64,000 nt of DNA from Micromonospora ferruginea. GTDB lineage: Bacteria; Actinomycetota; Actinomycetes; Mycobacteriales; Micromonosporaceae. Position numbers and translations under genes: made by a program. The DNA lies in assembly GCF_013694245.2 (NCBI RefSeq), contig NZ_CP059322.2:2104001-2168000 (forward strand), written 5' to 3'. The notes beneath the pieces were generated by a model, which saw nothing but the letters and a program-made list of their open reading frames with translations, had not been told where the DNA came from and did not search any database. This document shows positions 1-64,000 of this stretch, one piece after another; position 1 is the first letter of the stretch; every line of letters starts with the position of its first letter.

Positions 1-233
1 ACTTCGGGCAGTGCGGTGTCGGCGATCCGGCCTGCGACCTGGTGCCGGCGTGGACGTGGTGCGTCGGCGCGGAGCGCGCGGTGTTCTCCGACGCGGTCGG
101 GTTGCCGGCCGACGCGTGGCGGCGGGCGCGTGGGTGGGCGTTGTGGAAGGCGCTGGTGACGCTCGCGCGCGGGCCGCACGAGGAGCAGGCGCGGGTGTTG
201 GGCGCGGTGCTGGCGGATCCGGTGGCGGGGTGA
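1..233 (+). CDS. APH-family kinase, C-terminal fragment (partial)
   Basis: Only the last 77 residues lie in the window; the reading frame is open from base 3 to the TGA at 231-233. The fragment begins with FGQCGVGDPACDLVPAW, which matches the stretch after the metal-binding Asp in aminoglycoside phosphotransferase/choline-kinase-like proteins (D-x-x-x-x-GDPxxDL). It continues with the usual helical tail containing ARGWALWKAL. The substrate cannot be told from this part: many actinobacterial members have no known substrate. It is convergent with the UvrA-like gene. Confidence 0.75.
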   Translation, partial: FGQCGVGDPACDLVPAWTWCVGAERAVFSDAVGLPADAWRRARGWALWKALVTLARGPHEEQARVLGAVLADPVAG

Positions 234-261
234 GGCGCGGGGAGGCCCGGATCCGGTTCAC

Positions 262-290
262 TTGACATAATGTAGATTATCGAATCTGCC
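262..290. other. A/T-rich palindromic island between convergent genes
   Basis: The gap 234-340 separates two convergent genes. It contains an unusually A/T-rich stretch with a consensus TTGACA at 262-267 and the small palindrome ATAAT-GTAG-ATTAT at 268-281. No good -10 box follows at 16-18 bases on the plus strand. It may be an operator, an antisense promoter or a remnant; the function is unknown. Confidence 0.3.
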
Positions 291-340
291 ACGAGGGCCT
301 GATCGGGGCGGCGGCGTTCGGCGCCGCCGCCCCGGTGCGT

Positions 341-2701
341 TCAGGCGCCGACGTAGGCGGCGAGGTGTTCGCCGGTGAGCGTGGACCTCGCCGCGACCAG
401 GTCGGCCGGGGTGCCCTCGAAGACGATGCGGCCGCCGTCGTGGCCGGCGCCCGGTCCGAGATCTACGATCCAGTCGGCGTGCGCCATGACCGCTTGGTGG
501 TGTTCGATGACGATGACCGACTTGCCTGATTCGACCAGCCGGTCGAGCAGGCCGAGCAGTTGGGCGACGTCGGCCAGGTGCAGGCCGGTGGTCGGCTCGT
601 CGAGGACGTAGACGCCGCCCCGGTCCCCCATCCGGGTGGCGAGCTTGAGCCGTTGCCGCTCCCCTCCGGACAGCGTGGTGAGGGGTTGACCGAGGGTGAG
701 GTAGCCGAGGCCGACGTCGGCGAGCCGGTCGAGGATGGCGTGGGCGGCCGGGATGCGCGCGTCGCCGGCGCCGAAGAACTTCTCGGCCTCGCCGACCGGC
801 ATGGCGAGGACCTCGCTGATGTCGCGGCCGCCGAGGTGGTAGTCGAGCACGGCGGCCTGGAACCGCCTGCCCTCGCAGTCCTCGCAGGTGCTGGCGACGC
901 CGGCCATCATGCCCAGGTCGGTGTAGATGACGCCGGCGCCGTTGCAGGTGGGGCAGGCGCCTTCGGAGTTGGCGCTGAACAGGGCGGGTTTGACGCCGTT
1001 GGCCTTGGCGAAGGCCTTGCGGATGGGGTCGAGCAGGCCGGTGTAGGTGGCCGGGTTGCTGCGGCGGGAGCCGCGGATGGCGGTCTGGTCGATGGTGACG
1101 ATGTCGTCGCGTTTGCCGAGTGAGCCGTGGATGAGGCTGCTCTTGCCGGAGCCGGCGACGCCGGTGACGACGACCAGGACGCCGAGTGGGATGTCGACGT
1201 CGACGTCGCGCAGGTTGTGGGTGGCGGCGCCGCGGATGGGCAGGGTGCCGGTGGGTGTGCGGACGGTGTCCTTGAGGGCGGCGCGGTCGTCGAGGTGGCG
1301 GCCGGTGACGGTGTGGCTGGCGCGGAGGCCGGTGACGGTGCCCTCGTAGCAGATGGTGCCGCCGTCGGTGCCGGCGCCGGGGCCGAGGTCGACGACGTGG
1401 TCGGCGATGGCGATGGTCTCCGGTTTGTGTTCGACGACCAGGACGGTGTTGCCCTTGTCGCGCAGGCGCAGCAGGAGGTTGTTCATCCGGGTGATGTCGT
1501 GCGGGTGCAGCCCGATGGTGGGTTCGTCGAAGACGTAGGTGACGTCGGTGAGCGACGAGCCGAGGTGGCGGATCATCTTGGTGCGTTGGGCCTCCCCGCC
1601 GGAGAGGGTGCCGGCGGGTCGGTCGAGGCTGAGGTAGCCGAGGCCGATCTCGACGAAGGAGTCGAGGGTGTCCCCCAGCGCGGTGATCAGTGGGGCGACG
1701 GAGGGGTCGTGCAGGTCGCGTACCCAGGTGGCGAGGTCGCTGATCTGCATGGCGCAGGCGTCGGCGATGTTGATGCCGTTGATCTTGGAGGAGCGGGCTT
1801 CGGGGGCCAGGCGGGTGCCGTCGCAGTCGGGGCAGGTGGTGAAGGTGACGGCGCGTTCGACGAAGGCGCGGATGTGGGGCTGCATGGCGTCGACGTCCTT
1901 GGCCAGCATGGATTTCTGGATGGCCGGGATGAGGCCGGTGTAGGTGACGTTGATGCCCTCGACCTTGACCTTGGTGGGTTCCTTGTGCAGCAGGTCGTAC
2001 AGCTCGCGCTCGGTGTAGTCGCGGATGGGCTTGTCGGGGTCGAACATGCCGCTGGCGCGGAAGATGCGGCCGTACCAGCCGTCCATGCTGTAGCCGGGGA
2101 TGGTGATGGCGCCCTCGTTGAGGGTGCGGTCGGCGTCGTAGAGGACGGTGCGGTCGAAGTCGGTGACGGCGCCGCGGCCCTCGCAGCGGGGGCACATGCC
2201 GCCGAGGCGGTTGAAGGTGCCCTTCTTGGTCTGGGTCTTGCCGGGGCCGCGGTCGACGGTGATGGCGCCGGTGGCGCGGACGGAGGGGACGTTGAAGGAG
2301 TAGGCGTTGGGTGGGCCGATGTGGGGGTCGCCGAGGCGGCTGAAGAGGATGCGGAGCATGGCGTTGGCGTCGGTGGCGGTGCCGACGGTGGAGCGGGGGT
2401 GGGCGCCCATGCGTTCCTGGTCGACGATGATGGCGGTGGTGAGGCCTTCGAGGATGTCGACCTCGGGTCGGGACAGGGTGGGCATGAAGCCTTGGACGAA
2501 GGCGCTGTAGGTCTCGTTGATGAGGCGTTGGGATTCGGCGGCGATAGTGCCGAAGACCAGGGAGCTCTTGCCGGAGCCGGAGACGCCCGTGAAGACGGTG
2601 AGGCGGCGTTTGGGCAGTTCGACGTCGACGTCGCGCAGGTTGTTCTCGCGGGCGCCGTGGACGCGGATGACGTCGTGGCTGTCGGCGTGGGCCTTGGTCA
2701 T
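341..2701 (-). CDS. UvrA-like ABC ATPase (UvrA2/DrrC type)
   Basis: This 786-residue protein has two UvrA-type ABC ATPase halves. The first P-loop GVSGSGKSS is at about 39-47 and a second GVAGSGKSS near 535; the two signature motifs LSGGEAQR and LSGGERQR and the Walker B stretches [10 protein letters not shown] and [10 protein letters not shown] are all present. Zinc-type CPRCEGRG and CPDCDGTR motifs are kept. It is shorter than housekeeping UvrA (about 950 residues), as in the UvrA2/DrrC class, some of which give resistance to DNA-binding drugs. The ATG start at 2701 is followed at once by a conserved N-terminus. An inverted repeat lies upstream. A resistance role is inference. Confidence 0.9.
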
Positions 2702-2754
2702 GGGTCTCCGTCCGGTTGGTGCGGTGTCGGGCCGGCGCGCGGCGGGCCGGCTGA

Positions 2755-2772
2755 CGTACAGAGTACGGTACG
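2755..2772. promoter_or_regulatory. Inverted repeat upstream of the UvrA-like gene
   Basis: CGTAC (2755-2759) and GTACG (2768-2772) form a perfect 5+5 inverted repeat with an 8-base spacer, about 55 bases before the UvrA-like start. Size and position fit a repressor operator, such as a TetR-type site. No cognate regulator sits next to it other than the AraC protein at 3201-3653. Confidence 0.35.
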
Positions 2773-2781
2773 CCTTTCCGG

Positions 2782-3195
2782 TCAGCGTCGTTGGTTGATG
2801 CGGATGAGGTTGCCGGTGGGGTCGCGGAAGGCGCAGTCGCGGACGCCGTAGGGCTGGTCGGTGGGTTCCTGGACGACGTCGGCGCCGCCGGCCTGGAGGC
2901 GGTCGAACAGGCCGTCGAGGTCGTCGGTGGCGAGGGTGAGGGCGCCGTAGCTGCCCTTGGCGATGAGTTCGTGGATGGTGCGGCGCTCGTCGTCGGTGAT
3001 GCCGGGGTCGACGGCCGGGGGGTGCAGGACGATGCCGGTCTCAGGCTGCTCGGGTGGGCCGACGGTGAGCCAGCGCATGGTGTCGCCCTGGCCGACGTCG
3101 TTGCGCAGGTCGAAGCCGAGGGTGTCGCGGTAGAAGGCGATGGCGGCGTCGGCGTCGGTGTGCGGCAGGAACGCGTAGTGGATGGTGATCGTCAT
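2782..3195 (-). CDS. VOC (glyoxalase/bleomycin-resistance fold) protein
   Basis: This 137-residue protein has the two-repeat VOC layout: HTDADAAIAFYRDTLGF near the N-terminus and GVRDCAFRDPTGNLIRINQ at the C-terminus, where the Glu metal ligand of classical members is not obvious. It lies 5 bases after the AraC-type gene and is almost certainly cotranscribed with it. Such AraC/VOC pairs are common in actinomycetes. The substrate is unknown. Confidence 0.85.
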   Translation of the reverse strand: MTITIHYAFLPHTDADAAIAFYRDTLGFDLRNDVGQGDTMRWLTVGPPEQPETGIVLHPPAVDPGITDDERRTIHELIAKGSYGALTLATDDLDGLFDRLQAGGADVVQEPTDQPYGVRDCAFRDPTGNLIRINQRR

Positions 3196-3200
3196 GGTGG

Positions 3201-3653
<453 letters not shown>

Positions 3654-3746
3654 GGGTGCATCCTCGCTGGTGGGTGGGGGTGTCGGCCACCTTCTGGGGC
3701 GGTGTTTCGCCGTGCGGGGCGGGCCGGCCCCGCGCGGTGGGGCCGT

Positions 3747-4598
3747 TCAGCGCAGGCGGCGGGCGGTGAATCGGGTGGGTGGGTCGGCGATGGCGTCCTG
3801 GGCGGCGACGAGTTGCAGTTCGCGGGTGCCAGCGGCGAGGGTGGCCTCGAGGACCGCGTAGATGGAGTTGGTGGTGCGTTCCAGGGCGGTCTCGGGTGAG
3901 CCGGTGGTGGCGAGGTGGGCGAGGTAGAGGGCGGCGGTGACGTCGCCGCCGCCGTTGGGGCTGATCGGCAGCAGCGGGGTGGTGACGGCCCAGGCGCCGT
4001 CGCCGGAGACGGCGACGACGTCGAGGTGCCCGGCGGGCAGGTCGCCGTGCAGGACGCTGGTGACCAGGACGTGTTCGGGGCCGGTGGCGCGGACGGTGTC
4101 GACGGCGGTGAGCAGGTCGTCGAGGGTGTCGGTGCGGCGGTCGGCGAGGAATTCCAGCTCGAACTGGTTGGGGGTGACGATGTCGGCGCGGGGCACGACG
4201 GTGTCGCGGAGGTATTCGGGGATGCCGGGGCGGACGAACATGCCGCGTCCGACGTCGCCCATGACCGGGTCGCAGCAGTAGAGCGCGGCGGGGTTGGCGG
4301 CTTTGACCTGGGTGACGGTGTCGAGGATGACGGCGCCGACGGCGGGGTCGCCCTGGTAGCCGGAGAGCACGGCGTCGGCGGTGCCGAGCACGCCGCGGTC
4401 GGCGATGCCGGCGATGACCTCGGCGACGTCGGTGGGGGCGAGCAGTGGGCCGCGCCAGGCGCCGTAGCCGGTGTGGTTGGAGAAGTGCACGGTCAGCACC
4501 GGCCACACCTCGTGCCGGAGGCGTTGCAGCGGGAACACGGCGGCGGAGTTGCCGACGTGGCCGTAGGCGACCGAGGACTGGATGGACAGGATCTTCAC
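3747..4598 (-). CDS. pdxY: Pyridoxal kinase PdxY
   Basis: This 283-residue PfkB/ThiD-fold kinase phosphorylates pyridoxal in vitamin B6 salvage. The N-terminus KILSIQSSVAYGHVGNSAA and the block YCCDPVMGDVGRG are diagnostic of PdxY. The C-terminal PNGGGDVTAALYLAHL holds the catalytic GxGD-type motif (here GGGD). Start: GTG at 4598 (V-K-I-L), since the longer upstream frame has no family resemblance. It is divergent from the OFA transporter across 139 bases. Confidence 0.9.
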   Translation of the reverse strand: MKILSIQSSVAYGHVGNSAAVFPLQRLRHEVWPVLTVHFSNHTGYGAWRGPLLAPTDVAEVIAGIADRGVLGTADAVLSGYQGDPAVGAVILDTVTQVKAANPAALYCCDPVMGDVGRGMFVRPGIPEYLRDTVVPRADIVTPNQFELEFLADRRTDTLDDLLTAVDTVRATGPEHVLVTSVLHGDLPAGHLDVVAVSGDGAWAVTTPLLPISPNGGGDVTAALYLAHLATTGSPETALERTTNSIYAVLEATLAAGTRELQLVAAQDAIADPPTRFTARRLR

Positions 4599-4737
4599 CT
4601 GCTCATCGTCGCATCCGGGGTGGGCGTCGACCGTTCGGCTCAGGGTTTCGACCGTCGGGCGCGGGGTGGGTTTGGGCGCAGCGTACGGGCGGGGCATGAA
4701 GCGAGGTGTTCTCGCCATCTGGACGGAGGAAGCACTG

Positions 4738-6156
4738 ATGCTTTCCGCACTCGATCGTCGGCACACCGTCGCGCCGCCGGGGTACAGCCGGTGGTTGATC
4801 CCGCCGGCGGCGCTGGCGATCCATCTCTGCATCGGGCAGGTCTACGCGACGAGCGTGTACAAGAACTCCCTGATCGCGCACTTCGACACCGGGCAGACGG
4901 CGATCGGGGTGATCTTCAGCATCGCGATCGTGATGCTGGGGTTGTCGGCCGCGGTGGCCGGGACGTGGGTGGAGGCGAACGGGCCGCGCAAGGCGATGTT
5001 CGTCTCGGCGTGTTTCTGGGCGGTCGGGTTCCTGGTGGGCGCGTTGGGCATCGCGACGTCGCAGTTGTGGCTGCTGTACCTGGGGTACGGGGTGTTGGGC
5101 GGCATCGGGCTGGGGATCGGGTACATCTCCCCCGTCTCGACGTTGATCAAGTGGTTCCCGGACCGGCCGGGTCTGGCGACCGGTCTGGCGATCATGGGGT
5201 TCGGTGGTGGGGCGATGGTGGCCTCTCCCCTGTCGCGGCAGTTGCTGTCGTTCTTCGACTCCGGGTACGACCCGTCGAACAGCGGGTCGACGGCGTCGGG
5301 GTCGGCGCTGGTGTGGTTGTTCGTGACGCTGGGTGTCGGCTACTTCGTGATCATGATGTTCGGGGTGTTCAACGTGCGGGTGCCGGCGCCGGACTGGCGT
5401 CCGGCCGGGTTCGACCCGGCGAGCGTGGCGGCGAAGCCGATGGTGACGACCGCGAACGTGTCGGCGGCGAACGCGGTGAAGACCCGCTCGTTCTGGCTGC
5501 TGTGGGTGGTGCTGTTCTGCAACGTGACCGCGGGCATCGGCATCCTGGAGCAGGCCAGCCCGATGATCCAGGACTTCTTCCGGGACAACGGCACCTCGGC
5601 GGTGTCGGTGGCGGCGGCCGGCGGGTTCGTCGGGCTGCTGTCGCTGTTCAACATGGCCGGCCGGTTCGTGTGGTCCTCGACGTCGGACGTGATCGGCCGC
5701 AAGCCGATCTACGTGGTGTACCTGGGCGTCGGGTTGGTGCTGTACCTGCTGCTGGCGTTGGTGGGGCAGAGCGCGACGGCGTTGTTCGTGCTGCTGGCGT
5801 GCGTGATCCTGTCGTTCTACGGCGGCGGGTTCGCGACCGCGCCGGCGTACCTGCGGGACCTGTTCGGCACGTTCGAGGTGGGCGCGATCCACGGCCGGCT
5901 GTTGACCGCGTGGTCGGCGGCGGGGGTGGCCGGTCCGCTGATCGTCAACGCGTTCCTCGACGCGCAGGGCGAGCCGGGTTCGTTGACCGCGTCGGCGTAC
6001 CGGCCGGCGCTGTTCACGATGGTCGGGGTGCTGGCGGTGGGGTTGGTGGCGAACCTGCTGATCCGGCCGGTGCCGCAGCGGTTCCACGAGCCGGCGTCGG
6101 GCCGGGACGAGATGGCGGACGGGCAGCCGGTGACGGCGGAGCGGAGTGGGTCGTGA
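4738..6156 (+). CDS. MFS transporter, oxalate/formate antiporter (OFA) family
   Basis: This is a 472-residue membrane protein with about 12 hydrophobic helices. The N-terminal HLCIGQVYATSVYKNSL and the loop IKWFPDRPGLATGLAIMGFG are typical of OFA-family MFS proteins, which exchange or import small organic anions. The start ATG at 4738 has a strong GGACGGAGGA ribosome site. The stop overlaps the GTG of a tiny membrane protein (GTGA), a conserved arrangement for this family. The substrate is not predictable from sequence. Confidence 0.9.
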   Translation: MLSALDRRHTVAPPGYSRWLIPPAALAIHLCIGQVYATSVYKNSLIAHFDTGQTAIGVIFSIAIVMLGLSAAVAGTWVEANGPRKAMFVSACFWAVGFLVGALGIATSQLWLLYLGYGVLGGIGLGIGYISPVSTLIKWFPDRPGLATGLAIMGFGGGAMVASPLSRQLLSFFDSGYDPSNSGSTASGSALVWLFVTLGVGYFVIMMFGVFNVRVPAPDWRPAGFDPASVAAKPMVTTANVSAANAVKTRSFWLLWVVLFCNVTAGIGILEQASPMIQDFFRDNGTSAVSVAAAGGFVGLLSLFNMAGRFVWSSTSDVIGRKPIYVVYLGVGLVLYLLLALVGQSATALFVLLACVILSFYGGGFATAPAYLRDLFGTFEVGAIHGRLLTAWSAAGVAGPLIVNAFLDAQGEPGSLTASAYRPALFTMVGVLAVGLVANLLIRPVPQRFHEPASGRDEMADGQPVTAERSGS

Positions 6157-6278
6157 ACGAGCGCAGCGGTGGCGGGCAGCAGGTCCGCCTGGTGGTGTCG
6201 TGGCTGGTGGTGGCCGTGCTGCTGGGTTACGGCGTGGTGCAGACGGTGATCACGGCGGCGAAGTTGTTCACCCACTGA
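6153..6278 (+). CDS. 41-residue single-span membrane partner of the OFA transporter
   Basis: The start GTG (6153) overlaps the transporter stop by four bases. The product is 41 residues: a polar N-terminus with several Gly and Gln, one hydrophobic helix (about residues 13-36, VVSWLVVAVLLGYGVVQTV) and a short tail ending KLFTH. The overlap implies equal synthesis with the transporter. It is probably an accessory subunit or stabiliser; this is inferred from the location only. Confidence 0.75.
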   Translation: MNERSGGGQQVRLVVSWLVVAVLLGYGVVQTVITAAKLFTH

Positions 6279-6294
6279 GCGTCGGCGGGTGGGC

Positions 6295-6323
6295 GGCGGT
6301 CCGGGGGTGTCCCCCGGGCCGCC
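6295..6323. terminator. Hairpin between convergent genes
   Basis: A 13-base-pair G/C stem (GGCGGTCCGGGGG / CCCCCGGGCCGCC, one G-U pair) with a three-base loop lies between the OFA operon and the convergent SDR gene. It could terminate both; no T-tract follows, as is usual in actinomycetes. Confidence 0.6.
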
Positions 6324-6330
6324 GTCGTCG

Positions 6331-7059
6331 TCAGAGGCCGCCGGCGACGCGTAGGACCGCGCCGGTGGTGTAGGAGGCGTCCGGTCCGAGCAGGTGCGCG
6401 ATCGCGCCGGCGACCTCGTCGGGTTCGCCGGCGCGGCCCAGCGGGATGCGCCCGGCGGCGCGGTCGGGGCGGTCGGGCACGCCGGAGCGGGCGTGGATGT
6501 CGGTGCGGATGATGCCGGGGGCGACGGCGTTGACGCGGATGCCGCGCGGCGCGAGTTCCTTGGCCAGGCCGACGGTGAGGGTGTCGGTGGCGGCCTTCAC
6601 GGCGGCGTAGTGGATGTATTCGCCGGGGCTGCCGAGGGTGGCGGCGGCGGAGGAGACGTTGACGATCGCGCCGCCGGCGTTCATCCGGCGGGCGGCCCGC
6701 TGGGCGCAGAGCACGTAGCCGACGAGGTTGACGTCGACGACCTCGCGCAGGTCCTCGGCGCGCAGGTCGGTGAACGGGCCGATGGGGCTGGTGACGCCGG
6801 CGTTGTTGACCAGGCCGGTGAGCGGGCCGAGCCGGTCGGCGGCGGCGAAGAGCCGGTCCACCTGCGCGGGGTCGGTGGTGTCGGCGGCGACGGTGACGGC
6901 GCGGCGGCCGGCGGCGCGCACGTCGGCGGCGACGGCCGCGGCGGCGTCGTGGTCGGCGCGGTAGCCGAGGACCAGGTCGTGTCCGTCGGCGGCGAGCCGT
7001 CGGGCGGTGGCCGCGCCGATGCCGCGCCCGCCACCGGTGACGATGGTGATCCAGGTCAA
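6331..7059 (-). CDS. Short-chain dehydrogenase/reductase (FabG-like)
   Basis: This 242-residue classical SDR has the cofactor motif VTGGGRGIG at the N-terminus, NNAG near residue 90, and the catalytic Ser-Tyr-Lys set in NVSSAAATLG and YIHYAAVKAAT. The C-terminus TTGAVLRVAGGL resembles the FabG-type end. The start is the TTG at 7059, preceded by GGGAG six bases upstream. The Arg in the GYRAD stretch after beta-2 hints at NADP(H). The substrate is unknown; it has no operon partner. Confidence 0.85.
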   Translation of the reverse strand: MTWITIVTGGGRGIGAATARRLAADGHDLVLGYRADHDAAAAVAADVRAAGRRAVTVAADTTDPAQVDRLFAAADRLGPLTGLVNNAGVTSPIGPFTDLRAEDLREVVDVNLVGYVLCAQRAARRMNAGGAIVNVSSAAATLGSPGEYIHYAAVKAATDTLTVGLAKELAPRGIRVNAVAPGIIRTDIHARSGVPDRPDRAAGRIPLGRAGEPDEVAGAIAHLLGPDASYTTGAVLRVAGGL

Positions 7060-7134
7060 TGCGTTCTCCCCTGCCCTGCCGGTGGGGGCGACGTTACCGT
7101 GGGCGGGACCACCGGGGACGGAGAGGACTGTCAC

Positions 7135-7968
7135 ATGGGGCGGGCGTTGGTGCTGGGCGGCGGTGGGGTGACCGGGGTGGCCTGGGAGCTGGGGTTGCTG
7201 GCCGGGCTGGCCGAGCGGGGTGTGGCGTGCGACGAGGCGGACCTGGTGGTGGGCACGTCGGCGGGGTCGGTGGTGGGGGCGCAGGTGTGCTCGGGTGTGC
7301 CGGCGGCGGAGCTGTACGAGGCGCAGTTGCGCCCGCCGCGCGACGAGGTGCCGGCGCGGCTGGGCCTGGGTGTGTTGGCGCGGTGGGCGTGGGCCGGGGC
7401 GCGGGGTCGGGACGCGGCGCGGGCCCGGGCGAGGGTGGGTGCGTTGGCGTTGTCGGCGCGTACCCCGTCGGAGGAGTCGCGGCGGGCGGTGATCGCGGCG
7501 CGGCTGCCCACGGCGGTGTGGCCGGCGCGGCGGCTGCTGGTCACCGCGGTCGACGCGGCCTCGGGTGAGTTCGTGGTGTTCGACGCCGGCAGCGGGGTGT
7601 CGTTGGTGGAGGCGGTCGGGGCGAGTTGCGCGGTGCCCGGGGTGTGGCCGCCGGTGACCATCGGTGGGCGGCGCTACGTCGACGGTGGGGTGCGGTCGCC
7701 GGTGAACGCGGACCTGGCCGCCGGGGCCGAACGGGTGGTGGTGCTGGCGCCGACGAGCGCCGCGGTGGGGCCGATGCCGCGGTTGTCGGCGCAGGTGGCG
7801 GCGTTGCGGTCGGCGGGGGCGCGGGTGGCGGTGGTGGCGCCGGACCGGGCGGCGCGCGCGGCGATCGGGCGTAACGTGCTGGACCCGACGCGGCGGGCAG
7901 CGTCGGCGCGTGCCGGGTTCGCGCAGGCCGCGGTCGTGGCCGACGAGGTGGCGGCGGTGTGGGTGTGA
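7135..7968 (+). CDS. Patatin-like phospholipase
   Basis: This 277-residue protein has the complete patatin signature: oxyanion loop GGGGVTGVAWELG, nucleophile motif GTSAG and the Asp of the Ser-Asp dyad in YVDGGVRSPVNADL. It is probably a cytosolic serine lipid acylhydrolase. ATG start at 7135. The short length with no extra domains fits stand-alone actinobacterial patatins. Confidence 0.88.
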   Translation: MGRALVLGGGGVTGVAWELGLLAGLAERGVACDEADLVVGTSAGSVVGAQVCSGVPAAELYEAQLRPPRDEVPARLGLGVLARWAWAGARGRDAARARARVGALALSARTPSEESRRAVIAARLPTAVWPARRLLVTAVDAASGEFVVFDAGSGVSLVEAVGASCAVPGVWPPVTIGGRRYVDGGVRSPVNADLAAGAERVVVLAPTSAAVGPMPRLSAQVAALRSAGARVAVVAPDRAARAAIGRNVLDPTRRAASARAGFAQAAVVADEVAAVWV

Positions 7969-8013
7969 TCGCCTAGGCTCACCGCATCGGTCGTGAGGTG
8001 TGGGAGGTCTGTG

Positions 8014-8472
8014 GTGGGTGTCGGTGTCGGTGACCTGGTCGAGGACTTCACGCTGCCGGACCAGACGGGCACGCCGCGGCGGCTGTCGGAGTTCCTGGCC
8101 GCGGGTCCGGTGGTGTTGTTCTTCTACCCGGCGGCGATGACCCGTGGGTGCACGGCGGAGAGCTGCCATTTCCGGGACCTGGCGGCGGAGTTCACGGCGG
8201 TGGGCGCGACGCGGGTGGGGATCAGCCGCGACGCGGTGGAGCGGCAGGCGGAGTTCGCCCGCCGGCACGACTTCGACTATCCGCTGCTGTCGGACGTCGA
8301 CGGCGCGGTGGCCGACGCGTTCGGGGTGCGGCGGCGGCTGCCGCTGGGCGCGTTGAGCACCCGGCGGATGACGTTCGTGATCGGCGCGGACCGGCGGGTG
8401 CTGGCGGTGGTGCACAGCGAGCTGAGCATGAACGAGCACGCCGACGCGGCGTTGCGGGCGCTCGGGGGTTGA
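8014..8472 (+). CDS. Peroxiredoxin, AhpC/TSA (BCP) type
   Basis: The product is about 152 residues and is a thiol peroxidase. The peroxidatic Cys lies in PAAMTRGCTAESCHFRDL, where the Cys five residues later may resolve it, as in BCP-type atypical two-Cys enzymes. The following GISRDAVERQAEFARRHDF is diagnostic. Two GTG codons sit at 8011 and 8014; GGAGG at 8003-8007 favours 8014. Confidence 0.88.
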   Translation: MGVGVGDLVEDFTLPDQTGTPRRLSEFLAAGPVVLFFYPAAMTRGCTAESCHFRDLAAEFTAVGATRVGISRDAVERQAEFARRHDFDYPLLSDVDGAVADAFGVRRRLPLGALSTRRMTFVIGADRRVLAVVHSELSMNEHADAALRALGG

Positions 8473-8544
8473 TCGTCGCGCTGTCGCCCCGGCCTGGTAT
8501 CAAGGGCGGCAATCAGACAGGTGTACGGAAGAGGGCGTGGCGTG

Positions 8545-9237
8545 ATGGCGGTTCAGGGTTTGTCCACTGACGAGGTCCAGCAGATCCGTGAGTCGTTGGC
8601 GGCGGGCCGCAAACCGCGGGTGGTGTTCACCGAGGCGGCCGGGCAGATGGCCGGGCAGCTCGGGCAGGTGGTGGAGTTGACCGACCCGGCGGCGTCGGAG
8701 GAGTTCGTGGTGGTGCGTTTCGGCCGCGACGAGTTGCCCTTCTCCCCCGCCGACGTGGCGATCGCGCCGCGGGGCGCCGGGCGTAAGCCGGCCGCCGAGG
8801 CGAAGCCGCAGCCGGAGCCGCCGAGCGCGCCGGCGGTCGCGGAGCCGGAGTTCGTGCTGGACACGCCGCGGGTGCCGGCGCCGCGGCGGGAGGAGCCGAA
8901 GGTGGAGCAGCAGCAGGCGGAGCCGAAGCCGGCGAAGCGGGCGGTGAAGGCGGCGAAGGCGAAGAGCCCGGCCGGGTTGACCGTGACGCTGGCCTACGCC
9001 GACGGTGAGTGGACCGTGGCCGCGCAGCAGGGCACGAAGGCCCTCGCGCGGCCGTACGTGGTGAAGCCGGCGGAGGCGCTGCGGATGGTGGCGCTGGTGG
9101 ACGTGCCGGGGGTGCAGGAGGCGGTGGAGCAGATCCTGGCCGCCGAGCGGGCCGAGGCGGAGCAGCAGGCGGAGAAGCTGCGCGCCGAGCTGGCCGAGAT
9201 CGAGGCGCGGCTGGCGGAGCTGCGCGAGGCGCGCTGA
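8545..9237 (+). CDS. Hypothetical protein with Pro/Ala/Glu linker and C-terminal coiled coil
   Basis: This 230-residue protein is not assigned to a family. Residues 1-75 look like a small folded domain (GQMAGQLGQVVELTDPAASEEFVVVRFGRDELPF). It is followed by a disordered Lys/Pro/Ala/Glu-rich linker (about 80-145), a second small domain (TVTLAYADGEWTVAA) and a strongly charged heptad-like helix at the C-terminus rich in AERAEAEQQAEKL. It is likely cytosolic. A hairpin terminator follows. Confidence 0.7.
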   Translation: MAVQGLSTDEVQQIRESLAAGRKPRVVFTEAAGQMAGQLGQVVELTDPAASEEFVVVRFGRDELPFSPADVAIAPRGAGRKPAAEAKPQPEPPSAPAVAEPEFVLDTPRVPAPRREEPKVEQQQAEPKPAKRAVKAAKAKSPAGLTVTLAYADGEWTVAAQQGTKALARPYVVKPAEALRMVALVDVPGVQEAVEQILAAERAEAEQQAEKLRAELAEIEARLAELREAR

Positions 9238-9254
9238 GCGGGGTCCGGACGCCC

Positions 9255-9291
9255 CGCGGGGCCGGTGCGACCCCCTCGCACCGGCCCCGCG
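9255..9291. terminator. Perfect 16-bp hairpin, bidirectional terminator
   Basis: CGCGGGGCCGGTGCGA (9255-9270) and its exact complement (9276-9291) are separated by five C residues. It sits between the coiled-coil gene and the convergent cydB gene, so it can stop both transcripts. Confidence 0.8.
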
Positions 9292-9313
9292 TACCCCTGC
9301 GCCCACAGGTCCA

Positions 9314-10312
9314 TCAGTGTTGCGGAATGTTCTGTACCCCGATTCGGCGGCGGAACACCCAGTAGGTCCAACCTTGATAGGCGAGCACGATCGGGGTGAA
9401 CACCACCGCCACCCAGGTCATGATCTTCAAGGTGTACGGGGTGGACGCGGCGTTGACGGCGGTGAGTGTGCCGGCCGGGTCGGCGGTGGACGGCAGCACG
9501 TTGGGGAACAGCGCGGCGAACAGGGTGGCCACGGCCAGGGCGATGGCCACGGCGGTGCCGGTGAACGCCCAGCCCTCGCGGCGTACCCGGGCCGCGGCGA
9601 GGCCGCCGAGCAGGGCGAGCGCGGCGCCGGCGGCGAGCACGACGGCGGCGGCGCTGGAGCGGATGGTCAGCGACCAGCCGAGGAACGCCACCGCGGCCAC
9701 GGCGGTGCCGGCGCCGAGCTTGACGGCGAGGGCGCCGGCGCGCTCGCGGATGTCGCCGGTGGTCTTGAGGGCGAGGAACACCGCGCCGTGGGTGAGGAAC
9801 AGGCCCAGCGTGGTCAGGCCGCCGAGCAGCGCGTACGGGTGCAGCAGGTCGAGCAGGCCGCCGACGTACTCGTGGTCGGCGTCCAGCGGCACGCCGCGGA
9901 AGATGTTGGCGAACGCCACGCCCCACAGCACGGCCGGCACCGCTGAACCGGCGAAGATGGCCTGGTCCCAGCGGCGTTTCCAGGACGCCTCGGGGCGCTT
10001 GTGCCGGTATTCGAAGGCGACGCCGCGGGCGATCAGGGCGAGCAGGATGAGCAGCAGCGGCAGGTAGAAGCCGGAGAACAGGGTGGCGTACCACTCGGGG
10101 AACGCGGCGAACATGGCGCCGCCGGCGGTGATCAGCCACACCTCGTTGCCGTCCCACACCGGGCCGATGGTGTTGATCAGGACGCGGCGTTGCCGGTCGT
10201 CGCGCCCGAGCACGGGCAGCAGCATGCCGACGCCGAAGTCGAAGCCTTCGAGGATGAAGTAGCCGGTGAAGAGCACGGCGACGAGGAGAAACCAGACGGT
10301 CGTCAGTTCCAC
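9314..10312 (-). CDS. cydB: Cytochrome bd oxidase subunit II
   Basis: This 332-residue multi-span membrane protein is the partner of CydA in the bd-type quinol oxidase, which reduces oxygen at low tension. The N-terminal TGYFILEGFDFGVGMLLPVLG and INTIGPVWDGNEVWLITAGG are diagnostic. The start is a GTG at 10312, 13 bases after cydA. No cydDC follows; the operon ends at the hairpin, so the cysteine/glutathione exporter needed for bd assembly must be elsewhere. Confidence 0.95.
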   Translation of the reverse strand: MELTTVWFLLVAVLFTGYFILEGFDFGVGMLLPVLGRDDRQRRVLINTIGPVWDGNEVWLITAGGAMFAAFPEWYATLFSGFYLPLLLILLALIARGVAFEYRHKRPEASWKRRWDQAIFAGSAVPAVLWGVAFANIFRGVPLDADHEYVGGLLDLLHPYALLGGLTTLGLFLTHGAVFLALKTTGDIRERAGALAVKLGAGTAVAAVAFLGWSLTIRSSAAAVVLAAGAALALLGGLAAARVRREGWAFTGTAVAIALAVATLFAALFPNVLPSTADPAGTLTAVNAASTPYTLKIMTWVAVVFTPIVLAYQGWTYWVFRRRIGVQNIPQH

Positions 10313-10325
10313 GGTGGGCTCCGGG

Positions 10326-11738
10326 TCAGTAGGCGAACGCGAGCGGGCGCTCGGCGTCGTCGGTGTCGTCGTCGGCGGGTTGCGGGTCGACGTCCGGCAC
10401 GCCGGCGCGGGCGTAGCGGACCAGCAGCTTGAACTCGATCACCGCGAGGGTGGCGTAGATGAGGGTGAAGGCGGTGAAGGAGGTGAGCACCTCGGTCAGC
10501 GAGACGCTGCGGGACACGCCGTTGCGGGTGAGCATCTCGCCGAAGACGATCCACGGTTGGCGGCCCATCTCGGTGAAGATCCAGCCGAAGGAGTTGGCCA
10601 GCAGTGGCAGCACCGGCATGACCAGGCCGGCGCGCAGCAGCCAGCGGCTGGTGGGGGTGCGGCCCCTGCGTTGGCTCCAGAGCACCAGCAGGGCGATCGC
10701 GGCGGCGGCCAGGCCGAAGCCGATCATGAAGCGGAAGCTCCAGTAGGTGACCGGGATGATCGGGGCGTAGTTGCCGGGGCCGTACTGGCTGGCGTACTGG
10801 GCCTGCAGGTCGTTGATGCCCTGCACGGTGCCGTTCGGGTCGCCGGTGCCGAGGAACGACAGCAGGTAGGGGATCTTGAGGGCGAAGACCTCGCGGCTGC
10901 CGTCGAGGCTGCCGACGGTGAGTACGGAGAACGAGGCGGGGCTCTCGGTGGTGTAGAGGCCCTCGGCGGCGGCCATCTTCATCGGCTGCACCTCGGTCAT
11001 GATCTTGCCTTGGATGTCGCCGGTGAGCACGACCAGCGCCGAGGAGACCAGCACCACCCAGGAGCCGAACTTCGTGGCGAAGCGGTAGGCGCCGGTGTCG
11101 GCGCTGCCGCGGTTGCGCATCACGTGCCACAGCCCGACGGTGACCACCAGGGACCCGGCGACCAGGAACGACCCGGCGAGGGTGTGCGGGAAGGTGACCA
11201 GCGCGACCTTGTTGGTGAGCACGGCGACGAAGTCGGTCAGCTCGGCGCGGCCGCTGTCCGGGTTGATCCGGAAGCCGACCGGGTTCTGCATGAACGAGTT
11301 CGCGGCGAGGATGAAGTAGGCCGACAGGTTGGTGCCGATGGCGGCGGCCCAGATCGCGGCCAGGTGCAGCCGCTTGGGCAGCCGGTCCCAGCCGAAGATC
11401 CACAGGCCGATGAACGTGGACTCCAGGAAGAACGCGACGAGCGCCTCGATCGCCAGCGGCGCGCCGAAGATGTCGCCGACGAAGCGGGAGTAGTCGCTCC
11501 AGTTCATGCCGAACTGGAACTCCTGCACGATGCCGGTGACCACCCCCATCGCGAAGTTGATGAGGAAGAGCTTGCCGTAGAACCTGGTGAGTTTGAGGTA
11601 GCGCTCGTTGCCGGTGCGGTGCCACATCGTCTGCAGGATGGCGACCAGCACGGACAGGCCGATGGTCAGCGGCACGAACAAGAAGTGGTAGACGGTGGTG
11701 ACACCGAACTGCCAGCGGGCGACGTCCAACGCGTCCAC
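10326..11738 (-). CDS. cydA: Cytochrome bd oxidase subunit I
   Basis: This 470-residue membrane protein carries the haems. The N-terminal DVARWQFGVTTVYHFLFVP holds the haem b595 His (His18), and SFGWIFTEMGRQPWIVFGEM is the conserved block after the Q-loop. The length indicates the short Q-loop form usual in actinomycetes. The start is GTG at 11738. It is first in the cydAB operon, and a double inverted repeat (11757-11796) lies just upstream and probably controls it. Confidence 0.95.
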   Translation of the reverse strand: MDALDVARWQFGVTTVYHFLFVPLTIGLSVLVAILQTMWHRTGNERYLKLTRFYGKLFLINFAMGVVTGIVQEFQFGMNWSDYSRFVGDIFGAPLAIEALVAFFLESTFIGLWIFGWDRLPKRLHLAAIWAAAIGTNLSAYFILAANSFMQNPVGFRINPDSGRAELTDFVAVLTNKVALVTFPHTLAGSFLVAGSLVVTVGLWHVMRNRGSADTGAYRFATKFGSWVVLVSSALVVLTGDIQGKIMTEVQPMKMAAAEGLYTTESPASFSVLTVGSLDGSREVFALKIPYLLSFLGTGDPNGTVQGINDLQAQYASQYGPGNYAPIIPVTYWSFRFMIGFGLAAAAIALLVLWSQRRGRTPTSRWLLRAGLVMPVLPLLANSFGWIFTEMGRQPWIVFGEMLTRNGVSRSVSLTEVLTSFTAFTLIYATLAVIEFKLLVRYARAGVPDVDPQPADDDTDDAERPLAFAY

Positions 11739-11756
11739 CTGAAACCCCCAGCCTTC

Positions 11757-11796
11757 GTACTACGAGACGTAGTAAATACTACTCGGCGTCGTAGTA
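11757..11796. promoter_or_regulatory. Double TACTAC/GTAGTA operator upstream of cydAB
   Basis: There are two perfect inverted repeats: TACTAC (11758-11763) with GTAGTA (11769-11774), and TACTAC (11777-11782) with GTAGTA (11791-11796), the spacers being 5 and 8 bases. They lie 19-59 bases upstream of the cydA start, in an A/T-rich patch that should hold the promoter. The half-sites look like those of BlaI/MecI-type repressors; the assignment is inference. Confidence 0.6.
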
Positions 11797-11802
11797 AGAA
11801 TG

Positions 11803-11847
11803 TGAGGGCCGCAGGTCCCGAACCGACCCGGGACCAATGACCCTGAT
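11803..11847. promoter_or_regulatory. Two weak DosR/DevR-like boxes (tentative)
   Basis: Two stretches, 11803-11822 and 11828-11847, each carry GGGAC opposite a CCC- or GGG-containing half. They resemble the DosR palindrome imperfectly (about 14 and 12 of 20 positions by eye). They sit between cydA and the divergent plsC-like gene, a plausible place for oxygen control, but the match is weak. Confidence 0.2.
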
Positions 11848-11913
11848 CACCTTTGCCGGAGGGCCCGTCCCGGGCCCGGGGATCACCTGGCGACGTGCGA
11901 CCATCCACCACTG

Positions 11914-12684
11914 ATGGACACCTCCCCCTGGCGCGCGCCGCTGCTCTGGCGCGGCGCGCAGATGCTCGCCCACGCCGTCGTGGCGCTGATCGGCCGCCTC
12001 GAGGTCACCGGCGACGTGCCGGCCGACCTGCGCCGCGGGCCGCTGATCCTGGCGGCCAACCACATCAGCCCGTTCGACCCGGTGGTGCTCGCCGCCGCCT
12101 GCCGCGCCCGGCGGGTCGCCCCCCGGATCATGGCCACCGGCGGACTGTTCCGCGCCCCGGTGCTCGGCGCGCTGATGCGCCGCGCCGGGCACATCCGCGT
12201 CGACCGGGGCACCACCGCCGTGCACCGCTCCCTGGAGATCGCCGCCGAGGCGGTGGCCGGCGGCTCGGTGGTGCTGGTCTACCCCGAGGGCCGTATCGGC
12301 CTCGACCCCGGCATGTGGCCCGAGCGGGGCAAGACCGGCGCCGCCCGGCTCGCCTTCGCCAGCGGCGCCGCCGTCGTCCCGGTCGCCCAGTGGGGATCGC
12401 ACGAGGTGCTGCCCTACCGCGCCCCCAAGGGCATGCTGCGCGGCCTGGCCCGGGCGCTGCGCCGCCGCCCGGTGATCCGGGTGCACTTCGGCGCCCCGGT
12501 GGCCCTGCGCGACCTGCGCCCCGGCGTGCCCGGCGCGGCCCGGCACGCCACCGACCGGATCATCGACGCGATCACCGACACGCTGGCCCCGCTGCGCCCG
12601 CACGAGCCCGACCGGCCCCGCCACGTCGACCCGGGCCGCCCGGTCGACCCCAGCCGCGCGCACCGGCGGCACCGAACCGGCTGA
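11914..12684 (+). CDS. 1-acyl-glycerol-3-phosphate acyltransferase (PlsC family)
   Basis: This 256-residue protein transfers an acyl chain to lysophosphatidate at the membrane. The HX4D catalytic box is seen at NHISPFD (about 49-55), the second block is FRAPVLGALMRRAGHIRVDR, and the third is YPEGRIG. A Pro/Arg/His-rich tail of about 30 residues is probably disordered. ATG start at 11914. It is divergent from cydAB and followed after 41 bases by an SDR gene, perhaps cotranscribed. Confidence 0.88.
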   Translation: MDTSPWRAPLLWRGAQMLAHAVVALIGRLEVTGDVPADLRRGPLILAANHISPFDPVVLAAACRARRVAPRIMATGGLFRAPVLGALMRRAGHIRVDRGTTAVHRSLEIAAEAVAGGSVVLVYPEGRIGLDPGMWPERGKTGAARLAFASGAAVVPVAQWGSHEVLPYRAPKGMLRGLARALRRRPVIRVHFGAPVALRDLRPGVPGAARHATDRIIDAITDTLAPLRPHEPDRPRHVDPGRPVDPSRAHRRHRTG

Positions 12685-12725
12685 ACCCCGGGCGCGGGCG
12701 CCGCCGGGGTGAGACCGTGGCAGGC

Positions 12726-13568
12726 GTGAGCGCACCCGTCGTGTTGATCACCGGCACCTCCACCGGCATCGGCCTGGCCACCGCAGTAAGCGCCGCCCGC
12801 GCCGGCTGGCGCACCGTCGCCACGCTGCGCGACCCGGGACGCGCCGGCCCGCTGCGTGACGCCGCCGACGCCGCCGGGGTCGGTGACCTGCTGGAGGTAC
12901 GCCGGCTCGACGTCGTCGACGAGGCCTCGGTCACCGCCTGCGTCGCCGACGTGGTGGACCGCCACGGCCGGCTCGACGCGGTGGTCAACAACGCCGGCGC
13001 CGGACACGTCGGCACGCTGGAGCAGGAGACCGTCGACGACGTACGGGCGGTCATGGAGGTCAACTTCTTCGGCGTCCTGCACGTCACCCGCGCCGCCCTG
13101 CCGCACCTGCGCGCCGCGAACGGGCGGCTGATCACCGTGACCAGCGTCGGCGGGGTCGTCGGACAGCCGTTCAACGAGGCGTACTGCGCGGCGAAGTTCG
13201 CCGTCGAGGGGTTCATGGAGTCCCTGGCCCCGCTCGCGGCCACCGTGGGCGTCAGCGTCTGCGTGGTCGAACCCGGCGCGGTGGCCAGCGAGTTCGTCGC
13301 CAACGTCGGGCTCGACCGGGACACCGCGGTCGCCGCCGCCGGGCCGTACGGGCCGGCGCTGCGCGCGTACCTCGAACGCAGCGCCGCCGCGTTCGCCGCC
13401 GCCCAGTCCCCCGCCGAGGCCGCCGCGGCAGTGGTGGCGACGCTCACCGACCCGGAGCCCGCGCCCCGGGTGCAGACCTCGACCGCCGCCCGCCAGTTCG
13501 TCGCGGTGAAGCTCGCCGACACCGACGGCCTCGGCGTGACCGCCCTGACCGCCGGCTGGCTGCGCTGA
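12726..13568 (+). CDS. Short-chain dehydrogenase/reductase
   Basis: This 280-residue classical SDR has cofactor motif ITGTSTGIG, NNAGAGHVG, and catalytic TSVGGVVGQ with EAYCAAKFAVEG (Tyr and Lys kept). The longer C-terminus with AAAFAAAQSPAEAAAAVV resembles the SDRs that act on bulky or retinol-like substrates. Two GTG starts are possible (12717 and 12726); the second begins directly before the first beta strand. Substrate unknown. Confidence 0.85.
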   Translation: MSAPVVLITGTSTGIGLATAVSAARAGWRTVATLRDPGRAGPLRDAADAAGVGDLLEVRRLDVVDEASVTACVADVVDRHGRLDAVVNNAGAGHVGTLEQETVDDVRAVMEVNFFGVLHVTRAALPHLRAANGRLITVTSVGGVVGQPFNEAYCAAKFAVEGFMESLAPLAATVGVSVCVVEPGAVASEFVANVGLDRDTAVAAAGPYGPALRAYLERSAAAFAAAQSPAEAAAAVVATLTDPEPAPRVQTSTAARQFVAVKLADTDGLGVTALTAGWLR

Positions 13569-13598
13569 CCCCCGCACCCCCGTCCCCGTCGCCGCCGC

Positions 13599-13673
13599 CG
13601 CGATCTTGCACTTGCTGCCCGGGCGTATCGGGCGGAACCGCCTCATAACGAGGGCCGAAAGTGCAAGATCGCG
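13599..13673. repeat. 15-bp perfect inverted repeat with 45-base interior
   Basis: CGCGATCTTGCACTT (13599-13613) and AAGTGCAAGATCGCG (13659-13673) are exact complements. They fill most of the gap between the convergent SDR and DUF4180 genes. The sequence is less GC-biased than its surroundings. It may be a dispersed intergenic repeat or a long-loop terminator; other copies are not visible in this window. Confidence 0.65.
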
Positions 13674-13679
13674 TGGGGG

Positions 13680-14048
13680 TTACCGGGCGGCGGCCAGGCG
13701 CACGTCGAGGGCGGCCAGGTCGGGGACGAACCACACCTGGTCGTGGCGGTTCGACTCGGCGACCAGGGCGCGCAGCGCGCCGCTTTCGGCCAGGTGCGCG
13801 GAGATGTCGCCGACGACCACCAGGCGCAGCCGGTAGTTGACGAACTTCTGCATGACCTCCCCGGCGAACCGGGTGCCCAGCGTGAAGAAGCTCGGGTCGA
13901 ACCGGGCGGCGGGCACCGCCACCACCGTGGCGCCGGCGAACGCCGCGCCGATCAGCTCCAGCGCGTCGGCCTCGGTGGCGATCGGCGGGCCGGCCGGATC
14001 GCACAGCAGCACCGTGACGCCGGCGCGTTCGGACAACTCGTCAGCCAT
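13680..14048 (-). CDS. DUF4180 domain protein
   Basis: The product is 122 residues. The blocks FFTLGTRFAGEVMQKFVNYRLRL and VVGDISAHLAESGALRALVAESNR (each with short breaks) match the DUF4180 family, whose role is unknown. The start ATG at 14048 lies inside the end of the upstream HTH gene (8-base overlap), so the two are translationally coupled and probably act together, for example as a regulator with a sensor or effector protein. Confidence 0.75.
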   Translation of the reverse strand: MADELSERAGVTVLLCDPAGPPIATEADALELIGAAFAGATVVAVPAARFDPSFFTLGTRFAGEVMQKFVNYRLRLVVVGDISAHLAESGALRALVAESNRHDQVWFVPDLAALDVRLAAAR

Positions 14049-14487
14049 TGCCCGCCTCCCCCGCGAACAGGCCGTTGTCGCCGTCACGCACCGCGTCGAG
14101 CAGCCGCAGCAGCTCGGCGGTGGCGCCCAGGTCGCCCAGGACCACGATCGTCATGCGCTGTCGCTCCTCGTCGTGGACCGTGCGCACCTGCAGCGGACGG
14201 TCCGGGTCGTGGTGGGTGTTGACGCCGGCCAGCACCAGCGTGGCGAGCCGGTCGGCGCCGGCCCGGTCCACGCCGTCGAGCGTCACGATGCTCGACACCT
14301 CCGCCGCCGGGGCGGGCGGCGGCGCCGGCCGGCCGGTGAACGCGTCGAGGTCGGCGCGGGCGATGCGATATTGCTTGCCGATGCGGGTGGCGCGCAGCCG
14401 GCCGGCGCGGATGTAGCCGCGCACGGTGCGCGGGTGCAGCCCGAGCACCTCCGCCACCCGATCCACCGAGTACATGTCGTTACTCAT
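14041..14487 (-). CDS. Excisionase/MerR-type HTH protein with C-terminal extension
   Basis: This 148-residue protein has an N-terminal winged HTH: MYSVDRVAEVLGLHPRTVRG with YIRAGRLRATRIGKQYRIARADL, the SinR/excisionase-like fold with the DNA-reading wing. A Pro/Ala linker leads to a second domain of about 80 residues (VSSIVTLDGVDRAGADRLA and MTIVVLGDLGATAELLRLLD) of no known family. It is probably a small transcription regulator rather than a phage excisionase, since no phage genes are near. Confidence 0.75.
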   Translation of the reverse strand: MSNDMYSVDRVAEVLGLHPRTVRGYIRAGRLRATRIGKQYRIARADLDAFTGRPAPPPAPAAEVSSIVTLDGVDRAGADRLATLVLAGVNTHHDPDRPLQVRTVHDEERQRMTIVVLGDLGATAELLRLLDAVRDGDNGLFAGEAGNG

Positions 14488-14563
14488 CGCACCCTATGGT
14501 AGGCGCAACAGGGAAGGATAGGGAATTTGGGCGGCCGGCCATCCGGACGTCGCCTCCGCCGGG

Positions 14564-14576
14564 CATACTGCCGGCG
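14564..14576 (+). promoter_or_regulatory. -10 box of a probably leaderless GDPD gene
   Basis: CATACT at 14564-14569 ends six bases before the GTG start at 14576. This leaves room for transcription to begin at the start codon itself, and no ribosome site is seen. Confidence 0.4.
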
Positions 14577-15343
14577 TGCAGCCCCGACACGGCTATCTCG
14601 ACGCGCCCGTGCCGCTGGCCTTCGCCCACCGCGGCGGCGCGGCCGACGGCGACGAGAACACCGCCGCCGCGTTCGCCCGCGCGGTGGCCATGGGCTACCG
14701 GTACGTGGAGACCGACGTGCACGCCACCGCCGACGGCGTGCCGGTGGTCTTCCACGACCCGACGCTGCGCCGCGTCACCGGCGAGCCCGGCCGCATCGCC
14801 GACCTCCGCTGGGCCGACCTCGCCTCGGTGCGGGTCGGCGGCGCCGCCGTGGTGCCCCGCCTCGACGACGTGCTCGCCGCCTGGCCGGAGGTCCGCTTCA
14901 ACGTCGACGTCAAGGCCGACGCCGCGGCGGCGCCCACCGTCGAGGCGCTCGGGCGCGCCGGCGCCGCCGAGCGGGTGCTGCTCGCCTCGTTCAGCGACGC
15001 CCGGCTGAGGCGGCTGCGCGCCCTGGCCGGGCCGAAGGTCGCCACCAGTCTCGGCATGGGCGCCGTGGCCCGGCTGCGGCTGGCCTCGCTGCACGGGCGC
15101 CCGCACCGGCTGCCGCCGTCCGTGGTCGCCGCCCAGGTGCCGGTCGCCTACCGGCGGATCCCGGTGGTCGACCGGCGGTTGATCGCCTACTGCCACCGGA
15201 TCGGGTTGCAGGTGCACGTCTGGACGATCGACGAACCTGCCCAGATGCACCACTTACTTGATCTTGGTGTGGATGGCATCATGACCGATCACGTCGGCGT
15301 GCTCCGCGACGTCTACCGCAGCCGCGGCCACTGGGCCGCCTGA
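14576..15343 (+). CDS. Glycerophosphodiester phosphodiesterase
   Basis: This 255-residue TIM-barrel enzyme hydrolyses glycerophosphodiesters to glycerol-3-phosphate and an alcohol. The catalytic and metal sites are visible: AHRGGA followed by ENTAAAF, then ETDVHATADGVPVVFHDPTL, and NVDVKADA in the middle. The C-terminal VHVWTIDEP and GVDGIMTDHV complete the family pattern. There is no signal peptide, so it is cytosolic. The GTG start at 14576 is probably leaderless. Confidence 0.9.
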   Translation: MQPRHGYLDAPVPLAFAHRGGAADGDENTAAAFARAVAMGYRYVETDVHATADGVPVVFHDPTLRRVTGEPGRIADLRWADLASVRVGGAAVVPRLDDVLAAWPEVRFNVDVKADAAAAPTVEALGRAGAAERVLLASFSDARLRRLRALAGPKVATSLGMGAVARLRLASLHGRPHRLPPSVVAAQVPVAYRRIPVVDRRLIAYCHRIGLQVHVWTIDEPAQMHHLLDLGVDGIMTDHVGVLRDVYRSRGHWAA

Positions 15344-15361
15344 GCCACCGAGGACCGCCCG

Positions 15362-16756
15362 ATGGCCGATACGGTCACCCCCGCCGTCGCCGAGCCCGCG
15401 CAACCGGGCAGCACCCGCCGCGAACGCACCGGCTGGTACCTCTACGACTGGGCGAACTCCGCGTTCCAGACCACCGTCATCACGGTCTTCCTCGGGCCGT
15501 TCCTCACCACCGTCACCGAACTGGCCGCCGGCTGCGAACTGGGCGCCGACAGCTGCGACGGGGTGGTGCACCCGCTGGGCATCCGCGTCGCCGCCGGCTC
15601 CTACTACCCGTACCTGATCTCGCTGTCGGTCTTCCTCACCGTGTTCGTGCTGCCCGTCGTCGGCGCCGTCGCCGACCGCTCGGCGCACAAGAAGCGGCTG
15701 CTCGCCGCCGCCGCGTTCACCGGCGCCGGGGCCACCATCGCGTTCGCGTTCGTCACCGGCGAGCGCTACCTGCTCGGCGGCGCGCTGTTCCTGATCGCCA
15801 ACATCAGCTTCGGCGCCGCCGTGGTGGTCTACAACTCGTTCCTGCCGCAGCTCGGCGGCCCGGACGAGCGCGACGGCATCTCCAGCCGCGGCTGGGCCAT
15901 CGGCTACCTCGGCGGCGGGCTGCTGCTCGCGCTCAACCTGGTCGCCGTCACCGCGCTCAGCGAGGAGGGCAACGCCCAGCGCACCCTCGACCTGGCCCGC
16001 TGGTCGATCGTCTCGGCCGGCGTGTGGTGGGCCGCGTTCACCCTGCTGCCGCTGCGCTGGCTGCGCGAACACCCCACCGCCGCCGCGCTGCACGGCGGCG
16101 GCGGCAACGTGCTCACCGACGGGTTCCGGCAGCTCGGACGCACCCTGCGCGAGGTCAAGGCGTACCCGCTGACGCTGTTCTTCCTGCTCGCCTTCCTGGT
16201 CTTCAACGACGGCATCCAGACCGTCATCACCCTCGCCAGCCAGTACGGCACCGAGGAGCTGCGCCTGGAGCAGAGCACGCTGATCGTGACCATCCTGCTG
16301 GTGCAGTTCCTCGCCTTCGGCGGCGCGCTCGCCCTGGGCGCGCTCGCCAAGCGCATCGGCGCCTGGAAGACCGTGCTGCTGTCGCTGGTGCTCTGGACCG
16401 GCGTGATCATCGCGGCGTTCCGGCTGCCCGCCGAGGCCCCGGTGCCGTTCATGATCCTCGGCGGCTGCATCGGCCTGGTCCTCGGCGGCAGCCAGGCGCT
16501 GAGCCGCTCGCTGTTCAGCCAGCTCATCCCCGCCGGCAAGGAGGGCGAGTACTACGGCTTCTACGAGATCAGCGACAAGGGCACGAGCTGGCTCGGCCCG
16601 CTCGCCTTCGGCCTGGTCTTCCAGCTCACCTCCTCCTACCGGGTCGGCCTGGTCTCCCTGCTGATCTTCTTCGTGGTCGGCTTCGCGCTGCTGGCCGCCG
16701 TGCCGATGCGCCGGGCCATCATCGCCGCCGGCAACACCCCGCCCCGGGTGCTCTGA
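15362..16756 (+). CDS. MFS transporter, Atg22/UMF1-like
   Basis: This 464-residue protein with 12 predicted spans begins with the family signature GWYLYDWANSAFQTTVITVFL. It also has ISSRGWAIGYLGGGLLLALN and GEYYGFYEISDKGTSWLGPL, typical of the bacterial relatives of the yeast vacuolar exporter Atg22. The substrate is unknown; amino acids or other metabolites are likely. ATG start at 15362, 18 bases after the phosphodiesterase stop, so the two are probably one unit. Confidence 0.88.
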   Translation: MADTVTPAVAEPAQPGSTRRERTGWYLYDWANSAFQTTVITVFLGPFLTTVTELAAGCELGADSCDGVVHPLGIRVAAGSYYPYLISLSVFLTVFVLPVVGAVADRSAHKKRLLAAAAFTGAGATIAFAFVTGERYLLGGALFLIANISFGAAVVVYNSFLPQLGGPDERDGISSRGWAIGYLGGGLLLALNLVAVTALSEEGNAQRTLDLARWSIVSAGVWWAAFTLLPLRWLREHPTAAALHGGGGNVLTDGFRQLGRTLREVKAYPLTLFFLLAFLVFNDGIQTVITLASQYGTEELRLEQSTLIVTILLVQFLAFGGALALGALAKRIGAWKTVLLSLVLWTGVIIAAFRLPAEAPVPFMILGGCIGLVLGGSQALSRSLFSQLIPAGKEGEYYGFYEISDKGTSWLGPLAFGLVFQLTSSYRVGLVSLLIFFVVGFALLAAVPMRRAIIAAGNTPPRVL

Positions 16757-16804
16757 GCACCCCCGGTCGATCATCGCGGCCGGTATGCGGCGGCGTCGAT
16801 CGGC

Positions 16805-16819
16805 TAGGCTGCCCCGACG
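16805..16819 (+). promoter_or_regulatory. -10 box of a probably leaderless tdk gene
   Basis: TAGGCT at 16805-16810 lies eight bases before the GTG start at 16819, with no ribosome site between. This supports a leaderless start for thymidine kinase. Confidence 0.4.
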
Positions 16820-17538
16820 TGACCGACGACGCCGCTGCCGCCCCGACCTGCCTGGCCCGCCCCCTGCCGGGGCCCGGCGACGACCGCGCCGGCGGCTGCG
16901 CCGCCGCCCGCGGCGTCGACGGCCGGCCCCTGCACGCCGCCGCGCTGAAGTTCTTCTGGGGTCCGATGGACTGCGGCAAGTCCACCATGGCGTTGCAGAT
17001 GAACTACAACCACGCCCGGCAGGGCCGCCGCGGCCTGGTCACCACCCGCATCGACCGCTCGCTGGGCCCGCAGGTCACCACCCGCATCGGCCTGGCCCAC
17101 GAGGCGATCGAGGTCACCGACGGCCTCGACCTGCGCGACCTGGTCCGCTCCGCGTGGGCCGAGGGGGTACGCGTGGACTACCTGATCTGCGACGAGGCGT
17201 CCTTCTACGACCTGGAGCACGTCGAGCAGATGGCCGAGCTGGTCGACCGGTTCGACGTCGACGTCTACGCCTTCGGCCTGGCCACCGACTTCCGCTCCTG
17301 CCTCTTCCCCGCCGCGCAACGGCTGTTCGAACTGGCCGACGAGGTGGCCCGCATCCAGGTCGAGGTGCTGTGCTGGTGCGGCCGCGAAGGGCTGCTCAAC
17401 GCCCGGGTGGTGCAGGGCCGCGTGGTCCGCGAGGGCGCGCAGGTCGTCATCGGCGACACCGTCGACACCGCCGACGTGCGCTATCAGGTGCTGTGCCGGC
17501 GACACTACCGCTCCGGCGACCTCGGTCCGCGGGCCTGA
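16819..17538 (+). CDS. tdk: Thymidine kinase
   Basis: This 239-residue type II thymidine kinase salvages thymidine to dTMP. The P-loop GPMDCGKST is at 48-56, the Walker B-like stretch is YLICDEASF, and the lasso region has VYAFGLATDFRSCLFPAAQRLFELAD with the Phe that stacks on the base. One zinc-type pair is seen in CWCGREG and another Cys in VLCRRHY. The N-terminus is about 35 residues longer than usual, but no good internal start exists; the -10 box just upstream supports GTG 16819. Confidence 0.88.
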   Translation: MTDDAAAAPTCLARPLPGPGDDRAGGCAAARGVDGRPLHAAALKFFWGPMDCGKSTMALQMNYNHARQGRRGLVTTRIDRSLGPQVTTRIGLAHEAIEVTDGLDLRDLVRSAWAEGVRVDYLICDEASFYDLEHVEQMAELVDRFDVDVYAFGLATDFRSCLFPAAQRLFELADEVARIQVEVLCWCGREGLLNARVVQGRVVREGAQVVIGDTVDTADVRYQVLCRRHYRSGDLGPRA

Positions 17539-17541
17539 GAG

Positions 17542-18000
17542 TCAGAACGGATCCCCGCACACCCGCCAGCCGCCGTCCTCCGACACCACCGGCAGCTCGC
17601 GTTCCTCGCTGCCGCCACCGTCGCGGTTCAGGCGCACCACCACCGTGGCGCGCGGACGCCCGGCCCGGGTCTTCACCGACACGTCGACGATCTCGTAGCC
17701 GCTGACCAGCGGCGGAGTGCGCACCCAACTGTCGAACCCGGTCCGGCTCCACCGGCCCCGGGCCTCGGCGCACAGCCGCTCGTAGGCCCGGTCGGTGTCC
17801 CCGGCGGCCACCTCGCGGAAGAACCCGTCCGCGGTCTCGCGCACCGGCCCCCCGGCCTGCAACACCACCTGGGCGTTCCACGCCGCCAGCCCGGCCACCC
17901 CGATCAGGCAGGTGCCCAGCCCCAGCCCGGCGACCAGCACACCGGCGCGCATCGGCCGGCGACGCCGGACCGGTCGGTGCTCCACCCGCTGCCTGCCCAT
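17542..18000 (-). CDS. Hypothetical membrane-anchored protein
   Basis: The product is about 152 residues: an Arg-rich N-terminus, one membrane span (AGVLVAGLGLGTCLIGVAGLA), then an outside domain. Its helix-strand order (ADGFFREVAAGDTDRAYERLCAEAR and WRVCGDPF) resembles the DUF4878/NTF2-like domains of secreted actinobacterial proteins. No function is known. The start is ATG 18000, with GTG 18003 also possible. It is convergent with tdk, with only three bases between the stops. Confidence 0.65.
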   Translation of the reverse strand: MGRQRVEHRPVRRRRPMRAGVLVAGLGLGTCLIGVAGLAAWNAQVVLQAGGPVRETADGFFREVAAGDTDRAYERLCAEARGRWSRTGFDSWVRTPPLVSGYEIVDVSVKTRAGRPRATVVVRLNRDGGGSEERELPVVSEDGGWRVCGDPF

Positions 18001-18049
18001 CACCGTCGACGGTAGGCAACCGGCGACCGGCGCGCAGCCGGTTACCGGG

Positions 18050-18856
18050 CTATTTGCGCAGCAGGACCAGCAGGTCGATCAGCGAGCCCGCGACGAACAG
18101 CACCAGCGCGGTGATGCGGACCGGGCGCACCGGCCGGGCCAGGAACCCGAGCAGGCGCGCCGCGACGCCCAGCAGGTGCCCTTCCAGCACGCCGGGCACC
18201 GCCAGCGGCATGGCGGCCAGGGTGAGGACCGTCAGGCAGAGCGCCAACAGTCCGGCGGCCGAGAGGATCTTCACCGGGAGCGGCTGGTCCGCCAGTCCGG
18301 TCAGTTCGACGGCGTTGACGCCGACGGCCAGCACGATCGAGGCCAGCATCAGCAGTACGAGGGCGACGCCGAAGCTGCGCTCCGTCGCGTCGGCGGCGCT
18401 GCCGACCAGCCGCCGGTCGCCGTCGGGCAGCTCGCGGGCGAGGAACTCGTCGATGCGGCGCTCCACCAGCGCGCTCGCCGCCAGCATCGGGTCTCCTGCC
18501 TGCTCGTCGCGCGAGTCGTAGGTGTCGCGCGCCTCGTCGCTCACGGCGTGCCAGAAGGCGAGGAAGGCCGCCTCGTCCACCCCGTGCGGGGCGCCGGTGG
18601 GTGGGGTGTCGACCAGGCTGGAGTGCGGCACCACCCCACCCACCGTCGCGACCGAGGTGTTCGCGACGAAGTACCGGCGGGCGTCGGCCCGCAGCGCCGC
18701 GACCCTGGCGATGCCGCGGTACTCGGTGCGGCGTCGGGCGTACGCGTCGGCGCGTTCACCCCACCGTCGCAGCCTCGCCGGAGAGATGAGGTCGACGATC
18801 GCGCTCAACCCGGCCAGGAAGAGCGCCACCTTCCCGGCGATCTCGAACACCCGCAC
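18050..18856 (-). CDS. Hypothetical multi-span membrane protein
   Basis: This 268-residue protein has one N-terminal hydrophobic segment (IAGKVALFLAGLSAIVDLI), a soluble middle part (about 25-160) with several charged helices, and three C-terminal spans (FGVALVLLMLASIVLAVGV, AGLLALCLTVLTLAAMPLA, ITALVLFVAGSLIDLLVLL). No family is recognised. The GTG start is at 18856. There are no clear partners. Confidence 0.65.
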   Translation of the reverse strand: MRVFEIAGKVALFLAGLSAIVDLISPARLRRWGERADAYARRRTEYRGIARVAALRADARRYFVANTSVATVGGVVPHSSLVDTPPTGAPHGVDEAAFLAFWHAVSDEARDTYDSRDEQAGDPMLAASALVERRIDEFLARELPDGDRRLVGSAADATERSFGVALVLLMLASIVLAVGVNAVELTGLADQPLPVKILSAAGLLALCLTVLTLAAMPLAVPGVLEGHLLGVAARLLGFLARPVRPVRITALVLFVAGSLIDLLVLLRK

Positions 18857-18911
18857 CCGGGCAGCATAGGCGCGCCGGCGTCACCGCCGAGGCCCCGAGA
18901 ATCGCCCGCAC

Positions 18912-18936
18912 GTACCTGACAGCAGGTGGCAGGTAC
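18912..18936. promoter_or_regulatory. Inverted repeat before a VOC gene
   Basis: GTACCTG (18912-18918) and CAGGTAC (18930-18936) are perfect complements with an 11-base spacer, 19 bases before the VOC gene start. Likely an operator; the regulator is unknown. Confidence 0.4.
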
Positions 18937-18955
18937 CGGCGGCAGACTGCCCGGC

Positions 18956-19327
18956 ATGACGACACACGCCAACCTCGCGATGGTCAACCTGGACAGCTCC
19001 GACCCGGCCGCCCACGCCGCCTTCTACGCCCACGCCCTCGGCGGGGAGATCACCCACAGCCAGGCCGAGTACGCCATGGTCGTCGCCGGTGGCACGTCGA
19101 TCGGCTTCGGGCTGGTGCCCGGGTACGCGCCGCCGGCCTGGCCGGACGAGACCGGCGCCAAGCGCTACCACCTCGACCTGGTCGTCGACGACGTGGCGCT
19201 CGCCGAGAAGGACCTGCTCGCCGCCGGCGCGACCCGCCCCGAGTTCCAGCCCGGCGGCGAGGGCTGGACCGTCCTGCTCGACCCGATCGGCCAGCCGTTC
19301 TGCCTGTGCCCCCGCCGCAAGGACTGA
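18956..19327 (+). CDS. VOC family protein (PhnB/glyoxalase-like)
   Basis: This 123-residue single-domain protein has the VOC beta-alpha-beta3 pattern: LAMVNLDSSDPAAHAAFYAHALGGEI, then YHLDLVVDDVALAEKDLLAAGA and LLDPIGQPFCLCP. Such small members are common in actinomycetes and often have unknown substrates. ATG start at 18956. An inverted repeat lies just upstream. Confidence 0.82.
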   Translation: MTTHANLAMVNLDSSDPAAHAAFYAHALGGEITHSQAEYAMVVAGGTSIGFGLVPGYAPPAWPDETGAKRYHLDLVVDDVALAEKDLLAAGATRPEFQPGGEGWTVLLDPIGQPFCLCPRRKD

Positions 19328-19346
19328 CCTCGGGTGGGGTCGGGGG

Positions 19347-20333
19347 TCAGCCGCGCCGACGGGCGCGGGCCGCCCAGATCGCGTACGCCGGGTCGCGGTC
19401 CAGGTTGTGCCGGTCGCGGTCGTAGCGGCGGGTGGTGCGCGGGTCAGCGTGGCCCATGGCGTCCTGCACGTCCTCCAGCGGCACCCCCTCCGAGCGGGCC
19501 GTGGTGGCGAACGCGTGCCGCAGCGAGTGCGGCGACAGCCGCGCCCAGGCGGCGATCCCGGCGCTCTGCGCGAGGCGGCGCACCAGCCGGAACACGGCGT
19601 GCCGGTCCAGCCGCCCACCGGTGCCGGTGACCAGCAGCGGCCCGGTCAGCTCCGGCACCGTCACGCCCTGCGCGGCGGCCCGGTCGGCCAGGTAGGCGTC
19701 GAGCGCGTACGCGGTGCCCGGGGTGAGCGCGCGGCGGCGTACCTTGCCGCCCTTGCCGACGAAGCGGACGCTGCGGTGCCCGCGCTCCGCGCCCAGGTCG
19801 GCCAGGTTGAGCGAGACCAGCTCGCCGACGCGCAGCCCCAGGTCGGCCAGGAGCGCCAGCGCGGCCCGGTTGCGCGCGGCCGTCGGGCCGGTGTCGGCGT
19901 CGGCGGCGGCCAGCAGCGCGTCGACCTCCTCCGGACTCAGGCCGACGGTGGCCGAGTGGTCCCGGTCGACCCGGGGCCGGTCCGCCGCGGCGACCGGGTT
20001 GGCCGGCACCGCGCCGAGCTTGACCAGGAAGTCGTACCAACTCGACAGCGCGGACAGCCGGCGGGCCACGGTGGCCGGGGTGAGCGGACGCCCGTCCCGC
20101 CCGCGCGGGGTGGACTCCAGGTCCCGGCCGTACGCGTTGACGTCGAGGAAGGTGACCCGCAGCGGCTCCACGCCGCGCTCGGCGCACCAGCGCAGCCAGC
20201 CGGTGACGTCGCGGCGGTAGGCGTCACGGGTGTGCTCGGACAGGCGCCGGTTGCGCAGCCACGCCTCGGTGAAGTCGGCCGGGCCGCCGGGCAGGGCGGG
20301 ACGCGCGCGGGGCAACACCTCGGGACGCAACAT
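19347..20333 (-). CDS. Tyrosine recombinase (XerC/D-like)
   Basis: The product is 328 residues. An N-terminal SAM-like core-binding domain (RNRRLSEHTRDAYRRDVTGW) precedes the catalytic domain. The active-site set is complete: Arg in LGLRVGELVSL, Lys in GKGGKVRRR, the HxxR pair in HSLRHAFATT, His in MGHADPRTTRRY and the nucleophile Tyr in that same block or in RYDRDRHNLD just after. No phage genes or att repeats are seen nearby, so it may be a housekeeping-type or orphan recombinase. Confidence 0.88.
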   Translation of the reverse strand: MLRPEVLPRARPALPGGPADFTEAWLRNRRLSEHTRDAYRRDVTGWLRWCAERGVEPLRVTFLDVNAYGRDLESTPRGRDGRPLTPATVARRLSALSSWYDFLVKLGAVPANPVAAADRPRVDRDHSATVGLSPEEVDALLAAADADTGPTAARNRAALALLADLGLRVGELVSLNLADLGAERGHRSVRFVGKGGKVRRRALTPGTAYALDAYLADRAAAQGVTVPELTGPLLVTGTGGRLDRHAVFRLVRRLAQSAGIAAWARLSPHSLRHAFATTARSEGVPLEDVQDAMGHADPRTTRRYDRDRHNLDRDPAYAIWAARARRRG

Positions 20334-20334
20334 G

Positions 20335-20349
20335 TGAGAAAGGCTCTCA
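20335..20349. promoter_or_regulatory. Small inverted repeat in the recombinase/WYL divergent region
   Basis: TGAGA (20335-20339) and TCTCA (20345-20349) flank five bases, directly upstream of the recombinase start. A TACCGT -10-like box (20404-20409) lies six bases before the ATG of the WYL gene, which is thus probably leaderless. Confidence 0.3.
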
Positions 20350-20415
20350 GTCGGTGGCGTGTTTCGCGACGAGGCGCGCCCGAGAAGGATTTCCGGCGCG
20401 GGCTACCGTCGGCGG

Positions 20416-21435
20416 ATGCGCGCCAGCCGACTGGTCTCCCTGCTGCTGCTCCTGCAGACCCGGGGGCGGATGACCGCCGGGGAACTCGCCGAGGCCCTGG
20501 AGGTGTCGGTGCGCACCGTCTACCGCGACGTCGAGTCGCTCGGCGCCGCCGGCGTCCCGGTGTACGCCGACCGGGGCCCGGCCGGCGGCTACCGGCTGCT
20601 GGAGGGCTGGCGCACCCGGCTCACCGGGCTGACCGGGCCGGAGGCCGACGCGCTGTTCCTCGCCGGCCTGCCCGGCCCGGCCGCCGAGCTGGGCCTGGCG
20701 TCCGCGGTGGCCGCCGCCGAGCTGAAGGTACGCGCCGCGCTGCCCGACGAACTGGCCGACCGCACCGGCCGCATCCGGCAACGCTTCCACCTGGACGCGC
20801 CCGGCTGGTTCCGCCACCCCGAGCCGGTGCCGCACCTGGAGACGCTGGCCGGGGCGGTGTGGACCGACCGGCTGGTCCGGCTGCGCTACCGGCGCTGGCG
20901 CGCGCCGCGCGAGATCACCCGGCTGGTCGCCCCGCTGGGCGTGGTGCTCAAGGCCGGCCGGTGGTACCTGGTGGCCCGCTGCGACGACGACGTGCGCACC
21001 TACCGGGTCGGCGCGGTGCTCGACGCGAGCGTCACCGACGAGCACGCCGAGCGGCCCGACGGGTTCGACCTGGCCACCTACTGGCGGGAGTGGACCGCCC
21101 GCTACGAGCGCGACGTCTACCGCGAGCAGGCCCGGATCCGGCTCACCGCCGCCGCGCTGGAGTTCATGCCGTACGTCTTCCCGCCGGAGATGAGCCGCGC
21201 GGCCCGGGCAGCGGCCGGCGAACCCGGCCCGGACGGCTGGCTGGAGACCACCGTGCCGATCGAGTCGGTGCGCCACGCCCACGGCGAGCTGCTCAAGCTC
21301 GGCGCCGAGGTGGAGGTGCTGGCGCCGGCGGAGCTGCGCGCCCGGTTCACCGCCACCGCGCACGCGCTGACCCGGCTCTACCCCGACGCCGACGCGGGGG
21401 CCGCCGGCGTACCGGCCTCCCCCGCGTCGGCATGA
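20416..21435 (+). CDS. HTH-WYL transcriptional regulator
   Basis: This 339-residue protein has an N-terminal winged HTH (LLLLQTRGRMTAGELAEAL and VSVRTVYRDVESLGAAGVPV), then a WYL domain with GRWYLVARCDDDVRTYRVG, and a C-terminal WCX-like region. WYL proteins sense nucleic-acid or nucleotide ligands and act in DNA damage or defence control, among other roles. The target is unknown; it is divergent from the tyrosine recombinase, which it may control. Confidence 0.88.
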   Translation: MRASRLVSLLLLLQTRGRMTAGELAEALEVSVRTVYRDVESLGAAGVPVYADRGPAGGYRLLEGWRTRLTGLTGPEADALFLAGLPGPAAELGLASAVAAAELKVRAALPDELADRTGRIRQRFHLDAPGWFRHPEPVPHLETLAGAVWTDRLVRLRYRRWRAPREITRLVAPLGVVLKAGRWYLVARCDDDVRTYRVGAVLDASVTDEHAERPDGFDLATYWREWTARYERDVYREQARIRLTAAALEFMPYVFPPEMSRAARAAAGEPGPDGWLETTVPIESVRHAHGELLKLGAEVEVLAPAELRARFTATAHALTRLYPDADAGAAGVPASPASA

Positions 21436-21442
21436 GGCGCGC

Positions 21443-21874
21443 TCAGGCGGTGGTGAGCTGACGGTGGCCGTTGCCCTCCGTCGCGGTCACCGTGATGCGG
21501 CGCGGCTTGGCGCGCTCGGCGATCGGGATGCGCAGGGTCAGCACGCCGTTGTCGTAGCCGGCCTCCAGCCGGTCGGTGTCCAGCGTGTCGCCCAGGAAGA
21601 GCTGCCGCGTGAACGTGCCCATCGGTCGCTCGGCGGCGACCAGCTCGACCTGCTCGCCGGTGGGGCGGCGACGCTCGGCGCGCACGGTCAGCACGTTGCG
21701 CTCGACGGTGCAGTCGATGCTGTCCGGGTCGACGCCGGGCAGGTCGAACGCGGCGTAGAAGTGGTCGCCGTCGCGGTAGGCGTCCAGGTGCATCACCGCC
21801 GGCCGGGTGGTGGTGCCGAAGAACTGCTCGGCGATCCGGTCGATCTCACGGAACGGGTCGGTACGCATCAACAT
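21443..21874 (-). CDS. hsp20: Small heat-shock protein Hsp20
   Basis: This 143-residue alpha-crystallin-type chaperone has N-terminal DPFREIDRIAEQFFG and a core domain with YAAFDLPGVDPDSIDCTVERNVLTVRAER (split by normal loops), ending in GVLTLRIPIAERAKPRRI with the IPI anchor motif. It binds unfolding proteins and holds them soluble. A HAIR operator 40 bases upstream shows control by the heat-shock repressor HspR. Confidence 0.93.
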   Translation of the reverse strand: MLMRTDPFREIDRIAEQFFGTTTRPAVMHLDAYRDGDHFYAAFDLPGVDPDSIDCTVERNVLTVRAERRRPTGEQVELVAAERPMGTFTRQLFLGDTLDTDRLEAGYDNGVLTLRIPIAERAKPRRITVTATEGNGHRQLTTA

Positions 21875-21913
21875 GGCCGTTGCCTCCTCGGTTCTCCTGG
21901 CCCAAGGTCTCCG

Positions 21914-21934
21914 GTTGAGTCGAGGGGACTCAAC
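21914..21934. promoter_or_regulatory. HAIR element (HspR operator) of hsp20
   Basis: GTTGAGT (21914-21920), seven bases, ACTCAAC (21928-21934). It matches the HspR-associated inverted repeat CTTGAGT-N7-ACTCAAG except at the outer base of each arm. Its position before the hsp20 start supports repression by HspR, relieved on heat shock. Confidence 0.8.
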
Positions 21935-21949
21935 TTCTCGGTTTCTGTT

Positions 21950-22459
21950 TTAGCGCGACGCCGCGGCGTCGTCAACCCGGGCCGGCAGTGACTTCTCGAA
22001 CCAGTGCTGCGCGTACGGCCCGGCGTTGAACGCGGGGATCTCCCGGTAGCCGTGACGCGCGTAGAGGGCGCGCGCCTCGACCAGGTCGGAGCGGGTGTCC
22101 AGCCGGATCCGGTCCGCGCCGGCCGCACCCGCGCCCGCCTCCACGGCGGCGAGCAGAACGGCGCCGCCCCCCGAACCCCGGTGCGCCGGACGCACGTAGA
22201 CCCGGGTCAGCTCCGCCCAGCCCGGCCGCCGGCGCAGCCCGGCGCACCCGGCGAGCCGGCCGTCGCGGCGGGCCAGCACCAGCAGCCCCGTCGGCGGGAC
22301 CAGGTCGTCGCTGGGCATCTCGGCCAGCGCGGCGTCCACCTCGCCGGGGCGCTCCGGGCGGCCGTACCAGCGGCGCACCATCTCCGCCATGTACTCGCGC
22401 AGCAGCGCGGCCGCGTCCGGATCGTCGGGCCGGGCGAGGTGCGTCGTCCAGCCGGTCAC
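21950..22459 (-). CDS. GNAT-family acetyltransferase
   Basis: This 169-residue GNAT fold protein has the acetyl-CoA loop at VYVRPAHRGSGGGAVLLAAV and a C-terminal RLDTRSDLVEARALYARHGYREI. The start GTG at 22459 overlaps the upstream DUF2087 gene stop (GTGA), so the two are coupled. The substrate is unknown. Confidence 0.85.
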   Translation of the reverse strand: MTGWTTHLARPDDPDAAALLREYMAEMVRRWYGRPERPGEVDAALAEMPSDDLVPPTGLLVLARRDGRLAGCAGLRRRPGWAELTRVYVRPAHRGSGGGAVLLAAVEAGAGAAGADRIRLDTRSDLVEARALYARHGYREIPAFNAGPYAQHWFEKSLPARVDDAAASR

Positions 22460-22983
22460 GGACCGGTCCGCCAGTAGACGCCCTGCTCGCGGGTGAGCAG
22501 CATGTCGTCGATCAGGTAGCGGCGGAGCGTGACGTGGTCGGCCTCGCCGCCGTCGCACCAGGGGCGCAGGGCGTCGTCCACCGCCCGCTCCGGGTAGCGC
22601 AACCCCGGCTCGAAGGTGCGCTCGGTGATGTGTTCCAGCACCACCCGACGCCGGCCGCGCTGCGCGGGCAGCCGGACCAGCGCGCCGTCGCGCAGGAACG
22701 TGCGCAGGATCGTCTCGCGCGGGTCGGCCGCCGGCGTCGCCGGAGCCGCCGACGCGGCCCGGGCGAACTCGCGCAGCCGCTCGCCGTCGACCCGCAGCCC
22801 GGCCGCGTCGTCGGCCAGCACCCCCGCGTCGGTGAGCCGGCGCACCGCGGTGGCGGCGTCCCGGGCGGGCAGGCCGGTGCGGGCCACCACCGAGGGCACG
22901 TCCCGGGCGCCGAGGACGATCGCGGCGAACACGACACGGCGGCGCTCGTCGGCGAGCGCCCCCGCCAGAGCTTGTGCGGTCAT
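22456..22983 (-). CDS. DUF2087 domain protein with N-terminal winged-helix-like region
   Basis: The product is 175 residues. The C-terminal half carries the DUF2087 pattern: VVLEHITERTFEPGLRYPERAV followed by DHVTLRRYLIDDMLLTREQGVYWR. The N-terminal half (RRRVVFAAIVLGARDVPSVVARTGLPARDAATAVRRLTDAGVL, with breaks) looks like an ArsR-type winged helix. It is probably a small regulator; the function is not established. It shares an operon with the GNAT gene. Confidence 0.75.
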   Translation of the reverse strand: MTAQALAGALADERRRVVFAAIVLGARDVPSVVARTGLPARDAATAVRRLTDAGVLADDAAGLRVDGERLREFARAASAAPATPAADPRETILRTFLRDGALVRLPAQRGRRRVVLEHITERTFEPGLRYPERAVDDALRPWCDGGEADHVTLRRYLIDDMLLTREQGVYWRTGP

Positions 22984-23055
22984 GGGCGGCAGCCTGCCAG
23001 CCGCCACCCGGGGCGGCCAGGCGTTTTCGCCGCCGGCAGGCGCGGCGCGCGACGG

Positions 23056-23622
23056 TCAGGCCGCGACGGTGGCGGCGAAGTCGACGTCGGTGGCCTCGAC
23101 CGTGCCGGCGGTGCGGCCCGGGGCGCTCTGGAACCCCCAGTAGAGGTTGGTGTGCGCGATGACCTGCGCCGGCGGGGGCGCGCCGTAGGCGGACAGGTCC
23201 TCGGTGGTGTGCGCGTCGGCGACCAGGACGGCGTCGTAGCCGCGGGTGAAACCGCCGTGCAACGTCGAGCGGATGCACGCGTCGGTCTGCGCGCCGGTCA
23301 CCACGAGCCGGCCCACCCGGGCGTCGGCGAGCACCCGCTCCAGGTCGGTGTCCTCGAACGAGTCGCCGTAGGCCTTGTGCACCAGCGCCTCGTCGTCGCG
23401 GCGCGTCAGCTCCGGCACGATCTGCCACGGCTCACTGCCGGCCGGCAGGTCCTCGGCGCGGTGCTGCACCCAGACCACCGGGACGCCGGCGGCGCGGGCG
23501 CGCTCGACCAGGGCGGCGATGGTGGCGACCACCCGGTCGCGGTCGTGGGCCTCGGCCACCACACCGTTCTGCACGTCGACGACGAGCAGGGCGGTGCGCG
23601 GGCGGTCGGGAAGCGTGGTCAT
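23056..23622 (-). CDS. Isochorismatase-like cysteine hydrolase
   Basis: This 188-residue protein has the full catalytic triad of the family: Asp in LLVVDVQNGVV, Lys in LVHKAYGDSFEDTDLERVL, and Cys in GAQTDACIRSTLHGGFTRGYD. Such stand-alone enzymes are often amidohydrolases (nicotinamidase- or N-carbamoylsarcosine-amidase-like) rather than true isochorismatases. ATG start at 23622. It is 7 kb from the biosynthetic cluster and probably unrelated to it. Confidence 0.88.
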   Translation of the reverse strand: MTTLPDRPRTALLVVDVQNGVVAEAHDRDRVVATIAALVERARAAGVPVVWVQHRAEDLPAGSEPWQIVPELTRRDDEALVHKAYGDSFEDTDLERVLADARVGRLVVTGAQTDACIRSTLHGGFTRGYDAVLVADAHTTEDLSAYGAPPPAQVIAHTNLYWGFQSAPGRTAGTVEATDVDFAATVAA

Positions 23623-23689
23623 GGCGGGACTCCTTCGGCGGCTGTCGTCGCGACGAACCTAACCGTGGTCCCCGACACTTCCGGCCGGG

Positions 23690-24085
23690 TCAGAGGCGGT
23701 GCCCGGTGGTCGCGTCCACGTGCCCGGGCACCGCGTCGTGCCGGTCCCCGACGCTCGACGTGCCGGACGGCTCGAACATCAGGATCGACGCGCCGTCCGG
23801 CGCGTACGGCCGGTGCGCCACCCCGCGCGGCACCACGAACACCGCGCCGCGCGGCAGCGTGACCTCGCGCTGCCCGCCGTCGGCGCCGTCGCGCAGCGCG
23901 ATGCGCAGCTCCCCGTCGAGCACCAGGAAGAACTCGTCGGTGTGGTCGTGGCTGTGCCAGACGTGCTCGCCGGCCACCTTCGCGATCCGCACGTCGTAGT
24001 CGTTGACCGTGGTGACGATCCGCGGACTCCACAACTGGTCGAACCGCGCCAGGGCGGCGGCCAGCTCGATCGGTTCAGCGCTCAT
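23690..24085 (-). CDS. Cupin-domain protein
   Basis: This 131-residue single cupin barrel has metal ligands His and Glu in VWHSHDHTDEFFLVLDGEL and His in FVVPRGVAHRPYA. The role may be a small isomerase, dioxygenase or binding protein and cannot be predicted. ATG 24085 is chosen; a GTG 18 bases upstream is an alternative. Confidence 0.8.
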   Translation of the reverse strand: MSAEPIELAAALARFDQLWSPRIVTTVNDYDVRIAKVAGEHVWHSHDHTDEFFLVLDGELRIALRDGADGGQREVTLPRGAVFVVPRGVAHRPYAPDGASILMFEPSGTSSVGDRHDAVPGHVDATTGHRL

Positions 24086-24112
24086 CCGGCCATCCTCGCG
24101 CACCGGCGCCGG

Positions 24113-24601
24113 TCAGAGGAACCGGTGCATGACGTGCAGGCCCACCCGACCCTCGCGCGGATGGGCGAACGCCTGCGGCACGGTGCCGACCACGGTGAAG
24201 CCGAGCCGCCGGTAGAGCTCCACCGCCGCGGTGTTGGTCTCCACCACGGCGTTGAACTGCATCGCGGCGAAGCCCTGCCGGCGCGTCCAGTCCAGCGCGT
24301 CCTCGCACAGGGCCCGACCGACGCCCCGGCCGCGGGCGGCGGCCGAGACCATGAAACTCGCCGTCGCCACGTGCGAGCCCGGGCCGGGCTTGTTGGCGCC
24401 CATCTTCGCGGTGCCGAGCACGACGCCGTCGTCGTCCACCGCCACCGAGGTACGCCCCGGCGGGCGTTCCAGCCACACCTCGCGCGCCACCTCGGCGGGC
24501 CAGGTCGGGTCGTAGACGAACGTGTCGCCGGCGGTCAGGACGTCCTCGACGATCGGCCAGACCTGCGGCCAGTCGGCGTCGGTGCAGTCACGGATGCGCA
24601 T
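24113..24601 (-). CDS. GNAT-family acetyltransferase
   Basis: This 162-residue GNAT protein shows IRDCTDADWPQVWPIVEDVL at the N-terminus, the CoA pyrophosphate loop VSAAARGRGVGRALCEDAL, and VETNTAAVELYRRLGFTVVGT. The last block resembles phosphinothricin/antibiotic-type N-acetyltransferases, but the substrate is unknown. ATG start at 24601. Confidence 0.85.
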   Translation of the reverse strand: MRIRDCTDADWPQVWPIVEDVLTAGDTFVYDPTWPAEVAREVWLERPPGRTSVAVDDDGVVLGTAKMGANKPGPGSHVATASFMVSAAARGRGVGRALCEDALDWTRRQGFAAMQFNAVVETNTAAVELYRRLGFTVVGTVPQAFAHPREGRVGLHVMHRFL

Positions 24602-24692
24602 CGCCGGCACGCTAGCGCCGACCGGGCCACCCCGCCACCGCATTCCGGCGGGGCCCGGCACGCCTCCTGATCACCGGGCCGGGCGGCCGGGC

Positions 24693-24706
24693 CATACTTG
24701 TCGCCA
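24693..24706 (+). promoter_or_regulatory. -10 box of a probably leaderless membrane-protein gene
   Basis: CATACT (24693-24698) lies seven bases before ATG 24706, with no ribosome site, the same spacing as in several other genes of the window. Confidence 0.4.
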
Positions 24707-25533
24707 TGCTCTGGGGTGTCAGCGGGCCGCTCTTCCTCCTCGACTACCTGGGCGCGGTGGCCGTGGCCGTCGCGCTCGCCCTGGCGGTGCGGGAGCTGAC
24801 CGGGCGCCGCGCCCGCGGCGCGACGCCCGACCGGGTCGAGCTGGCGTACCTCACCGACCGGGCGCTGCTGGCCTGCCAGGTCGGCGTGGCCGCGCTGCGC
24901 CGCACCGGCGGGGTGACCGTGGGTGAACTCGCCACCCTGCACGCCGACGGCCCGCCGCCGCCCCGCTCACCGGCGCTGGTGCGCGCCCTGCACACCGCGC
25001 TGCGCCGCCCGCAGACCTGGGCCGCGGTCCTCGCCGACCCCGACGTCGGCCGGGCGCTGCGCCGCACCGTCGCCCGGCTGGCCCGCGACGGCTGGCTGCT
25101 CACCCCCGCGCAGCGGCGACGCGTCGCGCTGGGCACCCTGCCCCTGTTCGTGGTCGCCGCCGTCGGCGTGACCCGGCTCGTGGAGAGCGCGGTCGAGGGA
25201 CGCGCCGCCGGCGGCCCGGCGTCGGTCGCCGGGCTGCTGCTGTGCTGCCTGGCCACGGCGCTGGGCGGCTGGTGGCTGACCGAGGTGCCGGAGACCGGCG
25301 CCGCCGCCCGCCGCCTGCTGCGCCTGCTGCGCCGGCTGCGCCGCGAGCACGCCGACCTGGACCCCGAACGCCGCCCGGTCTGGCAGGGGCGCGACACCGA
25401 CGCGCTGCTGACCGCCATGGCGCTGTTCGGCCCCCGACCGCTGCTCGCCGTCGACCCGGCCTTCGCCGTGCAGGTCGGCGTCGACCCGGAACGCGGCCGA
25501 CCCCGACCCGAGCGTCGGCCCGCCCGCCGCTGA
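24706..25533 (+). CDS. TIGR04222-type membrane protein
   Basis: This 275-residue protein has an N-terminal span (GPLFLLDYLGAVAVAVALALAV), the typical block DRVELAYLTDRALLACQVGVAALRRTG of the actinobacterial TIGR04222 domain, and two central spans (LPLFVVAAVGVTRLV and VAGLLLCCLATALGGWWL). The Gly/Cys-rich C-terminus of many members is absent; instead it ends in an Arg/Pro-rich tail. The function is unknown. Confidence 0.7.
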   Translation: MLWGVSGPLFLLDYLGAVAVAVALALAVRELTGRRARGATPDRVELAYLTDRALLACQVGVAALRRTGGVTVGELATLHADGPPPPRSPALVRALHTALRRPQTWAAVLADPDVGRALRRTVARLARDGWLLTPAQRRRVALGTLPLFVVAAVGVTRLVESAVEGRAAGGPASVAGLLLCCLATALGGWWLTEVPETGAAARRLLRLLRRLRREHADLDPERRPVWQGRDTDALLTAMALFGPRPLLAVDPAFAVQVGVDPERGRPRPERRPARR

Positions 25534-25542
25534 GCGCGGCGC

Positions 25543-26340
25543 TCAGCCGCGCCGGCCCACGCCCCCCGGGGGTACGACGCCCTGGTGCCACCGCGGCGAG
25601 CGGCGCGGGCCGCCGGGGCGCCGCGACAGCGACCGGATCAACCCGGCGTGCACCCGCTGCTCGTCGCGTGCGGTCAGCCCGAGCTGGTTGTGCAGCACGT
25701 GCACCATGCCGAACGCCGCCGAGCCGTCGTAGCCGGGCGCGTGCCGGTGCGTCTCCAGCAGCCGCGACCAGCAGGTCAGCGGGTGCTGCTCGGTGGCCAG
25801 CGCGGCGGCGATCCGCCGCCACCGGGCCGGCGGCACCACCGCGACGTCCCGCGTGCCGGCCACGACCGGGGCGTCGGCGACGCGCAGCGCGGGACAGGTG
25901 CGGACCGCCGCCACCATGGTCAGGTCGACCGCGGCGCCGAGTCGGGCCGGCCGGTCCGGCGTCATCCCGATCAGCTCCACCGCCACGTCGACCAGCCGCA
26001 GGTCGGGCGTCGGCGGCCCGGAGAGCTGCGGCAGCCGCGTCGGGCCGTGCGCGCCGACCGCCGCGCAGAGACCGGCCAGGCGCGCCGCGAGCAGCGCCGG
26101 CGAGCCACCGAGCAGGTGGATGTCGACCATCCGCGGCGACTGGCGGGTGAACGACCAGCCGGACACCTCACCGACGGTTTGCAACTCGCGCAGGAGCGGG
26201 CCGACTCCCCGCGTCACGAACGCGTCGGCCACCGCGGCGCGCGGGGGCAGCAGGCACCGGAACACGTGCCAGCGATCGGGTGTCCTCTCGACCCCGGTCG
26301 CCGACGGACCGTCCAGACAGGATCGACCATGCATCGTCAT
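25543..26340 (-). CDS. Orphan SpaB C-terminal-like (thiopeptide-type) domain protein
   Basis: This 265-residue protein starts its domain at RWHVFRCLLPPRAAVADAFV and continues with GVGPLLRELQTVGEVSGWSF. This resembles the opening of the domain used for tRNA-Glu-dependent elimination in split lantibiotic/thiopeptide dehydratases. Near the end MVHVLHNQLGLTARDEQRVH matches the closing helix (H-x-x-x-N-x-LGL) of that domain. The usual FxRY motif is weakened (FTRQSPRMVDIHL), so activity is doubtful. No precursor peptide or full dehydratase is seen nearby. ATG start at 26340; it is divergent from the LAL regulator. Confidence 0.6.
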   Translation of the reverse strand: MTMHGRSCLDGPSATGVERTPDRWHVFRCLLPPRAAVADAFVTRGVGPLLRELQTVGEVSGWSFTRQSPRMVDIHLLGGSPALLAARLAGLCAAVGAHGPTRLPQLSGPPTPDLRLVDVAVELIGMTPDRPARLGAAVDLTMVAAVRTCPALRVADAPVVAGTRDVAVVPPARWRRIAAALATEQHPLTCWSRLLETHRHAPGYDGSAAFGMVHVLHNQLGLTARDEQRVHAGLIRSLSRRPGGPRRSPRWHQGVVPPGGVGRRG

Positions 26341-26736
26341 GAACCGTTCCCCCAACGTAGGCGTCGCACCGCCGCAGTCGACGGTAGGCCACGCCCGTCG
26401 AAGCGACAGTAGGGAAAACCCGACAGTGAGGTGAACCGATCGCGATCGCGGCGGCGCGCCGGGCGACCGGAGGGATCCGGGCGCGATTGGTTGACCACGG
26501 TCGATTCCTCTTCCAAGACGGTCAGATCCGGCCACTCTCGCGATCGTCACAGTTGTTTCGCGATCGTAGAGTGACACCGGGTGCTCGCCCCGACACCGGC
26601 GACGTTCCGGGCGGGTCGGGCACGCCGCACGGTCCACAAGGGGCGGAACTGGGGGGCGGCTGATGCGGGACCTGAGCGTGTCACCTGGCGCCGCCCCACC
26701 CGGTCGCGTCGAGGCGGGCCGGGCAGCGGTGCGCCG
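26341..26736. promoter_or_regulatory. 396-base divergent intergenic region
   Basis: This gap lies between the SpaB-like gene and the LAL regulator. It holds two copies of TCGCGATCGT (around 26538 and 26559) and a TAGAGT -10-like box at 26567-26572. The part 26581-26736 is open in frame with the regulator, but all three codon positions have similar GC (about 77-81% by my count), unlike real genes here. I therefore read it as a leader rather than coding sequence. Confidence 0.45.
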
Positions 26737-29493
26737 GTGAGCGGCGTCGAGCCGGTGGCGCCCGGCGGACCCCTGGAACCGCTGGTCGGCCGCAACTGCG
26801 CGCTCGACGTGTTCGACAAGGCGCTGTGCGCGGCCCGGGGCGGGCAGCCGTCGATGCTGGAGTTCGCCGCCGATCCGGGCTGCGGCAAGACGCGCCTGCT
26901 GCGCGAGCTGGCCGTCCGGGCCGGCCGGGCCGGCGTGCCGGTGCTCGCGGCGGCCGGCCGCGACGGGGACCGGGTGCTGCGCTCGCTCACCGCGCTGGTG
27001 GACCCGGCCGCACCGGCGGCGGGCCGGCCCGAACCGGTCGCGGGCGCGTCGGTGGTGCTCCTGGACGACCTGCACCTCGTGCCGCCGGCGGTGGCGACGC
27101 TGCTGGCCCGGCTCGCGCAGGCGCCGCCGGCCGGGCTGCTGCTGGTGGTCGCGTACCGGCCGCGGCAGATGCCCGGCTGGGCGACGGCCACGTTCGGTGG
27201 CGTGGTCCAGCTCAACCGGCGCACGTTCACCCTGTCGCCGCTGGATCCGGCCGGTGTGGCCGCGCTGCTCGGGCTGCCCGACGGCCGGGCCGGGCAACGC
27301 GTGCACCGGCTCTCCGGCGGGGTGCCCCGCTACGTGCTCGCCTACCGGCCCGAGGCGCTGGACGGCGCGGTCGCCGCGCTGCGCGGCCTGCCGGCGGAGC
27401 TGCCGTTCGAGGTCACCGCCGCGGTGCAGCTCGACGTGGACGCGCTCGAGGTCGACCAGCGGCGGATGCTGGAGGCGGTGTCGGTGTGCGCGGAGGGGTT
27501 CGAGCCGGCGCTCGCGGGCACGCTCGCCGGCCGTGACCCGGCCACCACCAGCGACCTGCTGGACGGGCTGGTCGCGGCCGACCTGCTGCGCACCGACCCG
27601 GCGCTCGCGCCGACCCTGCGCTTCCGGCACGAGGTCGACCGGGCGGTGGTGTACCGGTCGCTGTCCCCCGGCCGGCGACGCCACCTGCACGCCCTCGCCG
27701 CCGGCCTGCTGCGCGACCTCGGCCACCCGGTGACGCGCTACGCCGAGCACCTGTGGGCCGGTGGGCAGTGCACCGACCCGGCCACGGCCGACGCGCTGAT
27801 CGAGGCGGCGGAGAACCCGCAGACCCCACGGCTGGACGCCATCCGGTGGCTGACCGGCGTCCGCCGGCTACTGCCCGACGCCGGACCGGCCGACCCGTGC
27901 CGGATTCGCCTGGACTTCGCCACCGCCGACGCGCTGGTCGGCGCGGGCCGGCTGCGCCAGGCCCGGACGCTGCTGCAGGACCTCAGCCGCCGCCCGCTGC
28001 CCGACGACGACCAACGGGTCCGGGCGCTGGTGGCGCGGGCCCGCGTCGAGCGCCTGCTGGGACGGCCGTTCGACGCGTACGCCCTGCTGCTGCCGCGGCT
28101 CGACGCGCCGGCCGGGCCGCGCGCCCGGTTCGACCTGAGCGTGGAGGCCGCCGTGTCGGGCGCGCTCTGCGGCGCGGCCGGCGCCGGGCAGCACGCGTAC
28201 GCCCTGGGCCGGCTCGCCGACCAGCTCGACGAGCCCGGCTGCCGGACCACCGCGGCGGTGGTCCGCTGCTTCGTCGCCGCGCACGTCGACTGCGGCCTGC
28301 CGGTCGAGGAGGCGTTGGGCCGCGCGTCGTCCGAGGTGGACGCGCTCGCCGACGACGAACTCGCCCGCCACCCGGACCTGCTGGCGCTGCTGGCCTGGGC
28401 CGAGCACCTGCTGGAGCGGGACCGGTCCGCGCTGCACCACCTCGACCGGGCGCTGGAGATCTGCTGCCGCGCCGGCCTGGTCGCGTTGACCCCGTGGCTG
28501 CTGATCGGCCGCTGCGCGGTGACGTGCCGGCTGGGCAGCCTGGACCGGGCGCTGAGCGAGGGCGAGGACGCCGAGGAGGTGGCCGTGGCGATGGGCGTCG
28601 AACCGATGGTCGGGTTGGCCCGGGCGCACCGCGCCATCGCGGTGGCGTGGCGTCGCGGTCCCGCCGCGGCCCGACAGCTCGCCGAGACCGCCGTCCTGGA
28701 CGCGTCCACCCGGCGGTCCAACTGGTACGACGGGGTGAGTCAACGGGTGGCGGTGCGGCTGCGGTTCCTGGCCGGCGACCGGGTCGGCGCGGCGCCGGCC
28801 CTGCTGCGTGCCTGCGGTGGCGCCGACCTCGGCCAGGTGGAGGTGTCCGGCCGGGCCTGCTGGGCGTCGTCGCTGGCCGAGATGACCCACCGCGGCGGCC
28901 GGCGGGACGAGGCGCTGCACTGGCTGGCGGTGGCGGGGCGGCACGCGCAGCGGGTGCGGCTGCGCGGGCAGAGCGCCATGGTGCGGATCAGCCGCGCCCG
29001 GCTGACCCTCGACACCGATCCGCGCGGCGCGGCGGAGCTGGCCGGCGCCGCCGCCGACAGCTTCGCCGACATGGGCTGGCGGTTGGACGAGGCGTCGGCC
29101 CGGCTGGTGCGGGCGCGGGCGCTGTGCGACGTCCGGGAGTGGACGGCGGCCGAGGTGGAGCTGGCCGAGGCACGCCGGATCGCCGACCTGGTGGCCTCGC
29201 CACCGTTGCGGCGGGCGGTGGCCGCCGTGCAGAGCCGGGCGGCCGGCGCGGCCGGCCGCCGCCCCGACGGCGCGACCCGGGGCGAGCTGACGCTGACCCG
29301 GCGGGAGTGGGACATCGCCCGCCTGGTCGCGGCGGGGGCGAGCAACGCCGAGGCCGCCGAGCAGGTGTACGTGACGGTGAAGACGGTGGAGGCCCACCTG
29401 ACCCGGATCTTCCGCAAGACCGGGGTGTCCTCCCGGGCCGCGTTGGCGGCGCTGCTGGCCACCGGGGCGCTCAACTATCGGGGTCCGGCCTGA
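26737..29493 (+). CDS. LuxR-family large ATP-binding regulator (LAL)
   Basis: This 918-residue protein has an N-terminal AAA-type ATPase with P-loop ADPGCGKT (45-52) and Walker B VVLLDDLHLV, a long Ala/Leu-rich TPR-like helical middle, and a C-terminal LuxR HTH (TRREWDIARLVAAGASNAEAA, then VTVKTVEAHLTRIFRKTG). LAL proteins usually activate antibiotic clusters or sugar regulons. It is 0.7 kb from the left edge of the biosynthetic cluster and is the best candidate activator. The GTG start at 26737 precedes PLEPLVGRN; a longer start at GTG 26581 is possible but unlikely by codon bias. Confidence 0.85.
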   Translation: MSGVEPVAPGGPLEPLVGRNCALDVFDKALCAARGGQPSMLEFAADPGCGKTRLLRELAVRAGRAGVPVLAAAGRDGDRVLRSLTALVDPAAPAAGRPEPVAGASVVLLDDLHLVPPAVATLLARLAQAPPAGLLLVVAYRPRQMPGWATATFGGVVQLNRRTFTLSPLDPAGVAALLGLPDGRAGQRVHRLSGGVPRYVLAYRPEALDGAVAALRGLPAELPFEVTAAVQLDVDALEVDQRRMLEAVSVCAEGFEPALAGTLAGRDPATTSDLLDGLVAADLLRTDPALAPTLRFRHEVDRAVVYRSLSPGRRRHLHALAAGLLRDLGHPVTRYAEHLWAGGQCTDPATADALIEAAENPQTPRLDAIRWLTGVRRLLPDAGPADPCRIRLDFATADALVGAGRLRQARTLLQDLSRRPLPDDDQRVRALVARARVERLLGRPFDAYALLLPRLDAPAGPRARFDLSVEAAVSGALCGAAGAGQHAYALGRLADQLDEPGCRTTAAVVRCFVAAHVDCGLPVEEALGRASSEVDALADDELARHPDLLALLAWAEHLLERDRSALHHLDRALEICCRAGLVALTPWLLIGRCAVTCRLGSLDRALSEGEDAEEVAVAMGVEPMVGLARAHRAIAVAWRRGPAAARQLAETAVLDASTRRSNWYDGVSQRVAVRLRFLAGDRVGAAPALLRACGGADLGQVEVSGRACWASSLAEMTHRGGRRDEALHWLAVAGRHAQRVRLRGQSAMVRISRARLTLDTDPRGAAELAGAAADSFADMGWRLDEASARLVRARALCDVREWTAAEVELAEARRIADLVASPPLRRAVAAVQSRAAGAAGRRPDGATRGELTLTRREWDIARLVAAGASNAEAAEQVYVTVKTVEAHLTRIFRKTGVSSRAALAALLATGALNYRGPA

Positions 29494-29545
29494 CACCCCG
29501 GTTCTCTCGGTTGGACCGAAGAGAGATGAAGGATAGGCGACCGCA

Positions 29546-29608
29546 TGATGGTGTCGGACATCTTGGCTCCTGTCATACTGAGGTCCGATATCTTGTCTCC
29601 CACCATCA
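29546..29608. promoter_or_regulatory. Nested direct and inverted repeats
   Basis: The direct repeats GTCGGACATCTTGGCTCC (29553-29570) and GTCCGATATCTTGTCTCC (29583-29600) are 15 of 18 identical and start exactly 30 bases apart. They are framed by the inverted pairs TGATGGTG (29546) / CACCATCA (29601) and TCGGAC (29554) / GTCCGA (29583). The spacing of about three helical turns suggests cooperative binding of a dimeric regulator controlling the HTH gene at 29676. Confidence 0.55.
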
Positions 29609-29675
29609 GCACCCCCCGTTCAAGCAGATCGGACGGCCTCGCTGCCCCACCGGACATGCGCAGGAAGGCATCGCC

Positions 29676-30221
29676 GTGAGCCAATACATCATCACCATCG
29701 TCCCGGTGGAGGACGACGGCGAGGAGATCACCGGTCCGGTGGCCCAGACCGTCGTGCGGCTGGACACCGGCGACGGCCACCCCGTCGTCCGGGAGCTGAC
29801 CGTCCGTGCTCCGCAGAGCGCCGGCCTGACCGGCGAGCTGCCGTACGTCGACTTCGACGCCCTGCTGCGTGCCTTCGTCCCACCGCAGGACCGCGAGCGT
29901 GGCCGGCCGGCCGGCTCCGGCGACCGCCCCGGTCCGGTCGTCGGGCCGGTGCCCGCGGCCGTTCCGGTCACCCCGGCGGTCGCGCCGGGACCGCCGCCGC
30001 CGCGACCCGCCCGACGCCCGGCCGAGCCGGAGCGCCTCAGCCGGCTCAAGAGCGGGCGCGCCTACCGGCGGGCGCCCGACCCGGCCGACCTGGAGGCGGT
30101 CTACGAGCAGGTCGGCACCATCAGCCGGGTGGCCGAGCACTTCGACGTGCCGGTGCACACCGCGCAGGGCTGGATCAGCCGGCTGCGGCGCAAGCACGAC
30201 GCCGAGGTGAGCGCGGGCTGA
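29676..30221 (+). CDS. Small protein with C-terminal HTH
   Basis: This 181-residue protein has an N-terminal domain (SQYIITIVPVEDDGEEITG, then VVRLDTGDGHPVVRELTVRAP and LPYVDFDALLRAF), a Pro-rich linker (about 85-125), and a C-terminal helix-turn-helix (ADLEAVYEQVGTISRVAEHF and VPVHTAQGWISRLRRKH). It is probably a DNA-binding regulator of an actinobacterial type with no known role. GTG start with AGGAAGG upstream; an in-frame ATG at 29527 lies in repeat-rich DNA and is rejected. It ends eight bases from the convergent cluster operon. Confidence 0.7.
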   Translation: MSQYIITIVPVEDDGEEITGPVAQTVVRLDTGDGHPVVRELTVRAPQSAGLTGELPYVDFDALLRAFVPPQDRERGRPAGSGDRPGPVVGPVPAAVPVTPAVAPGPPPPRPARRPAEPERLSRLKSGRAYRRAPDPADLEAVYEQVGTISRVAEHFDVPVHTAQGWISRLRRKHDAEVSAG

Positions 30222-30229
30222 TCGCCGGC

Positions 30230-30781
30230 TCAGGCCAGCTCGGCCAGCGCCTCGGCGACCGCCGGGGCGGCGCCGTCCAGCCACCGGCCGATGCCCACCT
30301 CGGCGGTGTCGAACTCGCGTTCGAGCACGCACAGCCCGGGCGTCGGCACGCAGGCGCCCACCTCGGCCAGCAGCGCGCCCAGGTGGGTGTCGACGACGCG
30401 GCGGTGCCCGGACCGGGCCGCGGTCATCAGCGGCACCGCCACCACGCCGGCCAGCGCGCCCCGGGGCAGCACGTCCACGAAGAGCTTCAGCAGGCCGCTG
30501 TACGCCGCCTTGAAGGTGGGGCTGGCCACCAGCAGCAGCCCGGGACGGCGGACCGACTCCAGCACCTCGTCCAGCGCGTCCGGGCGGCTGCCCTGGCCGA
30601 CCAGCTCCGCGGTCAGCTCGGACAGGTCGATCACGCCCGGGGGCCCGACCGGGGTGGGCCCGCCGGCCAGCCGCCGGTGCAGCGCCGCCGCGGCGCCCAG
30701 CGCGACGGTCCGGGTCCGCGAGTGCGGTTTCGGGTTGCCGATCACCACGGTCAGCGGCAGGTGCCGCGCCGGCGCCGCCAT
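30230..30781 (-). CDS. NAD(P)H-dependent FMN reductase (SsuE/MsuE-like)
   Basis: This 183-residue flavodoxin-fold protein has VVIGNPKPHSRTR at the phosphate-binding loop and LLVASPTFKAAYSGLLKLFVD in the middle, the SsuE signature. It supplies reduced FMN to a flavin monooxygenase. It directly overlaps (TGATG) the SsuD-like gene, its likely partner. It is the last gene of the large leftward operon. ATG 30781 is chosen; a GTG at 30784 is possible. Confidence 0.88.
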   Translation of the reverse strand: MAAPARHLPLTVVIGNPKPHSRTRTVALGAAAALHRRLAGGPTPVGPPGVIDLSELTAELVGQGSRPDALDEVLESVRRPGLLLVASPTFKAAYSGLLKLFVDVLPRGALAGVVAVPLMTAARSGHRRVVDTHLGALLAEVGACVPTPGLCVLEREFDTAEVGIGRWLDGAAPAVAEALAELA

Positions 30782-31908
30782 CACCGGGCCGCCATCTCGG
30801 GCGTACGGTCGGTGTCCGGGGCGAGCAGGCCGTCGTGCCGCAGCAGCGGCAGCACCCCCTCGCCGACCCAGTACGCCTCCTCGAGATGCGGCTGCCCGGA
30901 GAGGATCAGGTGGTCGACGCCGGCGGCGTGGTACTCGGCGATCCGTTCGGCGACCTCCTCGTGGCTGCCCACCAGCGCCGCGCCGGCACCCGGCCGGACC
31001 AGCGAGTAGCCGGCCCAGACGTTCGGGTGGACCTCCATCCGGGCGTTGCCGCCGGCGTGCAGCGCCGCGGCCCGCCGCTGCCCCTCCGACTCGGTACGGG
31101 AGAACCGCTTGCGCGCCGCGTCGATGCGCGCCTGGTCGACGCCGGCGAGCAGTCGTTCCGCCTCGGCCCAGGCCTCCCGCGCGGTGTCCCGGCTGATCAC
31201 GTGCAGCCGGCTGCCGGTGCGCAGCGTCCGCCCCGCCTCCGCCGCCCGGTCGCGTGCCTGTGCCAGCAGCTCACCGAGGAGGGCGGGGGTCTCGCCCCAG
31301 GCGAGGTAGACGTCGGCGTGCTGGGCCGCCGTCTGCTGGGCGGCGGGCGACGAGCCGCCGAGGAAGACCGTCGGCGCGGTCTCCGGCGGCCGGGCCAGCA
31401 GCGCGCCGCGTACCCGGTAGTGCTCGCCCTCGTGGTCGACCGGCCGGCCGGACCAGAGCTGGTTGAGGATGGCCAGGAACTCCCCGGCCCGGGCGTAGCG
31501 GGCGTCGTGGTCCAGCCAGTCGCCGTAGCGGTGCTGCTCGTCCGGGTCGCTGCCGGCGACGATGTTGAGCAGCACCCGGCCGCCGGTGACCCGGTCCAGG
31601 GTGGCGGCCATCTGCGCAACCAGCGTGGGTGAGACGAGTCCCGGCCGCAGCGCGATCATGAACTTGAGCCGTTCGGTCTGCGCGGCCAGCGCGGACGCCA
31701 CGATCCACGGGTCCTCGCAGAACAGGCCCGCCGGGGTGAGCACGCTGGCGAAGCCGAGCCGGTCGGCGGCCTGCGCCACCTGGGCCAGATAGCCGACGTC
31801 CGGCCGGCGGCGGGTGATGCGCGCCGGGCGGCTCCCGCCCCGCGACGGCTCGGCCAGGTCCCGGCCGTCGCCGTGCGAGGGCAGGAACCAGTGCAGTTCC
31901 AGTGACAT
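30781..31908 (-). CDS. SsuD-like FMNH2-dependent monooxygenase (LLM)
   Basis: This 375-residue luciferase-like monooxygenase closely follows alkanesulfonate monooxygenase: WFLPSHGDGRDL at the start, RLKFMIALRPGLVSPTLVAQMAATLDRVTGGR, and LNIVAGSDPDEQHRYGDWLDHDARYARAGEFL (broken here by normal sequence). In sulfur metabolism it releases sulfite from sulfonates. Placed in this operon with its reductase, a tailoring oxidation is also possible, and no sulfonate importer is present. ATG at 31908. Confidence 0.88.
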   Translation of the reverse strand: MSLELHWFLPSHGDGRDLAEPSRGGSRPARITRRRPDVGYLAQVAQAADRLGFASVLTPAGLFCEDPWIVASALAAQTERLKFMIALRPGLVSPTLVAQMAATLDRVTGGRVLLNIVAGSDPDEQHRYGDWLDHDARYARAGEFLAILNQLWSGRPVDHEGEHYRVRGALLARPPETAPTVFLGGSSPAAQQTAAQHADVYLAWGETPALLGELLAQARDRAAEAGRTLRTGSRLHVISRDTAREAWAEAERLLAGVDQARIDAARKRFSRTESEGQRRAAALHAGGNARMEVHPNVWAGYSLVRPGAGAALVGSHEEVAERIAEYHAAGVDHLILSGQPHLEEAYWVGEGVLPLLRHDGLLAPDTDRTPEMAAR

Positions 31909-31912
31909 CGGG

Positions 31913-34693
31913 TCAGTCCCCCCTCGGCGCGGTGTCGAAGCGCGCGGGCATCGCGGTGATCGCGTTCATGAAGTTGGTCCGCATCCGGCGGACCGGTCCG
32001 GTCAGCCGCAGTCCGGCCAGGTGTGGGCGGACCGCGGTGAGGAAGGCCGCCATCTCCAGCCGGGCCAGGTGGGCGCCGAGACAGAAGTGCGGGCCGATGC
32101 CGAACGCCAGATGGGGGTTCGGGTCGCGGCCCAGGTCCAGCCGGTCCGGGTCGGCGAACGCCTCCGGGTCCCGGTTGGCCGAGCTGTAGTAGACGACCAC
32201 CTTGTCACCGGCGGCGATCCGGGTGCCGTCGAGCACGGTGTCGCGGGTGGCGGTCCGCCGGAACTGCATGATCGGGGTGACCCAGCGCAACAGTTCCTCC
32301 ACCGCCGGCCCGGTCAGGTCCGGCTCGGCGATCAGGCGGTCCCGCTGCGCCGGGTGCGCCAGCAGCGCCTGCACGCCGCCGGAGATCAGGTGCCGGGTGG
32401 TCTCGTTGCCGGCGATGACCAGCAGCAGCCACAACTGGCAGAGCTGCGCGTCGGTCAGCCCCCGGCCGTCGGACTCGGCGTGCACCAGCAGGCTCATCAG
32501 GTCCTCGGTCGGGTGGGCCCGCCGCTGCGCGGCGAGCTGCCGCACGTAGGCGAAGGCGGCGGCGAACGTGTCCCGGTAGCGCGGCACGCTGCCGCCGCCG
32601 TGCTCCGGGTCGTCGAAGCCGACCAGGTTGTTGCTCCACTCGAACAGCAGCTTGCGGTCGGTGGCCGGCATGCCCAGCAGGTCGGTGAGGACCAGCAGCG
32701 GCAGTTCGGCGGCCAGGTCGGCCACCACGTCGATCGCACCGGCGGTGACCGCGCGGGAGACCACCTCCTCGGCGTGCCGGGTGACCAGCTCGCGCAGGCG
32801 TCCCACCGCGCGCGGGGTGAACGCGCCGGCCACCAGGCGGCGTACCCAGGTGTGCTCGGGAGCGTCCATGTTGATCAGAAGCTGCCGGTTGCGTTCCAGG
32901 TCGGCCGGGGTGCGCGGGTCGGCGAGGAACGCGCCGCCGGCGGCCGAGGAGAACAGCGCCGGGTCACGCGAGACCGCCGACACGGCGGCGTACCGGGTGA
33001 CCGCCCAGAAGCCCCGCCCCCGCGACGTCGTCTCGCCGTCGCGGTCGGTGCGGGTCAGCGCGACCTCGTCGACCCAGGCGACGGGGGCCTCCCGGCGGCG
33101 CCGGGCGAACTCGGCGTGCGGCACGCCGCTGAGGTACGTCCGCGGGTCGGCGAGCACGTCCGGCGGCGCCGGCGCGTGCCGGTGGCGGTCCCGCAGCGCC
33201 GCGCGGGGCACCTTGCCGGTGGGCTCGCGGGGGATCCGGTCGACCAGCTCGTAGGAGCGCGGCACCTTGAACCCGGCCAGCCCGGCCCGGCAGTGCGCGT
33301 CGAGGACCGCCTCGACGCCGTCGGCCGGCCACGCCGGGTCGAGTTGCACCAGTGCCCGGACCTGCTCGCCGAACTCGGCGTCCGGCACCCCGACGACCAC
33401 CCCGTCGGCCACCGCCGGGTGGGTCAGCAGCACCGCCTCCACCTCCGCCGGGTACACGTTGACGCCGCCGGAGACGATCAGTTCCGCCGAGCGTCCGGTC
33501 AGGTAGAGGTAGCCGTCGCCGTCGAGGCGGCCGAGGTCACCGAGGGTGAAGGTGTGCGGGGCGACGTGCGCGTTCTCGGTCTGCTCCGGGGCGTTGTGGT
33601 AGTGGAAGCCGCGACCCGGGGGACGGCGGACGGCGACCCGGCCCTCCCGCCCGGTCGGCACCGGGCGGCCCTCGTCGTCCACCACCAGGACCTCGGTCGG
33701 CGGTGCCGGCCGGCCCACCGTGCCGGGTCGGGCCAACCAGGTGTGCGAGTCGGCGAGGGTGACGATGCCGGCCTCGGTGGCGGCGTAGTACTCCACGAAC
33801 ACCGGGCCCCACCAGTCGATCATCGCGCGTTTGGTCTCCGGCGGGCACGGGCCGCCGCCGTGCCAGATGCGGGCGAGGCTGGCGCCGGAGAACCCGGCGC
33901 GGGTGGCGTCGTCGACCCGCAGCAGGCGGATGAACTGCGTCGGCACCAGATGGCTGATGGTGATCTTCTCGTCGTCGATCACGCGCAGCACCTCGGCCGG
34001 GTCGAACCGCCGGCGCATCACCAGGGCGCAGCCGCGCAGCAGCGGGAACTGGGCGAAGAACAACTGCGCCGAGTGGTACCACGGGCCCACCAGCAGGGCC
34101 CGGCCGTCGGTCGGGATGCCGAGCCCGGCGCCGAGCGCGGCCGTGGTGGCGGCCACCCGTTCGATCGGCGCGCCGACGCTGAGCAGCGGGTTGACCACGC
34201 CCTTGGGACGACCGCTGGTGCCCGAGGTGTAGAGCAGGACACCGCCGGAGACGGCCGGCGGCGGCGGGCCGGCGGGCAGGTCGGCGAACGGGGTGAAGCC
34301 CTCGCCGGAGTCCACCGTGACCAGCACCTCGGGGGCGTCCGGCACGCGGTCCACGGCGGCGCGCACGCCGGGCGCGTACGCGGCCTCGGTGAGCACCGCG
34401 CGGGCGCCGGAGTCGGCCAGGATGTGGGCGATCTCCGGCGCGGTCAGGTGCCAGTTCACCGGCACCGCCACCAGCCCGGAGTGCACGCAGGCCAGCAGCG
34501 CCTCGAAGGTCTCGCGCCGGTTGCCGAGCACGAACGCCACCCGGTCGCCGACGGCGAGGCCGGCGCCGTGCAGCGCCGCGATCCACCTGTCGACCGCCCG
34601 GTCCAGCTCCGCCCACGTGCGGGTGCCGTCCTCGTCGACGAGCGCGGTGTCGCCGCCGGCGTCGCGCACCATGTCCTGCAGCAGCTCGGCCAC
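31913..34693 (-). CDS. Acyl-CoA ligase-cytochrome P450 fusion
   Basis: One uninterrupted 926-residue reading frame. Residues 1-505 are a FadD-type acyl-CoA synthetase: P-loop YTSGTSGRPKG (155-165), YYAATEAG, GDLGRLDGDGYLYLTGR, and catalytic Lys494 in EPTGKVPRAAL. Residues about 510-926 are a complete P450: AGNETT (761-766) in helix I, the ExxR region near 800, and haem loop FGIGPHFCLG (864-873, Cys871). The P450 half resembles the CYP124/125/142 group, which oxidises chain-end methyls of lipids and sterols, and the ligase half resembles steroid/fatty-acyl FadD proteins. Oxidation of a chain end and its CoA activation may thus be channelled. GTG start with AGGAGG upstream. Confidence 0.88.
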   Translation of the reverse strand: MAELLQDMVRDAGGDTALVDEDGTRTWAELDRAVDRWIAALHGAGLAVGDRVAFVLGNRRETFEALLACVHSGLVAVPVNWHLTAPEIAHILADSGARAVLTEAAYAPGVRAAVDRVPDAPEVLVTVDSGEGFTPFADLPAGPPPPAVSGGVLLYTSGTSGRPKGVVNPLLSVGAPIERVAATTAALGAGLGIPTDGRALLVGPWYHSAQLFFAQFPLLRGCALVMRRRFDPAEVLRVIDDEKITISHLVPTQFIRLLRVDDATRAGFSGASLARIWHGGGPCPPETKRAMIDWWGPVFVEYYAATEAGIVTLADSHTWLARPGTVGRPAPPTEVLVVDDEGRPVPTGREGRVAVRRPPGRGFHYHNAPEQTENAHVAPHTFTLGDLGRLDGDGYLYLTGRSAELIVSGGVNVYPAEVEAVLLTHPAVADGVVVGVPDAEFGEQVRALVQLDPAWPADGVEAVLDAHCRAGLAGFKVPRSYELVDRIPREPTGKVPRAALRDRHRHAPAPPDVLADPRTYLSGVPHAEFARRRREAPVAWVDEVALTRTDRDGETTSRGRGFWAVTRYAAVSAVSRDPALFSSAAGGAFLADPRTPADLERNRQLLINMDAPEHTWVRRLVAGAFTPRAVGRLRELVTRHAEEVVSRAVTAGAIDVVADLAAELPLLVLTDLLGMPATDRKLLFEWSNNLVGFDDPEHGGGSVPRYRDTFAAAFAYVRQLAAQRRAHPTEDLMSLLVHAESDGRGLTDAQLCQLWLLLVIAGNETTRHLISGGVQALLAHPAQRDRLIAEPDLTGPAVEELLRWVTPIMQFRRTATRDTVLDGTRIAAGDKVVVYYSSANRDPEAFADPDRLDLGRDPNPHLAFGIGPHFCLGAHLARLEMAAFLTAVRPHLAGLRLTGPVRRMRTNFMNAITAMPARFDTAPRGD

Positions 34694-34718
34694 TCGGAGC
34701 CTCCTGTCTGTGCGTGGT

Positions 34719-35456
34719 TCAGGCCGTCAGGTCGGGGCTGACGGCCAGGACGTGCTCGGCCACCGGCCGGAAGTTGAGCCGGGCGATCCCGGCGGTGCCG
34801 ATGTCCGCGCGCGCCGCCCGGGCCGCCTCGGCGGGGATCAGCACCAGCTCGCCGGCCGCCTGGGCGAGCAGTTGCACCTGGCAGCAGCGGTCCATGGCGA
34901 GGAACCACCAGGCCGCCTCGGCGACCGAGCCGCCGACCGTGAGCAGGCCGTGGTTGCGCAGCACGACCGCCTTGCCGGCGCCCAGCGTGGCGGCGATCCG
35001 GTCGCCCTCCGCCCCGTCGAGCACCACCCCGCCGTACTCGTCGTGGACCTCGTGGTCCTCGAAGAACGCGCAGGCGTCCTGGGTGATCGGCGCGAGCGGC
35101 CGGCCCAGCGCGGAGAACGCCCGGCCGTGCACCGAGTGGGTGTGCGCGGCGGCCACCACGTCCGGCCGGGCCTTGTGGATCGCGGAGTGGATGGCGTAGC
35201 CGGCCGGGTTGACCCGGCCCGTTCCCTCGACCACCTCGCCGGCGTGGTCCACCCGCAGCAGGTCGTCGTCGCGGACGTGGCGGAAGTGCCGGCCGAACGG
35301 GTTGATCCAGAAGGTGTCCGGGTCGATCGGGTCCCGGGCGGTCACGTGCCCGCCGGCGCCCTCGTCGAAGCCGGCCAGCGCGAAGGCGCGCGCGGTGAGC
35401 ACCAGGTGCCGCCGCCGGTACGCCCGCTCCTGCTCGGGGGTGCGTCGCTCAGCCAC
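34719..35456 (-). CDS. Class II aldolase/adducin family protein
   Basis: This 245-residue protein has GGHVTARDP near the N-terminus, zinc ligands in AAAHTHSVHGRAFSA, and VVLRNHGLLTVGGSVAEA. The family includes fuculose-phosphate aldolases and decarboxylases, but this form with WINPFGRHF resembles the poorly known catabolic members. Its GTG start at 35456 overlaps the upstream isomerase-like gene by 8 bases. A retro-aldol or decarboxylation role in the pathway is inference. Confidence 0.85.
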   Translation of the reverse strand: MAERRTPEQERAYRRRHLVLTARAFALAGFDEGAGGHVTARDPIDPDTFWINPFGRHFRHVRDDDLLRVDHAGEVVEGTGRVNPAGYAIHSAIHKARPDVVAAAHTHSVHGRAFSALGRPLAPITQDACAFFEDHEVHDEYGGVVLDGAEGDRIAATLGAGKAVVLRNHGLLTVGGSVAEAAWWFLAMDRCCQVQLLAQAAGELVLIPAEAARAARADIGTAGIARLNFRPVAEHVLAVSPDLTA

Positions 35457-36147
35457 AGCCGCCTCCGGTGTCGGTGTCGTACCCGCCGGCGCCGGCCGGC
35501 ACGGGCTCCGCCGGGCGCACCGGCGCGCCGGCACGGTCGGCGTACGCGGCGAGGAAGTCGTCGACCCGGTCGAAACCCCAGAACCGGTGCGGGCCGATCC
35601 GCAGGTAGGGGATGCCGAAGATGTCGTCGTCGTAGGCGCGCATCAGGCAGTCCACCCCGGCGGCGCGGATCGCGTCGTCGTCCACGGCGCCGAGCACCAC
35701 CTGCGGGTCGACGCCGGCCCGCTCGGCCACCCCGGCCAGGACCTCCGGCGTGCAGACGTCCTCGCCGCGGTGCCAGCGCGCCGCGATCACCTCCCGGTAG
35801 AACGCCTCCCCCGCACCCCGTTCCCGGGCCGCGAGGAAACCCAGGTGCGGCAGCTCCCACCACGGGTCGATGTCGATCGGCCAGCGCATCGGCACCTCCA
35901 GCCGCCGGGCCAGCCGCTTGGCGTCCTGCAACAGGTAGAGGTGCTTCGGCTTGCTCATCTGCACGTAGTGGAACGCGCCACCGGCCGCGGTCAGCGCCGA
36001 ACCGGTACGCGGATCCGGGTCCCAGTAGGGGATGAACTCCAGCGCCTCCTGCGGGCGGTGCAGCGCCCGGGTCAGCCGTTCCACCGCCAGCCAGCTGTAC
36101 GGGCTGCGGAACGAGAAGTACAACCGGGGCGGTCGGGGCGCCATCAT
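35449..36147 (-). CDS. DsbA/GST-kappa-type protein, 2-hydroxychromene-2-carboxylate isomerase-like
   Basis: This 232-residue protein starts with LYFSFRSPYSWLAVERL, where the Ser-Pro-Tyr of HCCA isomerases replaces the DsbA Cys pair. The later block DDIFGIPYLRIGPHRFWGFDRVDDFL is typical of this group, which isomerises double bonds with glutathione or another thiol. In a polyene cluster it may set cis/trans geometry (inference). The tail TDTGGGCG holds a Cys of unknown role. The start overlaps the thioesterase-like gene (ATGA). Confidence 0.85.
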   Translation of the reverse strand: MMAPRPPRLYFSFRSPYSWLAVERLTRALHRPQEALEFIPYWDPDPRTGSALTAAGGAFHYVQMSKPKHLYLLQDAKRLARRLEVPMRWPIDIDPWWELPHLGFLAARERGAGEAFYREVIAARWHRGEDVCTPEVLAGVAERAGVDPQVVLGAVDDDAIRAAGVDCLMRAYDDDIFGIPYLRIGPHRFWGFDRVDDFLAAYADRAGAPVRPAEPVPAGAGGYDTDTGGGCG

Positions 36148-37064
36148 CGCCCTCCGCCGGTGAGGGCGGCCACGGTCTGCCGGTCGAGGGTGGCCAGGCT
36201 GCCGGCGTCCGGGCCCCGGCTGGCCGCGTACCCGTGCAGGATGGTGGCGGTGGCCACCTGCACCAGCCGGCCGTCGCGCACCACGTGGCAGGTCATCCGG
36301 GCGTCGTAGGTGACGTCCTTGAGCACGTCGGTGACCGTGAAGGTGATCCACATCGGCTCCTCGACGCGCGCGTCGCCGCGCACCTCGACGCGGGCCCGGG
36401 AGACCACCGGGATCCAGCCCCGCTCGCGCAGCATCCGCCCGACCGACAGGCCCCGGTCGGCGAGGTAGCGGTCCACCACCTCCTCCAGCAGCCGGACGTA
36501 GCCGGCGTGCTGCATGCGCTCGGAGTACTGGCAGTAGAAGTAGGGCACCCGCCAGGCCCAGACGAAGCCGGCGCCGCCGGCCCGCAGGGTGGCGGCCGGG
36601 TCGGCCCCGGCGGCCGGGCCGGGCTCGCCGGCGCCCGGCTCCTCCAGCAGCCCGGCCAGGTCCGCCGGCAGCGGCGCGGCGGCCGGCGCGTCCGACGCGC
36701 GCACCAGCGCGACCCGGACCCGGGCCCGGCAGGCGGTGACCGGCTCGGCCGGGGCCGGGCCACCCGGGCGGGTGATCCGCACCGCGAACCGGCCGCCCGC
36801 GCCCGGCGTCGCGGTCACGCTCACCTCGTCGTCGACCTCCAGCACGGCCGGCAGCAGCAGCGAGCAGTCCCGCACCGACAGACCCACGCCGTGCTCCAGG
36901 TAGAGCCGGCCCGGGCCGTACCCGCGCTCCCGGAACCACTGCAGGACGCCCTGCTCGACCAGGTACGCGAAGTGCTTGAACCCGATCCAGGTGCGGATGT
37001 TGGCGCCCTCGAACCCGGGCCGGGCGGACAGGGTCACGGGCTCGTGCTGGACCGCCGTGGTCAC
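36144..37064 (-). CDS. Hotdog-fold thioesterase-like protein (double hotdog)
   Basis: This protein of about 306 residues has two hotdog halves: the first with IRTWIGFKHFAYLVEQGVLQWF and LYLEHGVGLSVRDCSLLLP, the second with VPYFYCQYSERMQHAGYVRLLEEVVDRYL, where the D/H-x-x-Y context matches acyl-ACP or 4-hydroxybenzoyl-CoA thioesterases. A Pro/Ala-rich linker (about 115-165) joins the halves. Likely it hydrolyses or binds an acyl thioester in the pathway. The GTG start overlaps the hydrolase stop (GTGA). Confidence 0.7.
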   Translation of the reverse strand: MTTAVQHEPVTLSARPGFEGANIRTWIGFKHFAYLVEQGVLQWFRERGYGPGRLYLEHGVGLSVRDCSLLLPAVLEVDDEVSVTATPGAGGRFAVRITRPGGPAPAEPVTACRARVRVALVRASDAPAAAPLPADLAGLLEEPGAGEPGPAAGADPAATLRAGGAGFVWAWRVPYFYCQYSERMQHAGYVRLLEEVVDRYLADRGLSVGRMLRERGWIPVVSRARVEVRGDARVEEPMWITFTVTDVLKDVTYDARMTCHVVRDGRLVQVATATILHGYAASRGPDAGSLATLDRQTVAALTGGGR

Positions 37065-37870
37065 GGCGTACCTCCTCGGATCGCGGGATCGGGGCAGACC
37101 TGCTCGACGAAGACCGTGATGTGCCGGGCCACCTCGGCCGCGCGGTCGAGGTGGCAGAAGTGGTGGAAGTCCGGCTCGACGACGATGTCGGCGTCGGGCA
37201 ACTGGGCGCGCAGGGCGCCCGCGCACGGCCCGTCCAGGCTGGGGTCCCGCCCACCGGTCAGCACCTTCGTCGGCACGGTCACCGCGTGCAGCGGCAGCCC
37301 GGCCGTGGCGGTGAAGTGGTCGAACAGCGCGGTGAACCCGACCGGGCCGATCCGGTCGACCATGATGTCGCGCATCGACGCCAGCGTGGCGGCGTCCAGT
37401 TCGGCCAGCCGGGAGCCGAGCCGGTTGCGCAGCCCCTCGTCGATGATCTGGACGAAGTTGGCCTGCGCCCGCTCGTGCACCGCCCAGGTGATCGGCAGGT
37501 CGGGCGGGCAGTAGAAGGGCGCGATCAGCATCGCGCCGCGCGGCGCCACCGCCGGCTCGGTGGCCAGCATCTCCAGCACCGCGTTCGCGCCGAGCGAGTG
37601 GCCGACCACGATGTCGGGCGGCGTGGTCATGGCGTCGACGGTCGCGGCGAGCCACCCGCCGGGGGTGCCCCGCCGCCGCCAGTGGTGGTCGGTGCCGGCC
37701 TTCCACGGCAGTTCGGCGGCGAACAGCCGCCAGGTGGCCGGCAGCCGCGCCACCAGGTGCCGCCAGCTCTGCCAGGTGTCGGACATGCCGTGCACCAGCA
37801 GCACGGTCGGCGCGCCGGAGTCCGGACCGGCGACCTGGTGCACCGGCGCGGCGGGCGCGGCGCGGGTCAT
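37061..37870 (-). CDS. Alpha/beta hydrolase
   Basis: This 269-residue protein has the oxyanion-side VLLVHGMSDTWQSWRHLV, the nucleophile elbow VVGHSLGANAVLEM, a late Asp in LTGGRDPSLDG and the catalytic His in FHHFCHLDRAAEVARHI. It may serve as a type II thioesterase, an esterase or a C-C bond hydrolase for the pathway. The ATG overlaps the stop of the KS-like gene (ATGA), so it is firmly in the operon. Confidence 0.85.
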   Translation of the reverse strand: MTRAAPAAPVHQVAGPDSGAPTVLLVHGMSDTWQSWRHLVARLPATWRLFAAELPWKAGTDHHWRRRGTPGGWLAATVDAMTTPPDIVVGHSLGANAVLEMLATEPAVAPRGAMLIAPFYCPPDLPITWAVHERAQANFVQIIDEGLRNRLGSRLAELDAATLASMRDIMVDRIGPVGFTALFDHFTATAGLPLHAVTVPTKVLTGGRDPSLDGPCAGALRAQLPDADIVVEPDFHHFCHLDRAAEVARHITVFVEQVCPDPAIRGGTP

Positions 37871-38904
37871 CGGGGCACCGCCCGCACGGTCAGCTCGCGT
37901 ACGCCGTCGACCGGGTCGCCGCAGCGCACCGCGACGGCCGGCGTGCCGCCGGTCAGCCGGACGGCGAGTGCGGTGTGCACGACCCCGGCGGCGCCGTAGT
38001 GGTCACCGCCCAGCCGGGCCTCGTCGACGATCGGACCGTCGCCGGACGCGCCGTCGCGGACCGCCCCGAGCAGCGCCAACGGCCGGCCGGCGGGGTCGCG
38101 CGGCGCAGGTGGCCGCTCCGCCGCGTCGGTCGGGCCGCGCGGCGCGGACCGCCGTTCCGGCGTCTCGGCCGGGCCCAGCAGCAGGCAGGCGGCGCCGGCC
38201 CGCAGCGGCCGTCCGGGCGTGGCCCCGCGCCGGGCCGCGTGCAGGGCGCGGGCCTGCGGGTCGTCCGGTTCGGTGCCGACCACCACCACCCGGTCGGCGC
38301 GGCCGGTGCGCAGCAGCACGCCGGCCAGCCAGATCGCGTCCAGTCCGGCGGTGGCGCCGGAGCAGACGGTGAGGTTGGGGCCGCCGAAGCGGAACCAGAT
38401 CGCGATCGCCCCGGCGATGACGTTGCTGGAGGCGTTCGGGGCCTCCAGCGGGCCGACCTCGCGGGGCCCGCCGTCGCGCAGCCGCCCGGCGATGTCGCCC
38501 ACCGTGGCGACGTTGCCCAGGTTGGAGCTGACCACCACGGCGGTACGCGGGTCCGCCGGGCCGGTGCGGCGGGGCGCCTTCGGCGGCAGGCCCAGCGCCC
38601 GGTGCACCGCGCACAGCGCGAGCCGGGTGGCCGGCTCCTTGGCCAGCAGGCCCTTGCGGCCGAGCAGCTCGGCGGCCCGCTCCGGTGGCCAGCCCGGCCC
38701 GTCGGCGGCGGCGTCGTCCGGCGCGGTGACCCCGCCAGGAGCGGGGCGCGCGCCCCGCGTGCCGAGATCCGGTGCGGGCAGGCCGGTGCCGACCAGCAGG
38801 GTCGGCACGTCGAGCCCCGGCACGTTCAGCGCGGCGCTCAGCACCGCGGCCACCGGCCGGAAACCGGTCGTCGCCGGGGACGGCACGGCGTGGACGGTCG
38901 TCAC
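37867..38904 (-). CDS. Degenerate ketosynthase-like protein (second CLF-like subunit)
   Basis: This 345-residue thiolase-fold protein has ELLGRKGLLAKEPATRLALC near the N-terminus, a motif that also occurs in the chain-length factor of this cluster, and TVCSGATAGLDAIW around Cys181, the place of the KS nucleophile. The HGTGT His is absent; a GDHYGAAG stretch replaces the GHTxGAAG motif. It is therefore unlikely to condense alone. It is encoded next to a full KS (38901-40013), so it may form a heterodimer with it. GTG start overlapping by four bases. Confidence 0.7.
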   Translation of the reverse strand: MTTVHAVPSPATTGFRPVAAVLSAALNVPGLDVPTLLVGTGLPAPDLGTRGARPAPGGVTAPDDAAADGPGWPPERAAELLGRKGLLAKEPATRLALCAVHRALGLPPKAPRRTGPADPRTAVVVSSNLGNVATVGDIAGRLRDGGPREVGPLEAPNASSNVIAGAIAIWFRFGGPNLTVCSGATAGLDAIWLAGVLLRTGRADRVVVVGTEPDDPQARALHAARRGATPGRPLRAGAACLLLGPAETPERRSAPRGPTDAAERPPAPRDPAGRPLALLGAVRDGASGDGPIVDEARLGGDHYGAAGVVHTALAVRLTGGTPAVAVRCGDPVDGVRELTVRAVPR

Positions 38905-40013
38905 GACGCCTCCAGGAGGGTGACCGCGTTGAGGCCGCCGAAGCCGAACGCGTCGACCTGGGCGACACGCGGTCGCGCCACCACCGCCCGGTCCCGCACG
39001 AGTCGCAGCCCCGCCGCCTCGGGTGTGGGCCGGCGCAGCCCGATCACCGGGGGAACCCGGCCGGTGCGCAGCGCCTCGATCGCGACGGCGACGCTGAGCA
39101 GCGCCGACCCGCCGGAGGTGTGGCCCACCGCGCCCTTGAGCGCGGTCACCAGCGGTCCGGGCGCGCAGCCGGCGAAGACCTCGGCGAGCACCCCGGCCTC
39201 GGTCTCGTCGTTGAGCGCGGTGCCGGTGCCGTGCGCCAGCACCAGGTCGACCTGCTCGGGCCGGCGGTCGGCCCGGCGGTGGGCGTCGCATACCGCCCGG
39301 AGGATGCCGTCGCGGTCGGGCGCCGTCTCATGCCCGGCGTCGCAGGACAGCCCGGTGCCCAGCAGCCGGGCCAGGCCCGTGCCCGGCCGGTCCGCCTCGA
39401 CGACCAGCACCACCGCGCCGTCGCCGAGCAGCACCCCGGCGCGGTCGGCGTCGAACGGCCGCACCCGATCGGTCGGGCTGGCCGCCACCCGCCCGATCAT
39501 GGCCAGCATCGACGCGGTGCTGGCGTCGGTGCCGCCGACCAGCACCGCGTCCGCCTCGCCGGTCTCCACCAGGTCCTGGGCGAGCGCGAGGGCGTGCCCG
39601 CCGGCGCTGCACGCGTTGGCCAGCGTGACCACCCGGCCGACGCCCGGCGCCGCGTCGGTGACGGCCGGGCCGAAGTGCAGGCGCTCGGCGGGAAAGTCCA
39701 CCGTGCCGCCCAGCGCGGCGCGTTCCACCTCGGCCGACTCGCGCAGCCCGGTGCCGACCAGGCTGACCACCCGGCGGCGGCGAGGATCGACACCGGCGGC
39801 GGCCAGCGCCTCGGTGACGCAGTCGGCGAGCCAGCGGCCGGGCCCGAACGGCCGGTCGTCGGCGATCGGGTAGCCGTGCTCCACCCCGACGCGGCGCGGG
39901 TCCACCCGTCGCAGCGGCGCGACGCCGCAGTCGCCGCGCAGCAGCGCGTCCCAGGTGGCCGGCCCGTCGCCGAAGCAGGTGCGGACCGCGCTAGCGGTGA
40001 TCGTCGCCGCCAC
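38901..40013 (-). CDS. Beta-ketoacyl synthase (second KS)
   Basis: This 370-residue KS has a complete active site: Cys135 in LANACSAGGHAL, His261 in HGTGT, Lys293 in TALKGAVGHTS and His298 in the same block, ending DAFGFGGLNAVTLLEA. The N-terminus is shorter than FabF. It carries out or assists decarboxylative Claisen condensation on ACP. Its GTG start lies 23 bases inside the chain-length-factor gene. The role beside the main KS/CLF pair may be priming or a separate elongation phase, as with the extra KSs in aryl polyene clusters. Confidence 0.85.
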   Translation of the reverse strand: MAATITASAVRTCFGDGPATWDALLRGDCGVAPLRRVDPRRVGVEHGYPIADDRPFGPGRWLADCVTEALAAAGVDPRRRRVVSLVGTGLRESAEVERAALGGTVDFPAERLHFGPAVTDAAPGVGRVVTLANACSAGGHALALAQDLVETGEADAVLVGGTDASTASMLAMIGRVAASPTDRVRPFDADRAGVLLGDGAVVLVVEADRPGTGLARLLGTGLSCDAGHETAPDRDGILRAVCDAHRRADRRPEQVDLVLAHGTGTALNDETEAGVLAEVFAGCAPGPLVTALKGAVGHTSGGSALLSVAVAIEALRTGRVPPVIGLRRPTPEAAGLRLVRDRAVVARPRVAQVDAFGFGGLNAVTLLEAS

Positions 40014-41043
40014 CGGCCCACCCCCTCACCACGGCCGCGGCCACCCCGCCGTCGCGGGAGCGGCCGGTGACCAGCGCCGGACGGCCGGCGGACGCCGGCT
40101 CCTCGGCGTACCGGGCCAACAGCGCGCCGAACGCCAGCGCGCCGGCCGCGGCCTGGCAGTCGCCCAGTGCCGGGCGCACCGGCAGCCGTTCCGCCGTGGC
40201 GGGCACGGCGTCCCGCAGGCCGTCGCCGTCGTCGCCGGCCAGCGCCCAGACGTCGGCCGCCCGGACGCCGGCCGTGGCCAGTGCCCGGCGGGCGCAGCCG
40301 GCCAGCCCGGCGTCGGCGTCGTCGGGCGCGAAACCGGTGGCCACCGAGAGCACCTCGGCGCGGGCGCCGGTCGCCTCGGCGCCGCGCCGACGCAGCAGGT
40401 AGACGGCCGACGCCTCGCCGGCCGGTCCGGCGTCGGTCAGCCGGGCCGCCCAGGCGGTGTTCGGCGTGTACTCCTCCACGCCGCCGACCAGCAGGGCGTC
40501 GGCGTAGCCGCGCCGGATGGCGTTGAGCGCGTAGCGCAGCGCGTACAGGAAGGCCAGCGGGCCGCCGGCCACGGTGGCGTTGACGCCGCGCAGGCCGTGG
40601 CGGATGGCCGCCTGACCGGCGGCGCAGTTCATCACCGTGTTGGGGAACAGCACCGGGTTGACCAGGTACGGCTTCTCCTGCACCAGCGTCTCGCGGGAGA
40701 AGTCCATGGTCGACTTCAGGCTGCCGGTGGTGGTGCCCAGCACCACCCCGATGCGGTGCCGGTTGTCGTCGTCGGGGGTCAGTTCCCCGTCGGCGAGCGC
40801 CCGCCCGCAGGCCACCATCGCCAACGCGGTGGCCCGGTCCAGGAAGCTGGTGCCCTTGCGCCCGAGCAGGCCCCGTACGTCGAAGTCGGCGATCGCCGGC
40901 GCCTCGACCTCCGGCAGCGGCTCGGCGAACCGGTCCCGCACGTCGGCGCGCACCGCCGCGCCGGCGCGGATCGCGGTGAGCACGTCGGCGACGGAGTCCC
41001 CGGCGGCGGAGACGACACCGCAGCCGGTCACCACCCCGCTCAC
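39991..41043 (-). CDS. Chain-length factor (KS-beta)
   Basis: This 350-residue KS-like protein has the active Cys replaced: the block VNATVAGGPLAFLYALRYA has Gly at the nucleophile position (around 161). It keeps the overall fold, with FDVRGLLGRKGTSFLDRAT and VVLGTTTGSLKSTMDF, features of CLFs from highly reducing type II systems and of aryl polyene ApeC-like proteins. It should pair with the KS at 41040-42245 and set chain length. The GTG start overlaps the KS stop (GTGA). Confidence 0.85.
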   Translation of the reverse strand: MSGVVTGCGVVSAAGDSVADVLTAIRAGAAVRADVRDRFAEPLPEVEAPAIADFDVRGLLGRKGTSFLDRATALAMVACGRALADGELTPDDDNRHRIGVVLGTTTGSLKSTMDFSRETLVQEKPYLVNPVLFPNTVMNCAAGQAAIRHGLRGVNATVAGGPLAFLYALRYALNAIRRGYADALLVGGVEEYTPNTAWAARLTDAGPAGEASAVYLLRRRGAEATGARAEVLSVATGFAPDDADAGLAGCARRALATAGVRAADVWALAGDDGDGLRDAVPATAERLPVRPALGDCQAAAGALAFGALLARYAEEPASAGRPALVTGRSRDGGVAAAVVRGWAGGGDDHR

Positions 41044-42245
41044 CGGATCGCCCCGAAGATCGTGATGGCGTTGTTGCCGCCGAAGGCGAACCCGTTGTTC
41101 TGCGCCACCCGGACGGTGGCCGGCCGGGCCACGTTGGGCACCGGGTCGATCCACGGCAGCTCCGGGTCCGGGTTCGCCCAGTTGATCGTCGGGGGCAGGA
41201 ACCCGTGCCGGATGGCGAGGGTGGTGGCGATCGCGCCGAAGCCGCTGGCCGCGCCCATGGTGTGCCCGAGCATCGACTTGATCGAGCTGACCGGCGGCAC
41301 CCGGTCGCCGAAGACCGCCCGGATCGCCCGGGCCTCGCACAGGTCGTTCGCCGGGGTGCCGGTGCCGTGGGTGCTGACGTAGTCGACGTCCACCGGCTTG
41401 ATCCCGGCGTTGTCCAGGGCCAGCCGCATGCAGGCGGCGATGCTGTCCTCGTTCGGCGCGACCATGTGGTGGGCGTCGCAGTTCAGGCCGTGGCCGAGCA
41501 CCTCGGCGTAGATCCGCGCGCCCCGGGCGACGGCGTGGTCCAGCGTCTCCAGCACCAGCGCCGCGCCACCCTCGCCGGTGAGGATGCCGGAGCGGTCCCG
41601 GTCGAACGGGCGGCACTGCCGCTCGGTCAGCGCGCCCAGGCGGAAGAAGCCGGCGTGCGCCCACCGGCACACCGAGTCCGCCCCGCCGGCCACCATCACG
41701 TCCGCCTCGCCGGTGTGCAGCAGGTCGTAGGCGTAGCCGATGGCGTAGTTGCTGGCCGAGCAGGCGGTGGTGAGCGTGACCGACTCACCGGCCAGGCCCA
41801 GCTCGGCGCTGACCGCGTAGGCCAGCCGCTCGGCGGGCGCCTGGCGCAGCGAGTCCACCGACATGCTCGGGTAGCCGCCGGCGACGAGGTCCGCGACGAG
41901 TTGCTCCACCACCGTCGACTCGCCGCTGGTGGTGCCGATGACCGCGCCCGCGCGTCCCGGGTCGGCCAGCGGCAGCGGCAGCCCCGCGTCGGTCGCGGCC
42001 AGCCGGGCGGCGGCCGCGGCGAGCAGCGCCGACCGGCCCCACTGCTCGACCCGGACCCGTCGCAGCACCTCCGCCGGCCGGAACGCGGGCACCTCGCCGG
42101 CGTACCGGTGCGGGAAGCCGGACGCGTCGAAGCTGGTGATGGGCGCGGCGGCGGAGCGCCCCCGACGCAGCCCGTCGGTGAACTCGTCGACGCCGATGCC
42201 GATGCCCGACACCGGGCCGAGCCCGGTGACGACTACCCGGTGCAC
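41040..42245 (-). CDS. Beta-ketoacyl-ACP synthase, KS-alpha (FabF-like)
   Basis: This 401-residue protein is a full KS: Cys162 in TTACSASNYAIG, His293 in STHGTGTPAND, Lys323 and His328 in SSIKSMLGHTMGAASG, and FAFGGNNAITIF at the end. It forms the catalytic half of the type II PKS with the chain-length factor encoded next. The GTG start lies 3 bases after the ACP stop. With one KR and two DH-like genes in the same operon, a repeatedly reduced and dehydrated (polyene-type) chain is expected. Confidence 0.92.
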   Translation of the reverse strand: MHRVVVTGLGPVSGIGIGVDEFTDGLRRGRSAAAPITSFDASGFPHRYAGEVPAFRPAEVLRRVRVEQWGRSALLAAAAARLAATDAGLPLPLADPGRAGAVIGTTSGESTVVEQLVADLVAGGYPSMSVDSLRQAPAERLAYAVSAELGLAGESVTLTTACSASNYAIGYAYDLLHTGEADVMVAGGADSVCRWAHAGFFRLGALTERQCRPFDRDRSGILTGEGGAALVLETLDHAVARGARIYAEVLGHGLNCDAHHMVAPNEDSIAACMRLALDNAGIKPVDVDYVSTHGTGTPANDLCEARAIRAVFGDRVPPVSSIKSMLGHTMGAASGFGAIATTLAIRHGFLPPTINWANPDPELPWIDPVPNVARPATVRVAQNNGFAFGGNNAITIFGAIR

Positions 42246-42248
42246 GCC

Positions 42249-42503
42249 TCAGTCCTGCCAGCCGGCGTACCGCGCCACCACCTCGTGCACGGCCTTGAGG
42301 CTGCGCATCTCGTTCAGCTCGGCCTGCGGGATCTCCACCTTGTACCTCTTCTCGATCCGGGCCAGGATCTCGATCGCCCGCAGCGAGTCCGCCTCGTACT
42401 CCTCGACGAAGTCGGCCGTGTCGGCGACCTCCTCGGGCTCCATCTCGAGCACCTCGGCGACGATCTCCCGCAGTTGCTCCAGGTGCTGGTCGCGTTCACT
42501 CAT
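42249..42503 (-). CDS. Acyl carrier protein 1
   Basis: This 84-residue acidic helical protein carries the phosphopantetheine site at Ser40 in EEYEADSLRAIEIL. The helix after it, RIEKRYKVEIPQAEL, is typical of FAS/PKS carrier proteins. It lies between the KS and dehydratase genes and should carry the growing polyketide. ATG start with AGAGGAA-type sequence upstream. No phosphopantetheinyl transferase is in the window. Confidence 0.93.
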   Translation of the reverse strand: MSERDQHLEQLREIVAEVLEMEPEEVADTADFVEEYEADSLRAIEILARIEKRYKVEIPQAELNEMRSLKAVHEVVARYAGWQD

Positions 42504-42518
42504 CGCGGTTCCTCTCTC

Positions 42519-42992
42519 TCAGTCTCGCGGCTCGGCGACGGCGTCGACCGGTCGGACGACGGCCATCATGGAGTCGAACTCGGCCACCCGCCGCTCCCCG
42601 ACCCAACTGGATCCGGAGGCGAACGCGGCGCCGTCGACGACCTGGTCCAGCCGGACCCGGTGGTGGACCACGTCACCCGGGTGCACCGGGTGCAGCAGCA
42701 CCACGTCGCGGGCCGCGGTGAACATCGGCAGCCCCGCCGTGCCCGACCGGCGGGACAGCAGCCAGAGCACCGCCGCCCCCTGGCCGAACGACTCGATCAG
42801 CAGCGACGCCGGGTAGGCGTACCGGTCGGCGGGCTGGTCCTCGGCGATGCCCCGGTAGCAGGGCTCGCAGCCGCTCACCGCCTTGACGCCGGTGAGGCTC
42901 TCGCCGGGCTCGACGTCCTCGACCCGGTCGAGCAGCAGCATCGGGTAGCGGTGCGGCAGCAGGGCGCGCAGCGCGGCGTGGTCCAGTCTCAT
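42519..42992 (-). CDS. FabZ-like dehydratase subunit lacking the catalytic His
   Basis: This 157-residue hotdog protein has the FabZ opening LLPHRYPMLLLDRVEDVEPG and keeps the Glu (Glu67 in SLLIESFGQ). Where FabZ has the catalytic GHFP His, this protein reads RGIAEDQPADRY. It is probably the inactive, structural half of a heterodimer with the neighbouring dehydratase, as described for ApeP-ApeI type pairs. The ATG overlaps the neighbour stop (ATGA), which favours 1:1 synthesis. Confidence 0.82.
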   Translation of the reverse strand: MRLDHAALRALLPHRYPMLLLDRVEDVEPGESLTGVKAVSGCEPCYRGIAEDQPADRYAYPASLLIESFGQGAAVLWLLSRRSGTAGLPMFTAARDVVLLHPVHPGDVVHHRVRLDQVVDGAAFASGSSWVGERRVAEFDSMMAVVRPVDAVAEPRD

Positions 42993-43462
42993 CGGCCGTC
43001 GTCCCCGTCGGTCGGCCAGCGGAACACGGCGCGCACGGTCGCGGTCCGCACCCCGTCGCCGCGTACGCACCGGGCGGTGACCTCGAAGGACTGGTCCTGC
43101 GCGACCGGGCCGACGGACGCCTCCACGGTCAGCGTGTCGCCGGCCAGCAGCGGGGCGAGGAACCGGGCCGAGTGCAGCCGGTGCAGCTCCGGCGGGCGGC
43201 CGGCGCAGTGGCCGACCGCCGCGCTGACCGCCTGCCGCAGGGTCTCCAGGGTGAACACCCCCGGATAGACGGTCAGCTCGGGGAAGTGCCCGGTCAGGTA
43301 GAGGTCGTCCGGGTCGACGGTCGTCTCGGCGCGCAGGGTGATCCCGCCGCGCGGGCCGGCGGCGACCTGGACCGACGCGACGGCCGGCAGCGGCGCGGCC
43401 GCCTCGGCGTACGTCTGGGCGGGGGTGCGGTCCGGGGCGAAGGCGGGTACGACGGCGGTCAC
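42989..43462 (-). CDS. FabZ/FabA-like dehydratase, catalytic subunit
   Basis: This 157-residue hotdog protein has the catalytic pair His59 in LYLTGHFPELTVYPGVF and Glu73 in TLETLRQAV. It removes water from beta-hydroxyacyl-ACP to give enoyl-ACP. The partner encoded next lacks the His, so the working enzyme is likely a heterodimer. The GTG start overlaps the FabG stop (GTGA). An enoyl reductase is absent from the window, consistent with a conjugated polyene product. Confidence 0.85.
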   Translation of the reverse strand: MTAVVPAFAPDRTPAQTYAEAAAPLPAVASVQVAAGPRGGITLRAETTVDPDDLYLTGHFPELTVYPGVFTLETLRQAVSAAVGHCAGRPPELHRLHSARFLAPLLAGDTLTVEASVGPVAQDQSFEVTARCVRGDGVRTATVRAVFRWPTDGDDGR

Positions 43463-44211
43463 AGCACGATCCCCCCGTCCACCCGCACGACCTGGCCGGT
43501 GACGTACGCGGCCCGGTCCGACAGCAGGAACTCGACCAGCTCGGCGACGTCCTCCGGGGTGCCGAAGCGGCGCAGCGGGATCTGCGTCAACGCCTGCGCG
43601 CGCTGCTTCTCCGTCAACGCCGCAGTCATGTCGGTCTCCACGAAGCCCGGCGCGACCACATTGACCCGGATGCCGTACCCGGCGACCTCCTTGGCCAGCG
43701 AGCGGCTGAGCCCGATGATGCCGGCCTTGCTGGCCGCGTAGTTGGTCTGCCCGGCGTTGCCGGTGACCCCGGCGACCGAGGAGAGGTTGACCACGGCCCC
43801 GCGGCGGCGCTTGAGGAACCGGAACGCGACCGCGCGGCAGGTGTTCCAGGTGCCGGTCAGGTTGGTGTCGACGACGTCGTGCCAGTCCTCCGGGCCCATC
43901 AGCACCATCGGCCGGTCCCGGGTGATGCCGGCGTTGTTGACCAGCGCGGTCAGCGGGCCGAGGCGTTTCTCGGCGGTGGCGACGAAGTCGTCGACCGCCG
44001 CCCGGTCGGTGACGTCGCAGGGGGCGAACCAGCTCGGCACCCCGTACGCCTCGACCTCCGCGCGGGTCTTCTCGGCGGCCTCGCCGGCGGTGCTGAAGCA
44101 CCCCGCGACCGCGTAGCCCTCGGCCGCCAGCCGCAGCGCGACCGCCCGCCCGATGCCCCGTGACGCGCCGGTCACCAGCGCGCAGCGCGGCGTCTCACCC
44201 GCCGTGTCCAT
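43459..44211 (-). CDS. 3-ketoacyl-ACP reductase (FabG-like)
   Basis: This 250-residue SDR has ALVTGASRGIGRAVAL, NNAGITRDRPMVLM, catalytic Ser in NLSSVAGVTGNAGQ and Tyr-Lys in TNYAASKAGIIG, and the C-terminus YVTGQVVRVDGGI. It reduces beta-ketoacyl-ACP with NADPH. The ATG 44211 has GGAGG four bases upstream; ATG 44226, overlapping the previous stop, is an alternative that adds five residues. It is the only ketoreductase in the window. Confidence 0.9.
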   Translation of the reverse strand: MDTAGETPRCALVTGASRGIGRAVALRLAAEGYAVAGCFSTAGEAAEKTRAEVEAYGVPSWFAPCDVTDRAAVDDFVATAEKRLGPLTALVNNAGITRDRPMVLMGPEDWHDVVDTNLTGTWNTCRAVAFRFLKRRRGAVVNLSSVAGVTGNAGQTNYAASKAGIIGLSRSLAKEVAGYGIRVNVVAPGFVETDMTAALTEKQRAQALTQIPLRRFGTPEDVAELVEFLLSDRAAYVTGQVVRVDGGIVL

Positions 44212-44222
44212 GCCACCTCCGG

Positions 44223-45470
44223 TCATCCGATCGCCCGTTCCGCCCGCAGCCGCGCCCGGGTGGCCGCGTCCACCTTCAGCTCGTCGAGGATCTGTTCGGT
44301 GTCGGCGCCCGGTTCGGGGGCGCCGGCGCGCACCGCCGTCGGCGTGCGGGAGAACTTCACCGCCGGCCCGGTCAGCGGCGCGGTGCTGCCGTTGGCCAGC
44401 ACGGTCTCCTGCACCATCGCCCGGGCCCGCACCTGCGGGTCGGCGGCCGCGTCGGCGAAGGTGCGGACCCGCTCGGCGGTGATCCCGGCGTCGTCGAGCA
44501 CGGCGACCACGTCGGCGCAGGTCCGTTCGGCGCACCAGCCGGCGAGAACGGCGTTGACCTCGGCGCGGTTGTCCCGGCGCTCCTCGTTGGTGGCGTATCC
44601 GGGCGCCCGGGCCAGCTCGGGCCGGCCGACCACCTCGGCGAGGCGCCGCCAGGAGCGGTCCAGCGCGACGGCGACGTAGACGTGCCCGTCGGCGCAGCGG
44701 AAACAGCCGGCCGGCACCACGAAGTCGGCCTGGTCGCCCCAGCGGCGCAGCGGCACCCCGGTCGCGCCGAGGGTCAGGTAGCCGTTGCTGGAGAACAGCA
44801 ACGCGTCCAGCATGCTCACGTCGACGTGCTGGCCCTCGCCGGTGCGGTCGCGGTGGCGCAGCGCGGCGAGCGCGCCGATCACCGCGTGCAGGCCGGCGAT
44901 GTCGTCGGCGAGGAAGGTGGGCGCCTTGAGCGGGGCGCCGTCGGGTTCGCCGTTGAGCGACATCCACCCGGCGGCGGCCTGGGTGGTCGGGTCGTAGCCG
45001 GGCCGGGCGGCGTCCGGGCCGTACTGGCCGTAGCCGGAGATGGAGACCAGCACCACGTCGGGGCGAACCTCGCGGCAGGCCCGGTAGCCGACGCCCCAGG
45101 CGTCCAGGGTGCCGGGCTTGTAGTTCTCCACCACGACGTCGGCGGTGGCGACGAGCCGCAGGAACACCTCGGCCGCGCCGGGGCGCCGCAGGTCCAGCCC
45201 GATGCTGCGCTTGTTGCGGTGCACGCTCTGCCGGAACCAGGACAGCCCGGTGCCCGGGATGTGCGGCGGCATGAGCCCTTCCCGGTTGCCGGGCATCTCC
45301 ACCCGCAGCACGTCGGCGCCGAGGTCGGCCAGCACGCAACTGGCGACCGGGCCGGACCAGACCTTCGTCACGTCGAGCACGCGGACGCCGTGCAGCGGAC
45401 CGGGCAGGTCGGCGCGCGCGTCGGCGTAGAACGCGGCGGCGTCGGTGGGAGCGCTCGTGTCGGTGTCCAT
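44223..45470 (-). CDS. CaiB/BaiF-type (class III) CoA-transferase
   Basis: This 415-residue protein has LHGVRVLDVTKVWSGPVASCVLADLGADVLRVE at the N-terminus (normal family spacing), RNKRSIGLDLRRPGAAEVF, VVVENYKPGTLDAWGVGY, and the catalytic Asp region in GYDPTTQAAAGWM. Such enzymes move CoA between carboxylic acids. Here it may load a chain or aryl acid as CoA thioester, or recycle CoA after the thiolase step. ATG 45470 has GGGAG eight bases before; a GTG at 45479 overlaps the thiolase stop. Confidence 0.9.
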   Translation of the reverse strand: MDTDTSAPTDAAAFYADARADLPGPLHGVRVLDVTKVWSGPVASCVLADLGADVLRVEMPGNREGLMPPHIPGTGLSWFRQSVHRNKRSIGLDLRRPGAAEVFLRLVATADVVVENYKPGTLDAWGVGYRACREVRPDVVLVSISGYGQYGPDAARPGYDPTTQAAAGWMSLNGEPDGAPLKAPTFLADDIAGLHAVIGALAALRHRDRTGEGQHVDVSMLDALLFSSNGYLTLGATGVPLRRWGDQADFVVPAGCFRCADGHVYVAVALDRSWRRLAEVVGRPELARAPGYATNEERRDNRAEVNAVLAGWCAERTCADVVAVLDDAGITAERVRTFADAAADPQVRARAMVQETVLANGSTAPLTGPAVKFSRTPTAVRAGAPEPGADTEQILDELKVDAATRARLRAERAIG

Positions 45471-45475
45471 GCCGT

Positions 45476-46615
45476 TCACTCCCGTACCAGCAGCGAGGCG
45501 GTGCCCAGCGAGCCGCCGCAGCACATGGTGACCAGCGCGCTGTGCCGGTCGCGGCGCTCCAGCTCGTGCAGCGCGGTGACCAGCAGCCGGGTGCCGCTGC
45601 TGCCCAGCGGGTGCCCGAGCGAGATGGCGCCGCCGTTGACGTTGACCCGGTCCAGGTCGGCGTCGTGGTGCGCGGCCCAGGACAGCACGACCGACGCGAA
45701 CGCCTCGTTGACCTCGACCAGGTCGACGTCGGCGAGGCTCATCCCGGCGCGTTTGAGCAGCTTTCGGGTCGCCACGACGGGCCCGTCGAGCAGGTAGTAG
45801 GGGTCCGCGCCGGTGACCACCTGGTGGGCCAGCCGGGCCCGGGGCCGCAGCCCGAGGGCGGTGGCGCGCTCCCGTGACATCCACAGGATCGCCGACGCGC
45901 CGTCGGAGATCTGCGAGATGGTGGCGGCGGTGTGCCGGCCGTCGGGGACCACCGGGCGCAGCGCGGCCAGGCCCTCGGCGGTGCTCTCGCGGATGCCCTC
46001 GTCGGTGGTGACGAGCGTGCCGTCGGGCAGCGGCACCGCGCTGGTCTCCCGGTCGAAGCGGCCCTCGTCGCGGGCGCGGGCGGCGAGGCGCTGCGAGCGC
46101 AGGCCGTAGGCGTCCAGGTCCGCGCGGGTCAGCCCCTGCCGGGTGGCGATGCGTTCGGCACCGCCGAACTGCGCGCGCGGCGGATCGTCGTACGGGTAGT
46201 CGGGCGTCTTGTAGTGGCCGGGCCCCTGGTAGAGGTTGGTCCCGACCGGGACCCGGCTCATCGACTCCACGCCGCAGGCGATGCCGACGTCGATCGCGCC
46301 GGCCGTGACCAGCGCGGCGATCAGGTGGTTGGCCTGCTGCGCGGAGCCGCAGGAGGTGTCCACCGTGCTCGCCGCGACCTCGAAGTCGAGGCCGCTGTTG
46401 AGCCACGCGTTGCGGGTGACGTTGAGGCTCTGCTCGCCGACCTGGGTGACGCAGCCGCCGATGATCTGGTCGACGTCGCCGGGTTCCACCCCGGCGCGGC
46501 GCAGCACCTCGACCTGCACGTGCCGCAGCAGTTCCACGGCCTTCAGGCCGGACAGCGCCCCGTCGCGCCGGCCGATCGGGGTGCGGACCGCCTCGACGAT
46601 CACCGCCTCCGGCAT
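45476..46615 (-). CDS. Thiolase (acetyl-CoA acyltransferase, FadA5/FadA-like)
   Basis: This 379-residue protein has nucleophile Cys89 in STVDTSCGSAQQANH, His in VNGGAISLGHPLGSSGTR, NEAFASVVL, and the second Cys in VTMCCGGSLGTASL. All catalytic residues are present. It cleaves 3-ketoacyl-CoA to a shortened acyl-CoA plus acetyl-CoA, or runs in reverse. The sequence resembles thiolases from sterol side-chain breakdown. Its position in a PKS operon suggests chain trimming or supply of a starter unit. Confidence 0.9.
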   Translation of the reverse strand: MPEAVIVEAVRTPIGRRDGALSGLKAVELLRHVQVEVLRRAGVEPGDVDQIIGGCVTQVGEQSLNVTRNAWLNSGLDFEVAASTVDTSCGSAQQANHLIAALVTAGAIDVGIACGVESMSRVPVGTNLYQGPGHYKTPDYPYDDPPRAQFGGAERIATRQGLTRADLDAYGLRSQRLAARARDEGRFDRETSAVPLPDGTLVTTDEGIRESTAEGLAALRPVVPDGRHTAATISQISDGASAILWMSRERATALGLRPRARLAHQVVTGADPYYLLDGPVVATRKLLKRAGMSLADVDLVEVNEAFASVVLSWAAHHDADLDRVNVNGGAISLGHPLGSSGTRLLVTALHELERRDRHSALVTMCCGGSLGTASLLVRE

Positions 46616-46657
46616 CGTCCCCCCTTTCTCGGCTGTCGGCGTGTGGTGGTGGCTGTC

Positions 46658-47932
46658 TCAGGCGGGCACGAGCCGCACCCGCAGCTCCTCCAGCCCGCGG
46701 AAGGTGCTGCTGTGCCGCCACTCCAGGTCGATCTCGTCGATGTCCGGGTCGGCCAGCTCGACCACCGCGAACCGGTCCACCAGGCGGCGGAACGCGATCT
46801 GGCCCTCGGCGCGGGCGAGCTGGGCGCCGAGGCAGTGGTGCGGGCCCCAGGCGAACGACAGCGGCGTCTCCGGGGGTTCGGCGCCGGCGAAGCGGGCGAT
46901 GTCGAGGGTGTCCGGGTCGGCGTAGCGGGCCGGGTCCCGGTTGGCCGCGCCGATCAGGGTGATCACGTGTTCGCCGGCGCGCAGCGGGGTGCCGTCGAGG
47001 AACGCGGTGTCCTCGACCGCGGCCCGGCCCAGCACGTGCACCGGGGAGTCGTAGCGCAGCAGCTCCTCGATCGCCGAGCGGGTCAGGTCCGGCTCGGCGC
47101 GCAGGCGGTCGAGCTGGTCGGGGTTGCGGCACAGGGCGTGGGTGCCGAGACCGATCAGGTCGGTCATGGTCTGGAACCCGGCGCCGAAGAGCAGCACGAT
47201 GACCTGGATCAGCTCGTCGAGGCCGAGCCGGTCGCCGTCGATCTCGACCTGCCCCAGCGCGGAGGCGAGGTCGTCGCGGGGGTTCTCGCGGCGCTTGCGG
47301 ACCAGGTCGGTGAAGTATTCCTCCATCTCACCGAGCGCCTGGTCGGATGCCTTGAGCACCTCCTCCGGGGCGAAGATCTCCAGGCCGGCGGAGGCGGCGC
47401 GGGTGAGCCGGCGCAGCAGCGGCCAGTCCTCCGGCGGCACGCCGACCAGCTCGCCGATCACCATCACCGGCAGCGGGAAGCCGAACGAGCCGACGATGTC
47501 GACCTCGCCGCCGGTCGGGCCGACCTCACGGGCGACGTCGTCGAGCAGCCCGTCGACGAAGCCGGCGAGCCGGGGGCGCAGGGTCTCCACCCGCCGGGGG
47601 GTGAACACCCGGCTGACCAGCCCGCGCAGCCGGGTGTGCTCCGGCCCGTCGAGGAAGAGCAGCGTACGGGCGCCCTGCCGGCCACGGGAGTCACCCATGC
47701 GGGGACGTTGCGCCGACTTGTCCAGCGCCGGGTTGCGCAGTTGGGCGCGGCACTCGTCGTATCCGGTGAGCACCCAGCCGATGCCCTGGCCGGGCTGCTC
47801 CATCCGGTACTTCGACGCCGCGGCACGTAGCGCGTGGTAGTGCGGGTAGGGGCTGCTGACGGTGGCCGGGGCCTTCATCAGCAACTCCATCGCGATGATC
47901 TGGGGATCAGCGCTCGCCACGGTCTCGGTCAT
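46658..47932 (-). CDS. Cytochrome P450 (first gene of leftward operon)
   Basis: This 424-residue bacterial class I P450 has FLDGPEHTRLRGLVSRVFTP, haem loop SFAWGPHHCLGAQLAR and EELLRYDSPVH for the ExxR region. Helix I reads LFGAGFQTMTDL: the usual acidic residue before the Thr (AGxE/DT) is Gln, which may alter proton delivery or point to an unusual reaction. It opens the leftward operon behind a motif-rich divergent promoter. A 3Fe-4S ferredoxin is encoded at 52744-52938. Confidence 0.92.
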   Translation of the reverse strand: MTETVASADPQIIAMELLMKAPATVSSPYPHYHALRAAASKYRMEQPGQGIGWVLTGYDECRAQLRNPALDKSAQRPRMGDSRGRQGARTLLFLDGPEHTRLRGLVSRVFTPRRVETLRPRLAGFVDGLLDDVAREVGPTGGEVDIVGSFGFPLPVMVIGELVGVPPEDWPLLRRLTRAASAGLEIFAPEEVLKASDQALGEMEEYFTDLVRKRRENPRDDLASALGQVEIDGDRLGLDELIQVIVLLFGAGFQTMTDLIGLGTHALCRNPDQLDRLRAEPDLTRSAIEELLRYDSPVHVLGRAAVEDTAFLDGTPLRAGEHVITLIGAANRDPARYADPDTLDIARFAGAEPPETPLSFAWGPHHCLGAQLARAEGQIAFRRLVDRFAVVELADPDIDEIDLEWRHSSTFRGLEELRVRLVPA

Positions 47933-47952
47933 GACACCGGAGCCTAATCGCG

Positions 47953-48003
47953 TTTCCCGTATCTCGGAAGCACTTGTTTCTCGTATCTTTGGTTGCGCAT
48001 ACT
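47953..48003. promoter_or_regulatory. Divergent promoter with direct repeats TTTC(C/T)CGTATCT
   Basis: TTTCCCGTATCT (47953-47964) and TTTCTCGTATCT (47977-47988) are 11 of 12 identical and exactly 24 bases apart, between two divergent P450 genes. For the rightward gene, TTGTTT (47974-47979), 18 bases, CATACT (47998-48003) can act as promoter, placing the second repeat between -35 and -10. Related CGTATCT elements occur before three other divergent pairs in the cluster. Confidence 0.6.
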
Positions 48004-48010
48004 GGCGGGC

Positions 48011-49222
48011 ATGACGTCGGCCCGTACCCGCATGCCGCCGAGATTCGACGCGCGCGACCCGGCCGTGGTCGCCGACCCCTACCCCACCTACGCCGCGCTG
48101 CGCGCGGCCGGGCCGTTGTGCCGGATGGGGCCGGGAAGCTGGGGCGTCACGCGCTACGCCGACGTCGCCCGGCTGGTCCGCGACCCGCGCCTGGGCAGCG
48201 AGTTCCCGGCCGACTACCACCGCATGTCGGCCGGCGACGGCCCCGCCGGGTCGTTCTTCGGCAGCATCATCCTCTACCGCGACCCGCCCGAGCACGGCCG
48301 GCTGCGCCGGCTCATGGCCCGGGCGTTCACCCCCGCCCTGGTACGCCGGCTGCGCCCCACCATCGAGGCCATGGTCACCGAGCTGCTCGACCCGGCGGAA
48401 CGCGCCGGCCGGTTCGACGCGGTCTCGGATCTCGCCTTTCCGCTGCCGGTGATGGTGGTGTGCGCGCTGATGGGCATCCCACCGGCCGACCACGAGAAGA
48501 TCCGGCCGCACGCGCTCGACCTCAGCAAGGCCTTCGCCGCGATCGTGCCCGACGCCGACCGCCCCGCCGCCGATCGGGCGGTCGAGTGGCTGCGCGGCTA
48601 CCTCGGCGAGATCCTCGACCGGCGCCGGGCCGAACCCGGCGACGACCTGCTGTCCCGGATGCTCGCGGCCACCGACGACGACGGCGCGGTGCTCGCCGCC
48701 GACGAGATCGTGGACAACGCGGTGTTCGCGTTCTTCGCCGGCTTCGAGACCACCACCAACCTGCTCGCCACCGGCGTCGCCGCGCTGCTGGAGCACCCCG
48801 ACCAGCAGGCCCTGCTGCGCGCCGACCCGACGCTGGTGCCCCGGGCGGTGGAGGAGTTCCTCCGCTACGACGGCCCGATCCAGGGCGTCGCCCGGCTGGC
48901 CCGCGAGGACGTCACCGTCGGCGACCGCACCATCCGCGCCGGGCGGGTGCTCATCCTGCTCCTGGGCAGCGCCAACCGCGACCCGGAGCAGTTCACCGAC
49001 CCGGACCGCCTCGACGTCACCCGCGAGGAGAACCCGCACCTGTCCTTCGGCGGCGGCATCCACCACTGCCTCGGCGGCTACCTGGCCCGCGTCGAGGCGC
49101 AGGTGACGTTCGAGACGCTGCTGCGCCGCTTCCCCACGCTCACCGCCGCCGGCCCGGCGCGCCGGCAGACCGACGGGACGCTGCGCTCGTACGCCAGCGT
49201 GCCGGTGGCGGTCGGCCGGTGA
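48011..49222 (+). CDS. Cytochrome P450
   Basis: This 403-residue P450 has YRDPPEHGRLRRLMARAFTP, helix I FFAGFETTTNLLAT with the standard Glu-Thr pair, EEFLRYDGPIQ, and haem loop SFGGGIHHCLGGYLAR. It is a soluble class I enzyme needing ferredoxin and reductase. The ATG at 48011 lies seven bases after a CATACT -10 box, so translation is probably leaderless. It is a tandem paralog of the next gene, with a similar opening (VVADPYPTYAALRAAGPLCR). Confidence 0.92.
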   Translation: MTSARTRMPPRFDARDPAVVADPYPTYAALRAAGPLCRMGPGSWGVTRYADVARLVRDPRLGSEFPADYHRMSAGDGPAGSFFGSIILYRDPPEHGRLRRLMARAFTPALVRRLRPTIEAMVTELLDPAERAGRFDAVSDLAFPLPVMVVCALMGIPPADHEKIRPHALDLSKAFAAIVPDADRPAADRAVEWLRGYLGEILDRRRAEPGDDLLSRMLAATDDDGAVLAADEIVDNAVFAFFAGFETTTNLLATGVAALLEHPDQQALLRADPTLVPRAVEEFLRYDGPIQGVARLAREDVTVGDRTIRAGRVLILLLGSANRDPEQFTDPDRLDVTREENPHLSFGGGIHHCLGGYLARVEAQVTFETLLRRFPTLTAAGPARRQTDGTLRSYASVPVAVGR

Positions 49223-50427
49223 CCCGCGCCGGCCGGGTCCTGCCGGCGCGGATGGACCCGCTCTCCCCCGAGGTCGTCGCCGACCCCTACCCCACGTACG
49301 CGCGGATGCGCGCCGCCGGCCCGCTGTGCCGCTTCGGGCCGGCGAGCTGGGGCGTCACCCGCCACCGCGACGTGGTCGCCCTGCTGCGCGACCGCCGGCT
49401 GAGCAACACCTTCCCCGAGGAGGACCCGCAGTTCCGGATGGCGCCGGACCTGTCCCGCGACGTGTTCCGGCGGATCATCCCGACCCGTGACCCGGACGAC
49501 CACAGCCGGCTGCACCAGCAGATGGTGCGCGCGTTCAGCCCCGGCGTCGCCCGGCGCAGCGCGGAGCGCATCGGCGCGATGGTGGACGAACTGCTCGCGC
49601 CCGCGTGCGACACCGGCCGCCTGGACGCGGTGGCCGACCTGGCGTTCCCGGTCGCCGCGAGCGTGGTCTGCGAGCTGATCGGGCTGCCCGTGGCGCGCAC
49701 CCGGGCGGAGGTGTGGCCGCGCGCGTCGGCGCTCGGTCGGGCGTTCACGCCGTTCCTGCCGGCCGCCGACCGGCCGGCCGCCGACGCCGCGCTGAGCTGG
49801 CTGCGCGGCTACGTGCGCGACGTGCTCGCCGAACGGCGCGCCGACCCCGACGGCGACCTGCTCGACCGGATGCTCGCCGTGGCCGACCCGGCCGAGGGCG
49901 TCGAGGAGGTCGTCGACAACGTTGTCTTCCTCTGCTTCACCGGCTACGAGACCACCATGAACATGGTCTGCACCGGCGCCGTGGCGCTGGCGCGGCAACC
50001 CGAGCAGTGGCGGCGGCTGCGCGCCGACCCGTCGCTGGCCGGCACCGCCGCCGAGGAGTTCGTCCGGTTCGACGCGCCGATCCAGTACACCGCGCGGCTG
50101 GCGCTGGAGCCGGTGCCGGTCGGCGATCGGGTGATCCGTCCCGGTCGCTCGGTGTTCCTGCTGCTGGGCTGCGCCAACCACGACGAGGAGGTGTTCGCCG
50201 ACCCGGGCCGCGTCGACGTCGGTCGGCGGCCCAACCCGCACGTCGGGTTCGGCGGCGGCGTCCGGGGTTGTCTCGGCGCGGCGCTGGCCCGCATCGAAGG
50301 AGCGGTGATCTTCGACCGGCTCGCCCGGCGGCTCGCCGGGGTGGAGCTGGCCGCGACGCCGGAACGGGAGCCCAGCGCGCTGTTCCGGTCCTACGCGTCG
50401 ATCCCGCTCGCCGTCACCCCGGCCTGA
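49219..50427 (+). CDS. Cytochrome P450
   Basis: This 402-residue P450 has DPYPTYARMRAAGPLCRFGP, helix I LCFTGYETTMNMV (Ala of the AGxET motif is Thr), EEFVRFDAPIQ, and haem loop GFGGGVRGCLGAALAR. The start GTG overlaps the previous P450 stop (GTGA), and the two share a common ancestor. It could act later in the same oxidative series. The substrate is unknown. Confidence 0.92.
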   Translation: MTRAGRVLPARMDPLSPEVVADPYPTYARMRAAGPLCRFGPASWGVTRHRDVVALLRDRRLSNTFPEEDPQFRMAPDLSRDVFRRIIPTRDPDDHSRLHQQMVRAFSPGVARRSAERIGAMVDELLAPACDTGRLDAVADLAFPVAASVVCELIGLPVARTRAEVWPRASALGRAFTPFLPAADRPAADAALSWLRGYVRDVLAERRADPDGDLLDRMLAVADPAEGVEEVVDNVVFLCFTGYETTMNMVCTGAVALARQPEQWRRLRADPSLAGTAAEEFVRFDAPIQYTARLALEPVPVGDRVIRPGRSVFLLLGCANHDEEVFADPGRVDVGRRPNPHVGFGGGVRGCLGAALARIEGAVIFDRLARRLAGVELAATPEREPSALFRSYASIPLAVTPA

Positions 50428-50451
50428 GCCGGCATCGCGAGGAGTCGCCGC

Positions 50452-52695
50452 ATGTCCCTGATCGGCCGCCCGGTCCGGCGTACCGAGGACCGTGTCCTGC
50501 TCACCACCGGCGGGACGTACGCCGACGACGTCATCGTGCCCGGCGCCCTGGAGCTGGTCTTCGTCCGGTCCACTGTGGCGCACGGCCGGCTGCGCGGCGT
50601 CGACGTGGCTGCCGCGCGCCGGGCGCCGGGCGTGGTCGCGGTGTTCACCGCCGCGGACGTCGACCTGCCGCCGCTGCCGCCCGAGGCCGGCGTGCTCAAC
50701 CAGAAGATGACCACGCCGGTGCTGGCCGACGGCGTGGTCCGGTTCGTCGGCGAGCCGGTCGCCGCGGTGGTGGCCACCGGCCGGGCCGAGGCGGTCGACG
50801 CCGCCGCGCTGGTCGAGGTCGACATCGACCCGTTGCCGCCGCTGGTCGACCCGGACGAGGCGCTCACCGACGCGCTGGTGCTGCACCCCGACGCCGGCAC
50901 GAACATGGTGCTCAAGCTCGGTTTCCGCCGCCCGGCCGGGCGGGCCGAGCTGCACGAGGGCGCCGAGGTGGTGATCCGGCAGCGGATGACCAACCAGCGG
51001 GTCGCGCCGTGCCCCCTGGAGGCGCGGGCCGGGCAGGCCGTGTGGGGGCCGGACGGGCTGCGCTACCGGGCCGGCAGCCAGGCCGTGCACCTGTGGCGGG
51101 CGCAGTTGGCCGCCGCGCTGGGCGAGCCGGAGGACCGCGTGCGGGTGGTCAACGGCGACGTCGGCGGCGCGTTCGGCTCGAAGGCGTTCGCCAGCCGCGA
51201 GGACGTGCTGCTGGCCTGGGCGGCCCGGCGGCTGGACCGGCCGGTGCGCTGGGCGGAGACCCGCAGCGAGAGCATGGTCGCCGCCGGGCACGGGCGGGCG
51301 CAGCGGCAGAGCGCCGAGCTGGGCGGCACCCGCGACGGGCGGATCGTGTCGTACGCGCTGGACGTGGTGCAGGACGCCGGCGCGTACCCGCGCATCGGGT
51401 CGATCCTGCCGTTCTGGACCCGGACCATGCTGACCGGCCCGTACCGGATCAGCCGCGCCCGGTTCTCCTCGGCCAGCGTCACCACGACCACCACGCCGGT
51501 GGTGTCCTACCGGGGCGCCGGGCAGCCCGAGGCGGTGGCCGCGCTGGAGCGGATGATCGACCTGTACGCCGCCGAGATCGGCCTGGACCCGGCCGAGGTG
51601 CGGCGACGCAACCTGCTGCCGCCGGAGAGCTTCCCGGTCACCACCGTCACCCGCGCCCGCTACGACAACGGCGACTACCCGGCCGCGCTGGAACGGGTGC
51701 TCGCCGAGGCCGACTACCCGGCGCTGCGGGCCGAGCAGTCGGCCCGCCGCGCTCGCGGCGACGTGTGCCAGCTCGGCGTCGGACTGTCCACGTTCGTGGA
51801 GCTGACCGGCGCGGACACCCGCAGCGAGTACGCCTCGGCGCGGGTCGGCCCGGACGGCCGGGTGGAGGTCCGCTCCGGCACCTGCCCGCACGGGCAGGGC
51901 CACGGCACCGCCTGGGCGATGCTCGCCGCCGACGTGCTGGGCGTGCCGGTGGAGCGGGTCGACGTGGTGTTCTCCGACACCGGCACGATTCCGGCCGGCG
52001 GCGGCACCGGTGGTTCCCGGTCGTTGCAGACCGGCGGGATGGCGGTCCGCGAGGCGGCGCTGGCGCTCGTCGACCGGGGTCGGGAGGCGGCGGCCGGACG
52101 GTGGGGCGTACCGGCCGAGGCGGTCGAGTTCACCGGCGGCCGGTTCCGTGCCGCGTCCGGCGACGAGGTCGGCTGGACCGACCTGGCCGACGGCGACGGC
52201 CTGTACGCCGAGGCGACGTTCCAGCCGTCGGCCGCCACCTGCCCGTACGGGGCGCACCTGGCGGTGGTCGAGGTGGACGTGGAGACCGGCCGGGTGACCC
52301 TGCTGCGGGTGGTGGCCGTGGACGACGCAGGTGTGCTGCTCAATCCGCTGCTGGCCGAGGGGCAGGTGCACGGCGGGCTGGCGCAGGGCGCCGGGCAGGC
52401 GCTGGTGGAGGAGGTCCGCTTCGCCGCCGACGGCACGCCGCTGCACGGCGACCTGCACCGCTACGCGATGGTCGGCGCGGCGGAGCTGCCCTCGTTCGAC
52501 ACGGTGGCGATGCAGACGCCGACGCCGGTGAACGCGTTGGGCGCCAAGGGCCTCGGCGAGTCCGGCGCGGTGGGGCTGCCCCCGGCGGTGCAGAACGCGG
52601 TGCTCGACGCGGTCCGCCACCTGGGCGTGCGGCACGTCGACATGCCGCTGACCGCGGAGCGGGTCTGGTCGGCGATCCGGTCCGCGACCGCCTGA
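50452..52695 (+). CDS. Molybdenum hydroxylase large subunit (xanthine dehydrogenase/CoxL family), lone
   Basis: This 747-residue protein carries the two Mo-cofactor domains: GRPVRRTEDRVLLTTGGTYADD at the start (normal breaks), FVGEPVAAVVATGRAEAVDAA, GDVGGAFGSKAFASREDVLL, SYRGAGQPEAVAALERMIDL and the catalytic Glu in KGLGESGAVGLPPAVQNA. Enzymes of this family hydroxylate aldehydes or aromatic rings and normally need FAD and 2Fe-2S subunits. Neither is in the window. It may oxidise an aldehyde made by the P450s using subunits from elsewhere. ATG 50452, 24 bases after the P450 stop. Confidence 0.9.
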   Translation: MSLIGRPVRRTEDRVLLTTGGTYADDVIVPGALELVFVRSTVAHGRLRGVDVAAARRAPGVVAVFTAADVDLPPLPPEAGVLNQKMTTPVLADGVVRFVGEPVAAVVATGRAEAVDAAALVEVDIDPLPPLVDPDEALTDALVLHPDAGTNMVLKLGFRRPAGRAELHEGAEVVIRQRMTNQRVAPCPLEARAGQAVWGPDGLRYRAGSQAVHLWRAQLAAALGEPEDRVRVVNGDVGGAFGSKAFASREDVLLAWAARRLDRPVRWAETRSESMVAAGHGRAQRQSAELGGTRDGRIVSYALDVVQDAGAYPRIGSILPFWTRTMLTGPYRISRARFSSASVTTTTTPVVSYRGAGQPEAVAALERMIDLYAAEIGLDPAEVRRRNLLPPESFPVTTVTRARYDNGDYPAALERVLAEADYPALRAEQSARRARGDVCQLGVGLSTFVELTGADTRSEYASARVGPDGRVEVRSGTCPHGQGHGTAWAMLAADVLGVPVERVDVVFSDTGTIPAGGGTGGSRSLQTGGMAVREAALALVDRGREAAAGRWGVPAEAVEFTGGRFRAASGDEVGWTDLADGDGLYAEATFQPSAATCPYGAHLAVVEVDVETGRVTLLRVVAVDDAGVLLNPLLAEGQVHGGLAQGAGQALVEEVRFAADGTPLHGDLHRYAMVGAAELPSFDTVAMQTPTPVNALGAKGLGESGAVGLPPAVQNAVLDAVRHLGVRHVDMPLTAERVWSAIRSATA

Positions 52696-52696
52696 C

Positions 52697-52739
52697 CGGC
52701 GGGCGTGCCCGGGTCACCGCGGCCCGGGCACGCCCGCCG
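52697..52739. terminator. 17-bp perfect hairpin
   Basis: CGGCGGGCGTGCCCGGG (52697-52713) and its exact complement (52723-52739) flank a nine-base loop, directly after the molybdenum hydroxylase stop and before the convergent ferredoxin end. A bidirectional terminator. Confidence 0.8.
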
Positions 52740-52743
52740 ACGC

Positions 52744-52938
52744 TCAGTCGTCGACGACGGAGAGGGCCTGCTTCGGGCAGCGGCGGGCGGCCTCGCGCAC
52801 CCGCCGGCCCAGCGATCCCTCCAGCGGCTGCTCGGTGACGTGCAGCAGGTCGTCCTCACCGACGTCGAACACCTCCGGCGCCTGCCCCACGCACACGGCG
52901 TTGCTCTCGCAGCGGGAGTAGTCCACGACCAGTCGCAT
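52744..52938 (-). CDS. 3Fe-4S ferredoxin
   Basis: This 64-residue protein has three cluster Cys: Cys10 and Cys16 in SRCESNAVCVG, and Cys54 in ARRCPKQAL. The middle Cys of 4Fe-4S proteins is missing, as in P450-type 3Fe-4S ferredoxins. It likely passes electrons to one or more P450s of the cluster. ATG start at 52938, three bases after the O-methyltransferase stop, so it shares that operon. Confidence 0.93.
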   Translation of the reverse strand: MRLVVDYSRCESNAVCVGQAPEVFDVGEDDLLHVTEQPLEGSLGRRVREAARRCPKQALSVVDD

Positions 52939-52941
52939 CGC

Positions 52942-53967
52942 TCAGGCCTCCGTCTTCGGCACGATCTCGAGGATGGGGAACATCATGGTGGGCAGGCTGC
53001 GGGCCAGCTTCAGGTCGGCGACGTCCAGCAGCCGTTCGATGTGCTCGCGGGAGCGGGCGCCGCCGCCGACCATGGCCAGCAGCAGCAGGTCGTAGAGGCG
53101 GCCGACGTCGAACCGGTCGCCGGGCTCGACCACCGGCTCCAGCACCAGCAGCCGGCTGTCCGGGCGCATGGCCGCGCGGACCGCGCGCAGCAGCCGGACC
53201 GCGCCGTCGTCGTCCCAGCCGTAGAGGATGCGCTTGAGCATGTAGGCGTCCGCGCCGGCCGGCACCGTCTCGAAGAAGCTGCCGCCGGTGACCGTGCACC
53301 GCTGCGCCACGCCGAGCTTCTGCAGCACCGGCTCGGCCTCGGCGACCACGTGCGGCAGGTCGAACAGGGTGCCCCGCAGGTTCGGGAACCGGGCCATGAT
53401 GCCGCCGAGGAAGGCGCCGTTGCCGCCGCCTACGTCGACCATCGTGCCCAGGTCCCCCCACGGGTACGCGGGCAGCGCGGCGCGCAGCTCCAACCGGGTG
53501 GCCGCCTGCTGGGAGGCGTCGAAGCGGGCGCTGTCGCGCGGGTGCGCGGCCATGTAGGACCAGTAGCCCTCGGGGTGCACCTGGTCGAAGGCGGCCTTGC
53601 CGGTGCGGATGCTGTGGTCGAAGTGCGCCCACGCCTCGATGTCCGGGGCGAGCAGCGGGTAGGCGTCGCGCAGCGACAGCGGGTGGTCGGTGCGCAGTGG
53701 TTCGGCGAGCGGGGTGAGCGCGAAGACCTCGGGCTCGACCTCGGTGAAGATGCCCTTGCCGGCCAGCGCGCGCAGGGCCCGCAGGAGCGAGGGCGCGTGC
53801 GCGCCGGTGGCGTCGGCCAGCTCGGCCACCGGGCGGGGGCCGTCGGTGAGCTGGTCGGCGATGCCGAGGTCGGCGACGGCGCGCACGGTGAACGGCACGA
53901 TGTAGTCGGCCAGTTCGGTCAGTCGGAACACCGACTCGATGTCGATCCGGGGTCGGCTCGGGGCCAT
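52942..53967 (-). CDS. SAM-dependent O-methyltransferase-like protein 1
   Basis: The product is 341 residues: an N-terminal dimerisation/winged-helix domain (LTELADYIVPFTVRAVADLG) and a SAM domain with MVDVGGGNGAFLGGIMARFP and FDLPHVVAEAEPVL. In the plant-type OMT family the catalytic base is the His of an HDW motif; here it is Tyr249 in KRILYGWDDDGA. It may therefore work by proximity, as in DnrK, or have another function, as in RdmB. The first 100 residues are nearly identical to the neighbouring paralog at 53978-55015. Confidence 0.88.
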   Translation of the reverse strand: MAPSRPRIDIESVFRLTELADYIVPFTVRAVADLGIADQLTDGPRPVAELADATGAHAPSLLRALRALAGKGIFTEVEPEVFALTPLAEPLRTDHPLSLRDAYPLLAPDIEAWAHFDHSIRTGKAAFDQVHPEGYWSYMAAHPRDSARFDASQQAATRLELRAALPAYPWGDLGTMVDVGGGNGAFLGGIMARFPNLRGTLFDLPHVVAEAEPVLQKLGVAQRCTVTGGSFFETVPAGADAYMLKRILYGWDDDGAVRLLRAVRAAMRPDSRLLVLEPVVEPGDRFDVGRLYDLLLLAMVGGGARSREHIERLLDVADLKLARSLPTMMFPILEIVPKTEA

Positions 53968-53977
53968 CGGAAACCTC

Positions 53978-55015
53978 CTAGGGGGTGGTCGGCCGCGCCC
54001 CGGCGGGACCGGCGGCGATCACGGTGAGCGTGGGGGTGCCGACGACGCGGTCGAGCCGCAGGCCGGCGTCGGAGAGCAGGTCGAGAAGTTCCGCGTGGGT
54101 GCGGTGCCGGCCGGCGGTGAGGACCAGGGTGTGCACGTCGACCAGCTTCGCCACGTCGAACGCGTCGCCGGCCGGGACGATCGCCTCCAGCAGCAGCAGC
54201 CGGCTCTCCGGCCGCATCGCCTCGGCGACGCGACGCAGGATGGCGGTGGCCTGGGCGTCGTCCCAGCCGGGCAGGATCGTCTTGAGCACGTAGAGGTCTG
54301 CGCCGGCCGGGAGCGGGTCGAAGAAGCTGCCGGGCACCACCCGGCAGCGGTCGGTCACCGCCGCGCGGTCGAGCAGCGCCGGCGCGGCGGCGACCACGTG
54401 CGGCAGGTCGAGCAGGACGCCGCGCAGGTGCCGGTAGCGGGTCAGCAGGCCGGCGAGGAACGCCCCGTCGCCGCCGCCCACGTCGACCACCTCGCGCGCC
54501 TGCGCCCACGGCCAGGCCGGCAGCACGGTGCGCAGGTGCAGCTTGGTCAGGCTGGACATCCACCGGTCGACGGCCAGGCTGTCGGCGGGGTGCCGCTCCA
54601 GGTAGGACCAGTAGTCGGCGCCGTGCACGCGCGGGAACGCGGCCTCGCCGGTGCGCAGGCAGCGGTCCAGCCCGGCCCAGGCGCGCACGTCGGCGGCGAG
54701 CAGCGGGTACGCGTCGCGCAGCGACAGCGGATGGTCGGCGCGCAGCGGTTCGGCGAGCGGGGTGAGCGCGAACACCTCCGGCTCGACCTCGGTGAAGATG
54801 CCCTTGCCGGCCAGCGCGCGCAGGGCCCGCAGCAGCGCGGGCGCGTGCGCGCCGGTGGCGTCGGCCAGCTCGGCCACCGGGCGGGGGCCGTCGGCGAGCT
54901 GGTCGGCGACGCCGAGGTCGGCGACGACGCGCACGGTGAACGGCACGATGTAGTCGGCCAGTTCGGTGAGCCGGGTGAGGGCCTCGAGATCGGCGCGGGG
55001 CCGGGCCAGCACCAT
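53978..55015 (-). CDS. SAM-dependent O-methyltransferase-like protein 2
   Basis: This 345-residue paralog of the next gene in the operon has SAM motif VVDVGGGDGAFLAGLLTRYR and LDLPHVVAAAPALL. The HDW His is replaced by Pro249 in KTILPGWDDAQAT. N-terminal residues 11-100 differ from paralog 1 at only a few sites, while the rest is much more divergent, which suggests a recent duplication or conversion. Start ATG 55015 with GGGGAGG six bases before. It lies behind a GTATCT-containing divergent promoter. Confidence 0.88.
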   Translation of the reverse strand: MVLARPRADLEALTRLTELADYIVPFTVRVVADLGVADQLADGPRPVAELADATGAHAPALLRALRALAGKGIFTEVEPEVFALTPLAEPLRADHPLSLRDAYPLLAADVRAWAGLDRCLRTGEAAFPRVHGADYWSYLERHPADSLAVDRWMSSLTKLHLRTVLPAWPWAQAREVVDVGGGDGAFLAGLLTRYRHLRGVLLDLPHVVAAAPALLDRAAVTDRCRVVPGSFFDPLPAGADLYVLKTILPGWDDAQATAILRRVAEAMRPESRLLLLEAIVPAGDAFDVAKLVDVHTLVLTAGRHRTHAELLDLLSDAGLRLDRVVGTPTLTVIAAGPAGARPTTP

Positions 55016-55030
55016 CAACCGCCTCCCCTA

Positions 55031-55075
55031 TCGCGTGTCTTGTATCTCGTGTATGTGCACACTAGCTTGTGTGGG
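55031..55075. promoter_or_regulatory. Divergent promoter with TGTATCTC element
   Basis: Between O-methyltransferase 2 and the aryl-AMP ligase lies CTTGTATCTCGTGTATGTG, with TGTATCTC at 55041-55048. It is followed by CACAC-TAGCTT-GTGTG, a small inverted repeat around a possible -10 box. The element matches those at 47953, 59952 and 62548. Confidence 0.5.
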
Positions 55076-55107
55076 GATCGCTGTCACCGTCGTCCCGGGA
55101 GGCTTCG

Positions 55108-56700
55108 ATGCTTGACGGTTGCGTGGGCTGGCCGGAGCACCTCGCGGCGCGCTACCGCGCCGAGGGCTACTGGCGCGGTGAGGTGCTCGGCGACCTGGGC
55201 CGGGAGCTGGCCCGCACCGATCCACAGCGGACCGCGCTGGTCGCCGGCGAGCAGCGGATCGGCTACGGCGAGCTGGACCGCCGCGCCGACCGGCTGGCCG
55301 CCGGGCTGCGCGGGCGCGGCATCGGCCGGTACGACCGGGTGGTCGTGCAGTTGCCGAACTCGGTGGAGTTCGTGGTGGTCTGCCTGGCGCTGTTCCGCCT
55401 CGGCGCGCTGCCGGTGCTGGCGCTGCCCGCGCACCGGCGCGCCGAGATCGGCCACCTGTGCGCGCACACCGAGGCGGTGGCCTACCTGACCGTCGACCAG
55501 AGCCAGGGCTTCGACCTGCGCAAGCTGGCCGCCGACGTACGCGCCGAGACGCCGTCGCTGCGGGAGGTGTTCGTCGTCGGCGACCCCGGTGAGTTCACCG
55601 CCCTCGCGCAGGTGGACGCCGACCCGGTGCCGCTGCCCCGACCGGACCCGTCCGACGTGGCGTTCTTCCTGCTCTCCGGCGGGTCGACGGGCGTGCCGAA
55701 GCTGATCCCGCGCACCCACGACGACTACGCGTACCAGTTGCGGGCGACCGCGGCGGCGATGGGCTTCGGCGCCGACGGCGTCTACCTGGCGGCGCTGCCG
55801 GCCGCGCACAACGCGGCGCTCGGCTGCCCGGGGGTGCTCGGCGCGTTGCGGGCCGGCGGCACCGCGGTGCTCGCCGGCAGCCCCAGCCCCGACGAGGCGT
55901 TCCGGCTGGTCGCCCGGGAGAAGGTCACGCTGACCACGCTGATGCCGGCGTTCCTGCCGCTCTGGACCGACCTCGCGCCGCTGCTGCGCGCCGACCTGTC
56001 CGGCCTGGTGGTCGAGGTGGGCGGCGCCAACCTGAGCCCCGAGGTGGCCGCCCGGGCGGTGGACGAGCTGGGCATCCGGCTGACGCACTTCTTCGGCATG
56101 GCGGAGGGTCCGATCGCCTGCACCCGGCCCGACGACCCGCCGGAGCGCGCCGCGCACACCCAGGGCCGGCCGCTGTCGGCCGCCGACGAGTTCCGGGTGG
56201 TGGACGACACCGGCGCGCCGGTGCCCGACGGCGACGTGGGCGAGCTGGTCGTCGGCGGGCCGACCACGCTGCGCGGCTACTACCGCGCCGCCGACTACAA
56301 CGCGCACGCGTTCACCCCGGACGGCCTGCTGCGCACCGGTGACCTGGTGCGGTGGACCCCGACCGGCGAGCTGGTCGTGGTCGGCCGGATCAAGGAGGTG
56401 GTGAACCGCGGCGGCGAGAAGGTACCGGCCGGCGAGGTGGAGGAGCACCTGCTCGCCCACCCGGGCGTGCGCGAGGTGGCGGTGCTGCCGGTGCCCGACC
56501 GGGTGCTCGGCGAGAAGACCTGCGCCGTGGTGGTGCCGCACGGGAGCGCACCCACGCTGGGCGAGCTGCGGGAGTTCCTCACCGGGCGGGGACTGGCCGG
56601 CTACAAGCTGCCGGACCGGCTCCAGGTGCGCGCGGAGCTGCCGTACACCGGGGTGGGCAAGGTGGACAAGCGGGCGCTCGGCGCGGAGTTGACGGCCTGA
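55108..56700 (+). CDS. Aryl acid-AMP ligase (DhbE/salicylate-ligase family)
   Basis: This 530-residue adenylating enzyme is collinear with DhbE at the binding pocket. ATP loop SGGSTGVPKLIPRTH (about 190-204), pocket His234-Asn235 in PAAHNAALGCPGVLG, FFGMAEGPIACTR, and the C-terminal VVVGRIKEVVNRGGEKVPAGEVE with Lys in GVGKVDKRAL. The position of DhbE Ser240 is Cys here; Cys at that site is associated with salicylate-type rather than 2,3-dihydroxybenzoate substrates. It most likely activates a benzoate-type starter or side group. GGGAGG precedes ATG 55108. Confidence 0.88.
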   Translation: MLDGCVGWPEHLAARYRAEGYWRGEVLGDLGRELARTDPQRTALVAGEQRIGYGELDRRADRLAAGLRGRGIGRYDRVVVQLPNSVEFVVVCLALFRLGALPVLALPAHRRAEIGHLCAHTEAVAYLTVDQSQGFDLRKLAADVRAETPSLREVFVVGDPGEFTALAQVDADPVPLPRPDPSDVAFFLLSGGSTGVPKLIPRTHDDYAYQLRATAAAMGFGADGVYLAALPAAHNAALGCPGVLGALRAGGTAVLAGSPSPDEAFRLVAREKVTLTTLMPAFLPLWTDLAPLLRADLSGLVVEVGGANLSPEVAARAVDELGIRLTHFFGMAEGPIACTRPDDPPERAAHTQGRPLSAADEFRVVDDTGAPVPDGDVGELVVGGPTTLRGYYRAADYNAHAFTPDGLLRTGDLVRWTPTGELVVVGRIKEVVNRGGEKVPAGEVEEHLLAHPGVREVAVLPVPDRVLGEKTCAVVVPHGSAPTLGELREFLTGRGLAGYKLPDRLQVRAELPYTGVGKVDKRALGAELTA

Positions 56701-56701
56701 G

Positions 56702-56736
56702 CCGTGGGGCCGCCGGTGCGTCCGGCGGCCCCACGG
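56702..56736. terminator. 15-bp perfect hairpin
   Basis: CCGTGGGGCCGCCGG (56702-56716), five-base loop, and its exact complement (56722-56736) lie right after the ligase stop, facing the convergent methyltransferase gene. A bidirectional terminator. Confidence 0.8.
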
Positions 56737-56739
56737 CGG

Positions 56740-57876
56740 TCAGCCGGTGAGCTGGTAGAGCCGGTGGAAGCGGTCGTCCACCGGCACGATCTGCACGTCG
56801 GCGAACCCGGCGTCGGTGGCGAAGCGCCGCACCTGGGCCGGGCGCAGCGCGGTCCCGGTCGCCGACGAGTCCGGCCCGGCCAGGCCCGCCGGCAGGCAGT
56901 GCAGCACGCTGGTGGCGTACTGGAACCGTTCCACCTCGTCGCCGGGCGCGACGAACCGGTGGGCCACCTTGGCGTCGAGCACCAGCACCGCGCCCTCCGG
57001 CCCGCGCAGCCGGCGGCAGGCCCGCAGCACCGGCACCGGCCGGCTCATCTCGTGCAGCGCGTCGAAGACGCAGACCAGGTCGAAGCCGCCGGCCGCTTCC
57101 GCCTCCGCCGCGTCGCGACGGTGGAACCGCACCCGGTCCGCCACCCCGGCCGCCGCGGCGTGCTCCGCCGCCGCGGCCAGCGTCGGCGCGTCCAGGTCGA
57201 AGCCGTCGACCTCGGCCAGCGGGTACGCGCGGGCCAGCGCGATGCCCGCCCAGCCGGCCCCGCAACCGACGTCGGCGATCCGGCTCGGCCCGGCGGCGAG
57301 CCGGTCGTGGACCGCCGGCAGGTGGGTGGCGAGCCAGCCGGGCAGCGCGTGCGTGAACAGCGCCCGGTTGGCCCCGGAGTGCCCGTGACGCCAGTCGTCG
57401 CCGAACAGCTCGTCCGGCACCCCGGCCCCGGTGCGGTACGCCTCCAGCAGCGCCGGCAGCGCGCCAGCCACCCCGCCCAGCGGCAGCATGGTCAGCGACA
57501 CCAGCGACAGCGGGCTGTCCGAGGCGAGCAGCACCTCGGCGTGCCCCTCCGGCAGCCGGTAGACCCGCCGCTCGGGCGGCGCGGTCACGTCGTCGACGTC
57601 GAGGAAGCCGGCCACCGCCTGCTGTTCCAGCCACTCCCGCGCGTACCGGGGGGCGATCCCGGCCCGCGCGCCCAGTTCGGCGGCGTCGGCCGGACCCCGG
57701 CTCAGCGCCTCGTACAGGCCCAGCTTGGTGCCCAGGTAGCCGGCGAGCAGCTCCTGGGTGTGCAGCATGGCCAGGAACAGCCGCAGCGACAGCGCGCGGG
57801 CGCGGCGCTGCGCCGCGTCGTCGGCCGGCGCACCGGGCGCCGCCGGCCCGGGGGCGGGCCCGGTGCGGGTGGTCAA
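56740..57876 (-). CDS. SAM-dependent methyltransferase, class I with N-terminal winged helix
   Basis: This 378-residue protein has helices LRLFLAMLHTQELLAGYLGTKLG and a winged-helix-like part (AAELGARAGIAPRYAREWLEQQ), then SAM motif I IADVGCGAGWAGIALARAYP, acidic FDLDAPTLAAA and VCVFDALHEMSRP. It is of a different subfamily from the three OMTs and may act on O, N or C. The start is TTG 57876, overlapping the ACP stop by four bases (TTGA), so it is expressed with the FAAL-ACP unit. Confidence 0.85.
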   Translation of the reverse strand: MTTRTGPAPGPAAPGAPADDAAQRRARALSLRLFLAMLHTQELLAGYLGTKLGLYEALSRGPADAAELGARAGIAPRYAREWLEQQAVAGFLDVDDVTAPPERRVYRLPEGHAEVLLASDSPLSLVSLTMLPLGGVAGALPALLEAYRTGAGVPDELFGDDWRHGHSGANRALFTHALPGWLATHLPAVHDRLAAGPSRIADVGCGAGWAGIALARAYPLAEVDGFDLDAPTLAAAAEHAAAAGVADRVRFHRRDAAEAEAAGGFDLVCVFDALHEMSRPVPVLRACRRLRGPEGAVLVLDAKVAHRFVAPGDEVERFQYATSVLHCLPAGLAGPDSSATGTALRPAQVRRFATDAGFADVQIVPVDDRFHRLYQLTG

Positions 57877-58178
57877 CTGGCCAGCTCGCCGCGCTCGCGC
57901 AGGATGCCGCTGACGTGCTCGACCACCGCGTCGATCGTGACGATCTTGCGGGCCGTCGTCTCGTCGATCGGCGGCAGCTCGAACTCGTCCTCCAGGGTGA
58001 ACGCCAGCTCCAGCAGCGCCAGCGAGTGGAAGCCAAGGTCCTCGACCAGCCGCGAGTCACCGGCCCCCTCGATCTGCTCCGGGTTGGGTGCCAGCTCGGT
58101 GACGATCGCCGTCACCGACTCGCGCACGTCCTCCACGGTCCGTACCTCGGTCGGGGTCGACCTGGTCGCCTCGGTCAT
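57873..58178 (-). CDS. Acyl carrier protein 2 (FAAL partner)
   Basis: This 101-residue carrier protein has Ser52 in VEDLGFHSLALLELAFTLEDEF. The usual DSL is HSL, as in some stand-alone carrier proteins loaded by FAAL enzymes. It lies directly after the FAAL gene, its likely loading enzyme. ATG 58178 has GGAGG five bases before; ATG 58199 would add seven residues. Confidence 0.88.
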   Translation of the reverse strand: MTEATRSTPTEVRTVEDVRESVTAIVTELAPNPEQIEGAGDSRLVEDLGFHSLALLELAFTLEDEFELPPIDETTARKIVTIDAVVEHVSGILRERGELAS

Positions 58179-58202
58179 TGCCGCCTCCTGTCCGGACATC
58201 CC

Positions 58203-59924
58203 TCAGGACGCCGTCGTGTGTTCGGTGGTCTGCTGCCGGTGCCCGGCGGTCGGGGTGACCACGGTGCCGGGCAACCGGTCGTCGACGAACGCCTGCCACA
58301 TCTGGCGTCGCCGGGGCTTGCCGCTGGAGGTGCGGGCGATGGTGCCGCGCGGTGCGTCCACGATGACCACCTGCGCGCCCTCGGCCCGCCGGCGCAGCTC
58401 CTGCGACGCCTGCGCCAGCCACTCGGGGCGCGCCTGCTCGAAGACCGCGACCACGGTCGCCGCGCCGGCCCGGTGACCCAGCAGGGCGGCCATCCGCTGC
58501 GCCGGCACCCCGGGGCGGCAGACCGCCCATTCGAGGTCCTCGGCGAAGACCGCCCGGCCGCGCACCTTCATGCTGTCGCCGAGGCGCCCGAGCACGTGCA
58601 GTTGGCCCTCGTGCAGGAAGCCGGCGTCGGCGGTGCGCAGCACGCCGTCGTCCAACGCGGTCTGCGACGCCGAGTCGCCGTCGGTGACGTAGCCCCGGGC
58701 GACCGACGGACCCCGCACCTCGATCTCGCCGACCACCCCGTCGGGCACCGGCGCGCCGTCGGCGTCCAGGATCCGCACCTGGACCCCGGTCAGCGGACGG
58801 CCGCAGCCCACCACCGGCTGCGTCGGCCCGTCGTCGGCCGGCTCGTCGGGTCCGGCCACCACCCGCGCGCCCGGGCGCAGCCGGTCCGGCCGCAGGTCGA
58901 CGGCGGCGTACCGCTCCTCCAGCGGGAGCCCGGTCACCGCCAGGGTGGCCTCGGCCAGCCCGTACGCGGGCAGCAGCGCCCGCGGGTCGAAGCCGTGCGG
59001 TTCGAGCAGGTCGCAGAAGCGGCGCAGCGCGTCGACGTCGATGCGTTCGGCGCCGACGATCACCGCCCGCCAGGCGGAGAAGTCCATCCCGTCCAGCGCG
59101 GCCGGGCGCACCCGCCGGGCGACGTACTCCAGCCCGAAGTTCGGCATCGAGGTCAGCCGCGCCCCGTGCCGGCCGAAGCAGCGCAGGTAACGGGCCGGGT
59201 CGCGGACGAACTCCTCGGACGGCATCAGCCACAGGTCGCTGGTGTTCACCACCGGCGTCACCAGGCAGCCGATCAGGCCCATGTCGTGGTGCACCGGCAG
59301 CCACGAGGCGGTGGGGTCGTCGGGGGTCATGGCCAGCCACCGCCGGATCGACGCGACGTTGGCGGCCAGCGCGGCGTGCGGCACGCGCACGCCCCGGGCC
59401 CGGCCGCTGGAGCCGGAGGTGAACTGGAGCAGGGCCAGCGGGCCGGGCTCGGCGACCGTGCCCCGGGCGCCGCCGCCGGCGGAGACCAGCTCCTCGGCGC
59501 TGAGCACCCGGGTCACGCCGGCGGCCGCGGCCAGCGGCCCGATCGTCGCGGTGAGCCGCGGCGCGCAGACCAGCACCCGGGGCGCGGCGGCGCGCAGCAG
59601 CCCGAGCACGTGCTCGCGGTAGACGTCGCGGTCTCCGAAGGTCAGCGGCGGGGCGATCGGCGAGGGCGCCGCACCGGCGGCCATCGCGGCGAACAGCGTG
59701 GCCACGAAGTCCGGCCCGGCCGGCTCCACGACGGACACCACGTCGCCGGGGCCGACCCCGGAGGCGGTCAGGCCGGCGAGGACCGCCCGGGTGCGGTCGG
59801 CGAGTGCGGCGTAGGAGTGGAAGTCCCACTCGTCGCCGGCGGCGGCGAAGTGCACCCCCCGGTCCGCGCGGGGTCGCTCCAGCCAGCTCAGCAACGGCGA
59901 ACCCGGCGTGGCGTCTGCGCTCAT
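58203..59924 (-). CDS. Fatty acyl-AMP ligase (FAAL)-type adenylating enzyme
   Basis: This 573-residue protein has adenylation motif LLQFTSGSSGRARGVRVPH, then SWLPVHHDMGLIGCLVTPV, and the FAAL marker LLPAYGLAEATLAVTG. The C-terminus has GRLGDSMKVRGRAVFAEDLE and the Lys in RTSSGKPRR. FAALs make acyl-adenylates and pass them to carrier proteins, here most likely ACP2 encoded next. It may load a fatty, polyene or other carboxylic acid. ATG 59924, behind the palindromic promoter. Confidence 0.88.
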   Translation of the reverse strand: MSADATPGSPLLSWLERPRADRGVHFAAAGDEWDFHSYAALADRTRAVLAGLTASGVGPGDVVSVVEPAGPDFVATLFAAMAAGAAPSPIAPPLTFGDRDVYREHVLGLLRAAAPRVLVCAPRLTATIGPLAAAAGVTRVLSAEELVSAGGGARGTVAEPGPLALLQFTSGSSGRARGVRVPHAALAANVASIRRWLAMTPDDPTASWLPVHHDMGLIGCLVTPVVNTSDLWLMPSEEFVRDPARYLRCFGRHGARLTSMPNFGLEYVARRVRPAALDGMDFSAWRAVIVGAERIDVDALRRFCDLLEPHGFDPRALLPAYGLAEATLAVTGLPLEERYAAVDLRPDRLRPGARVVAGPDEPADDGPTQPVVGCGRPLTGVQVRILDADGAPVPDGVVGEIEVRGPSVARGYVTDGDSASQTALDDGVLRTADAGFLHEGQLHVLGRLGDSMKVRGRAVFAEDLEWAVCRPGVPAQRMAALLGHRAGAATVVAVFEQARPEWLAQASQELRRRAEGAQVVIVDAPRGTIARTSSGKPRRRQMWQAFVDDRLPGTVVTPTAGHRQQTTEHTTAS

Positions 59925-59951
59925 CGGCCCGTCACCTCCTCCCTCAGTACA

Positions 59952-60010
59952 TGTATCTGAGATTGATAGCAGATACAAGGCTAAACAAGATACGAGTGAG
60001 CGGATAGAGT
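59952..60010. promoter_or_regulatory. Palindromic operator and divergent promoter
   Basis: TGTATCTG (59952-59959) and CAGATACA (59970-59977) form a perfect 8-base inverted repeat with a 10-base spacer. A third element AGATACG (59988-59994) follows. TAGAGT (60005-60010) is a -10 box six bases before the GTG of the rightward gene. This is the clearest version of the cluster-wide element and probably binds a dimeric regulator. Confidence 0.7.
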
Positions 60011-60016
60011 GCGTTC

Positions 60017-61168
60017 GTGACCAGTACGCTGCCCCGGGTCGACAGCCTGCTCCCCGACCTGGCGGAACGGGCGCCGGAGATCGACCGCACCGGCCGGATC
60101 CCGGACGACGTCATCGCCGGCCTCGCCGCGGCCGGCTGCCTGCGCATGCTGGTGCCCGCCGCGCACGGCGGCGCCGACCTGCCGCTGGTCGAGGCGCTGC
60201 GGGTGGTCGAGCAGCTCTCCGTCGCCGACTCGTCCACCGGCTGGCTGGTCGGTCAGGTCGGGCTGGCGCACCTGCTGTTCGCCTGCTTCCCCGAGGCCGC
60301 CCGGCAGGAGATCTACGCCGCCGGCCCGGACGTGCTCGGCGCCGGCGCGGTCGCGCCCAAGGGCCGGGCCGCCCCGGACGGCGCGGGCGGCTGGCAGGTC
60401 AACGGCCGGTGGCCCTTCGTCACCGGCGCCCCGCAGGCGAGCTGGATCTACCTGAACTGCATCGTGCTCGACGGACGTACGCCCCGCACGCTGCCCAACG
60501 GCGCGCCGCTGACCCGGATGGTGCTCTTCCCCGCCGCCGAGCTGGACCTGGTCGACACCTGGCAGGTGCTCGGCCTGCGCGGCACCGCCAGCCTCGACGT
60601 CCGGGCCGCCGCCCGGACCTGCCCGGAGCACCGCGGCTTCAGCCTGGTCGGCGGCGGCGACGAGGTGCACCGCACGGTGTTCCGGATCGCCCAGGCCGGG
60701 CTGCTCATCGCCGCGGTCGACCTCGGCATCGCCCAGGGCGCGGTGCGCGACGCCGCCGACCAGGCCGCCGCCGGCCGCCGCCGCACGTTCAGCACCCGCT
60801 CACTGGCCGACTCCCCGGTCTTCCACGACCGGCTCGGCGAGGCCCACGTGGCGCTGCGCGCCGCCCGCGCGCTGCTGCACGCCGAGGCCGAGAACGCCTG
60901 GGAGACCGCCCGCCGCGGCGAGGTGCTCAGCCCGCTGGAGCGGGCCTGCCTGCGGGCCACCGCGGCGCAGGTCACCGCCGTCGCGCACCAGGCCGTGCAG
61001 GCGGCGTACGCGCTGGCCGGGGCGTCCACGGTGTTCGACGGCTCGCCGCTGCAGCGACGGCTGCGCGACATCAACACCGCCACCCAGCACTTCGTCAACG
61101 GCCGGGACAGCTACGGCACGGTCGGCGCGCTGCTGGCCGGCGCGCCGGTCGACACCACCATGTTCTGA
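60017..61168 (+). CDS. Acyl-CoA-dehydrogenase-like flavin monooxygenase (HsaA/DszC type)
   Basis: This 383-residue protein has the ACAD fold: AAAGCLRMLVPAAHGGADLPL, STGWLVGQVGLAHLL, WQVNGRWPFVTGAPQASWIY, LGLRGTASLDVRA and C-terminal DINTATQHFVNGRDSYGTVG. The HFVN region and lack of the dehydrogenase catalytic Glu fit the flavin-dependent hydroxylase branch (HsaA, DszC). It likely hydroxylates an aromatic or related substrate and needs a separate flavin reductase; the SsuE-like protein could serve. GTG start, leaderless. Confidence 0.82.
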   Translation: MTSTLPRVDSLLPDLAERAPEIDRTGRIPDDVIAGLAAAGCLRMLVPAAHGGADLPLVEALRVVEQLSVADSSTGWLVGQVGLAHLLFACFPEAARQEIYAAGPDVLGAGAVAPKGRAAPDGAGGWQVNGRWPFVTGAPQASWIYLNCIVLDGRTPRTLPNGAPLTRMVLFPAAELDLVDTWQVLGLRGTASLDVRAAARTCPEHRGFSLVGGGDEVHRTVFRIAQAGLLIAAVDLGIAQGAVRDAADQAAAGRRRTFSTRSLADSPVFHDRLGEAHVALRAARALLHAEAENAWETARRGEVLSPLERACLRATAAQVTAVAHQAVQAAYALAGASTVFDGSPLQRRLRDINTATQHFVNGRDSYGTVGALLAGAPVDTTMF

Positions 61169-61174
61169 GCGCCC

Positions 61175-62548
61175 TCAGGCCGAGGCGGGCTCCAGCGCGG
61201 GCACCCGGGGCGGCACCGGGGCGCCGGCACCGAAGTAGCGCTCCCGCAGCGTCCGCTCCGCCGGGTCGTACGCGGTGCGGAACAGCCCGCGCCGTTGCAG
61301 CTCCGGCACCAGCAGGTCGCAGATGTCGGCGATCCCCTGGGTGGTCGGGCAGGGAATCAGGTTGAAGCCGTCCACGTCGGCGACCTCCATCCACTGCTCC
61401 ATCCGGTCGGCGACCTGCTCGACGGTGCCGAAGAGGGTGACCGGCGCGTTGGTGCGCGGCCGGCGCGCGGTCGCCACCAGGTAGCGCACGTCGCCGACGG
61501 TCCAGGCGCGCTCGGGTCCGAGCCGGCGCAGGAAACCCAGGAAGCTGTGGCTGCCCTGCCCGGCGATCTCGCCCACCGGCGTCTCGTCCGGGTACGCGCC
61601 GAGGTCGACGTCCATCCAGCCGCACCACTTGGCCAGTTGGCCCTCGCCGCTCCACAGCGCCACGTACTCCTCGGCGCGGCGGCGGGCCTCCTCGCGGGTC
61701 GGCGCCACCATCACCATGCTGCCCTGCAACGCCTTGACCGAGCGCGGGTCGCGCCCGTGCGCGGCCACCAGCGAGCGCAGCTTCGCCACCTGCGGCGCGC
61801 CGTCGGTCGGCTCGGCCATGGTCAGGAACACCACCTCGGCGTGCCGGGCCGCGAACGTCAGCCCCCGCCCGGACGCACCGGCCTGGTAGAGCACCGGCGT
61901 GCGCTGCGGCGACGGCTCGCACTGGTGCGGACCGCGCACGTCGAACCACGGTCCCCGGTGGTCGATCTGGCGCACCCGGTCCGGGTCGGTGAACACGTTC
62001 GCCTCGGCGTCACGCACCACCGCGCCGTCGTCCCAGCTCTCCTCCCACAGTCGGCGGGCGACCTCGACGTACTCGTCGGCGCGGTCGTAGCGCTCGTCGT
62101 GGTCCAGGTGCGCGCCCAGCCCGTTCGCCGAGGCCGAGCGGAGGTACGAGGTGACGATGTTCCAGGCGACCCGGCCGCCGGTGAGGTGGTCCAGCGAGCT
62201 GAACACCCGGGCGCACTCGTACGGGGCGTGGTACGTGGTCGAGTAGGTGACCGCGAGGCCGAGGTGGGAGGTGGTGGCCGCGACGGCCGGCAGCACCAGC
62301 AGCGGGTCGATCGAGGGGATCTGCACCGCGTGCCGCACGGCCGCCCGCCAACTGCCCTGGTAGACGTCGTAGACGCCGTGCACGTCGGCGAAGAAGAGCG
62401 CGTCCAGGCAGGCGGCCTCCAGCTTGCGGCCGAGGTCCACCCAGTAGCCGAGGTCGCGGTAGCCGGTGGCGCTGCGGTCGGCGGGATGCCGCCAGAAGCC
62501 CTTGAACTGCGGGGACGGCGAGCACTGGGTGAACAGGTTCAGATGCAC
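61175..62548 (-). CDS. NtaA/SnaA-type FMN-dependent monooxygenase (LLM)
   Basis: This 457-residue luciferase-like enzyme has the NtaA-family opening MHLNLFTQCSPSPQFKGFWR, the block LDALFFADVHGVYDVY, LDHLTGGRVAWNIVTSYLRS, and HLDHDERYDRADEYVEVARRLW. Family members oxidise nitrilotriacetate, pristinamycin precursors and dibenzothiophene sulfone using FMNH2. Here it is likely a tailoring oxygenase, possibly for a Baeyer-Villiger-like or C-N/C-S oxidation. The GTG start is at 62548, behind a GTATCT-containing promoter. Confidence 0.88.
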   Translation of the reverse strand: MHLNLFTQCSPSPQFKGFWRHPADRSATGYRDLGYWVDLGRKLEAACLDALFFADVHGVYDVYQGSWRAAVRHAVQIPSIDPLLVLPAVAATTSHLGLAVTYSTTYHAPYECARVFSSLDHLTGGRVAWNIVTSYLRSASANGLGAHLDHDERYDRADEYVEVARRLWEESWDDGAVVRDAEANVFTDPDRVRQIDHRGPWFDVRGPHQCEPSPQRTPVLYQAGASGRGLTFAARHAEVVFLTMAEPTDGAPQVAKLRSLVAAHGRDPRSVKALQGSMVMVAPTREEARRRAEEYVALWSGEGQLAKWCGWMDVDLGAYPDETPVGEIAGQGSHSFLGFLRRLGPERAWTVGDVRYLVATARRPRTNAPVTLFGTVEQVADRMEQWMEVADVDGFNLIPCPTTQGIADICDLLVPELQRRGLFRTAYDPAERTLRERYFGAGAPVPPRVPALEPASA

Positions 62549-62601
62549 GTATCAAGCATCTCGCATCGTATCTGGTATGGCAACGGTGGAGCGGATACCG
62601 T
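62548..62601. promoter_or_regulatory. Divergent promoter with CGTATCA and CGTATCT elements
   Basis: CGTATCA (62548-62554) and CGTATCT (62567-62573) are 19 bases apart. TACCGT at 62596-62601 is a -10 box six bases before the ATG of the rightward methyltransferase. Same element type as at three other divergent pairs. Confidence 0.5.
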
Positions 62602-62607
62602 GTCGTC

Positions 62608-63678
62608 ATGCCCGTGACGCCCCGCATCGACCTCGCCTCGGTCACCCGGCTCACCGAGCTGGCCGACTACATCGTCCCGTTCACCATCCGGGTCATCTGC
62701 GACCTCGCCGTCGCCGACCAGCTCACCGACGGCCCGCTGCCGGTGGGCGAGCTGGCCGCGCGCGTCGGCGCGGACCCCGGCGCGCTGACCCGCGGCCTGC
62801 GCGCCCTGGCCGGGCGCGGCATCTTCACCGAGACCGAGCCCGAGGTCTTCGGGCTCACCCCGCTGGCCGAGCCGCTGCGCAGCGACCACCCGTTCTCGGT
62901 ACGCGAGTGCTTCCCGCTCATGCCGCCGGACATCTACTCGTGGGCGCGGCTGACCCACAGCATCCGCACCGGCGAGACCGCGTTCGGCCACGTCCACGAC
63001 GGCGCGCGCTACTACGACCACTTCGCCGACCACCCGTACGAGTGCGTCCGGTTCGAGCGCTCGGCGGAGAGCGTCAACCCGTTCGTGCTGCGTACCGTGC
63101 TGCCGGTGCTCGACCTCGGCGACGCCGCGACCCTGGTGGACGTGGGCAGCGGGCACGGCACCTTCACCGCCGGCCTGCTCGCCCGGCACCGGGGACTGCG
63201 CGCGATCCTGGTCGACCTGCCGCACGTGGTGGCCGAGGCGCCGGCGGTGCTGGCCCGCGCCGGCGTCGCCGACCGGTGCGAGACCCGCGGCGGCAGCTTC
63301 TTCGACCCGCTGCCCGAGGGCGCCGACGTCTACCTGCTCAAGACGATCATCCACGACTGGCCCGACGCGCAGGCCGCGGCGATCCTGCGCGCGGTGCGCG
63401 CCGCCGTGCGCCCGGACAGCCGGGTGGTGATCGTCGAGTCGGTCAGCAGGTACGGCAACCACGACGACACCGGCAAGGTGATGGACGTCAAGGCCCTCGC
63501 GCTGTTCGGCGGGCACACCCGCACCGAGGACGAGTTCCGCGCGCTGCTCGCCGACGCCGGGTTCCGCCTCGCCCGCATCACGCCGACCTCGTCGATGTCC
63601 GTCCTGGAGGCGGTGCCGGCGGATTCGCCCACCGACGACGCCCCGGCCGCCGCCGCGTCGGCCGGCCGGGCGAGCTGA
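62608..63678 (+). CDS. SAM-dependent O-methyltransferase 3
   Basis: This 356-residue paralog of the two OMT-like proteins at 52942-55015 has LTELADYIVPFTIRVICDLA, SAM motif LVDVGSGHGTFTAGLLARH and VDLPHVVAEAPAVL. Unlike the other two it retains the catalytic His249 in LLKTIIHDWPDAQAA, so it is the most likely conventional O-methyltransferase. It has an extra Ala/Ser-rich tail of about 20 residues. ATG start with a -10 box six bases before, probably leaderless. Confidence 0.9.
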   Translation: MPVTPRIDLASVTRLTELADYIVPFTIRVICDLAVADQLTDGPLPVGELAARVGADPGALTRGLRALAGRGIFTETEPEVFGLTPLAEPLRSDHPFSVRECFPLMPPDIYSWARLTHSIRTGETAFGHVHDGARYYDHFADHPYECVRFERSAESVNPFVLRTVLPVLDLGDAATLVDVGSGHGTFTAGLLARHRGLRAILVDLPHVVAEAPAVLARAGVADRCETRGGSFFDPLPEGADVYLLKTIIHDWPDAQAAAILRAVRAAVRPDSRVVIVESVSRYGNHDDTGKVMDVKALALFGGHTRTEDEFRALLADAGFRLARITPTSSMSVLEAVPADSPTDDAPAAAASAGRAS

Positions 63679-63688
63679 GGAGGATCCG

Positions 63689-64000
63689 ATGCCCCGCCTG
63701 GACGGCCGCAACCACATCAACCTCACCGTGGTGGACCTCGACCGCAGCACCGAGTTCTACCGGACGGTCTTCGAGATGGTGGTGGTCAACGACGTCACCC
63801 CGCCCGAGTCCGGGTTCCGGTTCCGCACCCTGGTGCACCCCGGCTCGTTCGCCTCGGTGGTGCTCGGCCGGGCCGAACCGCCCGGCGACCCGAGCGTGCC
63901 GGACCGCTTCGACGAGCGCCGCCCCGGCCTGCACCACCTCGCCTACCACGTGCCGGAGCGGGCCGACCTGGACGACTGGGTCACCCACCTGGACGCCCTC
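63689..64000 (+). CDS. VOC/dioxygenase-fold protein (partial, runs off window)
   Basis: The first 104 residues are visible. The opening GRNHINLTVVDLDRSTEFYRTVF and later RRPGLHHLAYHVPERADLDDW are the two VOC metal-ligand regions (His in NHINL, His in HHLAYHV). This is consistent with a glyoxalase-type, extradiol dioxygenase or resistance protein. GAGGAGG precedes ATG 63689, ten bases after the methyltransferase stop, so it is cotranscribed with it. Confidence 0.8.
   Translation, partial: MPRLDGRNHINLTVVDLDRSTEFYRTVFEMVVVNDVTPPESGFRFRTLVHPGSFASVVLGRAEPPGDPSVPDRFDERRPGLHHLAYHVPERADLDDWVTHLDAL

Follow-up and report, generated by a model that had tools for sequence, protein, structure and literature searches.

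Fusions of cytochromes P450 to their redox partners are well documented, whereas fusion to the enzyme of the next metabolic step is much rarer; P450s joined to other enzymes are likewise known. CYP125, CYP124 and CYP268 represent the steroid C26-monooxygenase and branched-lipid omega-hydroxylases, and sterol side-chain catabolism employs CYP125 together with a FadD ligase and the FadA5 thiolase. Adenylating ligases also occur in type II polyketide systems, in which AmcH of the cispentacin (amc) system loads the starter onto the acyl carrier protein (ACP) (PMC10698177) and AvaA1/CmaA1 does so in ava/cma-type clusters (PMC10777205).

In this study, a gene in which a FadD-type acyl-CoA ligase and a CYP125-like P450 are joined in one reading frame was analysed in the window, a 64,000-nucleotide stretch of Micromonospora ferruginea DNA (contig NZ_CP059322.2). 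A ligase-P450 fusion is not categorically new, since P450 fusions to other enzymes are already known. Exact-term searches of open-access full text, in which absence is weak evidence, returned neither a published acyl-CoA ligase-P450 fusion nor a published description of the gene cluster, and the cluster appears uncharacterised within the literature searched. We give roughly an even chance to the reading that one bifunctional protein is made, in which the P450 would oxidise the end of a polyketide chain and the tethered ligase would form the acyl-CoA, and that this protein was born of a coupled gene pair.

The fused gene and its reading frame

The gene is read on the minus strand from a GTG at 34693 to a stop at 31915-31913, and its 926 codons encode 926 amino acids (Table 1). 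AGGAGG lies a few bases 5' of the GTG, and the G+C contents at the three codon positions (0.76/0.52/0.97) are a strong coding signature; the frame of 975 aa on the opposite strand (31814-34741) is probably the mirror frame typical of genes this rich in G+C. The sequence-only reading had proposed a natural fusion in a single open frame of 926 residues and named no strand. That frame was recovered, the quoted motifs (155-165, Lys494, AGNETT 761-766 and Cys871) were all found in place, the linker of about ten residues was located at 504-513, and the fusion is borne out by the Pfam domains of the chain (AMP-binding, AMP-binding_C and p450), by the similarity of both halves to known enzymes and by structure matches.

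It is highly improbable that two proteins are made, by an internal start or by processing, or that the open frame is an assembly error. In-frame GTG codons do occur near the junction of the window copy, but none has an obvious ribosome site. The fused members share no start codon within the linker, so that the internal start ahead of the P450 that the earlier reading had allowed for was rejected. The only conserved start codon near the junction is the GTG of the GVP motif, which is also found inside most unfused P450s, and in one Amycolatopsis fused copy start codons near the junction are absent before this motif. A sequencing or frameshift artefact was likewise rejected: the same continuous frame in 13 other distinct genomes excludes the feared frameshift or stop near 33178, and all fused loci, but none of the split ones, have a distance from the catalytic Lys to GVP that is divisible by 3. 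A self-sufficient P450 of the CYP102 or CYP116 type was also considered and rejected, as Pfam found no reductase or ferredoxin domain in the chain and the ferredoxin gene is separate.

Table 1. Features of the fused gene and of its surroundings in the window
Feature	Position	Strand	Basis or remark
Fused acyl-CoA ligase-cytochrome P450, GTG start, 926 aa	31913-34693	-	ORF listing, Pfam, orthologues
Ligase half, residues 1-503, FadD/ANL type, P-loop 155-165, catalytic Lys494	33185-34693	-	Pfam, NCBIfam, motifs, structure match
Linker, about residues 504-513, sequence variable, pLDDT <50 at 506-511	33155-33184	-	Orthologue comparison, AlphaFold
P450 half, residues 514-926, CYP125-like, AGNETT 761-766, ExxR 800-803, haem Cys871	31916-33154	-	Motifs, similarity, structure match
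FMN reductase, partner of monooxygenase	30230-30784	-	
SsuD-like flavin monooxygenase, lineage-specific	30781-31908	-	4 bases downstream of fusion
Class II aldolase-like protein, start possibly further downstream	34719-35534	-	
DsbA-like / 2-hydroxychromene-carboxylate-isomerase-like protein	35449-36147	-	
Hot-dog (4HBT_2) protein	36144-37055	-	
Alpha/beta hydrolase	37061-37870	-	
AmcG-like ketosynthase-fold partner	37867-38904	-	Below NCBIfam cut-off
AmcF-like ketosynthase	38901-40013	-	Below NCBIfam cut-off
Chain-length-factor-like (CLF-like) protein	39991-41043	-	
Ketosynthase (KS)	41040-42245	-	Nearest solved relative 6kxd
Acyl carrier protein	42249-42503	-	
FabZ-like dehydratase	42519-43070	-	
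Second FabA/FabZ-like dehydratase	42989-43459	-	Fused to other dehydratase in six relatives
FabG-type ketoreductase (KR), approximate start	43459-44190	-	
Family III CoA-transferase, approximate start	44223-45390	-	
FadA5-like thiolase	45476-46615	-	PRK07850, 583 bits vs cut-off 515
Second P450	47993-49222	+	
Molybdopterin hydroxylase subunit	50452-52695	+	
Small ferredoxin, likely P450 electron donor	52744-52938	-	Adjoins thiolase gene in most relatives
Second ligase	55069-56700	+	
AMP-binding enzyme with ACP	57873-59978	-	

The ligase and P450 halves

The ligase half carries AMP-binding (residues 9-358, 224.8 bits) and AMP-binding_C (residues 417-494, 57.7 bits) domains, both above the Pfam gathering score. 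Lys494 is invariant in nine fused orthologues, and so is the P-loop (YTSGTSGRPKG) except at positions 160 and 162. With the domains and motifs of the ANL superfamily, this half is predicted to be an acyl-CoA ligase. It is nearest to FadD-type and feruloyl-CoA synthetases, and its predicted model matched adenylate-forming enzymes with TM up to 0.89, best McbA (Foldseek). FadD4/PRK12406, FadD13 and feruloyl-CoA synthetase share its AMP-binding and C-terminal domains, P-loop and catalytic Lys, whereas the ligase half described here is fused to a P450 and scores below the cut-offs of all of its best 25 NCBIfam models. We regard as rather unlikely the reverse order of reactions, in which the ligase would first activate an acid, as an acyl-CoA or by loading of the ACP, and the P450 would then oxidise the thioester or carrier-bound chain. 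The N-terminal place of the ligase and the starter-loading ligases of the cispentacin (PMC10698177) and ava/cma-type (PMC10777205) clusters are in keeping with this order, but the best matches here are FadD-type CoA ligases, and the cispentacin ligase model is absent from the best 25 NCBIfam families matching this half.

The P450 half contains a p450 domain (81.9 bits, Pfam) with the haem Cys871, the ExxR pair E800/R803 and the acid-alcohol pair E764-T765, and these residues, together with the AGNETT motif, are invariant in the nine fused orthologues. Its nearest relative is CYP125MRCA, a reconstructed ancestor (430 bits, 49% identity), followed by CYP268, CYP125 and CYP124. The alignment with CYP125MRCA spans the whole half (its residues 1-409), the AGNETT I-helix is the same, and the predicted model matched with TM 0.94 (Foldseek). 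Identity to the native Mycobacterium tuberculosis CYP125 is 35% against a family criterion of at least 40%, which leaves oxidation of a terminal methyl less than certain. The substrates of CYP125/124-type P450s are free lipids, which also speaks against prior activation by the ligase.

Unfused ligase-P450 pairs outside the cluster

Distant ligase and P450 genes (32-40% identity) are neighbours outside the cluster as well. In one such pair, on a plasmid of Mycobacterium avium, the two genes share ATGA; after them come genes for an alcohol dehydrogenase, an aldehyde dehydrogenase, a ferredoxin, an FAD-dependent oxidoreductase and a MaoC dehydratase, and a CaiB-type CoA-transferase and thiolases are encoded close by. 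The Novosphingobium pair lies among beta-oxidation genes; in Qipengyuania, the start and stop overlap by one base and the surrounding genes are unrelated. By analogy, the catabolic-looking operons of M. avium and Novosphingobium support the preferred order, chain-end oxidation followed by CoA activation, which had been offered earlier as chemical logic, over the reverse one. They also suggest that the cluster may have recruited a catabolic module.

Linker and predicted structure

AlphaFold modelled the full chain (44-row alignment, mean pLDDT 87.4, pTM 0.60) as two confidently folded domains with an uncertain joint; residues 506-511 are the sole internal stretch with pLDDT below 50, and the placement of the domains relative to each other is modelled with low confidence. 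Considering this model, the intact motifs and the match of each half to its expected fold in Foldseek, the protein is predicted to be two complete enzymes with a short flexible tether between them. Between the catalytic Lys and GVP lie 87 nt in the fused copies of Amycolatopsis and in the main Micromonospora ones, 132 nt in one Micromonospora-group copy and 204 nt in Saccharothrix, where the linker is rich in Ala/Ser/Pro. The widely differing linker lengths and the unsure joint of the model speak for a tether rather than a fixed channel and give no hint of a purpose-built one; any channelling we only infer.

Within the Micromonospora clade, third-position changes are in excess in both halves, whereas the linker changes are mostly non-synonymous and exceed synonymous ones in most comparisons. 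An unconserved linker and domains that fold independently in the model would agree with a reading that we hold to be fairly unlikely, namely that the fusion is real and its halves act on different intermediates. Joining would then fix only equal amounts or location, and the ancestral ATGA/GTGA overlap, which makes read-through fusion easy, would have eased it.

Distribution and origin of the fusion

After removal of duplicates between collections, the fused frame was found in 14 distinct genomes including the window, with identities of 58-94%: 85-94% for the Micromonospora orthologues and about 58-60% for those of Amycolatopsis and Saccharothrix. One more Micromonospora-group genome, counted among the 14, carries the fused frame with 59% identity. 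Among 151 congeneric genomes searched, 28 gave a strong match, and the genes were fused in 9 of these 28. The family is sparse outside Micromonospora, as reduced class-wide and order-wide samples yielded matches in only 3 of 247 and 6 of 150 genomes. One Micromonospora-group genome (G156) has two separate split copies on different contigs (L100 and L111).

In the split relatives, the ligase gene stands directly ahead of the P450 gene. Four bases (ATGA or GTGA) are shared between the stop of the first and the start of the second in 19 of 23 distinct split loci, and also in G443. At least two changes between the split and fused states are needed on the tree of both halves, four on the ligase tree alone and two on the P450 tree alone. 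A single origin was rejected, since one fused clade failed the AU test (p-AU 1.7e-5, quick tree used). The tree does not give the direction of change; repeated fusion, with at least two independent events, is judged more likely than repeated splitting because the split state shares the overlap, which also occurs in a distant pair.

As a control, 16 pairs of adjoining genes, taken from the cassette and the genes next to it, were compared across 17 loci. Fusion was seen in two of these pairs only, in ligase-P450 at 9 loci and in the dehydratase pair at 6. The KS-CLF, AmcF-AmcG, AmcG-hydrolase, hydrolase-hotdog, hotdog-DsbA and KR-dehydratase pairs have a four-base overlap in 13-16 of 16-17 loci and were never fused. 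The ligase-P450 fusion is therefore not just a by-product of gene overlap, although the kinship of the loci limits exact statistics. This result, with fusion of the ligase-P450 pair at least twice, counts against halves that serve different intermediates, as do the homologous neighbour pairs beyond the cluster, two of which lie in operons of catabolic appearance. KS-CLF and AmcF-AmcG are known kinds of heterodimer and remain separate, so that cooperation cannot simply be read from fusion; nor is fusion essential, as the cluster keeps separate genes in most lineages. Returning to coupled action of the two halves, the repeated joining suggests that the two steps cooperate in making a natural product. 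Since the pair exists both fused and as overlapping genes in one and the same conserved cluster, a ready comparison is at hand for what fusion gains.

The two FabA/FabZ-like dehydratases form one frame in six relatives (L012-L017, between KR and ACP) and are separate in the window.

The gene cassette around the fusion

The ligase-P450 gene closes the conserved core of a cluster for type II polyketide synthesis. This context was absent from the sequence-only reading, as was the finding that most relatives encode the two halves in overlapping genes. The cassette runs [ferredoxin]-thiolase-CoA-transferase-KR-dehydratase-dehydratase-ACP-KS-CLF, then AmcF-like-AmcG-like-hydrolase-hotdog-DsbA-like-aldolase-ligase-P450. 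This order is conserved in all but one relative examined, with the ligase-P450 pair at the cassette end, and the cassette constitutes an actinomycete gene set across several families. Discrete KS, CLF, ACP, KR and dehydratase genes are present, and the window KS matched 6kxd, which we take to be the ishigamide ketosynthase, with 404 bits. From this closest relationship of the KS, the cluster is assigned to the highly reducing type II polyketide synthases (PKS). The thiolase exceeds the cut-off of the steroid 3-ketoacyl-CoA thiolase model (PRK07850). The ferredoxin gene adjoins the thiolase gene in G012, G007, G090, G059 and G443, and its product is likely the electron donor of the P450, a role that another ferredoxin could serve.

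Several further observations concern this region. At one locus from a Streptosporangiaceae metagenome (L009), most of the cassette is retained, ligase-P450 pair included, and ABC-transporter-like genes occupy the place of ACP, KS, CLF and the second KS pair (L009:3900-7600). Chain-length factors are usually without the cysteine of the partner ketosynthase; the CLF-like protein reads MNCAAG where its partner has TACSAS and may keep it. The SsuD-like monooxygenase and FMN reductase lie directly 3' of the fusion in its Micromonospora clade, and relatives of the monooxygenase (61-65%) are found elsewhere in the G090, G467 and G443 clusters. The cluster seems to extend to the right edge of the window (47993-64000), where, besides the genes listed in Table 1, three Methyltransf_2-type O-methyltransferases, another methyltransferase, an acyl-CoA-dehydrogenase-like protein and a second luciferase-like monooxygenase are encoded; several genes of this part have relatives beside the cassette in other genomes.

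Proposed function

In the preferred reading, the CYP125-like half, with electrons from the small ferredoxin of the cluster, would oxidise the hydrocarbon terminus of a polyketide-derived acyl chain, probably up to the carboxylic acid, and the tethered FadD-type half would use ATP to convert the acid into an acyl-CoA, which could be processed by the CoA-transferase and the FadA5-like thiolase. The last two enzymes of the cassette thereby predict an oxidised, CoA-activated intermediate. Indels in the overlap of the translationally coupled pair would have joined the two frames at least twice, and fusion would keep both enzymes together at 1:1 on a flexible tether. Of this reading, the single conserved frame with its intact motifs, the descent from an overlapping gene pair, the repeated joining and the conserved cassette are directly established, whereas the substrate, the sequence of reactions, the role of the ferredoxin and the gain from tethering are inferred.

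Comparison with known systems

The window resembles three described systems in part. A cispentacin-type cluster was rejected: AmcF- and AmcG-like genes and AmcE- and AmcB-like dehydratase and ACP genes are present (PMC10698177), but their NCBIfam scores fall below the cut-offs (AmcF 179<325, AmcG 36<80, AmcB 23<80 and AmcE 69<140 bits), and no AmcH-type ligase was identified in the window cluster. With the ishigamide-type PKS, the locus shares a related KS, adjoined by ACP, KR, two dehydratase and CLF-like genes, whereas the window adds a second ketosynthase pair, the thiolase, the CoA-transferase, the aldolase, the DsbA-like protein and the ligase-P450. All three activity kinds of sterol side-chain catabolism are present, but here the module is embedded in a polyketide cassette, and no steroid-ring genes were seen in the annotated stretches. 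Unlike CYP125, CYP124 and CYP268, this P450 is C-terminal on a ligase, belongs to a polyketide cluster and not to a sterol regulon, and falls under 40% identity to native CYP125. Tentatively, and with somewhat less than even confidence, we propose that the protein represents an undescribed, repeatedly evolved class of P450 fusion that tethers oxidation and CoA activation as the last step of a hybrid pathway to a new kind of natural product, in which a highly reducing type II PKS would be combined with an oxidation module like that of the sterol side chain.

Follow-up and report, generated by a model that had tools for sequence, protein, structure and literature searches.

The window analysed here was a 64,000-nucleotide stretch (G000:C1:2104001-2168000) within the 6.7-Mb genome of Micromonospora ferruginea. 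A run of 17 genes was found on its minus strand, from the thiolase gene g51 (46615) to the FMN reductase gene g35 (30230), and because these genes mostly overlap by 4 bases, the run looks like a single operon. It is flanked by g33 and g34 (26737-30221), which encode a large LuxR-type regulator and a small helix-turn-helix protein and are retained in the group-A relatives. The start of g39 was corrected to 36147 from the called position 36123. The window gave no Rfam or tRNA hits. The features were as follows:

45476..46615, minus strand: g51, thiolase with the catalytic residues present (PRK07850, 583 bits, over cut-off; motifs)
44223..45479, minus strand: g50, family III CoA-transferase (PF02515, 383 bits)
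43459..44211, minus strand: g49, FabG-type ketoreductase (TIGR01830, 316.5 bits, over cut-off)
42989..43462, minus strand: g48, DH subunit with catalytic His59 (GHFP) and Glu73 (Pfam, FabA-like)
42519..42992, minus strand: g47, DH subunit without catalytic His (Ile49), Glu67 present (FabZ-like)
42249..42503, minus strand: g46, acyl carrier protein (ACP), serine 40 of the DSL motif (Pfam PF00550; motif)
41040..42245, minus strand: g45, KS1, 401 aa, C162/H293/H328 (match to 6kxd_A; clade KS1)
39991..41043, minus strand: g44, CLF1, 350 aa, Pro at the KS-Cys position (match to 6kxd_B; clade CLF1)
38901..40013, minus strand: g43, KS2, 370 aa, C135/H261/H298 (Pfam KS N- and C-domains; own clade)
37867..38904, minus strand: g42, CLF2, 345 aa, A184 at the KS-Cys position (predicted model, fold match, alignments)
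37061..37870, minus strand: g41, alpha/beta hydrolase with GHSLG, possible thioesterase (Pfam; motif)
36144..37064, minus strand: g40, double-hotdog protein with an acyl-ACP thioesterase fold (model; structure match)
35449..36147, minus strand: g39, DsbA/HCCA-isomerase/GST-kappa-like protein, proposed cis-trans isomerase of cinnamoyl PKSs (Pfam DSBA; PDB 3fz5, 2imd)
34719..35402, minus strand: g38, NovR/CloR-like enzyme of the class II aldolase fold (best PDB match 9ryg, NovR, 224 bits)
31913..34693, minus strand: g37, CoA ligase-P450 fusion, 926 aa (Pfam; fusion survey)
30230..31908, minus strand: g36, luciferase-like monooxygenase, and g35, FMN reductase, at the operon end (Pfam)
52744..52938, minus strand: g56, ferredoxin, retained in many relatives (Pfam)
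55123..56700, plus strand: g59, DhbE/PchD-like aryl-acid AMP ligase (TIGR02275, 575 bits, below the cut-off of 723.6)
57873..59894, minus strand: g61, carrier protein, and g62, fatty-acyl-AMP ligase (FAAL), an alternative loader (Pfam; PRK09192 of NCBIfam, 334 bits)

The interval delimited in the first-pass annotation (37867-44211) covers no more than the central part of the operon, and the isomerase-type, thioesterase-type and CoA-chemistry genes lie outside it. Its inventory of one ketoreductase, two DH-like proteins, one ACP and no enoyl reductase was borne out by a Pfam scan of g35-g64. The two KS/KS-like pairs that it described, g45/g44 and g43/g42, were likewise recovered as four minus-strand genes of the KS family. 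In the alignment, the Cys-His-His residues were retained in KS1 (g45) and KS2 (g43). The best PDB match of g45 was Iga11 (6kxd_A, 404 bits, E 5.6e-120) and that of g44 was Iga12 (6kxd_B, 156 bits). The g42 protein matched the Pfam KS N-domain with an E-value of 3e-12, and its predicted model (pLDDT 86) had a KS-family fold; Iga12 was its best solved fold (6kxd_B, Z 26.3, rmsd 3.3, 275 residues), with FabF chains less than 1 Z behind, so this match is unspecific. Given these E-values and the Z-score of g42, the KS-family homology of g45 and g42 is far beyond chance.

Both partners of the intact KSs have lost catalytic residues. The residue of g44 aligned with the catalytic Cys was Pro (VAGGP) rather than the Gly proposed earlier, which is part of the preceding VAGG motif. 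It had also been claimed that g42 keeps its catalytic Cys as Cys181 and lacks the catalytic His; the absence of the His was confirmed by alignment, but in HMM alignments the catalytic Cys of solved FabF chains was matched by Ala184, located 3 residues past Cys181. Cys181 itself was conserved in 36 of 39 members of the g42 clade. The LLGRKG-type motif reported for both non-catalytic partners proved to be characteristic: LGx[KR]G was present in 47/53 CLF1-type and 32/44 CLF2-type proteins and in none of 47 KS2-type proteins, and on these alignments it reads as a CLF mark. Both degenerate proteins, g44 and g42, are chain-length factors.

A tree of 207 KS-family proteins was calculated by a quick method, with several weak forks and without fatty-acid or thiolase outgroups. 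It resolved four deep clades, KS1, KS2, CLF1 and CLF2, each of which showed the same split between a cinnamoyl-type branch and the branch that includes the window. KS2 and CLF2 formed clades of their own beside KS1 and CLF1, the KS2 clade having 46 rows and a support of 100. CLF2 adjoined KS2 in 45 of 49 cases by gene calls and in 3 more by tblastn. Pair 2 was found without pair 1 within 10 kb at three loci (L067, L073 and L077), and a few loci had pair 1 and the isomerase-type gene but no pair 2. The two KS/CLF pairs are therefore modular, and the three loci with pair 2 only imply that serial use of the pairs is not universal.

The two DH subunits also differed in their residues. The catalytic His was absent from 40/40 homologues of g47, which retained the Glu, and present in 29/29 homologues of g48. 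It is predicted that g48 and g47 form a heterodimer with one active site, and the occurrence of g47-type and g48-type DHs as one double-length protein in five relatives fits this expectation.

The g39 protein was assigned to the HCCA-isomerase/GST-kappa family and co-occurred strictly with KS2; the proposed isomerase identity draws on descriptions of YsfG, GlaV and Sky27, not on their sequences. A nearly invariant C-terminal GGCG tail was observed in an alignment (A6) of the g39 proteins, and its Cys might provide the thiol that glutathione provides elsewhere. The model of g40 (pLDDT 93) matched 4gak with a Z-score of 19.0, no NCBIfam match was obtained for this protein, and within the genus it was a constant companion of KS2/CLF2. 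The CoA ligase-P450 fusion (925-965 aa) was seen in the window and in some relatives (L054, L057 and L060), when most relatives had two neighbouring genes instead. The genes g37, g38, g50 and g51 travelled jointly with the core or were all absent, the exceptions being L058 and loci cut by the ends of contigs or fetched regions. A literature search on the NovR-like step returned nothing relevant.

The layout was compared with that of cinnamoyl-lipid PKSs, in which elongation depends on an isomerase and the KS/CLF pairs number two or three (PMC9381841). For this class, the combination of multiple KS/CLF pairs and an isomerase marker has been noted (PMC6510318). In the youssoufene system, YsfB-C starts the chain and YsfD-E acts next; the same paper likens GlaV of the globisporamic acid system to a glutathione-dependent cis-trans isomerase (PMC9381841). 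For epoxinnamide, EpcS/P was proposed as the starter pair and EpcR/Q was proposed for the last C2 unit (PMC9321520). The window resembles these systems (ysf, gla, epc, kcn, sky) in having two KS/CLF pairs, an ACP, a ketoreductase, two DHs and an isomerase-type gene, with hydrolase and hotdog genes in between and no enoyl reductase; this class membership was judged by gene content, gene order and published descriptions, not by YsfG, Kcn or Epc sequences. The cinnamoyl-type loci in our set had the order ACP-KS-KS-CLF-hydrolase-hotdog-CLF-ACP-DH-DH-KR-isomerase, which agrees with the Epc and Gla descriptions (PMC9321520, PMC9381841). Thus, the two-pair layout is a known hallmark of the cinnamoyl-lipid class (youssoufene, globisporamic acid, epoxinnamide). 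The branch of the window differs by the additional CoA-ligase/P450, NovR-like enzyme, CoA-transferase and thiolase, and its partner NRPS is of the thiazoline and not the depsipeptide type.

That NRPS begins 6 kb past the right end of the window; the present analysis had at first taken the window alone to lack a neighbouring NRPS, which the right flank showed to be wrong. The right flank encodes a carbamoyltransferase, two xanthine-dehydrogenase-type subunits, a type II TE, a thiazolinyl imide reductase (347.5 bits, over the cut-off of 188.8) and two NRPS proteins. A large molybdopterin subunit (g55, 50452-52695) is located inside the window, and the small and FAD subunits are past its right end (L150:1917-3238). 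NRPS protein 1 has the domains ArCP-like/Cy/A/PCP/Cy/A/PCP, and protein 2 has docking/Cy/A-MT/PCP and a short TE-like end; DxxxxDxxS motifs of the Cy type and an N-terminal GLDSIGLM carrier were present. With predicted Cy domains, a thiazolinyl imide reductase and an N-terminal aryl carrier domain, the flank has the features of a pyochelin-like thiazoline NRPS. It shares with the pyochelin/yersiniabactin NRPSs the ArCP-like start, the Cy-type motifs, the reductase, the type II TE and a methyltransferase embedded in the last protein's A domain, and differs from them by three O-methyltransferases, P450s, the carbamoyltransferase and a cap apparently made by a type II PKS, not a salicylate synthase. 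The DhbE-like g59 retains the AHN..GC motif in relatives, although some relatives lack the gene, and g62 was also found beside the NRPS in four relatives; both are candidate loaders. Literature searches returned no known thiazoline product of this kind, and no published description of a type II PKS/thiazoline NRPS pairing was found in open-access papers.

One and the same set of 35 genomes, out of 151 from Micromonospora, carried KS2, g40 and g39; kinship among the genomes inflates any p-value. The thiazolinyl reductase was located 10-33 kb from KS2 in 25/25 genomes having both on one contig. The right-flank genes listed above, not only those of the NRPS, were common to six group-A relatives, and the examined group-B relatives had homologous NRPS genes, 49-61% identical. 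In one of the 35 genomes (G107), the KS2/CLF2 locus was ~14 kb from NRPS condensation domains. The block between g51 and a GMC oxidoreductase gene was absent from G066 (L025/L026), leaving g51 abutting the oxidoreductase gene and the locus ~37 kb shorter; this is a natural clean junction without the NRPS and tailoring half, at which the PKS half stands alone. Outside the genus, KS1, CLF1, KS2, CLF2 and g40 are gathered in one locus of Cupriavidus campinensis (L081), and a KS2 relative occurs in Collimonas humicola (L065), as does a g40 homologue.

On balance, we consider it likely that an isomerase-dependent two-stage type II PKS supplies an acid, probably aromatic, which caps the thiazoline NRPS peptide. 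For the genes, clades, residues and co-occurrences (among themselves and with the NRPS) observed here, a reaction order, an aromatisation and a product were proposed by analogy. KS1-CLF1 (g45-g44), the ketoreductase g49 and the one-site DH g48/g47 would build a short all-trans polyene on the ACP g46, one double bond of which would be converted to cis by the isomerase g39. KS2-CLF2 (g43-g42) would take the isomerised chain for a last extension, and ring closure by 6pi-electrocyclisation, with oxidation yielding an aryl group, would probably follow. The hydrolase g41 and the double-hotdog protein g40 may act on or release the acyl-ACP; the ligase-P450 g37, the NovR-like g38, the CoA-transferase g50 and the thiolase g51 may re-activate, trim or oxidise the acid; and g59, or the FAAL g62, would load it onto the N-terminal carrier domain of the NRPS. 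The first-pass annotation did not mention the isomerase-type g39, the single active site predicted for the two DHs, the module of CoA ligase, NovR-like enzyme and thiolase, or the thiazoline NRPS next to the window; in view of these, the free conjugated polyene that it expected is less likely as an end product than such a cap. Counting against the cap are the PKS half of G066 that lacks an NRPS half, three cassette members (G074, G115 and G117) without the thiazolinyl reductase, and g59, which is under its family cut-off and missing in some relatives.

A more detailed version, which we regard as less likely than not, is a chorismate-independent aryl cap widespread in Micromonospora: the polyene of the two-pair PKS would be isomerised and ring-closed to an aryl chain, the thiolase and the NovR-like enzyme would trim or oxidise this chain to give a benzoate-type acid, and the DhbE-like ligase would pass it to the NRPS. 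If the hybrid reading is true, the salicylate or type I PKS that starts pyochelin/yersiniabactin-type peptides is exchanged here for a type II PKS of the fatty-acid-like kind. The cluster occurs in about one sixth of the sampled Micromonospora genomes, no product having been described in the papers searched, and its natural variants (one pair; PKS without NRPS; DH or ligase-P450 fusions) offer a direct way to test what the second pair and g40 do.

It was also considered that the peptide is capped by a polyene acid that stays linear, like that of ishigamide, without ring formation. KS1/CLF1 are nearest to Iga11/Iga12 among solved structures, the FAAL g62 beside the NRPS could load a linear acid, and no cyclase for ring closure was identified among the sequences compared, a set without Kcn17-19 and YsfX. 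Going by published descriptions, however, the ishigamide system has one KS-CLF pair and no isomerase, and it is the benzene-forming class that is characterised by an isomerase-type gene and a second pair (PMC6510318, PMC9381841). The DhbE-like g59 and the NovR-like g38 also suggest an aromatic substrate, and the linear acid was judged unlikely. Less likely again, the PKS operon and the thiazoline NRPS could be two independent adjacent clusters, in line with G066 and with other occurrences of the PKS core without a nearby reductase. Against such independence, the reductase was within 33 kb of KS2 in every same-contig genome, the association in the genus having a Fisher p of 6e-16 among related, not independent genomes, and an acyl cap is required by the ArCP-like domain at the N-terminus. 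A salicylate-type synthase was looked for in the scanned window proteins and not seen. Of the three chorismate-binding ORFs in the genome (653033, 948837 and 2093816), the nearest (2093816) lies 78 kb from the reductase, 10 kb beyond the left end of the window.

Aryl polyene and flexirubin systems also have a CLF, a DH pair and a ketoreductase. Two KSs occur in them as well (PMC8358021). Nevertheless, it is hardly credible that the locus encodes a pigment system of this type, and the kinship with aryl polyene PKSs suggested earlier was not upheld: the aryl-polyene KSs of 6qsp and 7f27 scored far under Iga11 and FabF. For g43 the scores were 82 bits (6qsp) and 74 bits (7f27) against 155 bits for Iga11, and for g45 they were 204 bits (7f27) against 404 bits, so a grouping with aryl-polyene KSs was rejected on sequence scores, not on a joint tree. 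The acyltransferase and outer-membrane genes of that pathway were not seen in the scanned window proteins.

Finally, KS2-CLF2 could act like AmcF-AmcG of cispentacin, catalysing one extension and a cyclisation to a five-membered ring, a reading to which we give little weight. Pair 2 is likewise a KS with a degraded KS-like partner, AmcF was the top NCBIfam match of g43, and the top two AmcG matches among 246 genomes were CLF2s. Both scores were, however, far under the cut-offs (179 of 325 bits for AmcF and 37 of 80 bits for AmcG), and assignment as a cispentacin-type KS-CYF was rejected. KS1 scored higher still on AmcF (209 bits), FabF outscored AmcG on g42, CLF2 is twice as long as AmcG, and no ketoglutarate ligase or aminotransferase, the companion genes, was recognised. 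As a separate observation, CLF2 proteins (L135 and L136) were the best matches of the AmcG model, hinting that AmcG descended from a CLF2-like protein.
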